Assembly (NCBI GenBank): GCA_029834535.1
Contig: JAQMWT010000023.1
Coordinates: 29,162-93,161, forward strand
Direction: 5' to 3'
DNA: 64,000 nt
Origin: Chrysophaeum taylorii
Lineage: Eukaryota; Sar; Pelagophyceae; Pelagomonadales; Pelagomonadaceae
Shown here in pieces: positions 1 to 64,000 of this stretch. The notes below the pieces were generated by a model. The model was not told the DNA's origin and ran no database searches. It was given only the letters and a program-made list of their open reading frames with translations. The translations under genes were made by a program, and so were the position numbers. Within the stretch, counting starts at the first letter, position 1. Each line of letters opens with the position of its first letter.

Positions 1-26
1 GGACGCGATGCGCTTTTCTGGCCGAG

Positions 27-120
27 CGCCGGCCGGCGTGCTCACGCCCCAAGCGATAAAACCCGGTCCGTGCGGTTAGCCGGACTTTTCTCGCCTGGGG
101 CGTGAGCACGCCGGCCGGTG
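27..120. repeat. Long perfect-type hairpin
   Basis: Positions 27-50 and 97-120 are reverse complements over 24 bases with one mismatch (GCCGGCCGGCGTGCTCACGC on the left arm), separated by a 46-base loop. The stem is very GC-rich. Its role is unknown; it could be the subterminal hairpin of a transposon or a transcription-arrest structure. Nothing in the following 380 bases identifies an owner. Confidence 0.75.
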
Positions 121-503
121 CCGGCCGCTTATTCGCATGAGCGTACCGTGACTGCGCCTCGACGCAGGTCCTCCTATCAAAGGTGCTGCTGGATGCGTTC
201 GAAGGCCTCAACGTCAAGTTGAATGGCGCACTCCAAGGCACCCCCTTCATAAATCAACTCTCCATCCTCAAGTTGCGAGGCTTGGAGTGAGTGAGCAAGT
301 GTTGTGGCGAGCGTCGCCGACCTCGAGACCGTATTTGCCTCGATCAGTGAGGTCACCGGCGAGTTGGTGAGTACCCCCTTTGTCACCCTAGGGTCGGGAG
401 CGTTTTTCTTTCCGTCACAGTTAGGTAGGGTTTCTCCCCGCTGATTGGAAAGAGCTCACGTCCCCACACTCGTGCTACACAATCCCAAGCCCCTCAACGC
501 TCT
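121..503. other. Unassigned flank left of element A
   Basis: I recognise no gene here. A 69-codon open frame runs on the minus strand from a GTG at 386 to 177 without a recognisable domain. The last five bases, GCTCT at 499-503, are the left target-site duplication of element A. Confidence 0.5.
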
Positions 504-814
504 TGTGGCGGTGACCCTTATACCGCCATCCTCACCCCTAGTTCTGTCGAGTTCTCTACCCCATTTCCTGTTTACTGGACTCCACTTCAACCCCTGACCC
601 ACGTATTTGCAACGCCACCAGGCGTCTACTTTTTTCAAATCGACTAATCTCAACCATAAATCATATCACGAGTCTTCGGATCGAAGCTCGTGGGCAGTTT
701 GAAGGTTGATCGACAGGAAGGAAGCGCTCCTCAACCCGCTCGGCACCCTCGAGACGCCGAGGGCACAGTCGAAGCAGGGTAAGAAGTCAGTGCGCATAAT
801 CCTTTCCTGCCGTA
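504..814 (+). repeat. 5' LTR of element A
   Basis: A 311-bp direct repeat starting TGTGGCGG and ending CCTGCCGTA (CCTGCCGCA in the other copies). It matches 9562-9873 and, more distantly, 9937-10248. The ends form a short inverted TGTGGCG/CGCA-type terminus typical of LTRs. Confidence 0.9.
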
Positions 815-836
815 GGTGGTGGAGGATACGAGATCT
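815..836 (+). promoter_or_regulatory. Primer binding site of element A
   Basis: Directly after the 5' LTR comes GGTGGTGGAGGATACGAGAT. From its third base it is complementary to a tRNA 3' end of the form ...TATCCTCC-A-CCA. The same position in elements B, C and E holds the same sequence with few changes. I cannot name the tRNA. Confidence 0.7.
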
Positions 837-1303
837 TGCTACATCGGCGAGATCTCCAAACCTGCAACCGCAAGCCAAGCGTTGGGAACAGCACAAGCAC
901 CGCCGGTAGTTGCCGCGGGGATTGATCACCCCCGAAGCTCTTCAAGGCGCTCGAGAGAATACTAGCACACGTAACGTGCTCCGTACGGTCGTCGGCGAGA
1001 TCGTACGCCCGCGTGAAGACACGCACAACAACAAGCAGGGTACCCGGCCGAGACAACATCTCTCGGCATCACCACCAGTTCGGGAACTGAGTGGCAAAGA
1101 AGCTTCCCGACGTGGTCCTGAGCGGAGCGTCGAGCGCGGCATACGTGTGAAAACGCATCTTTGCGCGCAATCCGGAGACGAGCATCGACTCGCCCGAAGA
1201 ACCCGAATACAACAAAACAGCCGATCACCGGAAAAGAGTGAGCGGAGTCCAAGACGACGGGCCAAGCCAAACAGAAGCACTGAAAGAGACAGCGTCAGCA
1301 ACA

Positions 1304-3547
1304 ATGCCGAAGCGACGCGTTATACGAGACGAAGACGCCCCCCCGACGCCGGGTGAGAATAGGCGGACAAAAAAGAGACCCCGCCGACGCAGCCACACGC
1401 GCCGGCGCCGGCCGCCGAACACGAGCAAGGCCGATAAACCGAAAGACCGACAGAAGCCGAAGAGAGAAAAGAGGGAGAGTCGACGGGCGAGCAGCCAAGC
1501 GCCCCGACTACGACTCGAACCGAACCCGCCGACGAGCGCGCCGCCGAAAGCTCCCGAGCAGTTCGCGAGCAGCAGGAGATAGTATCGCTGCTCCAAGACC
1601 AGCTGCAGCAGCGCACCCGGCAAGATGAAGAAGTGCGAAGCCTGCTGCAAGTGCGGATCCGAATACAAGATGAGGAGAGTCGAAAGCAAGCGCAAGAGCG
1701 CGAGGAGGAGCGCGATCGGTTAGCCCGAGAGATACAGACGCAGGAGCGCGAGGAAGAACGCAGCTTAATTGCCCAATAAATCGCTGCGCAGATCGAAGAG
1801 GCGGCGACGGCTCGACTCGAAACCGTCACCCGCGAGGAGAAGGAAGCCCTTCAGAACGAGCTCCGACGCGCTCGCGAGGACGCGGAGCACGCTCGCGAAG
1901 CCGCAACGACCGAGATTCAAGATCTCCGGGAGGAATTGCCCTCGCTCAAGACGCGTCGAGAGCAGCGAGCACAACCACCGCGACCCGAATCGCCCCGCGA
2001 ATCGGATCGCGGAGAATCCGACTCCGAGCCGCCGAGCAGCGAACCGCCGATCCGACGCACGGAGCAGGCGAATCGCCCGCGAGCCCAAGAGGAAGAGAAG
2101 GAGCCCACGGAGGCCGACAAGATCGTCGCCGCGCTGGCGAGGGCCGCAACGGGCAAAGGGCCATCCGCCGCCCTGGCTTCCCGATGATACCAGGACGCGG
2201 CCGCCCCGAGGCACCGACGCCTCAAGTTGGAGATAAGCAAGCTGGACATCGAGGGCAAGGACCAGCGGCAGTTCGATCGCGAGGTCGCCCTCATCGTCGG
2301 AGAGTTGTCGAAGGACCACTATTCCATCAACTCGCTTTCGTTTGGCCTCGCGGACGACGTGCGCCAGGCCGTGCTACCGACGTTGGAGGAAGGGCGAATG
2401 GCGGCAGAGGTATTGTGTACTTCTCTCGGCCACCCCGAGTCGTTTATCTGCAATTCCGCGCCGAAAGCGACACGCCGTACAAGGAACAGATCCAGCAACT
2501 GCGCGACCTGAACCTTTCCCACTGCAAACGGATTCTCCAACAGCTCCGCCAAGCCTGCCGACCCGCGCCTCGACCCGAGGAGGCGTTCCACAAGGTCCGG
2601 AACATCACGCAAGCCACCACGCCGAAGAAGGAGGGCGAATCTTGGGTCCTGACCTACCTCAAGTCGCTGCAGAAGGAGGCTACGGCCTATAAAGCGCTGA
2701 CGGGAACGTCGATGGATACATCGAGATGATTCACCAAATGATCGCCGGACTGGCATCGACGAAGCTGCAGCGAAAAATCCATATGGCACGATGCAATCAG
2801 CCCAACCAATACAACACCTTCGCTGAAGTGCAAAGCCCTGAAGTGCAAAGCCTGATCCTCCGGCACGAGATCCAGTTCGACGCGTGGCAGAAGGCGCACC
2901 CCGGCAAGCCCACCAACCCGCCGCCGCGCGACCCGCGCGACCGCAGGAAACCCGGCGCATACGCGACGCAGCAGGAAGGGCCCGAGGTAGACGCGGACCC
3001 GAGGCCCAGTATGCGAGACAAGGACGCCTGGATGCGGAAGATGTGCGACTGCGGAAATTTCAAGGTCGACCATACGCGAAACGCGGATGGTTCCCTCCGA
3101 TGCCCTCGCCCGAACGCGTATAAGCAGGCGATGAAAGCGCGACGACGGCAGGGACAAGAACCCATCCCTTACGGAGTCTGGAAGAAAGAACAAAAAGCAG
3201 CACGAGCCAACGGCGACCGACGACCGCCGGCGAATGCGAACGCCACCACGTCGTCGAATGCTGGCGCCGTCCAGGCCAACCAGATTGAAGCGATCGTTGA
3301 GTGCGTGCTCGCAGCTCGAAACTCCTCGACCTCGAGTACGCAATCGCCGATGGATTACGCGGGGTCTTTCTTTGGGCCTCAATCGATAGACGGCGCATTC
3401 GGATGCTCCATCACCGACACCACGCTCCTCGGATCGGCCAGCAGCACCGACGGCGAGTTTTCGGAGCATTGCGGCCTCCTCCGTGCCCCCGGCGATACCA
3501 TCGAGCGAACCGCCGCCGAAACCGTGCGCGATGGCTGCCCCGGCTGA
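1304..3547 (+). pseudogene. Gag of element A (frameshifted)
   Basis: Gag begins with M-P-K-R-R at 1304, the start also seen in element B (10734). The first part is charged and basic. A long Glu/Arg/Gln-rich coiled coil follows at about 1580-1960, read in another frame and broken by a TAA near 1777. The Gag core lies at about 2230-2720 and includes the block DIEGKDQRQFDREVALI. At 2726-3547 come a conserved helical segment and a putative zinc-binding cluster near 3044-3110, of the form C-D-C-G-x-F-x3-H-x9-C-P-R-P. At least three frame changes interrupt the gene. Gag would form the particle and bind the RNA; this copy cannot make an intact protein. Confidence 0.75.
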
Positions 3548-5815
3548 CCCGACGTTCGACTCCACGACGGCTCTCGGCGTGGTCCCCGAGGACGAGCTGG
3601 ACAAAATGCAAGCGGAGATCGCTATCGCACAGGCTAAGCTCACCTTGCTAGGAGTCCCGCTCCTGAACGAAGAGAACGCCGGGATCCCCGAGACCGACAT
3701 CGATTCCGAGCCAGTGGTCGACCCGCGATCGCTCACCCCCCAGGCGCCTGATACCGGTCGGCCCGGTCAAGAGGAGAGCGCGCTATTGCTTCTAGCTAAG
3801 CCAGGACTCCGAAACATCGCCGACATCCAGTGGGGACCGCACGAGTCGGACGCGACATCCTCGGACGTCAGCGACAACTCCGAAGCCTCGAGCTCGCACG
3901 CCCAGGAGAAAGATGTTGCCAGTCGCATCAGCGGCGCAAGCGCGGAGGTCACGCACGACTCGGACGCCGACGTCCCCGACCTCATCGAGGACACGTCTGA
4001 CAGTGATGACGACTCCGAATCGGGGACGGAAGAACTCGACGTCCCCGATCTCATCGATGATGCGTCCGATACCGAGTCGGATCACGACTCCGACGGCCAA
4101 GGAAGACCTCGACGCACCCGATCTCATCGATGATGCGCCCGATACCGAGTCGGATCACGACTCCGACGCAGCCCGTCACTTCCGTAACGCCAACACGGAG
4201 GTCCCTCGCGCCTCGGACACGGACGTCCCCGACCTCATCGATGATGCGTCCGATAGTGACGACGACTCCGACTCGGGAACGGAAGCGACCGATGAGCACC
4301 CGTCTGACTCCGACAGCGACGATGACAGCGACGACGATTCCGACCCCGACGCTAACCGAACGGGATCACCGGAGGCAAATCCACATGACGCCGATGACGA
4401 ACTCCCCGACCTCATCGACGATGACACCGATTCGGACAGCGGCAGTTCGGACGAACGGGAAAGCCAACCCGGAGAATTGTTCGATGCCCTATTCAGTCAT
4501 CCGCGCGGACCCGAAACCGCCACCGCAATAACAGAAGCCCTCCTCCACGCATTCGCGGGCCCGCGCCGACAAAACCCCACGGATGCTGACGGCGACGCGC
4601 CCGACCGAAGCGGCCATGACGCCAACGGCAGCACGCCCGAGAACGATATCGACCCCGATTCAACGTCGAGGACGACGCCGCACTCTCCCCAAGGGGGTAC
4701 CCGCCGCGGACTCGGCCGAGAGGTCGGCGGCGGAAGCAGCGAGTCGCCACCAGTCGAGGAACCCGCCCAGGAACCGAACACGCCAGAACCGGAAGGATCG
4801 GAACAAAAAGCCGAAACCGACAGGGAACCCCCGCGCGAAGCTCGGGAAGAGAGAAGCCTCGGGGAAGTTCGCGGATCGAAAGCGCCCCGCACGCAGTTAA
4901 GAAGCGCCAGATTAAGACAGCCGCGCCGAATGTTGGGGATGTGGACGAGAGTCAAGCGGCTCTGGAACAAGAAGAGCCCCGAGCGAATCGACCCCCCAGC
5001 ACGAAACCGAAACAAGACCCCTGACGGTGGCAGGGGCATCCCCATACAAAAAGAAGAGAAGCCAATCGACAAGGAGCCCGAGCCACCCAAAGAACGAAAA
5101 GAGCATCGGAAAGACGAGGAACTAAGGTTTCCCGAATCCCCGGCTCGAGAGCGCGAAGAAAGAGGCCGTCGGCTGCTGCGGAGAATCCAAGAGCAACCCG
5201 CCGATCAGCGAACGCGCCGACAGAGCTGGTGGTCGAGAGCTCGCCGAGTCTTCGCGGGACGCGCGCACGTATCGATGCCGATGGCAGGGACGGAGGACGA
5301 AGCCATGTGGATGCACTCCTCTTTCGCTTCCATCAACGCCGAAACGATCGACAGAGACCTGCGCGTCCTTAACTGCTTGGACGCCTGTAGCCTGACGTTC
5401 ATGCCCATCCATATATTCAACAAGCCGGGCGACTCGTCGTATGCCACGGTGATCGGTGTGGACGGAATGCCCGACGTCACCTACATCTGTCGCGACCTCG
5501 CACGCCTAATGAGAAAGCGAGGGATGTTGCTGGATAGCGGCGAGCTGCCTTTCGAGCGAACGCTCTTCGGATCGGGAAAGAACACGACCTCGATTTCAGA
5601 GTGGATCGCCCTGCGAGTATCCGTTTCGGACGAAATGGCCGGACCGGTAGTCGCAATCGTGGCAGACACCAACAAATAATTTCAGCTGGGAGCCCGCGAC
5701 GTTCGAGCCTTGGGCGCTGTCGTGGATTATCCCCGAGACCGAACTTCCTTCTCGCGAACCCAAACAGTCTACCAGATGATGAAGCTCCCGTACGCTGGGG
5801 AAATCGTTCGGTCAC
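3483..5815 (+). pseudogene. Acidic linker and retropepsin-like domain of element A
   Basis: The segment 3483-4490 is extremely Asp/Ser/Glu-rich and carries a repeated D-V-P-D-L-I-D-D-A block, several times in tandem around 3980-4450. A basic, proline-rich stretch follows. The retropepsin-like fold is at about 5340-5780: a beta hairpin, then V-I-G-V-D-G-M-P-D-V-T-Y-I-C, then V-V-A-I-V-A-D-T-N. The expected D-S/T-G triad is replaced by D-G-M, as in family 2. A TAA at 5677-5679 stops the frame, yet the homologous sequence continues after it. The domain would mature the polyprotein if active. Confidence 0.6.
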
Positions 5816-6530
5816 CCGCCATTCTTTATCGGGCAGCGTACGAAAGACACCCTATCGTAGCGCCGATTTGCGGTTTTCGAGGGCAAGCGATGACGCAGAG
5901 TCGGAGTCAAGGTGGCAAGAGAGCTCTGCCACCACTGCTCACTGAGAAGGATCTCCCCTCGCCGCCCCCTCAGCGAGCTTCGGCCGCCGTAACCTTGGCC
6001 GAGGACCCGTCTATGCCGAGCAACGACCCGAAAACGTCCGCGCCCGAGATCCGAGCGTTCGCAACCGGCCCCCAGCGCATCGACCCCGGTCGAACCCACA
6101 ACATCCCGGTCAAGCTGAGTCAAGCGCTGAAGCCCGGAGAAGCCTTCGTCGCCACGGCGCCAAGCGTGGAGCACCTCGGCATCGTAGCCGGAACCTGCTC
6201 GACGTGTGACCGCTCCGACCCGACCGCGGCCGCAGTGGCCGTGTCGTCGATGGGTGACACGCCGATGTCGATCATCCCAGATCAAGAGCTCGCACGGGGG
6301 GAAATCGTCAACTGCCAAGAAGAAGTTCAGGTGACAACCCCATTGCCAAGCGCCGACCCTGGAAACGCGCACGAGAACGAGCCCGAGGGCACGGCATCCT
6401 TCACGGTCTCGGTCACCAGTTACCCAACTCCAGATCCCGGAGAACCAGACGGCCAAGCAATCGAACGTCTTCGATCGAGCCGCGTCTGCAAGCCCCGAAG
6501 GCGCAGTCGCAAGAGCCGCTGAAATCCCGG
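5816..6530 (+). pseudogene. Beta-rich PR-RT linker domain of element A
   Basis: The frame 5710-6522 contains a block I-D-P-G-R-T-H-N-I-P-V-K-L followed by a hydrophobic beta pattern and a small C-S-T-C cluster. The same block occurs in elements C, D and F. It resembles the conserved beta-rich linker that many Ty3/gypsy polyproteins have between protease and RT. It ends in a polar tail that leads into the methyltransferase-like domain. Confidence 0.5.
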
Positions 6531-6579
6531 GCCGCCGAACAAGCGATCCTCGACAAACACCAGGCACTCTCCTGGATCC

Positions 6580-7951
6580 CTCAGAACGTGACTCCCGTCG
6601 TGATGTTCTTCGGCGGGATTGGCGGGGGTACACAGGGCATCTACCGGAGCAACGAATGGTTCGGAACCGCGTATAAGGTCCTGCTTGTCACGCATCCGAC
6701 ACCGCCAAAAAAGTTCATGAGAGAAACTTCCCAGGGGTACCTGTCGTCCAGCACACCCTCGGCGGTCGGTAAGACGTGGTCTTATCTTTGGTCAAAGGTT
6801 ACCTGCATGAAAGCCTATGGCCCACCGCACTTTTCGTCGGCACGCCACCATGCGTAGACTCCGCCTTGTGCAACCTTACGGCCCGCGACGCCGGGAAAGG
6901 GGTCTCTGCGACCAACTGGACTATCAAGCTTTTCCAGCTCTCCGGAGTCGGACGCTGGATAATCGAACAGGAGCCTTCCATCCGATCGAAAATCACGCTG
7001 CGGCAAGGTTTCATAACCGTCGTCGATCTATGGACGACGACGCCGGACCTCATGAGTACCCGTCGGCGCATGATCATCACGAGTTGGCCTCTTCAGCTCA
7101 TCCGACGTCCCAAAACGTGCGGCACTATTCAAGATACCTTCGCCGCCAAACTCGGATTCGACCCTTCGCAGCCTCTCATCCAGCGCAACAACTTTGGATG
7201 CACGCGAGATGCCACGGCACCGATATACACCATCACGCGGAACGGAGTGCGAGCAGGACCCGCGCCTTCGGACACCAAAGCGCTCAAACTAGAGATGCTC
7301 GCGGAGGCTCTCACGATGCCGCGCGATCTCGCATGGGGTAAACTCACAGTCACGGACCGAATGAAGCATCTAGCAGCCGTGATACCCCCGTCCGCCATGG
7401 CGTACATAGCCCTCGACGCCCACAACGCGTTGCCGCCCACGCTCCGTAATATCGGAATCGCGCGCCCGAACGTAGTCACACCAACCGACGAACCTGCCGA
7501 AGCATACCTCGTCGAGCGCGCCCCCTCCGACCACACCCGCACCGGAGTCACCGCACCCGAGCCTCGGAGCGCCCTCGTGAACGCTTCGACTCGCGCAATC
7601 CAGTGGGTGCCCAACCGCGACCTCCAGGACAAAGCGAAATGGCAACCGCCGGATCTTCCTTTGACCCCTCCGAAGCCCGCTGCATCGGGGACGATGCACT
7701 CATCTTCCCAAGGGGGTACCCGCGCGAGCAAAAACGACGCGACCTCGAAAGGCGAACCGAGGAGGGACGAAAAACCAACCAAGAAACCAACAGGCGACAA
7801 GACCAAAGAGCCCGTCCGGTTCAAGTATGAGGAACGGTCTGACGTGCCATGGAAAAACGCACCAAGGGACAAAGGCGGCTCCCCGCTACCGCAACAGGCC
7901 AACCATCTGAAAGGGAACGAGGCCATGATCGTCAAGAACCCCACAAATTAA
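6580..7951 (+). pseudogene. C5-cytosine DNA methyltransferase-like domain of element A
   Basis: Homologous to the better-preserved domains in D and F. Motif I reads V-V-M-F-F-G-G-I-G-G-G-T-Q-G at about 6596-6640. A frame change follows near 6770. Motif IV reads G-T-P-P-C-V-D-S-A-L-C-N at about 6838-6875 and contains the Cys that would attack cytosine. The motif VI equivalent is W-I-I-E-Q-E-P at about 6957-6975, where most enzymes have E-N-V. The motif VIII equivalent is T-P-D-L-M-S-T-R-R-R-M near 7048-7080. After about 7400 comes a Pro/Lys-rich linker to RT. The element-A lineage keeps the same odd motif variants as family 2, which argues that they are functional features of the domain rather than decay. 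Confidence 0.75.
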
Positions 7952-7954
7952 GAA

Positions 7955-9532
7955 GTGGACAAGGTAGTCGACGAGCTAGGCATCCCGACCAACTCCCACT
8001 TGGACGAGGACGCCAAACTCATGTTGGCGCACTGCGTTCGATACTATTGGGCCTTCTTCGATCCCATTATGAGGCCCGGGGACCCTCGACGGGTGTCCCT
8101 CCGATTCAAAGACACGAACCAAAAGCCCATAGAGACGTCGCCGTACCGCATCGCTCCAGCCAAGATCGAATATCTTCGCAAGCAGATTTCCGAATGGCGC
8201 CGAGGTGGAGTCGTAAGACCCGCCAACTCCCCTCGGGAGTTCCCGATCTTGATGCTTCCGAAGAAAGGGGCAGAGCTCGGGACATCTAACGCTCTCCACG
8301 CGGCCGTCGACATACGTCCGCTCAACGACCCGTTGGGTGAAGACAGCTGGCCGAACGCGCAGCAAGAGGACGCCATAGCGTTCCGGGCCGGCCGAAAGTA
8401 CAGGACGCCGATACCATACCACGCCCAAGCGAACCCCGCGGAGCAAGTCAATCGACTCCTCAAAGCGTTCCTCCGGGCCTGCCTCGAGGGTTGCAGCATC
8501 ACCGACTGGCCGGCCTTCGTCCGGTACGTGTCGTTTTGCTACAACCGAAAGTTCACCCCCGGACGCAAATCTCCCCAGTCATGTTGCGCCCGAACCGGCA
8601 GCCGACGTTGCCCACGGACTACACCTTGTTGGTTCAGCCTGACCCCGTTCTCCCGCGACCCCGATCCGACGCGTTGCTGGAAGTCCAGCAGAACTTCCAG
8701 TATTACTCGAGAGTAGTCGCTAAGCACATGATCATGCCAAGAAGACGCAGAAACTCGCTTACGACGCCGAGCACGTTGATGTCGAATACAATGCCAATTC
8801 GCACGTATTACTGTAGTTCCGCAGTCCCAAAACAAGCTGCGACCGGAGTGGCGCGGCCCCTTCCTCATCACCGAGCGTCTGTCGCCCGTTTTGTACAAGA
8901 TCCGATCGGTATGCGGAGCCGCCGAAGAGCGAATCGTGTCAGTCCAACAGATCACCCCAGTGTCGATGCCTCCCACGCTCGATGCCACGATCCGTCGTCC
9001 GAGCCCCGGATTCCGCGACGAGTACGAGCGCGGCAAGTTCGTCATCTTCCGCATCCCATCGCCCCGAGACCCCGGTTGGCGCAAGAAGCTCTACGTCGCC
9101 GAGGTTTTCGAGGATTATGATGATGTTTAAGACCGAGTCGCCCTCCACTTTTACTCCGATCTGGGCCCGCGCGACGACCCATCGTATTTCGACCCGACCT
9201 CACCGCTCGAAGGTCGCACGCTAAGCCCGGAATTCAAGACGGCACTCGGTCGCAGCTTCACCCGCACCGAGAAATTAACAACTCAGTGCACCCCTTGCGT
9301 TACCGACTTCGGCCCATACGAGATCGACGTCCTGGTTCCCCGGTTCAAGCTCCAGGGTAAATCAGTTCCTCCTCCGATCGTCCAGCGCGTCAAAGATATT
9401 CTCGCGCATAGCGTGCGCCAAGAACAAGAACAAATCCAAGCTCAACAACGCGCTCATCAGACGCGCGCTCAAGTCCCGTCCACCGACGGTCCGCGCCGAA
9501 ACTCTCGTCAGTCGCACCACCGCCGTCGCTGA
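7955..9532 (+). pseudogene. RT start fused to integrase C-terminus of element A
   Basis: The frame 7955-8716 starts as an RT N-terminus (M-L-P-K-K-G-A-E-L and V-D-I-R-P-L-N) and at about 8395 jumps straight into the end of an integrase core (P-Y-H-A-Q-A-N-P-A-E-Q-V-N-R, with the third catalytic Glu). The catalytic F-V-D-D of RT, all of RNase H and the H-H-C-C domain are absent. Frameshifted downstream pieces retain a GPY/F-like region near 8850 and the conserved C-terminal module at 8985-9400 (G-K-F-V-I-F-R-I-P, W-R-K-K-L-Y-V-A-E-V). A TAA at 9128 interrupts the module. Confidence 0.8.
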
Positions 9533-9550
9533 GGACAGCTCCTATCAAAG

Positions 9551-9561
9551 CAGGGGGGTCC
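9551..9561 (+). promoter_or_regulatory. Polypurine tract of element A
   Basis: CAGGGGGGTCC lies immediately before the 3' LTR, where the plus-strand primer of an LTR element is expected. Confidence 0.55.
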
Positions 9562-9873
9562 GGTGGCGGTAACCCTTATACCGCCATCCTTACCCCTAGT
9601 TCCTATCGAGTTCTCTACCCCACTTCCTGTTTACTGGACTCTACTTCAACCCCTGACGCACGTATTTGCAACGCCACCTGGCGTCTACTTTTTTCAAATC
9701 GACTAATCTCAACCACAAATCATTTCACGAGCCTTCGGATTGAAGCTCGTGGGCAGTTCGAAGGTTGATCGACAGGAAGGAAGCGCTCCTCAGCCCGCTC
9801 GGCACCCTCGAGACGTCGAGGGCACAGTCGAAGTAGGGTAAGAAGTCAGCGGGCATAATCCTTTCCTGCCGCA
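9562..9873 (+). repeat. 3' LTR of element A
   Basis: Near-identical to 504-814; the first base is G rather than T. It ends CCTGCCGCA and is followed by the target duplication GCTCT (9874-9878). Confidence 0.9.
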
Positions 9874-9936
9874 GCTCTGCCCTTTAACCTTACCCTACTC
9901 CTTACCCTAATCTGCTTGCGTCAACGCCTTCCTTGC

Positions 9937-10248
9937 TGTGGCGGTAACCCCTGAACCGCGTTCCTTACCCCTCCTTCTATGGAATTCCATTTCTATATAC
10001 CCCGGTTCACTGGACTCTCCCTCACCACTGACGCACGTACTTACAACGCCACCTGGTGGTTACTCTTTTCGAACAAGCGAATCTCAACCACAAATCCTCT
10101 CTCGAGTCTTCGGATTGAAGCTCGTGGGCAATTTGAAGGTTGGACGACAGGGAGGAAGAGCTCCTCAACCCGTTCGGCACCCTCAAGACGTCGAGGGTAA
10201 GGTCGAAGCAGGGTAAGAAGAAAGGGCGCTCAGTCCTTTCCTGCCGCA
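9937..10248 (+). repeat. 5' LTR of element B
   Basis: 312 bp, TGTGGCGG to CCTGCCGCA, aligned along its whole length with the LTRs of element A. It is followed by GGTGGTGGAGGATATGATAT, the primer binding site. Confidence 0.85.
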
Positions 10249-10733
10249 GGTGGTGGAGGATATGATATATTGCCATATCGGCGATATCTCCGAACCGGCA
10301 TCCACAAGCCAAGCGCTGGCAAATCACAAGCGCCGCCGGTAGTTGCCGCGGGGATTGATCACCCCCGAAGCTCATCACGGCGCTCAAGAGAAGGCGAGCA
10401 CGAATTACGTGTGCCGTACGGTCGTCGACGAGATCGTACGATTGCGTTAAGACACGCACGACATCAAGGGAACCCGACCGAGATCTCGACTCTCGGTATC
10501 GCCACCAATTGGGAGCTGAGTGGCCAATTCGAAGCTTCGCGACGCGGTCCGAGGAGGAGCGTCGAGCACAGCATACGCGTGCAACGTATATTCGTGTGCA
10601 CCAATAGACGAGCATCGACGTGTCCGACCCGCCCGAAGAGAACAAGCACCCGATCACAGGAAGAGAGTGAGCGGAGTCGAAGAAAACGGGCCGAACCAAC
10701 AAGCAGGCCGCGGTAGAGCAGACGTCATCAACG

Positions 10734-12715
10734 ATGCCGAAGAGACGTCTCATACGCGAGGCAGACGACGTCCCAGCCGATAGAGAAGGCGCAGACGAGA
10801 AAGAGCCCCAGCCGACGCAACCGCACGCGCCGGCGCTGGCCGCCGAAGATTTGCGGGGCCGAGAGAACGAAATACCGGCGGATGCCGAAAAGAAAAAGGA
10901 GGGCGAGTCGACGGGCGAGCAGCCAAGCGCCACGACCACGACTCGACCCGAACCAGCAGACGAGCGTCCCGCCGAGAGCTCCGAAGAGATTCGGGAGCTG
11001 CGAGAGATGATGTCGCTGCTCCTAAACGAGCTGCCGCATCAAGTCAGGCAGGACGAAGAAGTGCGAAGTCCATTGCAGGAACGCATCCGAGTACAAGACG
11101 AGGAGATTCGGAGGCAAACGCAGGAGCGCGAGGACGAGCACGGCCTGCTAGCCCAAGAAACTGCGGCGCAGATCGAGGAGGCGACGGCACGGGCTCGAAA
11201 CCGTCAACTTCGAAGAGAAGGAAGCCTTTAAGGACGAGCTACGGCACGCTCGAGAGGCCGCGGCGACCTAGATCCGAGATCACCGGGAGGAATTACGCGC
11301 GTTCAAAGAGCGTCGAGAGCCGCGCGCGGAACCACCTCGATCCGATGCATCCCGCGAATCGGATCGCTACGAATCCGATTTCGGAGTCGTCATCGCTCAA
11401 AGAGCCACCATCTCGAAGCGCGAAACGAGCGAACCGCCAGCGAGCTCACGAGGAAGAAGAGAAGGGGCCAAGTGAGGCCGACAAGATCGTCGCCGCGTTG
11501 GTAAGGGCAGCCGCGGGACAAGGCCCATTCGCCGCCCCGAACTCCCGAGGCTACGCGCACCCGGCCGCCCAGAGACACCGACGTCTCAAAAGGGGGATGA
11601 TCAAGCTGGACATCGAGGGAAAGATCAACGGCAGTTCGATCACGGAGCAGCCCTCGTCGTGGAGGAATTGGCGAAGGACCACTATTATATAAACCCCTTC
11701 TCGTTTGTCTAGTGGATGCCATGCGCCAAGCCGTGATGCCGACGTCGGAGGAAGGGCGAGAGGCGGCAGAGGCGTTGTGCGTATCCCTGAAACACTCGGA
11801 ACAGTTCTACTTGGAACGCGCCGAAAACGACCCGGTTTACAAGGAAGACATCCAACAGCTCCGTGCGCTCAACGTATCGTACGTGAAACAAGTACTGCAA
11901 CAGCTCCGCCAGGCGTGCCGACCCGCGCCCCTGCCCGAAGAATCGTTCCACAATGTCAGATGAATCATACAAGTGACCATGCCGAAGAAGGAGTGCGAGT
12001 CATGGGTTATGACCTACCTTAAGTCGCTGCAGAAGGAAGCCACGGCCTACACAGCTCTCACGGGGACGTCGATGGATAGCATCGAGATGATCCACCAGAT
12101 GATCACCGGGCTCGCTTCGTCGAAACTACAGCAAAAGATCATTCAGGCGCGATGCGACCAGCCCGGCCGGTACAATACCTTCGCCGAGGTGCAGAGCCTG
12201 ATCCTCCGGAACGAGGTCCAGTATGAAGCCTGGCAGAAGGCTCACGCCAGCAAACCTATCGCTCCGCCGACGCGCGATGCGCGCGACCGTCGGAAGCCCG
12301 GCGCGCACGCGACGCAACAGGAAGAGCCCAATGTGGAACAAGCACGACGGCCCAGCATGCGAGACAAAGCGGCCTGGATGAAGGCCGTGAGTAAATGCGG
12401 GAATTTCGAGGTCGACCATCAGCGAAACGAGGATGGACCTACCCGATGTCCTCGTCCGAACGCGTACCGGTAGGCGATGCTGGCGCGGGTGCGGCAGGGA
12501 CAAGACCCCCTTCGTTCGGAGCCTGGAAGAGACAACAGCAAGCGGAAGGCGGAAACGGAGACCGACGACCGCCAGAAAACCCAAACGCCACCGTTTCGTC
12601 ACATGCTGGCGCCGTGCAGTTCAACCAAATCGAGGCTATAGTCGATCGCGTGCTCGCGGCCCGCAACTCCTCGAGTTCGAGCACGCAATCATCGATGGAA
12701 TACGCGGGATCCTTG
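10734..12715 (+). pseudogene. Gag of element B
   Basis: The first frame, 10734-11231 (165 codons), begins M-P-K-R-R and becomes a Glu/Gln/Arg-rich coiled coil. A frameshift near 11210 follows. The Gag core continues at 11390-11690, 11712-11963 and 11973-12473. The C/H cluster is at about 12397-12455 (K-C-G-N-F-E-V-D-H, then R-C-P-R-P). A TAG at 12471 and frame changes kill the gene. Near 12700 the reading frame passes into unrelated repeat sequence. Confidence 0.75.
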
Positions 12716-12950
12716 CTTTGTTTGTTCCAGATTTCGCTCATCACCGAGTTCAATCTGCGAGGGCGTAGAGATAGAAAATTCCATTTAGGGTTCGGACCCC
12801 CCCCTAAGTCTCACACTCACACTTAAAACACCCAAAATCGCTGTGTCGAACACCGTGCTGCTCTTTGTGTCGTTAGAGGACAGGACGAAAAGCAGCACTA
12901 CCACTGCCACCATTCTCTACCAGAGGCACATTGATTTTTACTGTTCTCTA
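12716..12950 (+). mobile_element. 3' end and LTR of a G-type element
   Basis: 12766-12950 is the roughly 190-bp LTR also found at 39004-39205 and 47914-48108 (reverse orientation there). The 50 bases before it match the last internal bases of element G (39206-39262). This is therefore the 3' end of a plus-oriented G relative whose 5' part is gone, joined directly to the broken element B. The LTR runs from TAGAGATAG to TGTTCTCTA. Confidence 0.75.
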
Positions 12951-14176
12951 GGTCCGGACGAATACAAGGTCCAAGAGGCCGACGTATCCATTGACGAGTA
13001 TAAGCTCAAGTGTCTTCAAGGCCTTTCTCCGGAAGACAGACAAGCCTACGTCAAGGCCATTACATAGGAACTGCACGATAGTGCACTCCGGTTGCTTCAA
13101 GCTAGCTCTACCTGATGCTTCGACTCGTCCAATTGACAGTCGCCTGGTACTCAAGATCAAGACCAACTCCTCCGGGGAGTATATCAAGCACACGGCTCGG
13201 TTAGTCCTGCGTGGCTTCCTAGCTTCACTTGGCGCCGATTTCTTTGGGACGTTTAGTCCTGTTCTATGGCAACGATGACCGCTATACGTGTCACTTTAGC
13301 TATTGCTGCATACAAGAACTAGCCCGTGTACCACAGTGACGTGCCCAACGCGTCCATCCAATCTGATATCGATGCGCACGTCTACGTACAGCTCCTTGAA
13401 GGCATCAAGTTACTCGATCCTCTAGACGCCAAATACCGTGGCCGCCGTTTACCCATACTGCTGAAGTCTATGAACTCAGACTATCTCCTTCTCTCTGGAA
13501 CAAAAAGATCGACAGCTTCTTTCGGAGTCTAGTATACACGCGACTCCATGCGGATACCTTTTTTTTATATGTTCGTACTTCTCCGCACGCTCAATTCGTT
13601 ATTTGCTGTCTATCTGCGGACGACATTGTTATATTATCGAACGACGACACACTATGCACTGAGCTCCAAGAAGCACTGCGTAAGCGCTTCTCTATGGAAC
13701 AGGTCGAGCCAGGTCACACTCTTCTGGAAATGCGTGTCTTCGGAACGTCGAATGGATATACATCGTTAGACGTTCAAGCCAAGCTAGAAGCACTATTCGA
13801 TGCCCATATTATATTGAACACACTCACTTCTGAAGCACCTTACGTTATCAACCTTCACCTACAAGGAAGGTTCCCCTTCCACTGATGTGGAAATTCACAT
13901 CCATGACCACTTCGCCACTTTACCTGGCAAGTTATTTTTCATGCAAGTTGCCTGTCGCCTAGATTTCTCCCAAGCTCTAGGACACTGTTCCCGAGTAGAA
14001 AGATACTGCTACTGACGAGTTTTAACCCCTGGTCGCTTTGGCGGATGCTGACAATGCTTCTTCACTGGCACAGGAAGATAATAAGTCCACTACTAGCTTA
14101 GTGCCTTCCACCCGTTCAACTGTTTATGCTGATTTACCGCCGGCGACCGAAAATGTCGTTAAACTACCTGCCAGCA
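12951..14176 (+). pseudogene. Decayed copia-type reverse transcriptase
   Basis: Fragments in changing frames match a copia RT in order. First comes a lead-in at 12950-13066. Next is V-L-K-I-K-T-N-S-S-G-E-Y-I-K-H-T-A-R-L-V at 13145-13205. Then come L-R-G-F-L-A-S-L-G-A-D-F-F and T-F-S-P-V-L-W at about 13206-13272, and the V-Y-H-S-D-V-P-N-A-S-I-Q block at about 13326-13400. The catalytic region near 13600 is degraded. Downstream to 14160 the sequence is polar and unassigned. It was probably part of a copia element that also accepted the MITE at 14177. Confidence 0.65.
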
Positions 14177-14437
14177 GTAGGGTCGGATAAGAAAACGAGA
14201 CTAGCCCGCGCCGCAACGACGGGTCCTACAACGCGTGGGCTTTTCCCTTTTTTTGCGTGAGGGGACGAAAGGATGCCGACTTCACTATGGGGACTAGTTC
14301 CATCGCGACGATCTCGCGGCGTGGCGGCACATACTGCTTGAGTACAAATGAACATAGCTCAGCGATCCGTTGAGTATGTCTTAGTACAAACTGAAACATA
14401 GTTAACGGCTCGTACGAACTTTCTTATCCGACCCTAC
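14177..14437. mobile_element. MITE with perfect 18-bp terminal inverted repeats
   Basis: Ends 14177-14194 and 14420-14437 are perfect reverse complements (GTAGGGTCGGATAAGAAA). The element is flanked by CAGCA at 14172-14176 and 14438-14442, a 5-bp target duplication. At 261 bp and without coding capacity it is a miniature DNA transposon; the superfamily is undetermined. Confidence 0.85.
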
Positions 14438-14800
14438 CAGCAGCACCCACTGGCTTGGCACCAGCTACTGCCTCTCCCTCAGACCTTGAAATCTTATCAC
14501 CCCATGTGACTCGGCTTGCACAACAGGTTTAGACGCTCCATATGTCGCGTGACCTTCTCACTCGACGCTTTTATTCCTCCAGAGAGCTACACTATTATGT
14601 GTACGACACTGGAACATTTCACGCCTTTCACACCTATCTCCGCAAGAGGGTTTTCTCTCCGTAATACGGCTTTCCCTCTTTCCTTCCTTACCCTTCCGTC
14701 CTTCTATCTCAGATTATGAAGAATTAGATCTGCAGTTCACTTCCAACAAGGAGTAGACCTCCAGGTGCGTACCGTCAGGTATGGGGCTGTCTGTTTAAGT
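14438..14800 (+). other. Continuation of the copia-like remnant
   Basis: Sequence resumes after the MITE with a compatible Ser/Pro/Ala-rich frame, then decays. I see no recognisable domain before the leader of the copia-like composite. Confidence 0.35.
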
Positions 14801-14849
14801 AATGGAAGCTTCGTTCCTCGTTGTCAGTGTAAACGCTTCTATGGGACCT

Positions 14850-15466
14850 AATGTCCTTAAGGAGTTAGGGGTTAAATCCCTACCTTGTGTAGTAGCATGT
14901 GACAAGCGGAATGGTCTGTACACGCCTAAGACTGCACGCAGTCTCTACCATGTACCCGGAGAGGGTCAAATCTCTCCAGGTTATGGGCCCAGATGCGTAG
15001 GTGTGTCAGCCCAACTGTGTTGTGCGTATAAATGGAGTGATCAGTTTGCGCCTGATTACGAGTACAATGCGACAATGTGTTTGGCGGTAGTCTACTGTAC
15101 ATATCTGCTGTGTGACGGTATTTGACCACCAGTTAATTTGGTTTGTGACCGAGTTGGGTCGGCAACTGGTCATATGCACTCGCATAGCCAATAAAATTAA
15201 AATTTGTCCTACACAAGCCGCGGAAACTTGTACGGGTTTTTCTTTTTCTTCCATTCCCCAACAAAAGACTGTCTGCTCGAGAATTAATCCATTATTCAGT
15301 CTCAAATCATCATGCTTAAATGGCATAATGATTTGTTTGGTCTTGTATATATGCTCACGCTTAAAATAGCGAAATGTACATATCCCTCTACATGTTAGAA
15401 ACCCTTTATTCGAACATGTCAAATTGTTTTATCCTTCCTATAACCTATTTTCCATAGGTCACAACT
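14850..15466 (+). promoter_or_regulatory. Leader/LTR-like region before the first copia Gag
   Basis: It shares GGTTATGGGCCCAG (14980) with 17360 and, inverted, 24988. A TATA-like TATAAATGG follows at about 15028, as does TATATAAC at about 17499 in the second leader. The two regions have the same organisation but are well diverged. They probably represent the LTR U3/R or the 5' untranslated leader. Confidence 0.4.
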
Positions 15467-17131
15467 ATGTCAAAACAAAAACCAATATCCACTACGGATA
15501 TTTATAAGCAAGAACAAATCCTCGTTGATAAACTCAACGCTGGATTGCGCTTCCAAGACAACTCGACGAAGGTAAGCTTGCAAATTGAGATGCTTCGCAG
15601 GCATATGACAAGTCCATACGTGGACGCGTTATTCTGCTTCGATTCGTATGACGCTTACACCCGGAATTCTCCGGAGTATAACCAACTTCTTGAACAAGAA
15701 GTTGATATCATCTTCGCTCAATGGGAAGCTGAAAAAATAAACGACTTACATTTACCTAATGAAGATGCCTTGCCTGATCATCTTAAAACTTGGCACGTTA
15801 ACTCTTCACATCAACTATCAGTCGATGTTCGAAATTACATCGAACGACTTTACTACCAAGAGTCGTACAATCTCGTTCGTCCCGAATTAAATGAGGATGT
15901 TAAGCGTGTTCTCACTTTAGTAGATACCCGATTCCCTAAATCAATTGTGTATGATTCATCTCTAACAAACATATCCTTTACAGGTCTCTCTAATGCCGAT
16001 TGGATCAAACACTGCGATACTTACGCTGGTTTCTTGCACACATTCTTCAATATAGAACCACAAGAACGCCCTGCTCTCGCCATGTGGCCTCAATTAAAGA
16101 AGATTTATGCACTGACTGCACATCCTAATAAACTACGTGCAGTAATGCTTTTAGCTTACCATCACTATGAGACAGTGTCATGTACAGATGTCACTGAGCT
16201 TGAATCCCAGTTTAATCGAATGTCCTTAAATGTTAATTGGTATGCTCATGTATTTGTCGAACAACTCCTTGCTTTCCAAACTCAGGCAAAGCAATTAAAT
16301 AATGATGAAGCATCAATCCAATTTAATGATTCCATAATCACACTCGAAGCTCACGAGGAGATCTATCGTCTATATGCTAATCCCTCGGATCACGAGCGCT
16401 ATTCTCAGTCTTTATTGGAATGGTGTAAACTCTACGAGACACGCTCTGGGAACAACTCGACTCACGATCCTGAAGTTTTAAAGCTAGTTGATCCTAACGA
16501 CGTTCGTCCGTTATTGGAGTTCCTGTTAAAGATATATAATGAAACAAAATTTTCATCTAACCGACGCTTGGATAAACCAGCATCATGGATTCCATACATC
16601 CCTGGTACTACCGCTACCAAGCCACGTACGGTATTATTGATGGATACTATTCATCAATCCCGCGACTCGCTAAACAATGCTTACTCATTGTTAGCTACTG
16701 TGGCTGGTCAGTCCGGCTTTGACGCTCGCAAGCTTCGTAATGCAAAAGATAAAGCATCGACAATTTCACCTCGTGATACGTCTTACTATCGTCCACCTTC
16801 AAATTATAACGTTAAAGGCACCAGTTTCGACCGTCCTGTCTACTCACATTCCCCTAACCGCAACTCACGCTCTAACATGTCTCTTATGGACCGGGCTACT
16901 TATCAAGTTGATCGTCTTCGCCACCTGTTTGGTAAATTACTGGAAGCGAATCCCAATCCCCCCACCGATTCTAATATGGTACTGGAAGAAATGAAGAGCT
17001 TTCTGAGTACCCTTTGGACAACTGCCTCTCAAGCTTCGACACAGTCTGCAGAGAAATCTGCTGCCTCTTACCCTTATCCGTCCGTTGAGAACGTGATCTC
17101 TTCCTCACCCTTCTTCCTTTCTACACAATAA
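15467..17131 (+). CDS. Copia-like Gag protein, first paralogue
   Basis: An uninterrupted 554-codon frame from ATG (15467) to TAA. It is mostly helical with a conserved central part (W-I-K-H-C-D-T-Y-A-G-F-L-H-T-F-F-N near residue 180-196, then W-Y-A-H-V-F-V-E). Its C-terminal part is disordered and Ser/Pro/Asn-rich. It is homologous over most of its length to the second Gag at 18252 and to the minus-strand copy. I see no zinc knuckle. The protease and downstream domains of the second copy are absent; it ends by stop codon. It is the best-preserved ORF of this block. Calling it Gag rests on the fusion of its paralogue to a protease. Confidence 0.7.
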   Translation: MSKQKPISTTDIYKQEQILVDKLNAGLRFQDNSTKVSLQIEMLRRHMTSPYVDALFCFDSYDAYTRNSPEYNQLLEQEVDIIFAQWEAEKINDLHLPNEDALPDHLKTWHVNSSHQLSVDVRNYIERLYYQESYNLVRPELNEDVKRVLTLVDTRFPKSIVYDSSLTNISFTGLSNADWIKHCDTYAGFLHTFFNIEPQERPALAMWPQLKKIYALTAHPNKLRAVMLLAYHHYETVSCTDVTELESQFNRMSLNVNWYAHVFVEQLLAFQTQAKQLNNDEASIQFNDSIITLEAHEEIYRLYANPSDHERYSQSLLEWCKLYETRSGNNSTHDPEVLKLVDPNDVRPLLEFLLKIYNETKFSSNRRLDKPASWIPYIPGTTATKPRTVLLMDTIHQSRDSLNNAYSLLATVAGQSGFDARKLRNAKDKASTISPRDTSYYRPPSNYNVKGTSFDRPVYSHSPNRNSRSNMSLMDRATYQVDRLRHLFGKLLEANPNPPTDSNMVLEEMKSFLSTLWTTASQASTQSAEKSAASYPYPSVENVISSSPFFLSTQ

Positions 17132-18251
17132 AATAGTCCTCTGATTTGTGCTTACGCTCATCATCATGGTCTAGCGCGTCCCGAGGTATGTAGCACTATA
17201 CACTTTACCTTTCTCGTGTAGTTCTAGATGCCGCCTGTCGTGTTCTGAGGATATAGGGAACATACCTTTTCATTCCCCGAATTAAATACTGCCAGACGTT
17301 CATGATGAGACGGGATGGTTTCCCAGGTGACTTGCCACTGCTTGCTAAATGCTCTGCAGGTTATGGGCCCAGGCGGGTCCCTGATAAACCATGTGTTAAA
17401 ACGTGCACGTAACCTATGGGTATTGGGCTGTTACCGCGCCGGCCCAGCCTCGCCACGTAAACACGCTTGTGAATACAACGCCATTACCATTGGGCTGTAT
17501 ATAACACATTTTGCACACGTGATCGTGTAACCTTGTGTGCACCTGTTCATAGTATCGTAACTAACTAACTAACTTCAGACCTCTCCCGAGCATGGGAGCC
17601 AGGCCGAACCGACAGGAGCCAGTCCGGAATCACGGGCCTGTAGACGAGGAGCGCCGAAAGGTCGGTCGGCGGAGAGTGACCATCAAGCTTGTCGCCATGC
17701 GACGAGGAGACGGCGATGTGACTGACAACCAACTCGTCGATAACCTTCCGTCTTCGCCCCCGGCCATACCCCGTCCCACTGCGAACGTTCCGGCTGCCAA
17801 CCGGCCCGCTCGGGAGGCGAATAGGTGCCAACCTACGCCGGGAGGGCGGATGCCCTCGCAAGGCTCAGGATTCATGAGGCACCGTCCTCCATCGCAACCG
17901 CAGTCGGCGATCAGGGTTAGCATAGTATCGTATTGTCATGTCAATGTTGATGTGTGTGTAATTGGCTAGCCTGTACTCTTGCACACATGTTATGGAATAT
18001 TTTGGGTACGTCCACTCGTACATTCCATGGCAATGCACTTAACAAGCTCCTTGAGAGCACCAAAACTAACCAGCTGCCTGAGTGACTACGCTTAGCGGCA
18101 CTACTCTGGACTTACAGCTTGCACAGTCGTCAAATAGACATCTTTCCATCGAAAACGATGAGTGTACATAGACGCCGATAGACAGACCCCCTTAGAATGT
18201 CTAGACAGTGTAAACTGCGTGACTGAACCCACAGGTTCCCCGTCAACTGCT
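17132..18251 (+). promoter_or_regulatory. Second copia leader-like region (SINE inserted)
   Basis: It aligns with the reverse complement of 25225-24430. It contains GGTTATGGGCCCAG, a TATA-like box near 17499, and a region of short G/T-rich repeats. Without the SINE (17560-17920 and one target copy) it is about 750 bp. No coding region is recognisable. Confidence 0.5.
17560..17920 (-). mobile_element. SINE-like element, copy 1
   Basis: A 361-bp insertion flanked by CATAGTATCGTA at 17548-17559 and 17921-17932. The minus-strand sister copy of this leader has a single uninterrupted version of the site (24795-24812), the empty site. On the minus strand the element ends in a CTCCC-ATGCTC-GGGAG hairpin followed by a (TTAG)n tail. 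The frame of about 100 codons seen in every copy is not a gene. Confidence 0.88.
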
Positions 18252-20570
18252 ATGGCAGAACACGCAGCACGAGCCGCACCCAAGGCGATCACAGGTGCGG
18301 ATATATTAAGCTCGAAGCTCCTGTAGTTGAGTTTCTTAACGATGGAAATCGATTTCAGCTTCAGACTCGCAAGGTATCCTTGCAAATCAAGCATATAAAG
18401 CAATTGTTACGGTCCAGTCATGCCGATGCCTTCCTCGAGTACGACTCGTACGAAGCATGTACTCGGTCATGCAAGGACTACGAGATCCTCCGGAATCAAA
18501 TTCTCGATCGCGTTTTCCTGGAATGGAAGACCGATAGGGCTGCTGATCTCCGTTTAGCTGTTGATGAATTGCCCCCTGAGTATCAGGAATGGCATTTCAC
18601 CAACGAAGCTTTCCCCAACTTACTTGATGCAGAAGTAGCTCAGCTAACTACTGTCTGTTACTACTATGAAGTCAAGGCATTACGTCCTGAAATCAATGCT
18701 CGTTGCTTAGAAGAGGAACGAATCTTAAATCGCGCGCACCCGAAGGCACTAGCTTTCGACACCCGTGTTCGTGCCCCGGTTACCATGTTTTCGTTAACTG
18801 CAGCTGACTGGCACACTTACCAGAACACGTACGCTACATTCTTGCATACTTACTTCAATCTTGAAAGTGTCGGAAAACCGGCACTTGCGGCCTGGCCCGC
18901 CATCAATGAGGTATACAACAAAAGTTATTTACCCAACAAGGCTCGAGCTATTATGCTCATTGCCTTTAGTCACTACGAGTCTGTTACGACTACTGATGTG
19001 TCTTATTTGAAACAGCAATTTAACTCTGTTGTTTATAATCCTAACTGGCATGTCCATGTATTTATCGAAGCTGTCCTAGCATTTAGGCAAATCTCTTACC
19101 AACTTAACCAGGAAGAGACTGACCTTCAATTCGACTTTGGCACTCTTTGCAGAAAAATCTATGAAGAGATACATCGGCATTATGCCGATAATACCAGCAA
19201 CGGCCGTTACGATCGTGGTTGGGTAGATTGGTGTTATATGTACGAAACCCGATCTTCATCTCGACCTGTGCCAGAAGCTGAACGATTGTGTCACCCTACC
19301 AACCCTAGCTACATTATAGAATATGCATTAGACTTATATAATGTAGTATCAAATGGGTCGAACAAAAGACGCTTAGAACGCCCCGTTTCTTGGCAACCCT
19401 ATGTCGAAGGTCTATCATCTCAACCAAAGCCAAAGTTACTACTTACAAATACGCTGGATTTAGCAGACAAAAGTCCGACTCAAACTGCCAACACACTCGC
19501 CTTCATCACTGCGTCTCAACCTGGTACATCTTCCACGTTTAATGCTAGACGCTTGCGTAACTCTAATGATGCTCGCTAGCCTTTCTCTCGCAGCGACTTA
19601 TCGTATTATCGTTCTGGTGATTCTTACGTCACCAAGAAAACTGCTGGGCAGTCCCATGACCGTCCAATTTACCCCCGCACTTTTGACAGGTCCTCTCGGT
19701 CTAACATGCAATTATTAGATCGAACAAATCACACCTTAAACACCCTGCGAGAACAGTGTAGTGAACTTACGAAGCAAGTGACAGATAATGATACCACGGC
19801 TCAGCTACAACCGAATATCAACAAGTTATTTGAGACTCTATTACAATCAGCTGACATTCTGTCAACGACATCTACTGATGACAACAGTAATTTACTTCGT
19901 ATAAACGAACAACTCATGTTTGCAGAAGACATCATTTATGATGTAGACGTTCATCTATCCTCGACCGAAAAGTCGTTAAACTACGTGGAGCCACAACACC
20001 ATACTGTTGTTACTGCTCCCATCCCAAAGGCAACTCCTCCTACTACAGACACGAAGAATCCCCCCAACACACAGGGTAATCCCTCCAATATTGTGCCTAG
20101 CCTCTTTACTGCTTCCGCCATCTCGGCTTTACCACCAGCGTTACTGTCCTCGCTATCTTCACAGGTCCAATCTGCCCTCAACCTACCACCGCAAGCCGAA
20201 ACCAAAAGGGATGCCGATCATACTTCGCTATCGTCATTTGATGAAAAGCACGGCTTGGCTGATGAGGCTGACGAACCATCACCACCTGTTCAACCGATAA
20301 TTATTCAAACGAATCTGCTATTGCTGGAGAACTTCTTCACAGCCAGCCTCTCCACTACTTGCCCACATTCGGAAAACGCCTTCCTCACCAACTACATGAA
20401 GGTAAACAGTGTCCCTCCACATTGTTCTTTTCTATATTTTGACTCTTGTGCTACCATCTCATTGATGTCCACTTACGATTTTGCAATACCCAATCACATT
20501 ATTCCACTGGACTCCAAATACGCGCCGATTGTTATTCAAACAGCCACTGGACAACAACGTGCCGTTTGTC
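18252..20570 (+). pseudogene. Copia-like Gag with retropepsin, second paralogue
   Basis: It starts with M-A-E-H-A-A-R at 18252. The frame is otherwise continuous to the protease but has in-frame TAGs at 18324 and 19577. The Gag part is homologous to the ORF at 15467. The C-terminal part is Ser/Thr/Pro-rich. The protease begins near 20415 with F-L-Y-F-D-S-C-A-T-I-S-L-M, where the active-site D-S-G of copia proteases reads D-S-C, and continues with V-I-Q-T-A-T-G-Q-Q. Sequence then jumps by deletion into pre-integrase. The minus copy has the same D-S-C, so it is not a private mutation. Confidence 0.7.
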
Positions 20571-21385
20571 TTCTCTCGCTGTTGGCGCACCGCTTTTCCC
20601 GATCTCCGCGTCTCTTTCTTTTTGTCCTGCTTGTGCTCTAGGTAAAATGCATGCTGCGCATGTTGGCCAACGTAAAGCACATGCTTCCGCTTCCACTTCG
20701 CTTCCTGCCTCCGAGCCTTTGTCTCGTCCACGTGCCGTTGCGCCCTACCTTATTATCCACGCCGATCTCATGTTTGCAGGCGTCCCATCCTTCGTTTATC
20801 AAGACCGCGCGGTCCTCACGTTTGTCGATGATCATACGCGCCGCCGCACACGTTACTTTGCTCCACGACACGATGCACTTACGAACGCTCGTCAACTCGA
20901 ACTTTTTCCGTCTACCGTGGTTCGCCCATTTGGATATCGCATTGCCCTCATCTACACCGATCGTGACCGCTCTCTTATGGGCCGATTTGAAACCTTCTGC
21001 CTGGGCAACAACATCGCTCTCAAACGTGCTCCTGCAGCTCAGTCCAAAACTTCACAGGCGCACGCTTTTTCTGGTGTTGTGGAACGCTCTCATCGCGCAA
21101 CTGCTGATATTACTCGCACTCTTTTGGTGCATGCGCACCGTCCACCTGATTTTTGGCGTTGGGCCATGGAAACGGCTGACATCATCTCTGAGCGCATGCC
21201 AAACGCCTCTAACCCTGGATATATGACGCCATATGAAATGCTACATGAAACTCTCCCCCGTGTCGATTTTCTTGGTGTTTGGGGCTGTCCTGCTGCAATT
21301 CTTACTGGCGACAAATGGCCTACCAAAGCTATAACAGGTATCTTCATTGGGTATCCCTCTGCAGGCCCTGGATATCGCATATTCG
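20571..21385 (+). pseudogene. Copia integrase (truncated)
   Basis: Frame 20446-21510. The pre-integrase zinc motif is partial (F-C-P-A-C-A-L-G-K near 20620-20650). The core carries the D-D-E triad: H-A-D-L-M (first Asp, about 20760), Y-T-D-R-D-R-S-L (about 20954) and G-V-V-E-R-S-H-R (about 21075). The C-terminal part ends G-I-F-I-G-Y-P-S-A-G-P-G-Y-R-I-F at about 21375, the conserved copia block before RT. The rest is lost at the junction with the inverted copy. It would insert the cDNA. Confidence 0.85.
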
Positions 21386-22430
21386 CACAGATAGGTAGGG
21401 AAGCGGTCGACTACATCAACAGTGTAGTCCAGTGTGGCGTGAATGTGGTTAGCTACGGTGATGTGATCCTTGTGAATGCACTTGTGAGGGGGTGTTATCT
21501 CCGCAAGTAGAACTAAAGGTTTGAGTAGTTTGATGACAGATAGCATACTGTCAAAGAGGGAGTCATCGAGCAAACTGGCCAAGTCGGATGTTTTGGTGCT
21601 CTTGAGAAGATTTCGGTTGGTACAAGGGGGGGTGATTTCTATCACATCACAGTAAAAATTCCGTCTTTCATCCTCCGTTATAGACTGGAGATGATTGAGG
21701 AAGGAGGGTAGAGATTCGAAAATAATAATCTTTGGAAAGTGTTTGCGCAACATGCGTACAAGCGTTTCGTCGGACTCAACAGCAATCTGCAATCTTAACG
21801 TGGATGTTTAAGCCCAAGTCAATGGTGGCCTGTGACAGGAACGCAGGTCTCGACAATCCAGAGTATAGTAACATGACAGTTGGTTTACGAGAACCATTGT
21901 TGGTAGTTGATAGGAATGCTGGACGGGTGCGTAGCCAGGTGAGAGGTGGAGTGTTGTTTCTTGCATATTCATTCTGCTTCCGAAGGTTGAGAAGTAGAGT
22001 ACGCAGCCACGGTCGAGTTTTGAGCTTGGTGACCAGGAAATTGTAATAGTGGTAACGGTCACGGTTTTCGTTGTACCTCTTCAGCGGGAAGGATAGTGAA
22101 CGTAGCTCAAGGTTCCTATCGCGTGCAAGTGTGTAGGGTAGACACGGTAGTGCCGGGAGGTCATGGTCGACGTAGTGAATGGGCACATGCACGTCTTTGT
22201 CAAGTAAGCTAGTGAGATGCGACATATTTGGCTGTTCACTGTCATTGAGAGTGACAGTTAGCTGAGCCTTGTTCCACTCAGGGGCACTTAAGATGAATAA
22301 GTGTCGACCCTGCACCGGTTTGAGGAATAGGGCATAGTCAAGCTTGACGTAGCCAATGTCTGGGTGAGCAGGTAAAGGGGATACTATATTTTTTGTAACC
22401 ATGATATGCGATACCTGCTGTTGTCCAGTG
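21386..22430 (-). pseudogene. Second, distinct DNA methyltransferase-like domain in the copia-like element
   Basis: It reads leftward directly after the protease. The protease tail (22430-22250) is followed by a polar linker and then a Rossmann-type methyltransferase pattern. A motif I-like block, T-V-M-L-L-Y-S-G-L-S-R-P, lies at about 21855-21890. It is followed by H-V-K-I-A-V-E-S-D-E-T-L and K-H-F-P-K-I-I-I. The motif IV equivalent is C-D-V-I-E-I-T-P-P-C at about 21620-21655. A motif VI-like L-L-K-P-L-V-L-L-A-E-I lies at about 21495-21530. A 7-bp tandem duplication near 21790-21803 shifts the frame between frames 22402-21776 and 21792-21241. The 3' end is lost at 21385. The family assignment rests on motif order, spacing and the P-P-C; motif I is degenerate (S-G-L-S-R for S-G-x-G-G). 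It could be another methyltransferase class. Confidence 0.6.
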
Positions 22431-22439
22431 GCAGTTTGG

Positions 22440-24425
22440 ACAGTTAACTAGGGCACATTTAGCGTAAATCAAATGTAGTCATCAGCGAGATGGAGGCACA
22501 ACTGTCTAAGTATGGAAATTGAAAATGGAGGGGAAGATTATGGTCTCTCCGGTATTTGGTGAGAAAAGCGTTTTCGCAGGGAACACTGGTAGAAGGAATG
22601 CTGGCTGCGAACAAATTAGTTTGAGTGAGCAGTTTTGAGGTGACCACAACTTGTGAAAAGGTAATAGGAACGACGGGCGCGGTAGGTTCCCCGTTGTCCT
22701 TGCCGAGACCGTTGTTAAGATCGAAGGGTGAGAGATCTTGTGGGTTGCTCGACAATGTAGTATTGGCCGCTGCTTGATCGGAACTCCTTCGGCACATTGC
22801 TGCAGTGACATGTGACGGGAGCTCAGTATATCGCTCAGATGACAATTTTGCTATAGTGTCAGCAGTACAATTGACTGGTTCCGCGGCAGCACTGGCCGGT
22901 GAAGAGCTGGTACCACTCGAGTTAGATGGAGTAGAGGTGTTGGGTGCAGACATGGTAGGTTGGTCTCCCCCATAGTTTAACGACGCTTCGGTCGAAAGCA
23001 GATGTATGTCAACATCCCGAACGATATCTTCGGCATAGGAAAGTTGATCATTTAAGCGGAGTAGGTCTGTATTGTCGTCAGGGTTGGACGTAGTAGCGAT
23101 AGTATATGCAGATTGCAACAACGTTTCAAATAGCTTTGTAATCTTATCTTGCAGCTGAGAGGTAGTGGTAGTTTGATTGACGTGTTTGGAGAGCTCCCGG
23201 ATTCGGTATTTGAGTGCGTGCATAGTATGCTTAGTGCGATCTAACAATTTCATATCAGATCGAGAAGGTCTGTCACAGGTGCGAGCATACACAGGGCGAT
23301 CGTTAGATTGACTAGAACTGCGGGCTCTGGTGACATAGGAGTCACCGGATCGGTAGTAGCTAAGATCATTGGGCGAGAAGTGCTGACTAGCGTCTTTCGA
23401 GTTACGTAGGCGTCGAGCATTAAATGCGGGTTTCGACTGTTGTCCATTGGCTGAATTGGTAAGTGACGCAAATACATGTGCTGTGTGCGCCAGTTCAGTG
23501 TCTGTGGAGTCCAGCAGCTGAGTTCGCAGTAGTTTGGGCTTTTGGTGTGCGGACAATCCTTCTACGTAAGGGACCCAAGAGACTGGCGGTTCTAGGCGTC
23601 TTTTATCGCTTGTGGTATTGGACACTGAATTGTAGAGGTCCAGTGCGCACTCAAGAATGGCAGAACAGAGTCAGACGGATGACATAGTCTGCTGGCTTCA
23701 GGTTGCGCTCTAGTGGAGGTGCGTGTTTCGTAGATGAGGCACCAGTCGACCCATCCTCTATCGTAACGATTGTTGCTGGTGTTGTCAGAGGATAGTTGAT
23801 TTTAGCTGCTCCTGAGAAAGCTGGGCAAGGGCAGCTTCAGTAAAGTTTGCGGACTCGGCAGTATGGCATAAGGAAAGCCGGCCATTGGAATCAGTAGTAA
23901 GAATAGCGCTGGGTCCAGACTCAGTAAAACGTTCTGGCCCATAGTTTAACGACATTTCGGTCGGAAACAGATGTGGGAAAGAGTTCCGCGTGAGGTCAAG
24001 TTCGAAAACGTGGGTGTCCAACGGTTGATTTGAAACAGGAGATGCTTGAAAGAATGCACACATTTAATGAACAACATGTACACCAATTATACACAACAGC
24101 GTTTAATTCTCGACTCAAGTACGAGACATCATTCGGAGACACTGCTTCGAAAAAGGTTAAGTATTTCTTGGTAATGGCTGGCTAGGCCGAGAGCAAGTTC
24201 GCGAGAATGGGTGAGGTTAAGGTTGCATTCACCATCCTCAAGGCGATCGTTAATTTCGGGCGGAAAAGCCCTGACCTCGTTAGCGTAGCAAACAGTAGCC
24301 AACTGTGCTACTTGGTCTGATATGAGTGGGGACGCCTCAGATATGAGGCACCGTCGCTCTGGTGTTGGAGTGGTTGTTCTCGCCGAGAAAATCAACGGGA
24401 ACCTTAGGTAAGGGAATGTCAGCAC
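22440..24425 (-). pseudogene. Copia-like Gag and protease, minus copy (rearranged)
   Basis: Homologous to the second Gag of the plus copy. Pieces run leftward: an N-terminal Gag piece (24425-24129), a displaced C-terminal Gag piece (24063-23785), then central to C-terminal Gag and protease (about 23780-22440). The protease shows L-D-S-C-A-S-I-S-L-M near 22490. A stop at 22459 precedes the continuing homology V-Q-T-A-T-G-Q-Q in another frame. The order of pieces shows a partial duplication or rearrangement. Confidence 0.65.
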
Positions 24426-24429
24426 CCGG

Positions 24430-25311
24430 ACTGCTTTGGGTGCGACCTTTACTGCTCGTTTTACAAGAGAACTGTGACTGAACCTGTGGGTTGTCGGGGA
24501 GCAGAATTGACACCATATAGAACATTATAGGGGGCTCTGTCTAGCGGTAGTGTCTATGTACACTCATCCGGTAAAACAATGGAAGCGCCTATGTGGCAAC
24601 TGTGCAAAACTGTGGTTCCTGCCAGTGTTAAAGGGGCATACACTAAACAGGCAGTTGGTAAAGGGGTGCTCGGAGAGCGGCATGTTGTGTACTATCGTGG
24701 AGCATCCAAAAAAGAGGACATACCCAAAATATTCCAAGCGTGCGTGCAACCAATACAGGACTTGTACAGCCTACACACACACTGACACTTTCACGACAAT
24801 ACGATACTATAAACAAGCACACAGGGGGTGCGCAGTCTTAACGTGTGCGATGTAGCTATGTACAAACCCAGGTTATAGCGTATACAAACAACCGTGTTGC
24901 ACGGCGAGGCTAGATCCGCGCGGTAACGATCCAAAACCCAATGGTAAACGTGCATGCAACACATGATCTCTCAGGACCCCGCTGGGCCCATAACCTGCAG
25001 AGTATTCCGCTAGGCAGTGGTTAGATCACTGAGAGACCATCCCGTCTCACCGCGTGAGTCTGGCAGTCTGGTAGGTTTCAGGGAACCCAGGCAGTGGTCC
25101 CCCTAGCCTCTTCACACGACAGACGATACATAGCAACACATCAGGGTAACATGTAATTACTACGTACCTGCGGGGCGCGCTAGACCATGATGATGAGCGT
25201 GAGCACAGATCAGAGGACTAATTGACTGTGTAGAAAGGAAGGAGAAGGGTAAGCAAGAGATCGCGTGCTCAACGGACGGAATAAGGGTAGGAGTTAGCAG
25301 ATTTCTCTGCA
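24430..25311 (-). other. Leader-like region and first-Gag tail of the minus copia copy
   Basis: 25311-25226 matches 17048-17140, the last codons of the first Gag and its stop. 25225-24430 matches the leader 17141-18250. It includes the SINE-empty site at 24795-24812. The block ends at 25311 against element C. Confidence 0.6.
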
Positions 25312-27088
25312 CTTTTCCATAGGCTTCGACAAAACAACCCGCAAATTGTAAGTTCGACCGGGCTCGATTTGTAGCGTGCGCGCGGCGTAAGCAACAACTT
25401 CCTGCGCGGCTTCTCCCGGAGCTGGGGGAAGTTCGGTCGTAGAATGTCCCCGCGTCGTCAAGGCTGCTTTTCGTTCCGGCGGCTGGCTGCGGAGATCTTT
25501 GATCGTGCTCAGACGAGCGTAAACTCGGGTCTTGACCAGGTCGAGACTCTGCCGAAAGGCGTCGTGCTGATGGTTGTAAATCGGCACGGTTGCCGGGTTT
25601 CGATCGTATGTGGATCTAAAGGTCACGATGGGTGCATCGACTCGTTCACCCTTGACTTCAATCTTCTTGCGCCCGTAGACGACTTGGGTTCGATAAGAAC
25701 AGATCCGATCGTGGGGGTAGTCCACGACGGCTCCTAAAACTCGGATATCGCACCCTCCCACCAGCAACAGATAGTTGGTGTCGGCCACAATAGCGACAAT
25801 GGGGGCAGCGATGTCGTCGGCGAGGGCGACCCGGATCGCGATCCAACGATAGATCGTCGTCGTATTCAACCCCGATCCGTACAGCTTGCGCTTAATCGGA
25901 AGCTCGCCTTCATCGAAAATCAGACCATCTTTAGCCAACTTGCGGGCCGTTTCACGGCAAATATAGGAAACATCTGCCATTCCATCCACACCGATGGTCG
26001 TCGAGAATGTCGGTCCGTCACGATTTCTGTAGATGTGACAGGCCATAAACGTCCGAGTACCCGTATCCAAACAACTGAGGGTAACCAGATCTTCTTCGAT
26101 AATCTTGCCATCCCGCGGCGTTAACGTGGTGTGAGAACACTGGGCTCTGACTCGCTCGACGCCGGGGTTGGGCATCGACACCGCGGCTTGAGCTCTCGTA
26201 TCATTTGTCGTCGTCGTCATCGACGCAGCGCTCGCGGCAGCCTCTTTATCTGGTGGCTTCCGCTCTTCCTCCATGGTAATCTCGGAGGAAATCAATGCTG
26301 GTAGGGGATCCCGATCTTCGGCGTTCTCTGAAGCGAAAGACCTCCCCCATAGATCGTTCATTTCGTCTTTCCAAAATGCATCCGTAGATTCATTCATCAT
26401 CGGTTGATGTCGCTCGCATCCGGTGCCGATCGGTTCCGCGTCGGCTGCGGCTTCGATACCATAGCTGATCGATCGAATATTCTTTAGTTCTGGTGGCTTC
26501 TTTAGCAAGAAGTTCCGAGTTCTCGTCCACCAACTCTGCAGGTTCCATGTCGGCTCTGCTTCGTCCAAATCGAGAACGCTGCCAATCTTATTCTTAAATC
26601 CACATTCTTCGGTTGGGTTAGGCTCAACTCCGGCAACGCCGTCACGCCTCTCCTCTCTTGGCGGTGACAAGTCCGGGCATTGCTCCATTGGAGAAGCGTC
26701 CCTTTCGTCTTCGGACCGTGCACGTAGCCTCTCGTCCGACGCATTCTGCGTTTTCGTGTCCTTTTCTTCCGGCGGCGTGTCCGAGGCTCGATCCGTCGTA
26801 ACCGAAACCGTTTCGGGGGGGGTCCGCAGGAAAAGATGGCGTCGTCCCCGACGTCAACTCTATCGTAAGATTGTCGTCTGCATCGCTCGAAATGGTCATC
26901 GTCTCAACTGTCGAATGATCATCCGTGCTATCGCTGCAGAAATCCATGTCTGGCTCACTGCCAGTCCAGTCGCCAAAGGTCGTCTCGGGGGGATCCAAAG
27001 ATAAGCCGATGGCGTCGAGGGCTTCCTCATCAAAAACAAACGGTGTGTCGTCCTTGGACGACTCGTCAAGTATCGCAATCGAGGACAC
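25312..27088 (-). pseudogene. Acidic tract, retropepsin-like domain and linker of element C
   Basis: The acidic region (27088-26642; F-D-E-E-A-L-D-A-I-G-L-S-L-D-P-P) leads through a frame change into the frame 26688-25294. The retropepsin-like domain is at about 26100-25740, with T-I-G-V-D-G-M-A-D-V-S-Y-I-C and V-A-I-V-A-D-T-N-Y-L-L-L. The linker begins with I-E-P-G-R-T-Y-N-L near 25355. An upstream L-D-T-G-T looks like a protease triad, but D and A replace it with other residues, so D-G-M is the likely active-site position. Confidence 0.65.
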
Positions 27089-27139
27089 TGGCTCACAAGG
27101 TACGGCCTCTTCGTCTTTCGAGTCCGAATCGCTTTCCCA

Positions 27140-28798
27140 CTATCGTGGAGCTTCGGGTTCATCGCTCGACTCTTCGAGTTCATCGCTCGACATCTCCTCG
27201 TAAATCTGTGCCAAAGACCGACGATCGGTCAGCACAACGTTCGGTGGCTCGTCCGGCTGCGGACGAGCAATATCTTCGAGTGCGGCCGCGGCAAAAACGT
27301 CGGCAGCGTGGTCGGAGCGGGCGTCCGTGTTAAGGTACATCATCACGCCGAATGGTAGCTGTTGACCGCAAGGGGTCGTAAACGCAAACGTCGCGGATGA
27401 ATGTCCCGAGTCTTCTCTATAACGTCCACCACCAGAATCGCGGCCGCGTGATCTGCGTCGCCGGCGTCGGCGCGGATGTCTGCTAGGGCTCCGGCTGTCT
27501 TTCTGTCGGCGCGAACGTGAGCTGTGACTACGGCTCCTGTCGCGGCGTCGGGGACTACGGCTGTCTCGTCGGCTCGATCGTGTAGAGGACCATCGGCCAT
27601 GTCCATCTTTCAAGTGTTTCACTGAATCCATTACTGTGGTCAGTTGCGTTCCCATGTCGTTGAGCCTGCTCTGCATGTCTTGAGCAGCGCTCGTACCGAG
27701 AGTGGCATTCGAACTGCCATCATCGCGCGACTGGGTGTCCTTCTTCTGACGACTCTCCCATCTGCCTCGAGATGGAGGTTTCTTGTCGTTTTCGATGAGC
27801 TTGCACATCGCGACATAACAATCATCTGGCTCGCGGTTGCATATAACTCGGCTTCCATGCTCGTCCTTGTCGTGGGTCGAGAGGAAAAATACACTACTCT
27901 TGCAAGTTAGCTCGTACCACTTCATTGGGTTGTCTTCCACTCGCAGCGGCTCGTATTTCGGTTTCTTTTCTTTCTGGCCCGAGGCCAAGGCTCGGCCTCC
28001 GCGTCCCTGCGGCGGTCGTTGCGTTTTCGGGTTCGACGGATTCTTCGCGTTGCGGTTATTCCGCTCTCCCAACGCGGTCGCGTGGTCGTTTTCGAGACGC
28101 GTAATCAATGACAACGTCGACGTAAACGTCTTATACGTCGCCGGGTGCCCGCTGCGCATGGTCCGCACGCGGGACCGTAAATCGCTGGACTCCAGTCCTC
28201 GTATCAAATAGGAAATAATCTCAACATCGTTGATGTCTCGTTTTGCTGAAGAGCGGAAGGCCATCGCCTCGCTCTGAAACTTGGCACAATAAGTGTGCAC
28301 GTGTCGTTCCCCAGACCTTTTGGGAACGGTCGCCTGGGTCGTACTCTGAAGTTTCCGTAGTGACTCCTCTGTCGTCATAGGCAGAGGACAAGTCGACCGA
28401 AAATACTTTAAGATTCGGTGACAGTGCTCTTTGTTCAGCCGTCGTAACCGTCGTACCACTGTCCCGTATTCATCGTCGTCAACGTCCCGACGTAGATAAA
28501 AAGACGCTGGGCGATCGAGGTCCTTGCACTCTTCCTTGTACTTCGTAAGATGTTCACGGAAGATCGGTGCTACCGTGTCGCGTAAACTGACCGGTAGTAA
28601 ATATCGTAACTTCTCCATGCTGTAATGGTCTTCGGATAGCGTGCTCATCACGGCGTCCGCATCTAAATCGAACTGGTCCTGGTCACGACCGTCAAGAACC
28701 AATGTAAACGTCTCGGTCTTCAATCCGGAGGTTGACCGCCGATCCTTATTGCGATCGTGCTTGGCCAACGCGCTGGCGAATCGATCGGTGAAGTCCAA
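27140..28798 (-). CDS. Gag core of element C with C/H cluster and RS-rich tract
   Basis: An open frame of 552 codons. Residues 1-190 form the helical Gag core (H-Y-S-M-E-K-L-R-Y-L-L). A second helical part follows (D-V-E-I-I-S-Y-L-I-R-G-L-E-S). The putative metal cluster lies at about residues 290-330, with Cys and His spaced as in element F (T-C-K-x2-V-F-F-L-S-T-H-D-K-D-E-H-G); the second Cys of F (C-K-D-C) is Ser here. Residues about 395-460 are an RS/RD-rich tract resembling SR-protein tails. Then comes F-T-T-P-C-G-Q-Q-L-P and the start of the acidic region. The RS tract suggests RNA binding or use of host splicing-factor partners. The N-terminal coiled coil lies upstream in another frame. 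Confidence 0.75.
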   Translation of the reverse strand: MDFTDRFASALAKHDRNKDRRSTSGLKTETFTLVLDGRDQDQFDLDADAVMSTLSEDHYSMEKLRYLLPVSLRDTVAPIFREHLTKYKEECKDLDRPASFYLRRDVDDDEYGTVVRRLRRLNKEHCHRILKYFRSTCPLPMTTEESLRKLQSTTQATVPKRSGERHVHTYCAKFQSEAMAFRSSAKRDINDVEIISYLIRGLESSDLRSRVRTMRSGHPATYKTFTSTLSLITRLENDHATALGERNNRNAKNPSNPKTQRPPQGRGGRALASGQKEKKPKYEPLRVEDNPMKWYELTCKSSVFFLSTHDKDEHGSRVICNREPDDCYVAMCKLIENDKKPPSRGRWESRQKKDTQSRDDGSSNATLGTSAAQDMQSRLNDMGTQLTTVMDSVKHLKDGHGRWSSTRSSRRDSRSPRRRDRSRSHSSRSRRQKDSRSPSRHPRRRRRRRSRGRDSGGGRYREDSGHSSATFAFTTPCGQQLPFGVMMYLNTDARSDHAADVFAAAALEDIARPQPDEPPNVVLTDRRSLAQIYEEMSSDELEESSDEPEAPR

Positions 28799-29600
28799 GA
28801 GGAACTTCTGGTTGTTGTCCTTCCCATCGTCGCGCGTCTCCTCCTTAGTCTCGTCATCGTCATCGTCGTCGCGCGGCTTCCTAACTTTCGCGCGCGTTCG
28901 CGTAGGCGGCGGTTCTTCCGAGGGTCGGGATCTCCCTCAGGACTGCTCGCTCGCCTCGAGCGACTCGGCGTACGCAACTCATCCCTCTCGCAGGTCAATA
29001 ATCGTGCTTGCTCGTATGGCTCGTCTGGTCGAGCGTGTGCGTGCCGCAGTTGCTCTTGCATTTCTTCTATCTCCTTCTGGCGTAGCCGTTCACGACGCAT
29101 ATTCTCTTCTTCTACCTGCTGGATGAGGATCTCTTGGGCGCGCTCATTTTCTCGACGTATATCGCGCTAATGTGCTTCGTATATTTCGGTAATGTTCGGT
29201 GGTTCGTCGTCTCGCGCACGTTCTGGATGGGCTGCCGATTGCCTCGCCGGCGGCGCTCTCGGCAGTTCGTCGCCGTTGTAGTTCAGCTCCTCTTCGCCAT
29301 CATCATCATCATCATCATGCCGTTCGTTCGTCCCCTCGGGACGAGTTGAAGGTTCGGGTTCTCGTACCTGCTCGTCTGCGGTTTCCGCTTCGTCTTCCTC
29401 CATATCGGCGTCGGCTCGCTCTAATCGGCCAAAATCAGAGCGGTTCCACAAAGGTTGGGTCGTCGTCGTCCTTCTGCTCCGAGGGCTCCTGGACGTTGGC
29501 TTGTCCACGCTACGCGTAATATCGTCGCCGCGTGCGTCTTCCACCGACCAATCTATCTATATGGTTCCGGCGGGTAGCAGAGTTCGTCTCTGCTCGGCAA
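28720..29600 (-). pseudogene. N-terminal coiled-coil part of element C Gag
   Basis: Frames 29544-29167 and 29100-28720 together give an acidic segment with an Asp run encoded by (ATC)n at about 29290-29320, then a Glu/Arg/Gln-rich coiled coil (I-E-E-M-Q-E-Q-L-R-H). The corresponding region of E is a single open frame. A stop near 29168 and a frame change before 28798 break it. Confidence 0.6.
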
Positions 29601-29847
29601 TCAATGCCCAAGTGAGCGGCAAGCTCACTCCGCTCGCCTGCGGCAGCGGTACCCGGGTTGCGCGTCGGCTCGAACCGATTCGCGCGTCGTCACCTCCGAC
29701 GACTCTCGTATCCGACCGTGGACCTCTCCCACGGCGATGGTCCCTCTCGAACTCTTCGTGGGCGCGCTTGATCAGGGCGCGCACGGCTTGTCCGGACCGT
29801 GTAGAGAATGCAAGATGCACTCGTCCGCTGCGACCGACATGACCGGT

Positions 29848-29870
29848 CGAATCTCATATCCTCCACTACC
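29848..29870 (-). promoter_or_regulatory. Primer binding site of element C
   Basis: On the plus strand the site reads like a tRNA 3' half, TCGAATCTCATATCCTCCAC, including a T-loop-like TCGAATC. Read on the element's strand it is the complement, next to the 5' LTR. The match is longer than the usual 18 bases. Confidence 0.7.
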
Positions 29871-30205
29871 TGTGGCGGACTGGGAAATTTTATCTAGGCA
29901 CACCTTGAGTCTAGTCGCCGCTCAGCCCGTGTTCTTGATAAAGTCGCCGGGTGTAGAAAGCAGCCGTTCCCCCGCCACAAACCACAGACATCTTCTTCGC
30001 TCAATCCTCCCAACTTGAGGATCGGCTGTTGCTTTATGCTTCAGATACCCTTGAATCACAGAAATCAGGGTGACGTAGGTCACAGAAAAGGGAGATGATG
30101 TCATAGAGAAAACTGACATCATCAGATCGGAGTAGGGTACCCCTGATAAGGGGGGGGGGGGGCTAAAGGAGGGGTAAGCCTTCGGAGGAGGGAGTTTCCG
30201 CCACA
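29871..30205 (-). repeat. 5' LTR of element C
   Basis: 335 bp, TGTGGCG to CGCCACA on the plus strand. It is homologous to 30361-30696, 50489-50824 and 55420-55757. It contains a run of about 14 G near 30150, longer than in its relatives. Confidence 0.88.
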
Positions 30206-30360
30206 ATTACATTACACACTTTTTGAATAAAGTAATACGTAAAGTAAAGATCGGGCATTACAACGGGGTGTCGCGTAGAGTAATGTAAAGGCTGCTCGGG
30301 CTGAAAATTTAGCTTGCTGCATAGCTACGATTCCAGTGCCAACCTCGTGCCTTACACAGC
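30206..30360. other. Spacer between elements C and D/E
   Basis: 155 bases, AT-rich at the left with GTAAAGTAA-type motifs that also occur near 51720-51760. Before D/E inserted, it was continuous with 50830 onward, so it may be the 3' flank of the hAT remnant. ACAGC at 30356-30360 is the left target duplication of D/E. Confidence 0.5.
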
Positions 30361-30696
30361 TGTGGCGTAACAAGAAATTATGCCTACCTGGCTCACCTTC
30401 GAATCTAGGCTCGCCGCTCACGTCCGCGCTCTTGGTCGAGTCACTGGACGAGGAAGGCCGTTCGCTCGCCACACAACCACAAACAACTTCCGTGCCTGGT
30501 CCTCACAACTTGAGGATCGGCTGTTGCTTTATGATTAAGATACTCTCGAATCACCGAAATCAGGGTGACACATGTCAAGGAAAAGGAAGATGATGCCATA
30601 GAGAAAACTGACATCATCAGAACGGAGTAGGGTGCCCCTGATAAGGGGGGGGCCTAAAGGAGGGGTAAGCCTTCGGAGGCGGGAGTTTCCGCCACG
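30361..30696 (-). repeat. 3' LTR of element D/E
   Basis: 336 bp, homologous to 50489-50824. The terminal CCACA reads CCACG here. On the element's strand a purine-rich CCAGGGGAGTCCC lies just before it, the polypurine tract. Confidence 0.88.
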
Positions 30697-30734
30697 GGAC
30701 TCCCCTGGTGAGAATACGAGCTGCCCCAGCGAGC

Positions 30735-32839
30735 GGCTAGCGCGAGGAGCGCGGCTTCGCCTTACGAGCGTCTCGTGAATTATCTTCTTGTAAACGCGGG
30801 TGATGATCGGTTCGGGAACTCGACCAATGCGCACAGTAAACTTGGGGACCAACACATCAATCTCGTGCGGAGCGAAATCCGTGACACAAGGAGTTGTGCT
30901 GGATGAGATCTTGGACTTGTCGGTGAAACTGCGACCGTCAACGTCCTTGTACTCAAGCTTGAGCTTGCGGTTCGAAGGGTGAGAGGTCGGCTCGAAATAA
31001 GCGACATCATCGTTCGGACCCAACTCGGAATAGAAATGCAGAGCAGCACGATCATTCTGGTAATCGTAAGGCTCGTAAACTTCAGCAACATAGATCTTCT
31101 TGCGCCAGTCAGAGCGCTTCCGGTCAGGAATCCGGAAAACAACAAACTTACCGTGCTGATAATCATCACGGAAGGTTTCTTCGGGTTTGCGGATGGCTTG
31201 ATCAACGATCGGAGGAACCATCACAGGCGTGATCTGACTAACATGAACACTTCGTTCTTCGGGCGGAGAGTCGAGAGACTCACTCCTATAAGTGACCGGG
31301 GAAAGGCGCCCCTTGATAATAAACGGTCCTCGCCATTCCGGTCGAAGCTTGTTCTGAAGGAAAGGAATGTAGAGCAAAACATGCGATCCTTTCTTGTATT
31401 CGACATCGACATGATCGGCGTTGTAAGCCAATCGTTGTTTATTCAAAGCTTTTTCACGAGCTTTGTGGACGATCTTCGTACAATACTTCAATCGTGCACG
31501 AGTTTCAGCGACTGCATCTGAGCGAGTCTTTGGCAACAGTCTTGTATCGAAATCCATAAGCGTATAATCGGTCGGCAACATCGGCTGACGGTTCGGGCGT
31601 AGCATAAAGGGGGAAATCTGCGTGCCTGGAATAAAGTTGCGTTTGTAGCAAAACGCAATATATATAGTGGGCAAAGTCGGGCCAATCCGTGATGTTCCGG
31701 CCCTGACGACAGGCACGGAGGAAGGCCTTGATAAATCGGTTCACACGCTCAGCAGGGTACGAATGGGCATGATAGGGGATCGAAGTTTGGTATCGCGTGT
31801 TGAAGGGATGGCAAAACTTGCGCATCAACTTGTTCTAACTAACTAACTAACTTCAGACCTCTCCCGAGCATGGGAGCCAGGCCGGACCGACAGGAGCCAG
31901 TCCGGAATCACGGGCCTGTAGACGAGGAGCGCCGAAAGGTCGGTCGGCGGAGAGTGACCATCAAGCTTGTCGCCATGCGACGAGGAGACCGCGATGTGAC
32001 TGACAACCAACTCGTCGATAACCTTCCGTCTTCGCCCCCCGGCCATACCCCGTCCCACTGCGGACGTTCCGGCTGCCAATCGGCCCGCACGGGAGGCGAA
32101 TAGGTGCCAACCTACGCCGGGAGGGCGGATGCCCTCGCAAGGCTCAGGATTAATGAGGCACCGTCCTCCATCGCAACCGCAGTCGGCGATCAGGGTAAGG
32201 GGTAACTTGTTCACGAACTCTATACCGTCGTCGGTACGAATCATCTGGGGCAAGTAGCCCTTGAGGAGGATGTTAATGACAAAAGATTCGAGAATGGATT
32301 CAGCAGGCTTATCTTTCAAAACATCCAAAATCAAGAAGTGCGAGAACGGATCGAAAAATTCCAGAAGATACGTCTCGGGACCAGCGCTGGGCAAATGTCC
32401 AAATAAATCCATGCATAGAACAGCGCCATCACCGTCGTAGACAGGCTGTTGCAAGAGTCCAGCTCGTTTTGGCTCAGGCGCACGAGCCTTCTGGCAAACT
32501 AAACATTCAGCAATGAAGACTCCGACTTCGTTCGACATGTGGGGCCACCAAATTCGTTCCTGGATAGCCTGGACAGTATTGTGACGTCCCATATGACCTC
32601 CGTTGACCGGAGTGTCATGGTAGAGTCGAATAATGCGTTTGCGCAACGTGGCAGGGGCCACAATCATCGAGTGCAAATCAGCAGAAATGCGGTAAATTAT
32701 GTCTTTCGCAACTTCATGTCGTTCGTTAGTTCGGTAAAGTCGCGACGTATGACCTTGGGCCATCCGATAGCGAATATCCTCGCAAGTAGCATCAGATTCT
32801 TGCTCACTCGCGATCTCATCGAGCGTCATATTATCGGGA
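30735..32839 (-). pseudogene. Integrase and C-terminal module of element D/E (SINE-interrupted)
   Basis: The frame 32829-32213 holds the H-H-C-C domain (L-Y-H-D-T-P-V-N-G-G-H-M-G-R-H; C-L-V-C-Q-K), the first Asp (M-D-L-F-G) and the second (R-T-D-D-G-I-E-F). The SINE (31836-32203) then interrupts it. The frame resumes at 31828 with P-A-E-R-V-N-R (catalytic Glu), a GPF/GPY block (W-R-G-P-F-I-I-K) near 31325 and the conserved C-terminal module at about 31170-30800 (K-F-V-V-F-R-I-P, W-R-K-K-I-Y-V-A-E-V-Y). A one-base deletion near 32840 separates it from the RNase H frame. Confidence 0.85.
31836..32203 (-). mobile_element. SINE-like element, copy 2
   Basis: 368 bp, flanked by AACTTGTTC at 31827-31835 and 32204-32212. 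The paralogous integrase of element F (near 56885-56900) has the site once and uninterrupted, a clean empty site. The tail reads (TAAC)n on the plus strand at 31836-31850. Confidence 0.92.
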
Positions 32840-34733
32840 ATTTATCAATATAATCCTTGTAGGCGGCTGCGTCCTTGCGGACCTGCGGCTCATCGCGCAC
32901 GCGGTTCTTCCGACGTTGTCTCGTAGCGTGAGACGCAGCCAATCTCATCGGATCTTTTTCGGGGTCTTCTTCCTCGTCTTCCGGCAGTTCGGTCGTGACA
33001 AACGACAATATAAAGTGACAGCCGGAGGCAGGAATTCCTTGGTCATCAATAGGTCGGGGAAGCTCTTGGAACACCAAATAAGCGTGGTTCAAAGGTTCTC
33101 CAAACTCGTCAGTCTCGATGACATGATCTATCGGATTGCGGGAGAGACAGTCAGGGATACTCATTCCCGGTGACTTTCCCGGCTTGTAACCAAGTTCAGG
33201 GTCAAAGTTGGCGAGGCGCATCGCCCAACGAGCAAGCTGTCCAGACGAGTGCGTCGCCTTACGTAAAAACGTCAAATTTCGGTGATCGGTCTCCAAAACA
33301 GTCCGGTGCCCTTCGATATAGGCTCGAAAGTGCTCTAGAGAAAGGATAACAGCCAGCAGCTCCAGCCGACGGGGCTCATAATTGCGCATCTCCTTCGGCA
33401 CGGCTCGGCTCCAGTATTCAATCACTCGTTCTTCTCGAGTCACTCTTCCTGCCTTGTCCTTGACTTCGACAATCTGGAAGAGATATGCTCCAAGTCCATC
33501 CTTGGAAGCGTCGGATCGGATCTGAAAGGGCAGATCATAATCGGGGTGGTAGACTCCTCTGGAATCAACCAAAGCTTCAATAATCGTATCCCAAGCCTTT
33601 TGACACTCGGGCGTCCACTCGAACTTTACGCCTTTGATACATAATCGTATCAGCGGCTATACAATCTTCGAGTAGCCCTTCACATATCGCCGGCAGTAAT
33701 TACTCATGCCGATGAAAGAGCGTATCTGGGTCTTCGGAGAAGTATTCGGCAAAGTACCTGGAATCGGCATCTTCTGCAGTGCTTCCAGCGTCTTCGGATT
33801 CGGCTTCAAGCCTTCTGGGGTCGAAATGTGTCCCAGAAATTCTATCTCATCCTTGAGAAGGTGGAACTTTGCGGTTCGACCGCTGTACCCTCCCTGTGCC
33901 AAATGACACATAACTTCGATCAAAACCTGTAAATGTGGATGAAGATCGTCGGTTCCCATCACAATATCGTCGACAAACGCAACGAAGTCTCGATACATCC
34001 ATTTCGAAAGGTCGCTCGCCATCTGCTTGCAGAAAAGTGCACCGACCGTCTTCACACCCAGAGGTAATCGCAAGAAACTATGAGCACCAAGTGGGCTAAC
34101 CATCGTGACAGCGTCTTGCGCTGCCGGATCCAGACGAAGGTTGTGGTATCCCCATCTAATATCAATGCATGTCCGCCATCGTCTCATCGCGAGAAAGGCT
34201 AAAGCATCATCTTGTCGAATGTTCGGCCAACTGTCATTGACCAATTGATCGTTGAGCTGACGTAAGTCAACTGCAGCACGGAACGCGTTTGACGTTCCAA
34301 TCTCAGCTCCTTTCTTGGGAAGCATCAACACAGGAAAGCCCCAAGGTGAGTTGGCCGGGCGAATGACTCCATCCCGACACCACTCACTGATCTGCTTGCG
34401 GAGACAATCGAGCTTCGCAGGCGTCAGTCGGTAGGGCGTCATCTTAATCGGTCGCGGATTCGCGTCTTTGAATCGTAGAGATACAGGAGGCGAGTCCACA
34501 GGTCTCATAATCGGGTCGAAAAAGGCCCAAGAATATTGCACACAGTGACGGAGCATCAGCTTCGCATCGTCATCTAGGTGCGGATTGTCAGGAATTCCAA
34601 GCTCCTGAACAACCCTGTCAACTTCTTCCTTGGTAGGAATCTTCACTTTCATAGCGCGGTGATCCTTGACATGCTCGGGAGTTTGCGGCAGCGGTGCACC
34701 ATCAGCATCGCGCGGCGCAACTTTCCATAGCAC
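32840..34733 (-). pseudogene. Reverse transcriptase and RNase H of element D/E
   Basis: The frame 34733-33657 carries the RT motifs M-L-P-K-K-G-A-E-I, A-A-V-D-L-R-Q-L-N, C-I-D-I-R-W-G-Y-H-N-L, L-P-L-G-V and the catalytic A-F-V-D-D-I (about 33975), then F-L-G-H. A TAG at 33657-33659 replaces the Glu codon of element F. RNase H follows in the frame 33572-32826, with R-S-D-A-S-K-D-G-L-G-A-Y, R-L-E-L-L-A-V and E-T-D-H-R-N-L. It copies element RNA to cDNA and degrades the template; this copy is inactivated. Confidence 0.9.
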
Positions 34734-36480
34734 ATCGAACTTTTCTCTTCTCGTATTTTAGTCTCACTTCCGGGTGGCTTTTGTTGATCTTCTCGCCTTT
34801 GACACGAACGCTCGGCTCACTCTTAATCTTCGGTTCCCGATCTTGCTCAGGATCTGGCGGAACGTCCATATTTGGTTGGCGGGGGGGGGCAGCAGAAGAA
34901 GCATGAGACGCCCCCGGCTCATCTGTTGCAGGCGGAAGCAAAGGCACCTCTTGAGGTTTCCATCTGGTGCGATCTTGGAGATCATCAGTCGACACCCATC
35001 TTACGACACGTGTGCGCGTGTTTAACAGCGGAACTTGTACGCGACGTGGTTTCGTCGATTTGCAAATAATAATCAAATGGTCGGTCTGCAGGACTCAGCG
35101 CGGACGGCAAAGCCTCACCGCTCAAGCGAACATCCTTGGTCACAGAGTTGTGCAGATCGAGTACCAATAAAGCCATCGTGTCTGGTGGCACGACGGACGC
35201 CAAGCGTTTCAACGAGGTCGTCCTGGAGAAGCCGGCCCAATCAAAATCAAGGGGCATCGTCAGTAACTCCGAAGTCATTATCAGATTCAGAGATCTGTAA
35301 TCGGAACGGTGCGGTCCTACGCGAAGCGGGACACGCGTAACGGTATAAGCTGCGTCTGTCGATGCTCGTGATGATCCTAAATTGTTCATCTGAAGTAAAT
35401 GCCGTTCGTCTGTGTGGCCAAGCGCAGCGGCGAACTCTTGTTGCATATTCTTGCAAGTCTTGGGAACTGCGCGTAAATGGAGCGGGTGGCTAGAAACCAA
35501 CAACCGCACGCGACAGCTCATCAAACTGGGCGTTATGTCGTGAAAATTGACGACGTACACGTAAGGGTGTAAACGCGCAACATAAGCAATAATCGAGGCC
35601 TCCTGCTCTATCAACCGCATGAAGAAACCAGCCATCTTGCATAATTTCATCGTCCAGTGGGTGGCGGTGACTCCCTTCCCAACATCTCTGGAAGTCAAGT
35701 TGCACAGAGCGGAGTGTACGCAGGGTGGCGACGCGATACACATCGACGACGACCATTCCGCGTGAGGTAAATAAGATTCGATTAACCGAAAGGTTGTAAC
35801 ATGGCGACCACAAAGCGTGTGCTGCACCACAGGAATGTTCGGAAAATTATTGCGGTGGATCTTGTTGGCGGTGTCCGAAGCATCGAGTGCTAACACGACT
35901 CGAAACGACGTCCCACATATTTCGTTGGCTCGTTGGAGACCTAAAGTGCTGCCTCCGGCTCCACTGAACAGCATCACCACCTTGCGATAAGTGATCGGAA
36001 GCCAATGAGCCTTTTCGTATCGGCGGCGGATCTCCGCTTCGGTGATCTCGCGGCACTTTTTCTCATCTTCTTCAGACCGTCGAGCGAAATCGTCGTCTCG
36101 CTTGGGTCGTTTGGGGGAGGACTCGTCCACAGCAGCGGCTGGAGCGTCCTTCTGCGCCGTGCTCAGCAACATCGGCGGGGGAGATTCGTCGCAGCGCGTC
36201 AAGTGACTAGCGACGGAAACGGTGAAGGAAAGGCTCCCCTTGTCGTACCCTTCTTCACATTCTTTCGTAAGCTCGTTGATCGTAGAAACGTTCAACTCAT
36301 CTTCGTACCGAACGATATCGCCAATTGCGAGAACCTCGCCTTGAGTGACGACCGTTGGCACTTCTTGCGTGGAAGTAACAGCCATGCGAGCAGATGACTT
36401 GTCGTGCTCTTCGCAAGAAGAACACATCCCTTCGACAATTCCCAACTGCTCGTTTTCAGCAAACGTAGCGACGAAGACCT
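34734..36480 (-). CDS. C5-cytosine DNA methyltransferase-like domain of element D/E, with PR-RT linker
   Basis: The frame 36445-34985 (486 codons) is open through the whole domain. Residues 1-95 finish the beta-rich linker. Residues 100-150 are charged. Motif I is V-V-M-L-F-S-G-A-G-G-S-T-L-G at about residues 153-166. Motif II is V-V-L-A-L-D-A-S-D-T-A with N-N-F-P following. Motif IV is S-S-S-M-C-I-A-S-P-P-C-V-H-S-A-L-C-N with the candidate catalytic Cys (near 35720). The motif VI equivalent is R-L-I-E-Q-E-A-S, with Glu but not E-N-V. Motif VIII is D-I-T-P-S-L-M-S-C-R-V-R. Motifs IX-X and the target-recognition region are not clear. A short Pro-rich linker (35076-34734) leads to RT. It would methylate cytosine in DNA, perhaps element cDNA or host chromatin; activity is unproven. 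Confidence 0.8.
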
Positions 36481-39003
36481 GTCCTCTTCCATGGGCTTCG
36501 ACAAACTAACCGGTAAATTGTAAGTCCGACCGGGCTCGATTTGTAGCGTGCGCGCAGCGTAAGCAACCACATCCTGCGCGGCTTCTCCCGGAGCTGGGGA
36601 GAGTTTGGTTGTAGAATGCCCCCGCGTCCTCAAGGCTACCGCTCGTTCTGGCGGCGGGCTGCGGAGATCTTTGATCGTGCTCAGACGAGCGTAAACTCGA
36701 GTCTTGACCAGGTCGAGACTCTGCCGAAAGGCGTCGTGTTGATGATTGTAAATCGGCACGGTTATCGGGTCTCGATCGTAAACAGATCGAAAGGTCGCGA
36801 TGGGTGCATCGACTCGCTCACCCTCGACTTTAATCTTCCTGCGTCCGTAGACGACTTGGGTTCAATAAAAACAGATCCGATCGTGGGGGTAGTCCACGAC
36901 GACTCCTAAAACTCGGATATCGCGCCCTCCCAACAGTAAAAGATAATTGGTATCGGCCACAATAGCGACAATGGGGGCAGCGATGTCGTCGGCGAGGGCA
37001 ACCCGGATCGCGATCCAACGATAGATCGTCGTCGTATTCAACCCCGATCCGCACAGCTTGCGCTTAATCGGAAGCTCGCCTTCATCGAAAATCAACTTAT
37101 CTTTGGCCAACATTCTGACCATTTCGCGGCAAATATAAGAAGCATCTGCCATTCCATCAACACCGATGGTCGTCGAGAATTTCGGTCCGTCACGATCCCT
37201 GTAGATGTGACAGGCCATAAACGTAAGAGCATCCGTATCCAAACAACTAAGGGTAACCAACTCATCATCGATAGTCTTGCCATCTCGCGGCGTTAACGAA
37301 GTGTGAGAACAGTGGGCTCTGACTCGCTCGTCGCCGGGGTTGGACATCGACACCGCGGCTTGACTTCTCGTATCATCTGTCGTCGGCGTCATCGACGCAG
37401 CGCTCGCGGCAGCCTCTTTATCTGGTGGCTTCCGCTCTTCCTCCTTGACAATCTAGGAGGGAATCAGTGCTGGTAGGGGATCCCGATCTTCGGCGTTCTC
37501 GGAAGCAAATGACCTCTCCCATAACTCGTTCATTTCGTCTTTCCAGAATGCATCCGCACATTCATTCGTCATCGGTTGATCGTCACAGTCGGTGCCGATA
37601 GGTTCCATGTCGGCTGCGGCTTCGATTCCGTAGCTGAGCGGTCGTTCTGGTGGCTTCTTTAGCAAGAAGCTCCGAGTTCTCGTCCACCAATCCTGCAGGT
37701 TCCACGTCGGCTCATCTTCGTCCCAATCGAGAACGCTGCTAATCTTCTTCTTACATCCATCTTCTTCGGTCGGGTTCGGCTCGACTCCGACAACGCCGTC
37801 ACTGCTCTCTTCTTCTGGCGGTGACAAATCCAGGCATTGCTCAACTGGAGAAGCGTCCCTTTCGTCTTCGGACTGTGCACGTAGCTTCTCGTCCGACGCA
37901 TTATGCGATTTCGCATCCTTTTCTTCCGGCGGCGTGTCCGTGGCTCGATCCGTCGCAACCGAAACCGTTTCGGGGGGGTCCGCAGGAAAATATGCCGTCG
38001 TCCCCGACGTCGACTCTATCGTAAGATCGTCGTATGCACCACTCGCAATGGTCATCGTCTCATCTGTCGAATGATCATCCGTGCTATCGCTGCAGAAATC
38101 CATGTCTGGCTCACTGCCAGTCCGGTCGCCAAAGGTCATCTCGGAGGGATCCAAAGACAAGCCGATAGCGTCGAGGGCGTCCTCGTCAAAAACAAACGGT
38201 GGGTCGTCCTTCGACGACTCGTCAAGTAACGTAATCGAGGACACTGGTTCACACGGTGCGGCTTCTTCGTCTTCCGAGTCCGAATCGTCTTCCCAGTGTC
38301 GTGGAGCTTCGAGTTCATCGCTCGACTCTTCGAGTTCATCGCTCGACATCTCCTCATAAATCCGCGCCAAAGGCCGACGATCGGTCAGCACTTCGTTGGG
38401 TGGCTCGTCCGGCTGTGGGCGAGCAAGATCTTCGAATGCGGCCGCGGCCAAAGCGTCGGCGGCGTCGTCGGAGCGGGTGTCCGTGTTCGGGTACATCCTC
38501 ACTCCTAATGGTAACTGTTGACCGCAAGGGGTCGTAAACGCGAACGCATCGCTCAAAGAACCCAAATTATATTGGTAACGGCCTCCGTCGTATTCGTCGT
38601 CGCGCGATCGGCGTCGTCTGTGCCGGCGCGAACTTCGACTGGGGCTCTTGTTATCTTTGTCTCTCTCTGGCGTCAGTTCGGCAGGTCCTAGTATCTCTGG
38701 ATCGTCCCTGTAGGCGACTGGTGCTCCCAAGCCTATCCGAACTGCCTCAATCGTCTCGTCTATCGAAACATCGACACATGCGTCGTCTTCTTGCCAAAAC
38801 TCCGACCAAGCGTAAATTAACTCACCTTTGGCGAATAAATCCATGCCTCGGGGTCGGAATCGCACTTCTTTCCGCTCTGGCGGTTTCTTCCTCAGGAAAC
38901 AGTGAGCTCGCATCCATATCGTCGGTACGCTCATCTTCCTCTTATCCATGCTGATCGTCCCATCCAAATTCGATTCTGGGCGGCAGCTATACTCATCCCT
39001 CAT
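36481..39003 (-). pseudogene. Gag C-terminal, acidic and protease region of element D/E
   Basis: The frame 39003-37453 (516 codons) starts at the element G insertion point; its Gag context continues at 48113. It has a short RS/RR tract (near 38620), F-T-T-P-C-G-Q-Q-L-P, and a long acidic stretch. An in-frame TAG lies near 37455. The frame 37392-36862 contains the retropepsin-like domain (T-I-G-V-D-G-M-A-D-A-S-Y-I-C; V-A-I-V-A-D-T-N-Y). The linker start is at 36759-36490 in another frame. Here L-D-T-D-A replaces the L-D-T-G-T of C and F. Confidence 0.7.
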
Positions 39004-39205
39004 TAGAGAACATTAAAAATCACTGTGCCTCTGGTAGAGAATGATGGCAGTGGTAGTGCTGCCTTTCGTCCTGTCCTCTAACGACACAAAGAGCAGCACG
39101 GTGTGCGACACAGCGATTTAGTGGTTGTAAGTGAGAAAGTGTGGTGGTTAAGGGGGGTTAAGGGGGGTGGGGGTTCCTAACCCTAAATGGAATTTTCTAT
39201 CTCTA
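39004..39205 (-). repeat. 3' LTR of element G
   Basis: Matches 47914-48108 and, inverted, 12766-12950. The bases just inside (39206-39215, CGCCCTCGCA on the plus strand, so TGCGAGGGCG on the element's strand) are purine-rich, as expected for a polypurine tract. Confidence 0.82.
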
Positions 39206-41727
39206 CGCCCTCGCAGAATGAACTCGGTGATGAGCGAAATCTGGGACAAACAAAACAAATGTCTGGCGAGGGACACATGGATGTCGAGTCGTGAGGAGGC
39301 GTTGAAGGAAAGTGTGCGAAGTGCATGAGCGAGATAGAGGAAAACGAAACGCAGGTAGTGTGTGAAGTGAGAAAGGAGAAAGAGAGGATGATCAAAGAAA
39401 GGAAAAAGCTTCGATCGTGAGTAAGAAGGAAAGTGGAGGAAGCTGCGAAGTAGGCTAACGATGAAGTATGGCGAATGTTGTGCGAGAGATCAGATCGTCA
39501 TCTTGCTCGGTGGCTAATGATATAGGGGACGGTGTGTGTCGGTGGATAACTCCTAAGTGTCTGGGGGAGCATCTGAGTAGAGCGGGGGGTCTAACGAATA
39601 ACAACAGGCGGGATCATGGGTCAGGCAGTCGGGAATTGTGCAGCAGACCAATGGTTGATCGAAAGGCGAATAATGAGAGTGGCCGTAGGGATGAGATGCT
39701 ATTGTGGCTAATGGTGGGCTAGTAAAGATTTGACGATGTGACGGAGCGCCAGCGTGATCCCATGAAGAGATATGACCATTTAACCAAATCGGTTTCGACA
39801 TGGTAAGGTGATCGTCGTAATGAGAGCGAGCAAGGCGGTGCTGTTTCTGGAAGATGAGAGAACCAGAATTGCCTGTCACATACGTGTCAAAGCTGTCGTC
39901 CTGAGTGTAGCGTGGGACAGCTGAAGCTAGGCTATGAGCGTCTAAAATAATATGCGGATAATCGTAGCGCGATGAGGACATCGGGATAAAGTTGTCTGGG
40001 GATGGCCATAAATACGAAAACTATAAATTTGCTGTAGCTTTGGGTTCGTACTCTAAATTTGCTGTAGGTTTGGGTTCGTAGTCTCGTGTACGTAGCCAGT
40101 TGCTATCATCAAAAGATGATTGGGCGGAGACTGAGGTTTGCGAGTGTATCGCGTATGATGGTGGGTACAGGCGTGTGTCCTGTGCTGACGCGTCGGTGCC
40201 CTGTGCAGAAAATGCAGAAGAGTTGGGCAACACAAGAGAATGCCTGAAGGCGATGGACTGCTTGAAGATAGTGTCCGTGCCAGGGGGAGAGTTGACTTCG
40301 AAGGTATGGTCAAAGCCGCATCTTTTGTGTTCTGTTCGATAAAGTAATCCTGAACTGTGACAATCGACTGATCTATTCATTTCATGTCTGGAGTCGTTTT
40401 CATCAGAATCAAACGAAACGTTTTCACCAGAATCAAACTTCCCTTGATGTACAAGCGCGAGGGAGCGTGGTGCGTCCCTGGTGAATCGTGCAGTGACTGA
40501 AAGGGGAGACATTCGACAGAAGGGTGTTGTCGATATGCGAGAGCTGTACAGTATACAACGTGTAGGGAGCGTATGTTTCAAGAGAGGATTGATCTGTGGA
40601 CGGGGGATGTCCGAAGAATGAACATGATGTGAGGTCCTGTCCATAATGCGAGAACTGTCCGATGATGAGTCATGCGATACTGTGACTAGCAGCGAGTGTG
40701 TGGGAATGAAGAAGTGAATAGTCATGGCAGTTAACTTCCCTTGATTCGTAACACAACTGGGTGGGGCTAGCGGTGTGCGGCAGTGAGATGCGGTGGAATG
40801 CTTAGAGCAGAGCGCGTGTCCAACCTGTGGAGATTGGGGGTTATCCTCGCGGGTGCTACGGAAAGCGTCGGCTGGGTGCGAAACGCAATGGCGGCTGTTG
40901 GGCTCAGAGTTCTGCAAGATGGAACCTGCAGTGCGAACGGAGAGGAGCGAACCGAGTGCGTCATAAGAGCGTAATACGCTGGTGCTGTCTGAGCTGTGTC
41001 CGAAGCATGATTCCGATAACAATGTCGACAGATGCGAGATATGATCAGAACTGGACGAGGATTTCGCGTGAAGTTGTGTTGTAACCGAACCATAGTGGTG
41101 CAGAGCTTCAACGTCAAGCATAGTGCTGGGAGGGACGTGAAGAGAGATGAGTAAAGGACTCTGCGTGCGGCTATCATTTGGTGGCGGGCATTTATTTCGC
41201 GAGACTAGCGATAACTGCGAAGTGTGGCGTTGGCGTGACTGAACTTCGTTTGCATATGGCAGCATGCTGGATAAAATCGAGCGAGGGTGGAATGCCGAAA
41301 CTTGAGAGGTCTGACCTGCGAGAGATTGACGGAAGAGCGTGGGAGGCTCTGAATTGCATTGATGACGGAACTTAGTGTCATCACAAATCGTCGGGGATTT
41401 GATCGTCGGGAGTCGCGTTGAAGCGGGGAGGAACGACGAATACTCATCAGGTCTTGGCGTGTGACGGAGGTCCTTAGAAAGAGGGACTTCGGTACGTGCC
41501 TTGAATTGTGTTCCGATGTAGCCAGAGTAGCCATAGGAGGCATGACTGATACGAATCGAAACGAATCTTGTCGTCGGTGGAATACTAATGCGCCCTCGTA
41601 ATTCGAACTGGGTGGAATCTTCGAATTGCCGGTGAGACCGAGAGACCATGATTGCGAGCGCAGAGCCGGGCGGCGGTCGGAGGAGGTGCTTCAGCGGTGG
41701 CCGAGACGACAGTGTTCTGCGTATCAT
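39206..41727 (-). pseudogene. Element G coding tract, C-terminal part
   Basis: The main frame is 41727-40021 (568 codons), rich in Ser/His/Thr. It ends with a short tandem repeat Y-E-P-K-P-T-A-N-L / Y-E-P-K-A-T-A-N-L encoded at 40024-40082. Similar composition continues at 39981-39553 (142 codons) and onward to the LTR, broken by stops. Near its start is F-E-L-R-G-R-I. No family is recognised. The strong strand bias of open frame over kilobases argues that it was coding. Confidence 0.5.
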
Positions 41728-42830
41728 GAATCAAAAGGTGTTTGTGCATCGTACAGTGCGACAAGCGAGCGTGCGTCTCAGTTGACTGTGAGTGTACCAG
41801 GGGTGTGGCGCAATGTTCGTAGTGTAAACCGAGAGGGGCGGTGAGCGTGCCGTCGCGAGTGCATAGGAGCCTGTGCGGTGTCTGGGCTTTAATCGGAATA
41901 TGACATATGACGTCATACAAAGCGATGGGAGCTGAATCAGACGTGATGGGACTGGCTAGTAGTGCCGGGAGCAGCATGTCGGGGGTGGCGCTCAGAGATG
42001 AGGGTGGAACGCAGTCCACTTCTATCTTGGTTGCCGTGTGTCGCGGTACTATGGGCGTAAACAAAGGACACGAAGTAAATGCTTGTGTCCCAAGCGAGAA
42101 TGCGGTTATGGTCGCATGGGGAGGTTTCATTTTGTCTCTGCTGCAGTCAAATGCTTTGGAGGAAACCAATGGAGAAACCATGAGCACATGGGTGGCGTCT
42201 GGTGGCCAAAGTTCCTGTGGGAGTGGTTGAGGTGACTCCAAAGTAGGATTCCTTCTTGGGTATGACTCAAGCGTTGCAATGAGTTCATGCTCGAGATCAT
42301 AGTCGTCCATTAGATGACCTGAGGTGGTCGCGAATGAGCGATACGTCGACCTGGTGTCAGGGAAGACCGAGGTGGTGCAGTGACTTGACTGGCTGAGGTA
42401 GCCGTGCTGGTAAAATTTCAGCGGGTGCGCATAACTCCGCAGAGTGCCGACATTGGCTTGTGCCTGATCTGCGGTCGTGCAGGGAGGCGAAATCGTCTGT
42501 GCTAATACGGATTGCAGCGACAGGGAAGGGTCAGGTGCCTGGGGGGCTGAGAGGCGGCCTTTGTCTTCCAGAGGCGAAGGGGTCAAGCAGAGCTGTAGCT
42601 TCGTCTCGTCGTGATCGGATAGGCGCAATGAGGCTGTGCGCATGATCGTGGTGCGCTTACCTGTGTTTTCATGATGTACCTTTGTGTCCTTTGATGGTGC
42701 TTCTGCGAGCGGGACATATCTTAAGGATTGGTCCATCGGATGGGGTGCATCAGCTATGAATGAGACAGGTGCCAGTAGGAGTGCAAGGTCAGGTGACAGA
42801 GCGTTTGCGTGGTCGAGTAATTGATCGTTG
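41585..42830 (-). pseudogene. Element G coding tract, third segment
   Basis: The frame 42736-41585 (383 codons) extends upstream to the SINE fragment at 42831-42885. It is Ser/Thr/Pro/His-rich with no recognised domain. Its last part overlaps the next frame near 41700, implying a frameshift. Confidence 0.5.
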
Positions 42831-42885
42831 CCTGTCCGGCCTGGCTCCCATGCTCGGGAGACGTCCGAAGTTAGTTAGTTAGTTA
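42831..42885 (+). mobile_element. SINE-like 3' fragment
   Basis: 55 bases matching only the 3' end of the SINE family (the CTCCC-ATGCTC-GGGAG hairpin and the TTAG tail). The full copy 4 is inserted just after its tail. Confidence 0.7.
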
Positions 42886-42893
42886 GGACCGGA

Positions 42894-43251
42894 CCACCCT
42901 TACCCCCTGGGTTGCGATGGAGGACGGTGCCTCATGAATCCTGAGCCTTGCGAGGGCATCCGCCCTCCCGGCGTAGGTTGGCACCTATTCGCCTCCCGGG
43001 CGGCCGGTTGGCAGCCGGGACGTTCGCGGTGGGACGGGGTATGGCCGGGGGGCGAAGACGGAAGGTTATCGACGAGTTGGTTGTCAGTCACATCGCGGTC
43101 TCCTCGTCGCATGGCGACAAGCTTGATGGTCACTCTCCGCCGACCGACCTTTCGGCGCTCCTCGCCTACAGGCCCGTGATTCCGGACTGGCTCCTGTCGG
43201 TCCGGCCTGGCTCCCATGCTCGGGAGAGGTCTGAAGTTAGTTAGTTAGTTA
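42894..43251 (+). mobile_element. SINE-like element, copy 4
   Basis: 358 bp, flanked by GGACCGGA at 42886-42893 and 43252-43259. It reads 5' to 3' on the plus strand and ends in (TTAG)n. It lies directly behind an older 3' fragment of the same family, in the same orientation. Confidence 0.85.
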
Positions 43252-43259
43252 GGACCGGA

Positions 43260-44837
43260 GCATCGTCTGCATATTCTGGGACCGTGCTGTACAGTTGGTT
43301 TGCGTTGTCTCGTCTGCTACATCTATGATCTGGCTGGTGTAGCTGGCCGTTGTGGTCTTATCTTTCGTCTTGTCGTCCTATAGAGACTGCGAGATAGTAC
43401 TCGTTGCTATGTGCGAGACTTTAAGTAGCTGTTGAGCAGCTGTTGAGAGCTGAGTGCTCTCTTGTCTGGCAGTTTCTGTTGCATTGGAGTTCCAGAGACA
43501 TGATTGCGCAGCTTCGGACGTCCTGGCATTGGGGATTGCCATAAAGTAACTCGTAAGTTCAAAGTCGGACGTCGGAAAATGCATCGAAAGACCTGTGAGG
43601 TCATCAATTAAAATACGCCCTCGTAAGGCGTGCGCGACGTGGTGCGGGCGCGAGCGACTTAGGTTCGAGATCTGAAGGTCGTGAGATACGTTGCGGCGCG
43701 GAGCGTCGGTGGAAATGAGGAGTGTCGTGGTGTTAAAGGCGGTGACGCGGAGAGCATCGAAAAGCGTGTCATGCTCCAAGAGCGAAAGCGCGTGATGCGG
43801 GTGGTCCGAAGTCAGTGCCAAAAGGGGTGTGGCTCGCGGCTGACCTGTCTGCAAGGTAGGGCAGATGGGCGCGTGAGCTGGGATCCCGTGGTGGAGAGTA
43901 TCCGGCCTGAAATGCTTGGGGTCCAGTGCGGGAAGTCGAAAAGAGGGGTCGCCGAAGGAGAGTGCAGTTGAACCAAAGGCGATGTAAGGGTCAGTCCTGC
44001 TGGGTGCATCCTCAATAGCGGAGATGCTGAGACCAGAGCGGTGAGTGCCGTAGTGACTAGGGTTTCCCTTAGGCGTGTAGAGCATTCGAAGGTGCGGGCA
44101 TGTGACATGCGTCCTCAAATGAGGAGTGACGTGCTGAGCGATAAGACGCTTTTGAGGGAGGCAACGGACGGGACTTGGGTGCATGTTTGTGGTGGAGCCG
44201 GCAGCTGGCGTGGAGCGTTTGTCGTGCATTCCAGTGATGCGAAAATGCTTACAGAAGTGGTTCAGTTGAAGCGAGTCTGTGCATAGTGCGCGGAGAATGT
44301 TTCCTGAGAGCGCAACGTCGATTTTCCGGAGGCAGCGCAAGCGTGTGGCGTCCAGAAGAGAGCTATGCAAGGGGACACCCAGGACCGAAGTGGTCGCAAT
44401 GGAATTGTTAATAGTTTGCGGCTGATCGGGTCGTTCAGAACTCTCGAAATCTGTGTCTGTTACTGCAGCCATGGGGAAGGCTTTCCATAGGCTTGGTCGC
44501 GGTGAGACATAAGGATCGGCAGCCGAAAGGATTGCGCCCTCTGACCAAAAGTTAGGGAGCGTGTGATCCGGTGTTGCGACTGGTCCTCGTGCGAAGACAT
44601 CCATCACATCGTTACATGGCGGTCGCAGATGGGTCCATGCAACCTGCTGAGCAGTGTCATTCAGTGCATCCAACCGAGAAGGTGGATGGTGGACGCAGCA
44701 GCAAGCGCCGGTGAGCGGTAGTGCGCGCCTGTCTTCGAGGAGGGGAGGCGGCGAGGCGGAACCAGCTTCGAAGTGATCGGGAGCTGCTGATCGAGAGATA
44801 TCGAACAAGGCGGGAGTGCCTGGTGAATCTGAGCTGA
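43260..44837 (-). pseudogene. Element G coding tract, second segment
   Basis: The frame 45078-43378, of which only the part from 44837 belongs to G; the first part is SINE. It is Ser/Thr/His/Pro-rich and includes H-A-L-R-G-R-I-L-I near 43615. The single stop at 43378 is followed by open frame to the SINE at 43251. Removing SINE copy 5 and one target copy joins this frame in register with the segment upstream of 45245. Confidence 0.55.
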
Positions 44838-44844
44838 TACCTGC

Positions 44845-45237
44845 GATCGCTAACCGTTGGTTGCGATGGAGGACGGCGCCTAACACGCTTGCTCCCTGCG
44901 GCGGCCCCGGCCGTCCCGGAGTGAGACGGTGCCTGCTCGCCTCCCGGGCTGGCCGGTTAGCACCCGGAAAGTCCGCGCTGGGATGGGGTTCGCTCGGTTG
45001 GGCAGAACGCGACGGACAGGTCGATAGTTCGTGGACCAACACGTCCGCGGCCTGCGACGCTTTTGCACGACCTCGCACAAGACCGCGCGCAGTGACGGTC
45101 CACCATCAACGAGTCCGTCCTCGTCCCTCGCCTCTGCCCCAACTGCGTGATTTTCCTCTGTGATTCCGTACCGGCTCCTGCCGGTCCGGCCTGGCCCCCA
45201 TGCTCGGGAGAGGTCTGAAGTTAGTTACTTAGTTAGT
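44845..45237 (+). mobile_element. SINE-like element, copy 5 (divergent subfamily)
   Basis: 393 bp, flanked by TACCTGC at 44838-44844 and 45238-45244. The 5' end (GGTTGCGATGGAGGACGG) and the 3' hairpin/TTAG tail match the family. The middle, about 44895-45150, is largely different, so this is a distinct subfamily or a chimera. Confidence 0.75.
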
Positions 45238-45244
45238 TACCTGC

Positions 45245-47692
45245 AGGTGCGGTGAGTGCCTGCGAGTATGGTGACCGTGGGGCCGTTGACAGCGTGTCTT
45301 GTCCTTGTGGATTCGGCATTGCGGGGTCATTGGTGGTGCTTGGATCAGGCGGCTGATCGGGAATGGTCGAGGAGACCATCTTCGAGACTTGTGAAGTGGG
45401 TCTTGCTACTTTGCTGTATGCATCATACCAGGGGACTGAATCAGAGGGGATGTTGTCAGTGGCCTGCGGCTCTTGTGCCCGGTGCATGGAATACGGCGGA
45501 GCTTTAGATTCTTGGGTGTGGTTGCCATAGTCGATGTAGGCGTAATACTCGGGAACATCTCGAGGTGTCTTGGTCTTTGACTTGTCGAAAGTGGGAACGA
45601 GATAGCTTGGTGTTTCTTCGACAAGATTGCTTCCTGGGTCGTTGTGCCCGAAGAGAGAAGAAGCCCTTATGCAGGTCTCGGCAGCATGATGGTGAGTATG
45701 ACCATATGGTAAAGAGCTGTCTTTTGATAGTTCGGAGCTCGTCGACTCTTGATGTGGGTGGTCTTGATTCTTGGTGGGACTTTGCACGTGGTGATCTTCG
45801 CTGGTGGTAGGGGTACGGTCGCCGGCGTTGAATGTACGTCCTCGCAACTCGGACGCGGGGATGTGGTCGAGTTGGAATGAACCAGGTAGCTGATAAGGCG
45901 AGCGGGTGCAAAGTGGTTCAGGGGGTGCCAAAGAGGCGAAAAGTGAGTGGGTAGAGGAGGAGGGGCCAGGGATGGCGGGGGTTTGAGAACAGAGAGACGG
46001 AGTGGGTGGTGAACCAGGAGAACCGGGTCCAGGGCATCCGTGGAGGTGGTGATGATACTCGGGGAGAATCGGGGGAGAGGCATTGGAGGTTGGTTCGGAA
46101 GGGGATGAAGGTTGGTTGTGGATGGGGAAAGGAGGTGAAAGATGCGATGCAGCATCTTGGGTGGGGTGAGTGGCATCCAATGAGGTAAGAATGGTCTGGA
46201 GGACGGCGTTGGTTTCAAGGTGGGAGCTGCGGATGTCAGCGTGGGCAGTTTCGAGTGCCTTGAGCTGGGTGTGGGTGAGATGGTGTTCGTTCGGCTTGGG
46301 TGGAGACCAGTTCGTCGGCTTGGATGGCGAGCTGGGCAGTGGCGAAAGTCAGGGCGGCGTCGGTGGTGGTGAGTTTGTTGGCTGTGGAGGACAAAGCGCC
46401 ATCCTTGCGAATGAGCATGGCCTTAGTTGCGGCCAATTCAGCGGTTTGGGAGCGGAATGCAGCCGTAGTTGTGGCCAACTCGCGTTGGAGCTCAGACGGA
46501 GGTGCATTGGAACTTGGAGAAAGGAGGTGGGTGGGTGCTTGAGTGGGGACGGAGGAATGTTGGTAGTCGTGGAATGCATAGTCACGCGGGTGGAGGGGCA
46601 AATCGTAGGAACAGGGACTTTCGAAAGGTGATGAAGGTCTGTCATGAGGGTGCGATGGTTGGGCGGCAGGAACTTGAGCCGCGGAAGGAGCTGTGGTAGA
46701 AATGGAAGTGCCGGGGCCGTCGTGGCCGTAGGTGGCATGGTCTTGTGGATGGACAGGAAAGTCCTGAGGAGAGTGACTTGCGGAAGATGAAGGATATCGG
46801 ACAAGGGAATCCGACAGTGGGGCGGCATGAGCTTGAGCCGCGGGGGGGGCTTTGTAAGGGATGAAGGTGCCGGGGCCGTCATGGCCGTATATGGCATGAT
46901 CACCAAGGAAATGAGTGGTGCGGCGAGGGGGTTGACGAGGATGTTGGGGAACTACAAGTTGTATGGGTGGTGTAGCGGGAGTCGCCGATAGTGGGGAGTT
47001 AGGCTCCAGTGAAGGAGGTGGAGGCTCCGGTGGGGTTGGCGGAGTGAAGGGAGTAGTGTTTATTGGTGGTAGTGGTGAATGTTCAATATTGCTGGTGCAA
47101 TATTCGAACAAGGTGAAGTGTTCTCGTGAATGTGGGGTGTGCTAGGTTGTGGAGTAACCTTGGCTATGCCTGGGTCCAGAGGGAAGGCAGTGGGGTCTGA
47201 GACTTTGCCGTGGGGTGTTTGATATCCGGTGGGGTTGTCGGCATGAGGGGGGGTGACCATCGAGATGATCGGGTCTTGGGTCGCGACTTCGTGAGAAGTT
47301 GGCTTTTGCTTGAGGGGAGTTGCCGTATGAACAGCTGGTTGGGGAGCTTGATCAAGTTGCTCGTCTTGATCGAGTTGCACGTCTTGATCGAGTTGCTCGT
47401 CTTGATCGAGTTGGTCGTATTGAGCTTCGATTGCGGCAGCGAATTTTTGCACATGCGCACCCTCTACTCCGATGCATTCAAGCCTTACTTTAGCCAGCAC
47501 ATTACTTATTTGTAATTATTATTTATTTTCGGCGAGCGCAGCTCTTTCGGCAGCGTGTTTGGTTCTTAAGGCAGCGTGATCAGCGGCGATCTGATCAAGG
47601 AGGTTAGCTTCGAGCTGGTGCCAGAGAGCTTGTTGTGTAGCGAATTGCGTCGCTACTCCCAGACTCGGGACTTGTGGGTCTTGAGTCGCCAT
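45245..47692 (-). pseudogene. Element G coding tract, N-terminal part with coiled coil
   Basis: It starts with M-A-T-Q-D-P-Q-V at 47692 and gives a helical N-terminus of about 55 residues. TAA-TAA follows at about 47520-47525, but the same frame continues (47500-47060) with a D-Q-[DE]-x-Q-L tandem repeat. A shift leads to the frame 47111-46236: Pro-rich, two copies of Y-G-H-D-G-P-G-T in repeats of about 40 residues, then an Ala/Thr/Leu-rich coiled coil. The coil continues through a shift near 46300 into the frame ending at 45233. That last segment is Pro/Ser/His-rich and holds S-E-L-R-G-R-T near 45840. A coiled coil plus disordered tail would suit a structural Gag-like protein, but that is inference. 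Confidence 0.55.
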
Positions 47693-47913
47693 CGTTTTCG
47701 GGGTTGCGTTTTGCGCGTTGTTGGTTGCCTTTCACACTTTTTCACACTTTTTCACCAGTAGCAAGCGATGAAACTTGTCTACGGTCTTAAAACTTTCAGG
47801 AACTCCAGGAGATTGCTCTTTTCTGGAAATCCTGTTTCTTTGTCCGAGATGTCGATCGAGATCGATGTCTTTCGGAGGACGTTTCTCTACCAGTACCGGA
47901 TTGGGTCCTTACC
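47693..47913 (-). other. Element G 5' leader
   Basis: No coding region seen. On the element's strand the bases after the LTR read GGTAAGGACCCAATCCGG; I cannot match this to a primer tRNA with confidence. Confidence 0.4.
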
Positions 47914-48108
47914 TAGAGAACAGTAAAAATCACTGTGCCTCTGGTAGAGAATGATGGCAGTGGTAGTGCTGCCTTTCTTCCTGTCCTCTAACGACACAAA
48001 GAGCAGCACGGTGTGCGACACAGCGATTTAGTGGTTGTAAGTGAGAAAGTGTGGTGGTCAAGGGGGGTGGGGGGGGGTCCTAATCCTAAATGGAATTTTC
48101 TATCTCTA
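47914..48108 (-). repeat. 5' LTR of element G
   Basis: 195 bp, matching 39004-39205 with few differences. It is followed by target duplication CTCAT (48109-48113). Confidence 0.85.
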
Positions 48109-50218
48109 CTCATAGTCTGTTCGGGATCATTCTTTATCACATAGCCATCATCATATGCAGGCTGAAAATCGCTGAACTCTTCGTTCGTGAGTAATACGCC
48201 GGGGCTTTCACAGAGCTCCAAAGGCGGTTCATGCATTATAAGGTTCTTCACCTCTTCAGATTTCGCATCCATTTTCTCGGCCTATCATCCGCTCCATCGC
48301 TTAAAATATCGGCAATCGCCTCGTCACTAAAAATGTCGGCACACGAAATGTCTGCCATCGTCAAAAAGAACAAAACATCTGCAAAAACGTCTGCAATCGG
48401 TTCGTCGGGGGGCCCTGCAAAAGAAGAAGGCGTCGTCCCCGACGTCATATCTGTCAAGAAATGGCCACCAAAGGGCACGTGACGTTCGATGGGCGTGTAA
48501 ACAGGTGCGCGCTTATCATTCGAGATAATCCTCTGCGACGCATCGTTGATCGATCGTGGAGACGAAGTGTCATCCACCTGAATGTCCGGAGGTAGGCTCA
48601 TAGCATCGAGCGGAGCAGCGGCGGGTACATTCCGTTGGGCGTCATCGGCTGCACGGGGCTCGTAAATCGGATTCGAACATAACTCAGGCGCGTCGTCAAA
48701 ACCAAGGGTTGTGCCTGCTGACGACAAATCATATCGTGCCACAAACGGTGACACCGGGTCAGAAGCGGTTGTTGGCTTCGGCCCGTAGTTTGACGACGTT
48801 TCGGTCAGATTTCTCCGAGGGTCGGAATTCTCCCTCAGGACTGCTCGCTCGCCTCGAGCGACTCGGCGTACGCAATTCATCCCTCTCGCGGGTCAACCAT
48901 CGTACTTGCTCGTGTATCTCATCTAATCGAGCGTGTTCGTGCCGCAGTTGCTCTTGCATTTCTTCTATCTCATTCTGGCGTAGCCATTCACGCCGTATAT
49001 TCTCTTCTTCTATCAGCCGGATGAGGATCTCTTGTGCGCGCTTATTTTCTCAGCGTATCTCGCGTAAATGGGCTTCGTAAATCCCTGTAACGTTCGGTGG
49101 TTCATCGTCTCGCGCACGTTCTGGATGAGCTGCCGGTTGCCTCGCCGGCGGCACCCTCGGCGGTTCATCGCCGTTGTAGTTCAGTTCTTCGTCCTCATCA
49201 TCATCATCAGTGTCATCATCAGTATCATCATCATCACCATTATCATGCCGTTCGTTCGTCCCTTCGGGACGACTTGAAGGTTCGGTTTTTCCTATCTGCC
49301 CGTGAGCAGCGTCATCTTCCTCCATGTCGGCTCCGGCTCTAATCGGCCAAAGTCGGAACGGGTCCAAAAAGGTTGAGTCGTCGTCGTTCTCGTGCTCCTA
49401 CGACTCTGGGACTTCCACTCGTCCACGTCACGCGCAATATCGTCGCTGCGTGCGTCTTCCACCGACTGATCTATCAGCTCCGGTGGGCGGCAGAATTCGC
49501 GCGTTCGTATAGGCGGCGGTTCCTCCGAGGGTCGGAATTATCCCTCAGGACTGCTCGCTCGCCTCGAGCGACTCGGCGTACGCAATTCATCCCTCTCGCG
49601 GGTCAACCATCGTACTTGCTCGTGTATCTCATCTAATCGAACGTGTTCGTGCCGCAGTTGCTCTTGCATTTCTTCTATCTCATTCTGGTGTAGCCATTCA
49701 CGCCGTATATTCTCTTCTTCTGTCAGCTGGATGAGGATCTCTCGTGCGCGCTTATTTTCTCGGCGTATCTCGCGTAAATGGCGGGCTTCGTAAATCACTG
49801 TAAGGTTCGGTGGTTCATCGTCTCGCGCACGTTCTGGATGGGCTGCCGGTTGCCTCGCCGGCGGCGCCCTCGGCGGTTCATCGCCGTTGTAGTTCAGTTC
49901 TTCGTCCTCATCATCATCATCAGTATCATCATCATCATCATCATCATGCCGTTCTTTCGTCCCCTCGGGACGACTTGAAGGTTCGGTTTCTCGTGTCTGC
50001 TCGTCAGCAGCGTCATCTTCCTCCATGTCGGCTCCGGCTCGCTCCAATCGGCCAAAGTCGGAACGGGTCCGAAAAGGTTGAGTCGTCGTCGTTCTCGTGC
50101 TCCTACGACTCTGGGACTTCCACTCGTCCACGTCACGCGTAATATCGTCGCCGCGTGCGTCTTCCACCGACTGATCTATCAGTTCCGGTGGGCGGCAGAA
50201 TTCGTCTCTGCCCGGCAA
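48109..50218 (-). pseudogene. Gag of element D/E, N-terminal and acidic part
   Basis: The frame 50218-49538 (226 codons) has the Gag start, an Asp run (from an ATC repeat) and the coiled coil E-I-E-E-M-Q-E-Q-L-R-H. The same stretch is repeated at 49520-48813 with decay. After it, 48800-48109 jumps to a diverged acidic region (M-T-S-G-T-T-P-S-S matches the acidic tract of C). The Gag core, metal cluster and RS tract are therefore deleted here. The last codons before element G (V-I-K-N-D-P-E-Q-T) continue at 39003. Confidence 0.7.
48813..50207. repeat. 710-bp tandem duplication in Gag
   Basis: 48813-49522 and 49523-about 50207 are direct repeats with a period of about 710 bp, each covering the acidic segment, Asp run and coiled coil. 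The copies differ by scattered changes and by the length of the ATC microsatellite, so the duplication is not very recent. Confidence 0.8.
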
Positions 50219-50464
50219 TCAATGCCTCAGTGAGTTGCGATCTCACTCCGCTCGCCTGCGGCAGCGGTACCCGGGTTGCGCGTCGGCTCGAACCGATCCG
50301 CGCGTCGTCACCTCCGACGACTAACGTATCCGGCCGGGGATCTTTCCCACGGCGATGGTCCCTCTCGAACTCTTCGTCGGCGCGCTTGATCAGGGCGCGC
50401 ACGGCTTGTCCGGACCGTGTAGAGAATGCAAGACGCACTCGTCCGCTGCGACCGACATGGTCGC

Positions 50465-50488
50465 TCGAATCTCATATCCTCCACCGCC
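50465..50488 (-). promoter_or_regulatory. Primer binding site of element D/E
   Basis: The plus strand reads TCGAATCTCATATCCTCCAC next to the 5' LTR, a tRNA-3'-end-like sequence identical over these 20 bases to that of element C. Confidence 0.7.
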
Positions 50489-50824
50489 TGTGGCGTAACA
50501 AGAAATTATGCCTACCTGGCTCACCTTCGAATATAGGCTCGCCGCTTGCGTCCGTGCTATTGGTCGAGTCACTGGACGAGGAAGGCCGTTCGCTCGCCAC
50601 ACAATCACAAACAACTTCCGTGCCTCGTCCTTACAACTTGAGGATCGGCTGTTGCTTTATGATTAAGATACTCTCGAATCACAGAAACCAGGGTGACACA
50701 TGTCACGGAAAAGGAAGATGATGTCATAGAGAAAACTGACATCATCAGAACGGAGTAGGGTGCCCCTGATAAGGGGGGGGCCTAGAGGAGGGGTAAGCCT
50801 TCGGAGGCGGGAGTTTCTGCCACA
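50489..50824 (-). repeat. 5' LTR of element D/E
   Basis: 336 bp, TGTGGCG to GCCACA, followed by ACAGC (50825-50829), the right target duplication. Confidence 0.9.
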
Positions 50825-50829
50825 ACAGC

Positions 50830-51643
50830 TATGTCAAGAGCAACTGGGATAAGTTTTGATGGTTGTTTGGTGGTTTAATCGTCGCCTTCTTCGAAGTTTC
50901 ATCGAGGGGAATGATCTCAGACTTGAACTTGAACTTCTTGAGGATGTGGCCGTACTTGTTTCGAGCCCACATGATAAATTCCCTGTTCATGCGCAGGGTC
51001 ACAAGCATGTCCAGCTCCCCGTCGCTCAGGAGGATGTTGCCCTCGGTCATAACGATGTTGGCAGCTGAGATGATGCGCTCGCAGAAGTCTCAGCAGGCAG
51101 CGCGCCGATATTGCCCTTCGAACATCGTGCCATGTTTGGAAAGTAGCCGTACTCCTGGTTGCCTTCGATTCGCGTGTAGAGCTTACCGACGTTGAGCATC
51201 ATCAGGTCCCAGAGCTTGGGGGTCCTGAAGGTTTTGGAGAAACCCGAGAGGTCGTCAGGAAACTCCTTGGGCCAATCACTGCTGCGAGCGTACAGGACCC
51301 AGTTCACGAAGACGCGTTCGAACTCCACATTGAAGTCCGGCATCGCCCCCTCCGAATCCCCAGCTTGCTGCTGCTGCTGCTCCTCGGGCGGAGGAATTGG
51401 CGTTGCCCCCCTTTCTTGGTGTGTTGTCGCCGTACTGGTCCATGGGCACGAAGGCGTTGCCGTCCTCCTCACCGTCTTCATCAGCATCACCATCGCTCTC
51501 ATCCTCCACGCTGTGACACGCCACCGGAGGCGACTGCTCCGCGTCGGCCGGCCTGGCCGTCGCATGCGGGGTCCGTAACGCAGACATCGTCTACAGGCTT
51601 GGCCCAGCCATCGATTGGTCGACTTCGGTGACGTACCGTTCAT
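50830..51643 (-). pseudogene. hAT-type transposase C-terminal remnant
   Basis: The frame 51643-51047 contains a poly-Gln run (CTG repeat near 51367) and then F-V-N-W-V-L-Y-A-R-S, L-W-D-L-M-M-L-N-V-G-K and Y-F-P-N-M-A-R. It ends after I-G-A-L-P-A-E-T-S-A. One frame shift later the frame 51050-50829 continues C-E-R-I-I-S-A-A-N-I-V-M-T-E-G-N, L-S-D-G-E-L-D-M-L-V-T-L-R. This is the hAT C-terminal dimerisation signature (typically P-A-T-S-A-x-S-E-R-x-F-S-x-A-G). An acidic stretch in a third frame (51530-51450) may be its upstream part. The catalytic core is not visible. Element D/E inserted next to its end. Confidence 0.72.
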
Positions 51644-52356
51644 CTTAATTGGTCGACTTGGGTGACGTACCGGAAGACTTTGTATTGTAAAAGTGATACT
51701 TTACCATCGCTTTGGTACGACAGTAAAGTAATGGTAAAGTAATGTAAACCAGGTAAAGTAAAGAAATCACGTAATTTTTTGTAGTAAATTGTACTGACGC
51801 TCGAGTAAATGCACAACCCTGGCGATTTCCCTCTCAAAAAAACCGCAGACCCAGGTTGGGTTTATGGTCGGATGTTACTACAGGTAAGCCAGAATGCCCC
51901 CCCCACACACCCCCCTCTTAGCAGTCGACATTTAAAGCCAGAACCGACCCCTATACTTTGGGGTATCGTGACGTCACGAAACAAAAATGCTCCAAGAATA
52001 TGGAGAAGCGTAAAACTTGGAAGACTGCTCACGGCGCGATGCTCCATCGCTTTGAGGCTAGCACCTCACCAACTCCTCGCCGTCCTTGCCTCACGGCCTG
52101 CCACGGCGAGTGTTCTCGCCTCGAGACGCCGAGCCGCGGAAAATTTGCGATTGCGAAAAAGCGCCAAACCCTAATCGAGCGCGAACCAGGGAAGACGGTG
52201 GCAAATAAGAACGCCACTCAAGGAGCACGCTCAGCTGATACCCACGTCGCAACGAACGAAGCGGCGTTCTTATTGCATTCGTTGCCGCTTGGTTTTTTAC
52301 AGTGGCAGACGTCATGCCCCCGCGGTTCCGCAAGCTCGTCGTCGACGACCCCATTG
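51644..52356. other. Unassigned repeat-like spacer
   Basis: 51690-51790 is AT-rich with repeated GTAAAGTAA. 51895-51936 carries a CCCCACACACACCCCC...CTTAGCAGTCGACATTTAAAG-type block also found twice in the Helitron spacer. 52203-52277 holds an imperfect inverted repeat (AATAAGAACGCC and its complement). No gene recognised. Confidence 0.5.
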
Positions 52357-52760
52357 TCAGTGCAACCTTGGCCATCTCCCCCAAGGGCTAGTCTGGTCGG
52401 ACAGCACATCCGCCAGCGTGTTCATCACTGCCGCCGAATCGAGATCGAATTGCGGTTGGTAGCGACCGTCAATTACCAGCTTAAAGGTCTCTGCATTCAA
52501 TCCAGAAGCGGGGAGCCGTCCGGTATTTCGGTTCGCCTTGACGAACGCGTTAGCAAAAGTCTCCGATAAGTCTCGGAAAAACTTCTCTATATCGTCTTCG
52601 CGCGATGATTCCTCGTCGTGGTTCGTATCTTCTTTCGTATCGTTTTCGCCGCGCGTTCTCGTAGCCTGCTCGCGCGCTCGAGTAGGCCGCTCCACAGGTG
52701 GTCGGGGCTCTTCATCCTGGCTGCGAGCCAGTCTCGCAACAGTCGGTCGATGGAACTGAC
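52357..52760 (-). pseudogene. Isolated family-2 Gag fragment
   Basis: The frame 52695-52357 matches the start of the Gag core of element C: S-G-L-N-A-E-T-F-K-L-V-I-D-G-R and F-D-L-D-S-A-A-V-M-N-T-L. No LTR or other domain is attached. The preceding 60 bases add a basic/acidic N-terminal stretch. Confidence 0.7.
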
Positions 52761-52837
52761 ACTCTGACTGTCCCTGAACGACGCACAGCTTGGCCCAAAG
52801 AACGCGCTAGCAGAATTCTGTAATACAAGTGCAGGCC

Positions 52838-53033
52838 AGTAAGTTCACCTAGTCCCACTATCTAACCCCAGCAAGTTCACCTGTTCCCGTTAAGTTCACC
52901 TAGTCCCAATCTCTAACCCCAGTAAGTTCGGCGTAAACCCGCACCCACTCACCCCACTCTCCTTCGAGCTCGTTGCTCTCACCCCCGCCAATCTAAGCTG
53001 CTTTGATCCGCACACGCCGCTAAGCTTTGAGTT
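52838..53033. repeat. Outer part of the left arm, 19-bp-type repeats
   Basis: Units of the AGTAAGTTCACCTAGTCCC type alternate with CAATCTCTAACCCC. Its inverted counterpart is 55150-55417. Confidence 0.65.
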
Positions 53034-53043
53034 TACTCTAAAA

Positions 53044-53406
53044 CTAACTAACTAACTTCAGACCTCTCCCGAGCATGGGAGCCAGGCCGGACCGACAGGA
53101 GCCAGTCCGGAATCACGGGCCTGTAGACGAGGAGCGCCGAAAGGTCGGTCGGCGGAGAGTGACCATCAAGCTTGTCGCAATGCGACGAGGAGACCGCGAT
53201 GTGACTGACAACCAACTCGCCGATAACCTTCCGTCTTCGCCCCCCGGCCATACCCCGTCCCACTGCGAACGTTCCGGCTGCCAACCGGCCCGCCCGGGAG
53301 GCGAATAGGTGCCAACCTACGCCGGGAGGGCGGATGCCCTCGCAAGGCTCAGGATTCATGAGGCACCGTCCTCCATCGCAACCGCAGTCGGCGATCAGGG
53401 TAAGGG
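53044..53406 (-). mobile_element. SINE-like element, copy 3
   Basis: 363 bp, flanked by TACTCTAAAA at 53034-53043 and 53407-53416. The mirrored site in the right arm (about 55136-55152) is uninterrupted, so the SINE arrived after the inverted duplication formed, or was lost from one arm. Confidence 0.9.
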
Positions 53407-53416
53407 TACTCTAAAA

Positions 53417-53580
53417 GCCCCAGTAAGTTCACACTTGGTCTCAGTAAGTTCACCTGGTCACTAAGTTCACCTAGTCCCAATCTCTAACCCCAGTAAGTTC
53501 ACCTGGTTCCAGTAAGTTCACCTGGTTCCAGTAAGTTCACCTGGTTCCAGTAAGTTCACCTGGTCCCAGTAAGTTAACCT
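53417..53580. repeat. Array of 19-bp repeats, left arm
   Basis: At least seven units of the form TTCCAGTAAGTTCACCTGG in tandem, with small variations, lie directly beside the helicase remnant. The right arm has fewer matching units at 55013-55075. Confidence 0.8.
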
Positions 53581-53610
53581 ATAGTGCGCGTGTAGACGCC
53601 GGGAATGGGC

Positions 53611-54170
53611 TTATCGGTATTGCGCAGCACGTGTGGGGTAGGGTGGAGTCGTCGACCCATAAGAGGATATCCTCGGGGTTGCCGATCGACAGAGAGCCAC
53701 GTAGAGCTGGACGTGGCAGAAGACGGGCTTCGCCAAGAGGACGCCGACCTCGCGGGGCGTCTGGCCCTGGCTCTTGGTGATCGTTTGGCGTCGGCGGGCC
53801 TTAAGGGATACAGGTTGGAGGAGCCTCGGTGACAACGACACGATCGATCATGTATCTGGTACCGTTGCAGTGGCCGTGCGACGGGTCGAGGTTGCGAAGA
53901 CTTTAAGCTCGCGATCAAAGTCAGCATGCCGTTGGTTGTCGGGGAGTTCAAAACTCGACTCTTGAGAGCGAGGCGTCGTCTTCCGACCCAACCTAGTCGG
54001 CCGAAAAGAACTCCGACGCCTCGTCTCCGGGAAAAAAAGGCCGCGGTCATGCGCGCGTTGTCAGCATCGACAACATCGTTTCGACGGGGCGTGAGAATGG
54101 CGCGCTGAAAGAGCCGCCGCGGGTCGTGGAAACAGTCTGCGAGGTCGCCGTAGACGGCTTGGAGGATCAC
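53611..54170 (-). pseudogene. Helitron/PIF1-type helicase C-terminus, left arm
   Basis: Two frames carry the signature. 54170-53574 has F-Q-R-A-I-L-T-P-R-R-N-D-V-V-D near its start, the block following the ATPase core. 53841-53611 has T-I-T-K-S-Q-G-Q-T-P-R-E-V-G-V, then Q-L-Y-V-A-L-C-R-S, which corresponds to helicase motif VI. A Walker motif and Rep domain are absent. It is decayed by frameshifts. Confidence 0.75.
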
Positions 54171-54216
54171 TGTCTGGCTCGCGGGCCTACCTGATCCTTA
54201 CCCTAAATCGAGGGAC

Positions 54217-54386
54217 AAACAAACTGCTCCCCACACACACCCCCCTCTTAGCAGTCGACATTTAAAGACAAACAAACCTTCCTTCATGCTCCCCACACAC
54301 ACCCCCCTCTTAGCAGTCGACATTTAAAGACAAACAAACCTCTTAGCAGTCCTTACTACTAATCGATGTCTGTCTGTCTGTCTGTC
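54217..54386. repeat. Spacer of the inverted repeat with tandem units
   Basis: Two units of about 65 bp carry CCCCACACACACCCCC and GCAGTCGACATTTAAAG (54230-54330). They are followed by (TCTG)n at 54368-54387. A third, isolated copy of the unit is at 51895-51936. Confidence 0.75.
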
Positions 54387-54437
54387 TGTCCCTCGATTTA
54401 GGGTAAGTATCAGGTAGGCGCGCGAGCCAGGCAGGCA

Positions 54438-55019
54438 TTGATCCTCCAAGCCGTATACGGCGACCTCGCAGACCACGACCCGCTTCGGCGCGACATTCTC
54501 ACGCCCCGTCGAAACGATGTTGTCGATGCTGACAACGCGCGCATGACCACGGCCTTTTTTTCCCGGAGACGAGGCGTCGGAGTTCTTTTCGGCCGACTAG
54601 GTTGGGTCGGAAGACGACGCCTCGCTCTCAAGAGTCGAGTTTTGAACTCCCTGACAACCAACGGCATGCTGACTTTGATCGCGAGCTTAAAGTCTTTGCA
54701 ACCTCGACCCGTCGCACGGCCACTGCGACGGTACCAGATACATGATCGATCGTGTCGTTGTCACCGAGGCTCCTCCACCGTGTATCCCTTAAGGCCCGCC
54801 GACGCCAAACGATCACCAAGAGCCAGGGCCAGACGCCCCGCGAGGTCGGCGTCCTCTTGGCGAAGCCCGTCTACTGCCACGTCCAGCTCTACGCGGCTCA
54901 CTGTCGATCGGCAACCCCGAGGATATCCTCTTCTTGGTCGACGACTCCACCCTACTCCACACGTGTTGCGCAATACCGAAAAGCCCCCTCCCGGCGTCTG
55001 CACGCGCACTATAGGTTAA
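54438..55019 (+). pseudogene. Helitron/PIF1-type helicase C-terminus, right arm
   Basis: Mirror copy of the left-arm remnant. The frame 54438-55019 begins with a block ending D-I-L-T-P-R-R-N-D-V-V-D. The frame 54752-55084 carries T-I-T-K-S-Q-G-Q-T-P-R-E and the motif VI-like Q-L-Y-A-A-H-C-R-S. It lacks about 20 bases present in the left arm near 54480. Confidence 0.75.
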
Positions 55020-55419
55020 CTTACTGGGACCAGGTGAACGTACTGGAACCAGGTGAACTTACTGGGGTTAGAGATTGGGACTAGGCGAACTTAGTGACCA
55101 GGTGAACTTACGGAGACCAAGTGTGAACTTACTGGGGCTTTCAGAGTAAACTCAAAGCTTAGCGGCGTGTGCGGATCAAAGCAGCTTAGATTGGCGGGGG
55201 TGAGAGCGACGAGCTCGAAGGAGAGTGGGGTGAGTGGGTGTGGGTTTACGCCGAACTTACTGGGGGTAGAGATTGGGTTTACGCCGAATTTACTGGGGTT
55301 AGAGATTGGGACTAGGTGAACTTAACGGGACCAGGTGAACTTACTGGGGTTAGAGATTGGGACTAGGTGAACTTAACGGGACCAGGTGAACTTACTGGGG
55401 TTAGAGATTGGGACTAATT

Positions 55420-55757
55420 TGTGGCGTAAGGAGAATTTTAGGGGCTACCTGGCGTGCCTTCGAATCCTGGCTCGCCGATCGCGTCCGTGCCCTTGGTGGG
55501 ATCACTGGACGAGGATGGCCGTTCTCCCGCCACGCGACCACAAACAACTCCCGCGCCTGGTCCTCTCAACTTGAGGACCGGCTGTTGCTTTATGATCAAG
55601 GATATATCGAAAATCAGAAATCAGGGTGACATGCGTCACGGAAAAGGAAGATGATGTCATAGAGAACACTGACATCATCGGAACGGAGTAGGGTGCCCCT
55701 GATAAGGGGGGGCCCTAGAAGAGGGGTAAGCCTTAGGAGGCGGGAGTTGCCGCCACA
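55420..55757 (-). repeat. 3' LTR of element F
   Basis: 338 bp, TGTGGCG to CGCCACA, homologous to 30361-30696. The left boundary abuts the Helitron-type inverted repeat. A purine-rich CCAGGGGAGTCC precedes it on the element's strand. Confidence 0.88.
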
Positions 55758-55789
55758 GGACTCCCCTGGTAAGAATTCGAGCTGCCCCA

Positions 55790-57530
55790 GCGAGGTGCTA
55801 GCGCGAGGAGCGCGGCTTCGCCTTACGAGCATCTCGTGAACGAATCTTCTGGTAAACGCGGGTGATGATCGGTTCAGGAACTCGACCACTGCGTAAAGTA
55901 AACTTGGGGATCAACACATCAATCTCGTGCGGAGCGAAATCCGTGACACAAGGAGTTGTGTTGGAGGAAATTCGGGACTTGTCGGTGAAACTTCGACCTT
56001 CAACGTCCTTGAACTCGGGCTTGAGCTTGCGGTGCGAAAGGTGAGAGGTCGGCTTGAAATAAGCGACATCATCGTTCGGACCCAAATCGGAATAGAAATG
56101 TAGAGCAACACGATCATTTTGGTAATCGTAAGGCTCGTAAACTTCGGCAACATAAATCTTCTTGCGCCAATCAGAGCGCTTCCGGTCAGGAATCCGGAAA
56201 ACAACAAACTTACCGTGCTGATAATCATCACGGAAGGTTTCTTCGGGTTTGCGGATGGTTTGATCAACGATCGGAGGTACCATCACAGGCGTGATCTGAC
56301 TTACATGAACACGTCGTTCTTCGGGCGGAGAGTCGAGAGACTCAATCCTATAGGTGACCGGGGAGAGGCGTTCCTTGATAATAAACGGCCCTCGCCATTC
56401 CGGTCGAAGTTTGTTCTGAAGGAAAGGAATGTAGAGCAAAACGTGCGATCCTTCCTTGTATTCAACATCAACATGATCAGCATTGTAAGCCAATCGCTGT
56501 TTCTTCAAAGCTTTATCACGAGCCTCGCGGACGATCTTTGTATAATATTTCAATCGTTCGCGAGTCTCGGCGACTGCATCAGAGCGAGTCTTCGGCAATA
56601 ATCGTGTATCAAAATCCATGAGCGTGTAGTCAGTCGGTAGCATCGGCTGACGGTTCAGGCGCAGCATAAAGGGAGAAATCTGCGTGCCTGGAATAAACTT
56701 GCGGTTGTAGCAAAACGCAATATAATGAGCAAAGTCAGGCCAATCCGTGATGTTCCGGCCTTGAAGGCAAGCACGGAGGAAGGCCTTGATAAATCGGTTG
56801 ACACGCTCAGCCGGGTTCGACTGGGCATGATAAGGAATCGTAGTTTGGTATCGTGTGTTAAAGAGATGGCAAAACTCGCGCATCAACTTGTTCACGAACT
56901 CTTTACCGTTGTCGGTACGAATCATCTGGGGCAAGTAGCCCTTGAGGAGGATGTTAATGACAAAAGACTCGAGGACAGACTCAGCAGTCTTATCGTTCAA
57001 AACATCCAGAATCAAGAAATGCGAGAACGGATCAAAAATACTAGAAGATACGTCTCGGGACCAGCGCTGGGCAAGGGTCCAAATAAATCCATGCAAAGAA
57101 CAGCACCATCACCATCGTAGACGGGCTGCTGCAAGAGTCCAGCTCGTTTCGGCTCAGGCGTACGAGCTTTCTGGCAAACTAAGCATTCAGCAATGAAGAC
57201 TCCAACTTCGTTCGACATGTGAGGCCACCAAAATCGTTCTTGGATAGCCTGGACGGTACTGTGACGTCCCATATGACCACCGTTAACCGGAGTGTCATGG
57301 TAGAGTCGAATAATGCGCTTGCGCAACGTAGCAGGTGCAACAATCATCGGGTGCAAATCAGCAGAAATGCGGTAAAGAACATCTTTAACGACTTCGAATC
57401 GTTCGTTCGCTCGGGAACGTCGCGGCGTCTGACCTTGGGCCATTCGGTAGCGAATATCCTCGCAAGTAGCATCAGATTCTTGCTCACGTGCGATCTCAGC
57501 GAGCGTCATATTATCGGGTATCTTATCGAT
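55790..57530 (-). pseudogene. Integrase with C-terminal module of element F
   Basis: The frame 57920-57012 holds the H-H-C-C domain (L-Y-H-D-T-P-V-N-G-G-H-M-G-R-H; C-L-V-C-Q-K) and the first catalytic Asp (M-D-L-F-G-P-L-P). A one-base deletion near 57036 shifts to the frame 57096-55798, with R-T-D-N-G-K-E-F (second Asp) and N-P-A-E-R-V-N-R (Glu). A GPF block (W-R-G-P-F-I-I-K-E-R-L) follows. After it comes a module of about 150 residues (K-F-V-V-F-R-I-P, W-R-K-K-I-Y-V-A-E-V-Y, V-A-L-H-F-Y-S) that ends near I-D-V-L-I-P-K-F. The module is conserved in element A. Its beta-strand pattern suggests a Tudor, BAH or chromo-like reader, unproven. Confidence 0.88.
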
Positions 57531-57831
57531 ATAATCTTTGTAAGCGGCTGCGTCCTTGAAGATCTGTGGCTCATCGCGCGCACGGTTCTTCCGACGTTGT
57601 CTCGTAGCGTGAGACGTAGCCAATTTCATCGGATCCTTTTCAGGGTCTTCGTCTTCGTCTTCCGGCAGTTCGGTCGTAATAAACGACATTATGAAGTGGC
57701 AGCCGGAGACGGGAACTCCTCGGTCATCAACAGGTCGGGGAAGCTCTTGGAACACTAAATAAGCGTGGTTCAAAGGTTCTCCAAACTCGTCAGTCTCGAT
57801 GACATGATCTATCGGGTTGCGGGAGAGACAG

Positions 57832-59418
57832 TCAGGGATACTCATTCCCGGTGACTTTCCCGGCTTGTAACCAACCAAGTTCAGGGTCAAAATTGGCGAG
57901 GCGCATCGCCCAACGAGCAAGCTGCCCAGACGAGTGCGTCGCCTTACGTAAAAACGTCAAATTTCGGTGATCGGTCTCCAAAACAGTCCGGTGCCCTTCG
58001 ATGTAGGCTCGAAAGTGCTCTAGAGAAAGTATAACTGCCAGCAGCTCTAGCCGACGGGGCTCATAATTCCGCATCTCCTTCGGCACAGCTCGGCTCCAGT
58101 ATTCAATTACTCGTTCTTCTCGAGTCACTCTTCCGGCATCGTCCTTGACTTCGACAATCTGGAAGAGATATGCTCCAAGTCCATCCTTGGAAGCATCGGA
58201 TCGGATCTGAAAAGGCAGATCATAATCGGCGTGGTAGACTCCACGGGAATCAACCAAAGCTTCAATAATCGTATCCCAAGCTTTCTGACACTCGGGCGTC
58301 CACTCGAACTTTACACCTTCGAGGCATAATCGTCTCAACGGTTCCACAATCTTCGAGTAGCCCTTCACATATCGCCGGCAGTAATTACTCATGCCGATGA
58401 AAGAGCGTATCTGGGTCTTCGGGGAAGTATTCGGTAAAGTACCTGGAATCGGCATCTTCTGCAGTGCTTCCAGCGTCTTCGGATTCGGCTTCAAGCCTTC
58501 TGGGGTAGAAATGTGTCCCAGAAATTCTATATCATCCTTGAGAAGGTGGAACTTCGCGGTTCGACCGCTGTACCCTCTCTGTGCCAAATGACACATCACT
58601 TCGATCAAAACTTGTAAATGTCGATGAAGATCGTCGGATCCCATCATAATATCGTCAACAAACGCAACCAAGTCTTGATACATCCATTTCGAAAGGTCGC
58701 TCGCCATTTGCTTGCAGAAAAGAGCTCCGGCCGTCTTCACACCTAGAGGTAATCGCAAGAAACTATGAGCGCCAAGTGGGCTAACCATCGTGACAGCGTC
58801 CTGCGCTGCCGGATCCAGACGAAGGTTGTGGTATCCCCATCTAATATCAATGCATGTCCGCCATCGTCTCATCGCGAGAAAGGCTAAAGCATCATCTTGT
58901 CGAATGTTTGGCCAACTGTCATTGACCAATTGATCGTTGAGCTGACGTAAGTCAACTGCAGCACGGAACGCGTTTGACGTTCCAATCTCAGCTCCTTTCT
59001 TCGGAAGCATCAACACAGGAAAGCCCCAAGGTGAGTTGGCCGGACGAATGACTCCATCCCGGCACCACTCGCTGATCTGCTTGCGGAGACAATCGAGCTT
59101 CGCAGGCGTCAATCGGTAGGGCGTCATCTTTATCGGTCGCGGATTCGCGTCTTTGAATCGTAGAGACACAGGAGGCGAGTCCACAGGTCTCATAATCGGG
59201 TCGAAAAAGGCCCAAGAATATTGCACACAGTGACGGAGCATCAGTTTCGCCTCGTCATCTAAGTGCGGATTGTCAGGAATTCCCAGCTCCTGCACAACCT
59301 TGTCAACTTCTTCCTTCGTAGGAATTTTAACTTTCATTGCTTCGTTGTCCTTGACATGCTCAGGAGTCTGCGGCAGTGGTGCACCCTCGGCATCGCGCGG
59401 CGCATCTTTCCATGGCAC
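57832..59418 (-). CDS. Reverse transcriptase and RNase H of element F
   Basis: One open frame of 528 codons with a complete RT core: L-M-L-P-K-K-G-A-E-I, A-A-V-D-L-R-Q-L-N, C-I-D-I-R-W-G-Y, F-L-R-L-P-L-G-V and the catalytic A-F-V-D-D-I (about residues 250-255), then E-F-L-G-H-I-S and F-I-G-M-S-N-Y-C-R-R-Y. RNase H follows with R-S-D-A-S-K-D-G-L-G-A-Y, R-L-E-L-L-A-V and E-T-D-H-R-N-L-T. A 4-bp tandem duplication at 57868-57879 shifts the frame just before the RNase H/integrase boundary (Y-K-P-G-K in D). It makes cDNA inside the particle. The family looks Ty3/gypsy by domain order (RT before integrase). Confidence 0.93.
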   Translation of the reverse strand: MPWKDAPRDAEGAPLPQTPEHVKDNEAMKVKIPTKEEVDKVVQELGIPDNPHLDDEAKLMLRHCVQYSWAFFDPIMRPVDSPPVSLRFKDANPRPIKMTPYRLTPAKLDCLRKQISEWCRDGVIRPANSPWGFPVLMLPKKGAEIGTSNAFRAAVDLRQLNDQLVNDSWPNIRQDDALAFLAMRRWRTCIDIRWGYHNLRLDPAAQDAVTMVSPLGAHSFLRLPLGVKTAGALFCKQMASDLSKWMYQDLVAFVDDIMMGSDDLHRHLQVLIEVMCHLAQRGYSGRTAKFHLLKDDIEFLGHISTPEGLKPNPKTLEALQKMPIPGTLPNTSPKTQIRSFIGMSNYCRRYVKGYSKIVEPLRRLCLEGVKFEWTPECQKAWDTIIEALVDSRGVYHADYDLPFQIRSDASKDGLGAYLFQIVEVKDDAGRVTREERVIEYWSRAVPKEMRNYEPRRLELLAVILSLEHFRAYIEGHRTVLETDHRNLTFLRKATHSSGQLARWAMRLANFDPELGWLQAGKVTGNEYP

Positions 59419-59545
59419 ATCGAACTTTTCTCGTATTTTAGTTTCACTTCCGGGTGGCTTTTGTTGATCCTCTCGCCTTTGACACGAACACTCGGCTCGC
59501 TCTTAATCTTCGGTTCCCGATCTCGCTCAGGATCTGGCGGAACGT

Positions 59546-61365
59546 CTAAATTTGGTTGTCGGGGGCAGCAGAAGAAGCATGAGACGTCCCCGGCTCATCT
59601 GTTGCAGGCGGAATCAACGGTACCTCTGGAGGTTTCCATTTGGTGCGATCTTGAAGATCATCAGTCGACACCCATCTTACGACACGTGTGCGCGTGTTTA
59701 ACAGCGGAACTTGTACGTGACGAAGGGTGGTTTCATCAATTTGTAAATAATAATCAAACGGTCGGTCTGCAGGACTCAACGCTGACGGCAAAGCTTCGCC
59801 GCTCAGGTGAAATTCCTTGGTCACAGAGTTGTGCAGATCGAGCATTAATAAGGCCATCGTGTCAGGTGGCACGACGGACGCCAAGTGTTTCAACGAGGTC
59901 GTCCTGGAGAAGCCGGCCCAATCAAAATCAGGGGCATAGTCAGCAACTCCGAAGTCATTTTCAGATTCAGAGATCTGCAATCGGAACGGTGCGGTCCTAC
60001 GCGAAGCGGGACACGCGTAACGGTATAAGCTGCGTCTGTCGCGGCTCGTGATGATCATAAATTGTTCATCTGAAGTAAATGTCGTTCGTCGGCGTAGCCA
60101 AGTGCTGCGGCGAACTCTTGCTGCATATTCTTGCAAGTCTTTGGAACTGCGCGCAAATGGAGCGGATGGCTGGAAACCAACAATCGCACGCGACAGCTCA
60201 TCAAACTGGGAGTTATGTCGTAAAAATTGACGACGTACACGTAAGGGTGCAAACGTGCAACGTAAGAAATAATCGAAGCCTCCTGCTCTATCAACCACAT
60301 GAAGAAACCAGCCATCTTGCATAATTTCATCGTCCAGTGGGTAGCGGTAACTCCTTTCCCAACATCTCTGGAGGTCAAGTTGCACAGAGCGGAGTGTACG
60401 CAGGGTGGCGACGCGACACACATCGACGACGACCATTCCGCGTAGGGTAAATAAGATTCGATCAACCGTAAGGTTGTAACATAGCGACCACACAGTGTGT
60501 GCTGCACCACAGGAATATTCGGAAAGTTCTTGTGGTGGATCTGGTTGGCGGTGTCCGAAGCATCGAGTGCTAGCACGACTCGAAACGACGTCCCACACGT
60601 TTCGTTGGCTCGTTGGAGACCTAAAGTACTGCCTCCGGCTCCACTGAACAGCATCACCACCTTGCGATAAGTGATTGGAAGCCATTGAACCTTTTCATAT
60701 CGGCGGCGGATCTCCGCTTCGGTGATCTCGCGGCATTTCTTTTCATCTTCTTCCGACCTTCGAGCGAAATCGTCGCTGCCTTCAGGTCGTTTGAGGGTGG
60801 ACTTGTCAGTCATAGCGGTCGTAGCGTCCTTCTGCACCGTGCTCAGCAGCATCGGCGGGGGAGATTCGTCGCATCGCGTCAAGTGACTAGCGACAGCAAC
60901 GGTGAAGGAGAGGTTCCCCTTGTCGTATCCTTCTTCACATTCTTTCGTAAGTTCGTTGATCGTAGAGACGTTCAACTCATCGTCGTACCTAACGATATCA
61001 CCAATCGCGAGAACCTCGCCTTGAGTGACGACCGTCGGCACTTCTTCCGTGGCAGTAACCGCCACCCGAGCAGCGGACCGGTCGTGCTCTTCGCAAGAAG
61101 AACACATTCCTTCGACAACTCCCAACTGCTCGTTCTCAGCAAACGTAGCGACGAAAACCTGTCCCTTTCCCATAGGTTTCGACAAAACAACCGGCAGATT
61201 GTAAGTTCGACCGGGCTCGATTTGAAGCGTGCGCGCAGCATAAGCTACTACTTCTCGTGCGTCTTCTCCCGGAGCTGGGGATAATTTGGTCGTAGCATGT
61301 CCCCGCGTAGCCAAGGCTACCTTTCGTTCCGGCGGCGGGCTTCGGAGATCTTTAATCGTGCTCAA
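59546..61365 (-). pseudogene. C5-cytosine DNA methyltransferase-like domain and linker of element F
   Basis: The frame 61365-60055 carries the beta-rich linker (I-E-P-G-R-T-Y-N-L-P-V-V-L), a charged spacer and the methyltransferase core. Motif I is V-V-M-L-F-S-G-A-G-G-S-T-L-G near 60640-60600. Motif II is L-A-L-D-A-S-D-T-A, with F-P-N-I-P-V-V following. Motif IV is M-C-V-A-S-P-P-C-V-H-S-A-L-C near 60400. The motif VI equivalent is W-L-I-E-Q-E-A-S. Motif VIII is L-M-S-C-R-V-R-L-L-V. A GGA-to-TGA change (60055-60057) and a one-base deletion near 59930 break the C-terminal part, which continues in the frame 60685-59546. Same position and motifs as in D/E and A. Confidence 0.85.
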
Positions 61366-63950
61366 ACGAGCATAAACTCGAGTCTTGACCAGGTCGAGAC
61401 TCTGCCGAAAGGCATCGTGTTGATGATTGTATGATTGTAAATCGGTGCGGTTATCGGATTTCGATCGTAAATAGATCGAAAGGTCAGGATGGGTGCATCG
61501 ACTCGTTCATCCTTAACTTTAATCTTTTTGCGCCCGTAGACGACTTGGGTTCGACAAAAACAGATCCGATCATGGGGAAAATCCACGATGGCTCCTAAAA
61601 CTCGTATATCGCGCCCTCCCAACAGGCACAGATAATTCGTATCGGCTACAATAGCGACAATGGGGGCAGCGAAATCGTCGGCGAAAGCGACCCGAAGGGC
61701 GATCCAACGATGGATCGTCGTCGTATTCAACCCTGATCCGTACGGCTTGCGCTTAATCGGAAGTTCGCCTTCATCGAAAATCAACTGATCTTTGGTCAAC
61801 TTTTTTACCATTTCTCGGCAAATATAAGAAACATCTGCCATTCCATCGACACCGATGGTCGTCGAGAATTTCGGTCCGTCACGATTCCTGTAGATGTGAC
61901 AGGCTATAAACGTTAGAGTACCCGTATCTAAACAACTGAGGGTAATCAAATCATCTTCGATCGTCTTGCCGTCTCGCGGCGTCAACGAAGTGTGAGCACA
62001 TCGGGCTCTGACTCGCTCATCTCCGGGGTTGGGCATCGATACCGCGGCTTGAGCTTTCGTATTATCTGTTGTTGGCGTCTTCGCCATAACGCTCGCGGCA
62101 GCCTCTTTATCTGGCGGCTTCCGCTCTTCCTCCAAGACAATCTCCGAGGGAATAAACGCTGGTAGGGGATCCTGGTCTTCGTAATCCTTGGAAGCAAACA
62201 ACCCCTCCCATAAATCATTCATTTCGTCGTTCCAGAATGCATCTGTGAATTCATTCGTCGCCTGCTGATCCTCATCAGCATCGGCGATCGGTTCCGTGTC
62301 AGCTGCGGCTTTGAGTCTGCAGCTGCGCGGTTGTTCTGGTGGCTTCTTTAGCAAGAAATTCCGAGCTTTCGTCCACCAATCCTGCAGGTTCCACGTCGGC
62401 TCGTCTTCGTCCCACTTGAGAACGCTGCTAATCTTCTTCATAAATCTATCCTTTTCTTCCGGCGGCGTATCCGTGTCTCGATCCGTAGTAATCGAAACCG
62501 TTTCGGGGGGGTCCGCAGGAAAAGATGGCGTCGTCCCCGACGTCAACTCTATCGTAAAATCGTCGTCTGCAATACTCGCGCTGGTCATCGTCTCGTCAGT
62601 CGAATGCGCGCACGAGCTATCACTGCAGAAATTCATGTCTGGCTCACAGCCAGTTCGGTCGCCAGCGGTCGTCTCTGGAGGGTCCAAAGATAAGCCGATG
62701 GCATCGAGGGCTTCCTCATCAAAAATAAACGGTGGGTCGTCCGTGGACGACTCGTCAAATAACGTTAACGCGGACACTGGTTCACAAAGTGTAGCTTCTT
62801 CATCTTCCGAATCTGAATCGCCTTCCCAGTATCGTGGAGCTTCAAGTTCCTCGCTCGAATCTTCGAGCTCATCGCTCGACATCTGCTCATAAATCTGTGC
62901 CAAAGACCGACGATTGGTCAGCACGTCGTTGGGTGGCTCGTCCATCGGTGGGCGAGCAAGATCTTCGAATGCGGCCGCGGCAAGGGCGTCGGCTGCGTCG
63001 TCGGTGCGGGTGTCCGTGTTCGGGTACACCGTCACTCCTAATGGTAACTGTTGACCGCAAGGGGTCGTAAATGCGAACGTTGCAGACGACTGTCCCGAGT
63101 CTTCTCGGTAACGACCATCGTCCGAATCTCGATCGCGAGATCTTCGTCGCCGGCGGCGGCGTGAATGTCTGCTAGAGCTCCTGCTATCTTTCCGTCGGCG
63201 CTGGCACGAGCTGCTACGGCTCTTGTCGTGGCGTCGGGGGCTCCGGCTATCTCGACGGCCCGTTCGTGTCGAAGACGATCGGCCGTGTCCATCTGTTAAG
63301 TGCTGCACGGTATCCATAACCGTGGTTAGCTGCGTGCCCATATCATTGAGTCTGCTCTGAATATCGTGAGCAGCGCTCGAACCGAGGGTGGCATTAGAAC
63401 TGCCGTCGTCACGCGAGTGATTATCTTTCCTTTGTCGGCTCTCCCATCGTCCTCGCGAAATGGGCTTTCTGCCGTCTTTGATGTATTTGCACATCGCTAC
63501 ATAATAGTCGTCGGGCTCGCGGTTGCAAATGACGCGGTTCCCGTGTTCATCCTTGTCGTGGGTCGCTAAGAAAAACCCACAGTCCTTGCACGTCCTCTCG
63601 AACCACTTTTTCGGATTCTCTTCGAGGCGTAAGGCTTCATATTTCGTCGTTTTATCTTTCGTTCCCGAGACGAGAGCTCGTCCTCCGCGTCCAGGCGGCG
63701 GCTTCTGCGGCTTCCCGCTCGAGGGGTTCATCGAGTTTCGGCTGTTCTTCTCCGCCATGGCTGTTGCGAAGTCGTTTTCGAGCCGCGTAATCAGCGACAA
63801 CGTAGACGTAAACGTCTTATACGTCGTCGGGTGTCCGCTGCGCATCGTTCGCACGCGGGATTTCAATTCGCTGGACTCCAGTCCACGTATCAAGTAAGAG
63901 ATGATCTCCACGTCGTTGAGATCTCGGTTGGCCACGGAACAGTATGCCAT
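61366..63950 (-). CDS. Gag core to protease of element F
   Basis: An open frame of 862 codons. Its start here is arbitrary, because homology continues upstream in another frame at 63957. It contains the Gag core (D-V-E-I-I-S-Y-L-I-R-G-L-E-S), a metal-cluster candidate T-C-K-D-C-G-F-F-L-A-T-H-D-K-D-E-H-G followed by C-N-R-E at about residues 110-135, and an RS/R-rich tract at about 210-285. The block F-T-T-P-C-G-Q-Q-L-P follows, then an acidic tract at about 330-480 and a retropepsin-like domain at about 690-800 (T-I-G-V-D-G-M-A-D-V-S-Y-I-C; V-A-I-V-A-D-T-N-Y-L). An 8-bp tandem duplication (61424-61439) shifts the frame before the linker. The polyprotein would assemble the particle and self-process. 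Confidence 0.82.
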
Positions 63951-64000
63951 GGCTTCTGCTGAAATTTAATGCAATACGAATGCACGTGACGTCCTCCAGA
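63951..64000 (-). pseudogene. Upstream Gag of element F, cut by window end
   Basis: The last 50 bases continue the Gag homology (R-H-V-H-x-Y-C-x-K-F-Q) in a different frame from 63950, indicating a small indel near 63957. Confidence 0.55.

Follow-up and report, generated by a model that had tools for sequence, protein, structure and literature searches.

The window analysed here, a stretch of 64,000 nucleotides from Chrysophaeum taylorii, has by look the character of eukaryotic repeat DNA. It holds 90 ORFs of at least 150 aa, and among the 43 that were run against Pfam, nothing was found above the cut-off except retroelement domains and DNA_methylase. Rfam and tRNA scans of the window found nothing, and no spliced-leader relic of the dinoflagellate type was found in it. 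Self-comparison resolves two related minus-strand elements, D (about 30361-39000) and F (55420 to beyond 64000), which are 91% identical across 5.6 kb, as well as a plus-strand element, A, which is more distant from both (Table 1). In each of A, D, and F, a C5-cytosine methyltransferase-like domain of about 300 residues lies ahead of the reverse transcriptase (RT).

Table 1. Coordinates of elements A, D, and F, their domains, and piece C within the window.
Feature	Position	Strand	Remarks
A, whole element	504-9873	+	LTRs 504-814 and 9562-9873, 94% identical; from self-comparison
A, target-site duplication GCTCT	499-503 and 9874-9878	+	boundaries and duplication by eye
A, methyltransferase domain	6531-7549	+	in two frames: frameshift near 6683, TAA at 6770-6772
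A, N-terminal part of RT	7952-8716	+	joined to integrase sequence near 8382-8409; separated from the methyltransferase, in the same frame, by TAA (7949-7951)
Piece C	about 25312-30206	-	LTR, leader, gag, protease, and start of linker; ends before the methyltransferase domain
D, integrase	30535-32841	-	interrupted by a 366-bp repeat at 31836-32201
D, RNase H	32826-33656	-	Pfam RT_RNaseH 9.1e-27
D, RT	33657-34757	-	Pfam RVT_1 1.7e-11
D, methyltransferase domain	35081-36034	-	uninterrupted; Pfam above cut-off, profile-profile comparison, PHROGs
D, protease and linker	36035-37452	-	in-frame stop, frame change
F, 3' LTR	55420-55757	-	repeats with 30360-30695, 29870-30204 (part), and 50488-50823; the 5' LTR would fall outside the window
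F, integrase core and C-terminal domain	55798-57108	-	Pfam rve 1e-7, Integrase_p58_C 2.1e-6
F, integrase zinc-binding domain	57012-57956	-	Pfam Integrase_H2C2 1e-18
F, RT and RNase H	57832-59502	-	Pfam RVT_1 7.8e-13, RT_RNaseH 3.7e-26
F, methyltransferase domain, motif I to X	59720-60726	-	broken: TGA at 60055-60057, frameshift near 59929/59930
F, linker, protease to methyltransferase	60727-61506	-	same open frame as the methyltransferase N-terminus; putative post-protease role, read without a profile match
F, gag-protease frame	61362-63965	-	motif IGVDGMADVSY; gag and protease assigned by position and eye, no Pfam match

Direct LTRs with a short (5-bp) target-site duplication, as in Ty3/gypsy, are present in A, and D and F show just the 3' LTR within the window. 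The similarity of 48810-50823 is limited to LTR and leader. Since C and the other pieces end earlier, all three elements that extend past the linker carry the methyltransferase-like domain; a tblastn search of the window with the domain found no fourth copy. Several other repeats share the window. A partial relative of A (9937-12720, with its own LTR at 9938-10249) directly follows it, is limited to LTR-gag, and is 75% identical. Copia-type remnants occur at 13400-13885 and 20443-21510, with matches to RVT_2 (2.9e-10) and SH3_retrovirus/rve. A repeat of about 345-366 bp is found in four copies that are 97-98% identical (17555-17920, 31836-32201, 53042-53406, and, on the opposite strand, 42910-43255). 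It ends in (TAAC)n, the single copy that was scanned lacks terminal inverted repeats, and by eye the flanks duplicate 8-12 bp (AACTTGTTC at the copy within the D integrase). The repeat resembles a SINE with a GTTA tail that was active recently. At 53418-55416, minisatellite arrays built of CCAGTAAGTTCACCTGGT-like units surround an inverted 0.8-kb repeat (53407-54224 and 54380-55148). Finally, the minus strand of 39300-47900 holds long open frames (569, 429, 575, and 371 aa) with a strong G skew, for which no Pfam match was found at 0.1.

With regard to the domains of Pol, Pfam places RT, RNase H, the H2C2 zinc domain, and the rve integrase in this order in D and F. RT followed by RNase H and then integrase is the Ty3/gypsy arrangement. 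The RT of A is matched to that of D only over residues 5-214 of 366, and neither the RNase H of D nor its first integrase ORF has a match in A; as the match of A to F stops at 8382 and resumes at 8409 as integrase, A lacks the last part of RT, all of RNase H, and the first part of integrase. A motif IGVDGMxD(V/A)(S/T)YI, which is conserved across the three elements, is read by eye as a putative protease, for which no Pfam match was found. The original prediction of a colinear series of protease, linker, RT, RNase H, and integrase holds for D and F, with the protease recognized by eye, and only in part for A, which has lost some of it.

The methyltransferase-like domain is preserved to different extents in the three elements. 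An open frame of 506 codons in D (34985-36505) spans it entirely, with frame changes on each side of the domain, and in A the methyltransferase and RT share one frame save for a single stop codon. No copy in the window, as assembled, has an intact pol. Between A and D, 139 of 303 aligned residues of the domain are identical (46%), the last 230 being aligned without gaps. The original prediction had located the domain at 6580-7951 (A), 36445-34985 (D/E), and 61365-59546 (F); it is present at these positions with a narrower core, and what lies outside the core in the F interval is linker and spacer.

Profile libraries point to DNA methyltransferases. Search with Pfam DNA_methylase (PF00145), the check put forward with the original prediction, gives 26.4 bits for D (E 5.6e-6), above the cut-off of 22, and 19.5 bits for F (7.4e-4), below it; the two frames of A have no Pfam methyltransferase match. 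In PHROGs, D and F each match three families, all of DNA methyltransferases, at best with 1.3e-7 (D) and 2.9e-7 (F) and at worst with 0.22 and 0.25, respectively; no PHROG methyltransferase match was found for the C-terminal frame of A, the sole A frame given. The NCBIfam model TIGR00675 (dcm) is matched at 0.0013 by D and 0.0016 by F, far under its cut-off. Among solved structures, the best phmmer match is DNMT2 (E 0.03), three of the eight rows being DNMT2 and five the unrelated GGA1, and a profile search returned three rows, all C5 methyltransferases (E 0.39-0.92). At E up to 10, tblastn gave an annotated cytosine methyltransferase for seven of the ten plasmid matches listed (out of 18 records) and a methyltransferase annotation on three of the five phage matches. 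No relatives of the methyltransferase were found in IMG/VR and GTDB genomes, and none of the RT in IMG/VR.

Profile-profile comparison was made by hhalign with a query alignment composed of D and separate fragments of F and A. Against 12 bacterial, archaeal, and phage methyltransferases it scored 86.2 (200 column shuffles: mean 14.2, maximum 23.6), a value that is flattered because 11 of the 12 references had been chosen as tblastn matches of window sequences; this bias is not shared by the Pfam and PHROG results. These references comprise four of the five phage matches (H4 excepted), seven of the ten listed plasmid matches (18 records; H10, H11, H15, and eight unlisted ones were left out), and E. 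coli Dcm, taken by name. From 19 loci similar to the enzyme of Aphanizomenon phage CL131, 11 entered a second profile set and five the tree described below; 27 Dcm loci and the CL131 phage survey stayed outside the reference sets. With these 11 CL131-like enzymes of phages, the whole query alignment scored 76.7 (maximum of 100 shuffles, 32.9). Residues 1-90 supply most of the score obtained with the 12 references (64.5). Residues 91-318 alone reach 27.4, against a maximum of 22.8 in 200 shuffles, and align to the methyltransferase end (motifs IX-X); residues 111-318 reach 32.2 with the CL131-like set, against a maximum of 25.3 in 100 shuffles. Residues 120-230 score 13.0, which is chance level. 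Twelve other ORFs of the window gave 11.6-20.8 with the 12-reference set and 10.7-19.1 with the CL131-like set, these controls being single sequences and the window family a small alignment. As judged by such comparisons, the domain is shown to be homologous to C5 methyltransferases at both of its ends. The central claim of the original prediction, a methyltransferase-like domain between protease and RT in three elements, is borne out by Pfam for D, by PHROGs for D and F, by the shuffles and control ORFs, and for A through its identity to D.

As for individual motifs, the S-adenosylmethionine-binding motifs I-II have profile support through Pfam in D, motif I being canonical (FSGAGG) in D and F. 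The PPC of motif IV, with its Pro-Cys nucleophile, is found in A, D, and F, and the region reads PCVHSALC where PCQxFS is usual. Motifs IX-X have profile support, their C-terminal scores exceeding all shuffles. Since residues 120-230 match at chance, motifs VI and VIII can be placed by spacing only: the candidate for motif VI is IEQE at Cys+38 (usually ENV), the Cys-to-Glu spacing of 38 being the same as in HhaI and HaeIII, and that for motif VIII is SxRxR ending at Glu+34, without the Gln that usually precedes RxR (QxRxR). Of the motif series I, II, IV, VI, and VIII that had been predicted, I, II, and IV are supported by profiles, VI and VIII by position only, and IX-X can be added. Conservation between A and D is highest in a stretch of 25 residues that starts at PPC, with 80% identity compared with 46% overall, and that would give the family a catalytic-loop signature, PPCV[DH]SALCNLT[AS]RD[AV]GKGV. 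C5 methyltransferases use this Cys as their nucleophile, and the loop that follows closes on DNA, so that conservation of this block is what catalysis would predict.

From the window rows only, AlphaFold reached a pLDDT of 32, and Foldseek found no match for that model at E 0.001. With 11 phage methyltransferases in the alignment, pLDDT was 53.7 and pTM 0.60. Blocks averaged 58-88 in residues 21-100, 62-83 in 251-300, and 25-48 in 101-250; the PPC motif falls in a low-confidence part (block 101-110: 44). Foldseek then returned 1368 matches at E up to 10, of which 18 were at 0.001; the 50 listed are all C5 methyltransferases, with a TM of at most 0.42 and an rmsd above 11 in alignments of more than 300 columns. 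Since known methyltransferases had been added to its alignment, the second model can serve as a consistency check only, and since MAFFT misplaced the middle of that alignment it is not independent proof.

Selection on the domain was assessed by Ka/Ks (Nei-Gojobori) in the D-F pair. Over 317 codons, the methyltransferase has 24 nonsynonymous and 42 synonymous differences and a ratio of 0.17. The ratio is 0.13 for RT, 0.16 and 0.32 for the integrase ORFs, 0.23 for RNase H, 0.23 and 0.34 for the parts of the linker ORF, 0.38 for protease, and 0.49 for gag, showing that the methyltransferase domain has evolved under purifying selection comparable to that on RT and integrase. Between A and D, pS is 0.73, near saturation, with a pN of 0.385 and 44.5% of residues kept. 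As synonymous sites are nearly saturated while this share of residues is kept, the domain predates the split of A from D/F. That the copies might be assembly chimeras, or a host methyltransferase gene hit by element insertions, was considered and rejected as highly improbable: the domain occupies the same place in three copies that are 91% identical in DNA (D-F) and 46% in protein (A-D), and the same arrangement at two levels of divergence makes an assembly chimera unlikely. Neither a lack of profile matches, nor a significant match to an unrelated fold, nor a chimera, the outcomes named beforehand as contrary to the original prediction, occurred. The link between this Pol, attributed to Ty3/gypsy from domain order and LTRs, and a divergent C5 methyltransferase-like domain is real and old.

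If the elements marked their own copies, as had also been suggested, a mutational footprint might be expected. CpG observed/expected is 1.29 in A, 1.26 in D, and 1.30 in F, and the three LTRs for which it was calculated give 0.99, 1.03, and 0.87, so that CpG depletion is absent over the elements. The C/T differences per C site between D and F amount to 116/1068 (0.109) in CG, 54/535 (0.101) in CHG, and 158/1526 (0.104) in CHH; by next base, CT is highest (0.135), CC lowest (0.084), and CG at 0.112. Comparisons of gag were made for 24416-30206 (C) with 60000-64000 (F) and 36000-38658 (D). They give 55/375 (CG), 24/167 (CHG), and 80/401 (CHH) for C-F, with CT (0.249) and AC (0.246) highest, and 33/349, 20/157, and 40/376, respectively, for C-D, with C before T highest (0.135). 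The LTR pair of A, which has few sites, gives 2/34, 4/25, and 6/79. Since CG is nowhere clearly raised, the copies bear no sign of long-term CG methylation. The footprint tells against heavy, maintained self-methylation at CG, and the idea that the element marks its own copies finds no backing in CpG content or in D-F C/T differences at CG, CHG, or CHH; transient methylation of cDNA is not affected by this result.

Retrotransposons bearing a methyltransferase had been named from a dinoflagellate and a charophyte, and both precedents are confirmed by PMC5890265, which describes SymbioLINE-Dnmt and SymbioDIRS-Dnmt3 (dinoflagellate; a LINE and a DIRS) and KnitGypsy-Dnmt3 (charophyte; a Gypsy). 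PMC12344493 reports Dnmt3 in streptophyte and dinoflagellate retrotransposons (LTR Copia and DIRS, citing PMC5890265) and orphan DNMTs in SymbioLINEs, and PMC9998398 surveys the DNMTs of SAR. Beyond PMC5890265 and PMC12344493, no such elements were found by title or start of abstract among the papers listed, in a search whose scope excluded most subscription journals and bioRxiv preprints. According to PMC5890265, KnitGypsy-Dnmt3 of Klebsormidium nitens resembles the present elements in its Gypsy-type domains, its cytosine methyltransferase in the Pol frame, and purifying selection. It differs in that its enzyme groups with Dnmt3, whereas the one described here, compared by description only, lacks a clear Dnmt3 affinity, and in that its repeats are DIRS-like, whereas A has plain direct LTRs and a 5-bp duplication. 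SymbioDIRS-Dnmt3 of Symbiodinium also carries its methyltransferase in the Pol frame, and that domain methylates CG in yeast (PMC5890265); however, DIRS elements integrate by a tyrosine recombinase, unlike D and F with their DDE-type rve integrase and H2C2 zinc domain. SymbioLINE-Dnmt of Symbiodinium is likewise a retrotransposon, and its methyltransferase is an orphan that belongs to none of the established eukaryotic groups, but it is a LINE whose enzyme lies in an ORF upstream of RT and it is depleted in CpG (PMC5890265), which the elements here are not. Among phage enzymes, that of CL131 has a similar motif I and is the only one of 17 single references to match best at motifs IX-X (30% over 53 residues, 55.0); such phage or bacterial C5 methyltransferases are, in contrast, stand-alone enzymes with canonical motifs.

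The likeness to KnitGypsy-Dnmt3 raises the question of whether the enzyme is of the same lineage as that of KnitGypsy-Dnmt3 or SymbioDIRS-Dnmt3, i.e., derived from Dnmt3 and diverged past recognition. The occurrence of Dnmt3 in a Gypsy Pol (PMC5890265) lends it some plausibility, as do two spacings. From the Glu of motif VI to the second Arg of motif VIII there are 34 residues, nearer to DNMT3A (36) and DRM (37) than to DNMT2 (43) and the bacterial and phage enzymes (43-54). From that Arg to motif X there are 101, nearer to DNMT3A (97) than to DRM (127, 129), and farther from DNMT2 (148, 166) and the bacterial set (127-191, 7 of 12 measured). The Cys-to-Glu spacing of 38, however, is unlike DNMT3A (46) and DRM (40) and is within one of that in 7 of the 12 bacterial and phage references (37-38). 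Profile scores decrease from the mixed and CL131-like sets to DNMT2 (n = 2; 49.3) and then DNMT3/DRM (41.4), the sets differing in size and diversity, and with DNMT3A/DRM the C-terminal half does not exceed the shuffles (21.2 against 23.3 in 150). A maximum-likelihood tree of 24 rows, built without DNMT1, DNMT5, and DNMT6, puts the window rows outside the DNMT2-DNMT3-Dcm group (98/97), which argues weakly against a Dnmt3 origin, the branch being 3.63 long and the composition of D flagged. Descent from Dnmt3 is on balance rather unlikely, and the sequence evidence leans away from it and towards a separate capture. It can tentatively be proposed, at somewhat less than an even chance, that a Ty3/gypsy lineage made an independent capture of a C5 methyltransferase that was not a Dnmt3 and was perhaps of prokaryotic or viral origin, that the enzyme stayed between the protease linker and RT over a long divergence and acquired a loop signature of its own, and that this event was separate from the captures in Symbiodinium and Klebsormidium.

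Regarding function, we see an about even chance that this is a Ty3/gypsy family whose Pol includes, after the post-protease linker and ahead of RT, a divergent C5-cytosine methyltransferase domain that is catalytic, is packaged with Pol, and acts on cDNA or RNA before integration. Catalysis is suggested by the PPC motif and the following loop, which form the best conserved block. The domain would be packaged as part of Pol and could then methylate newly made element cDNA, or element RNA, prior to integration; this methylation might disguise or protect the cDNA or RNA, or shape chromatin at the new site. Alternatively, the methyltransferase fold may have been kept and its activity lost, leaving a nucleic-acid-binding or scaffold module of Pol. 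DNMT3L is a non-catalytic relative, and departures of motifs IV, VI, VIII, and X from consensus as well as the missing methylation footprint are consistent with such a role; conservation peaking at the Cys motif and the loop behind it, and a canonical motif I in D and F, speak against it and make it unlikely. A DNMT2-like action on RNA (such as primer tRNA or genomic RNA), stabilising it or aiding priming, is also rather improbable. It would agree with the best sequence matches among solved structures, which are DNMT2/tRNA methyltransferases, and with the lack of a DNA-methylation footprint in the copies, and RNA methylation was raised for SymbioLINE-Dnmt by the authors of PMC5890265; but the DNMT2 match in phmmer spans motifs I-II only, and the profile score with two DNMT2 is lower than that with the twelve other references, in sets that differ in size and diversity.

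We rate the element family described here as a variation, not seen before, on a type of retrotransposon that is already published. Retrotransposons with the class of enzyme used to silence them have been reported from few lineages (PMC5890265 and PMC12344493). Another example, different in structure and with an uncommon loop at the active site, would demonstrate that captures of this kind happen repeatedly, and it would offer a fresh way to test the role of the enzyme, which may be to disguise cDNA, to protect it, to act on RNA, or to bind without catalysis.
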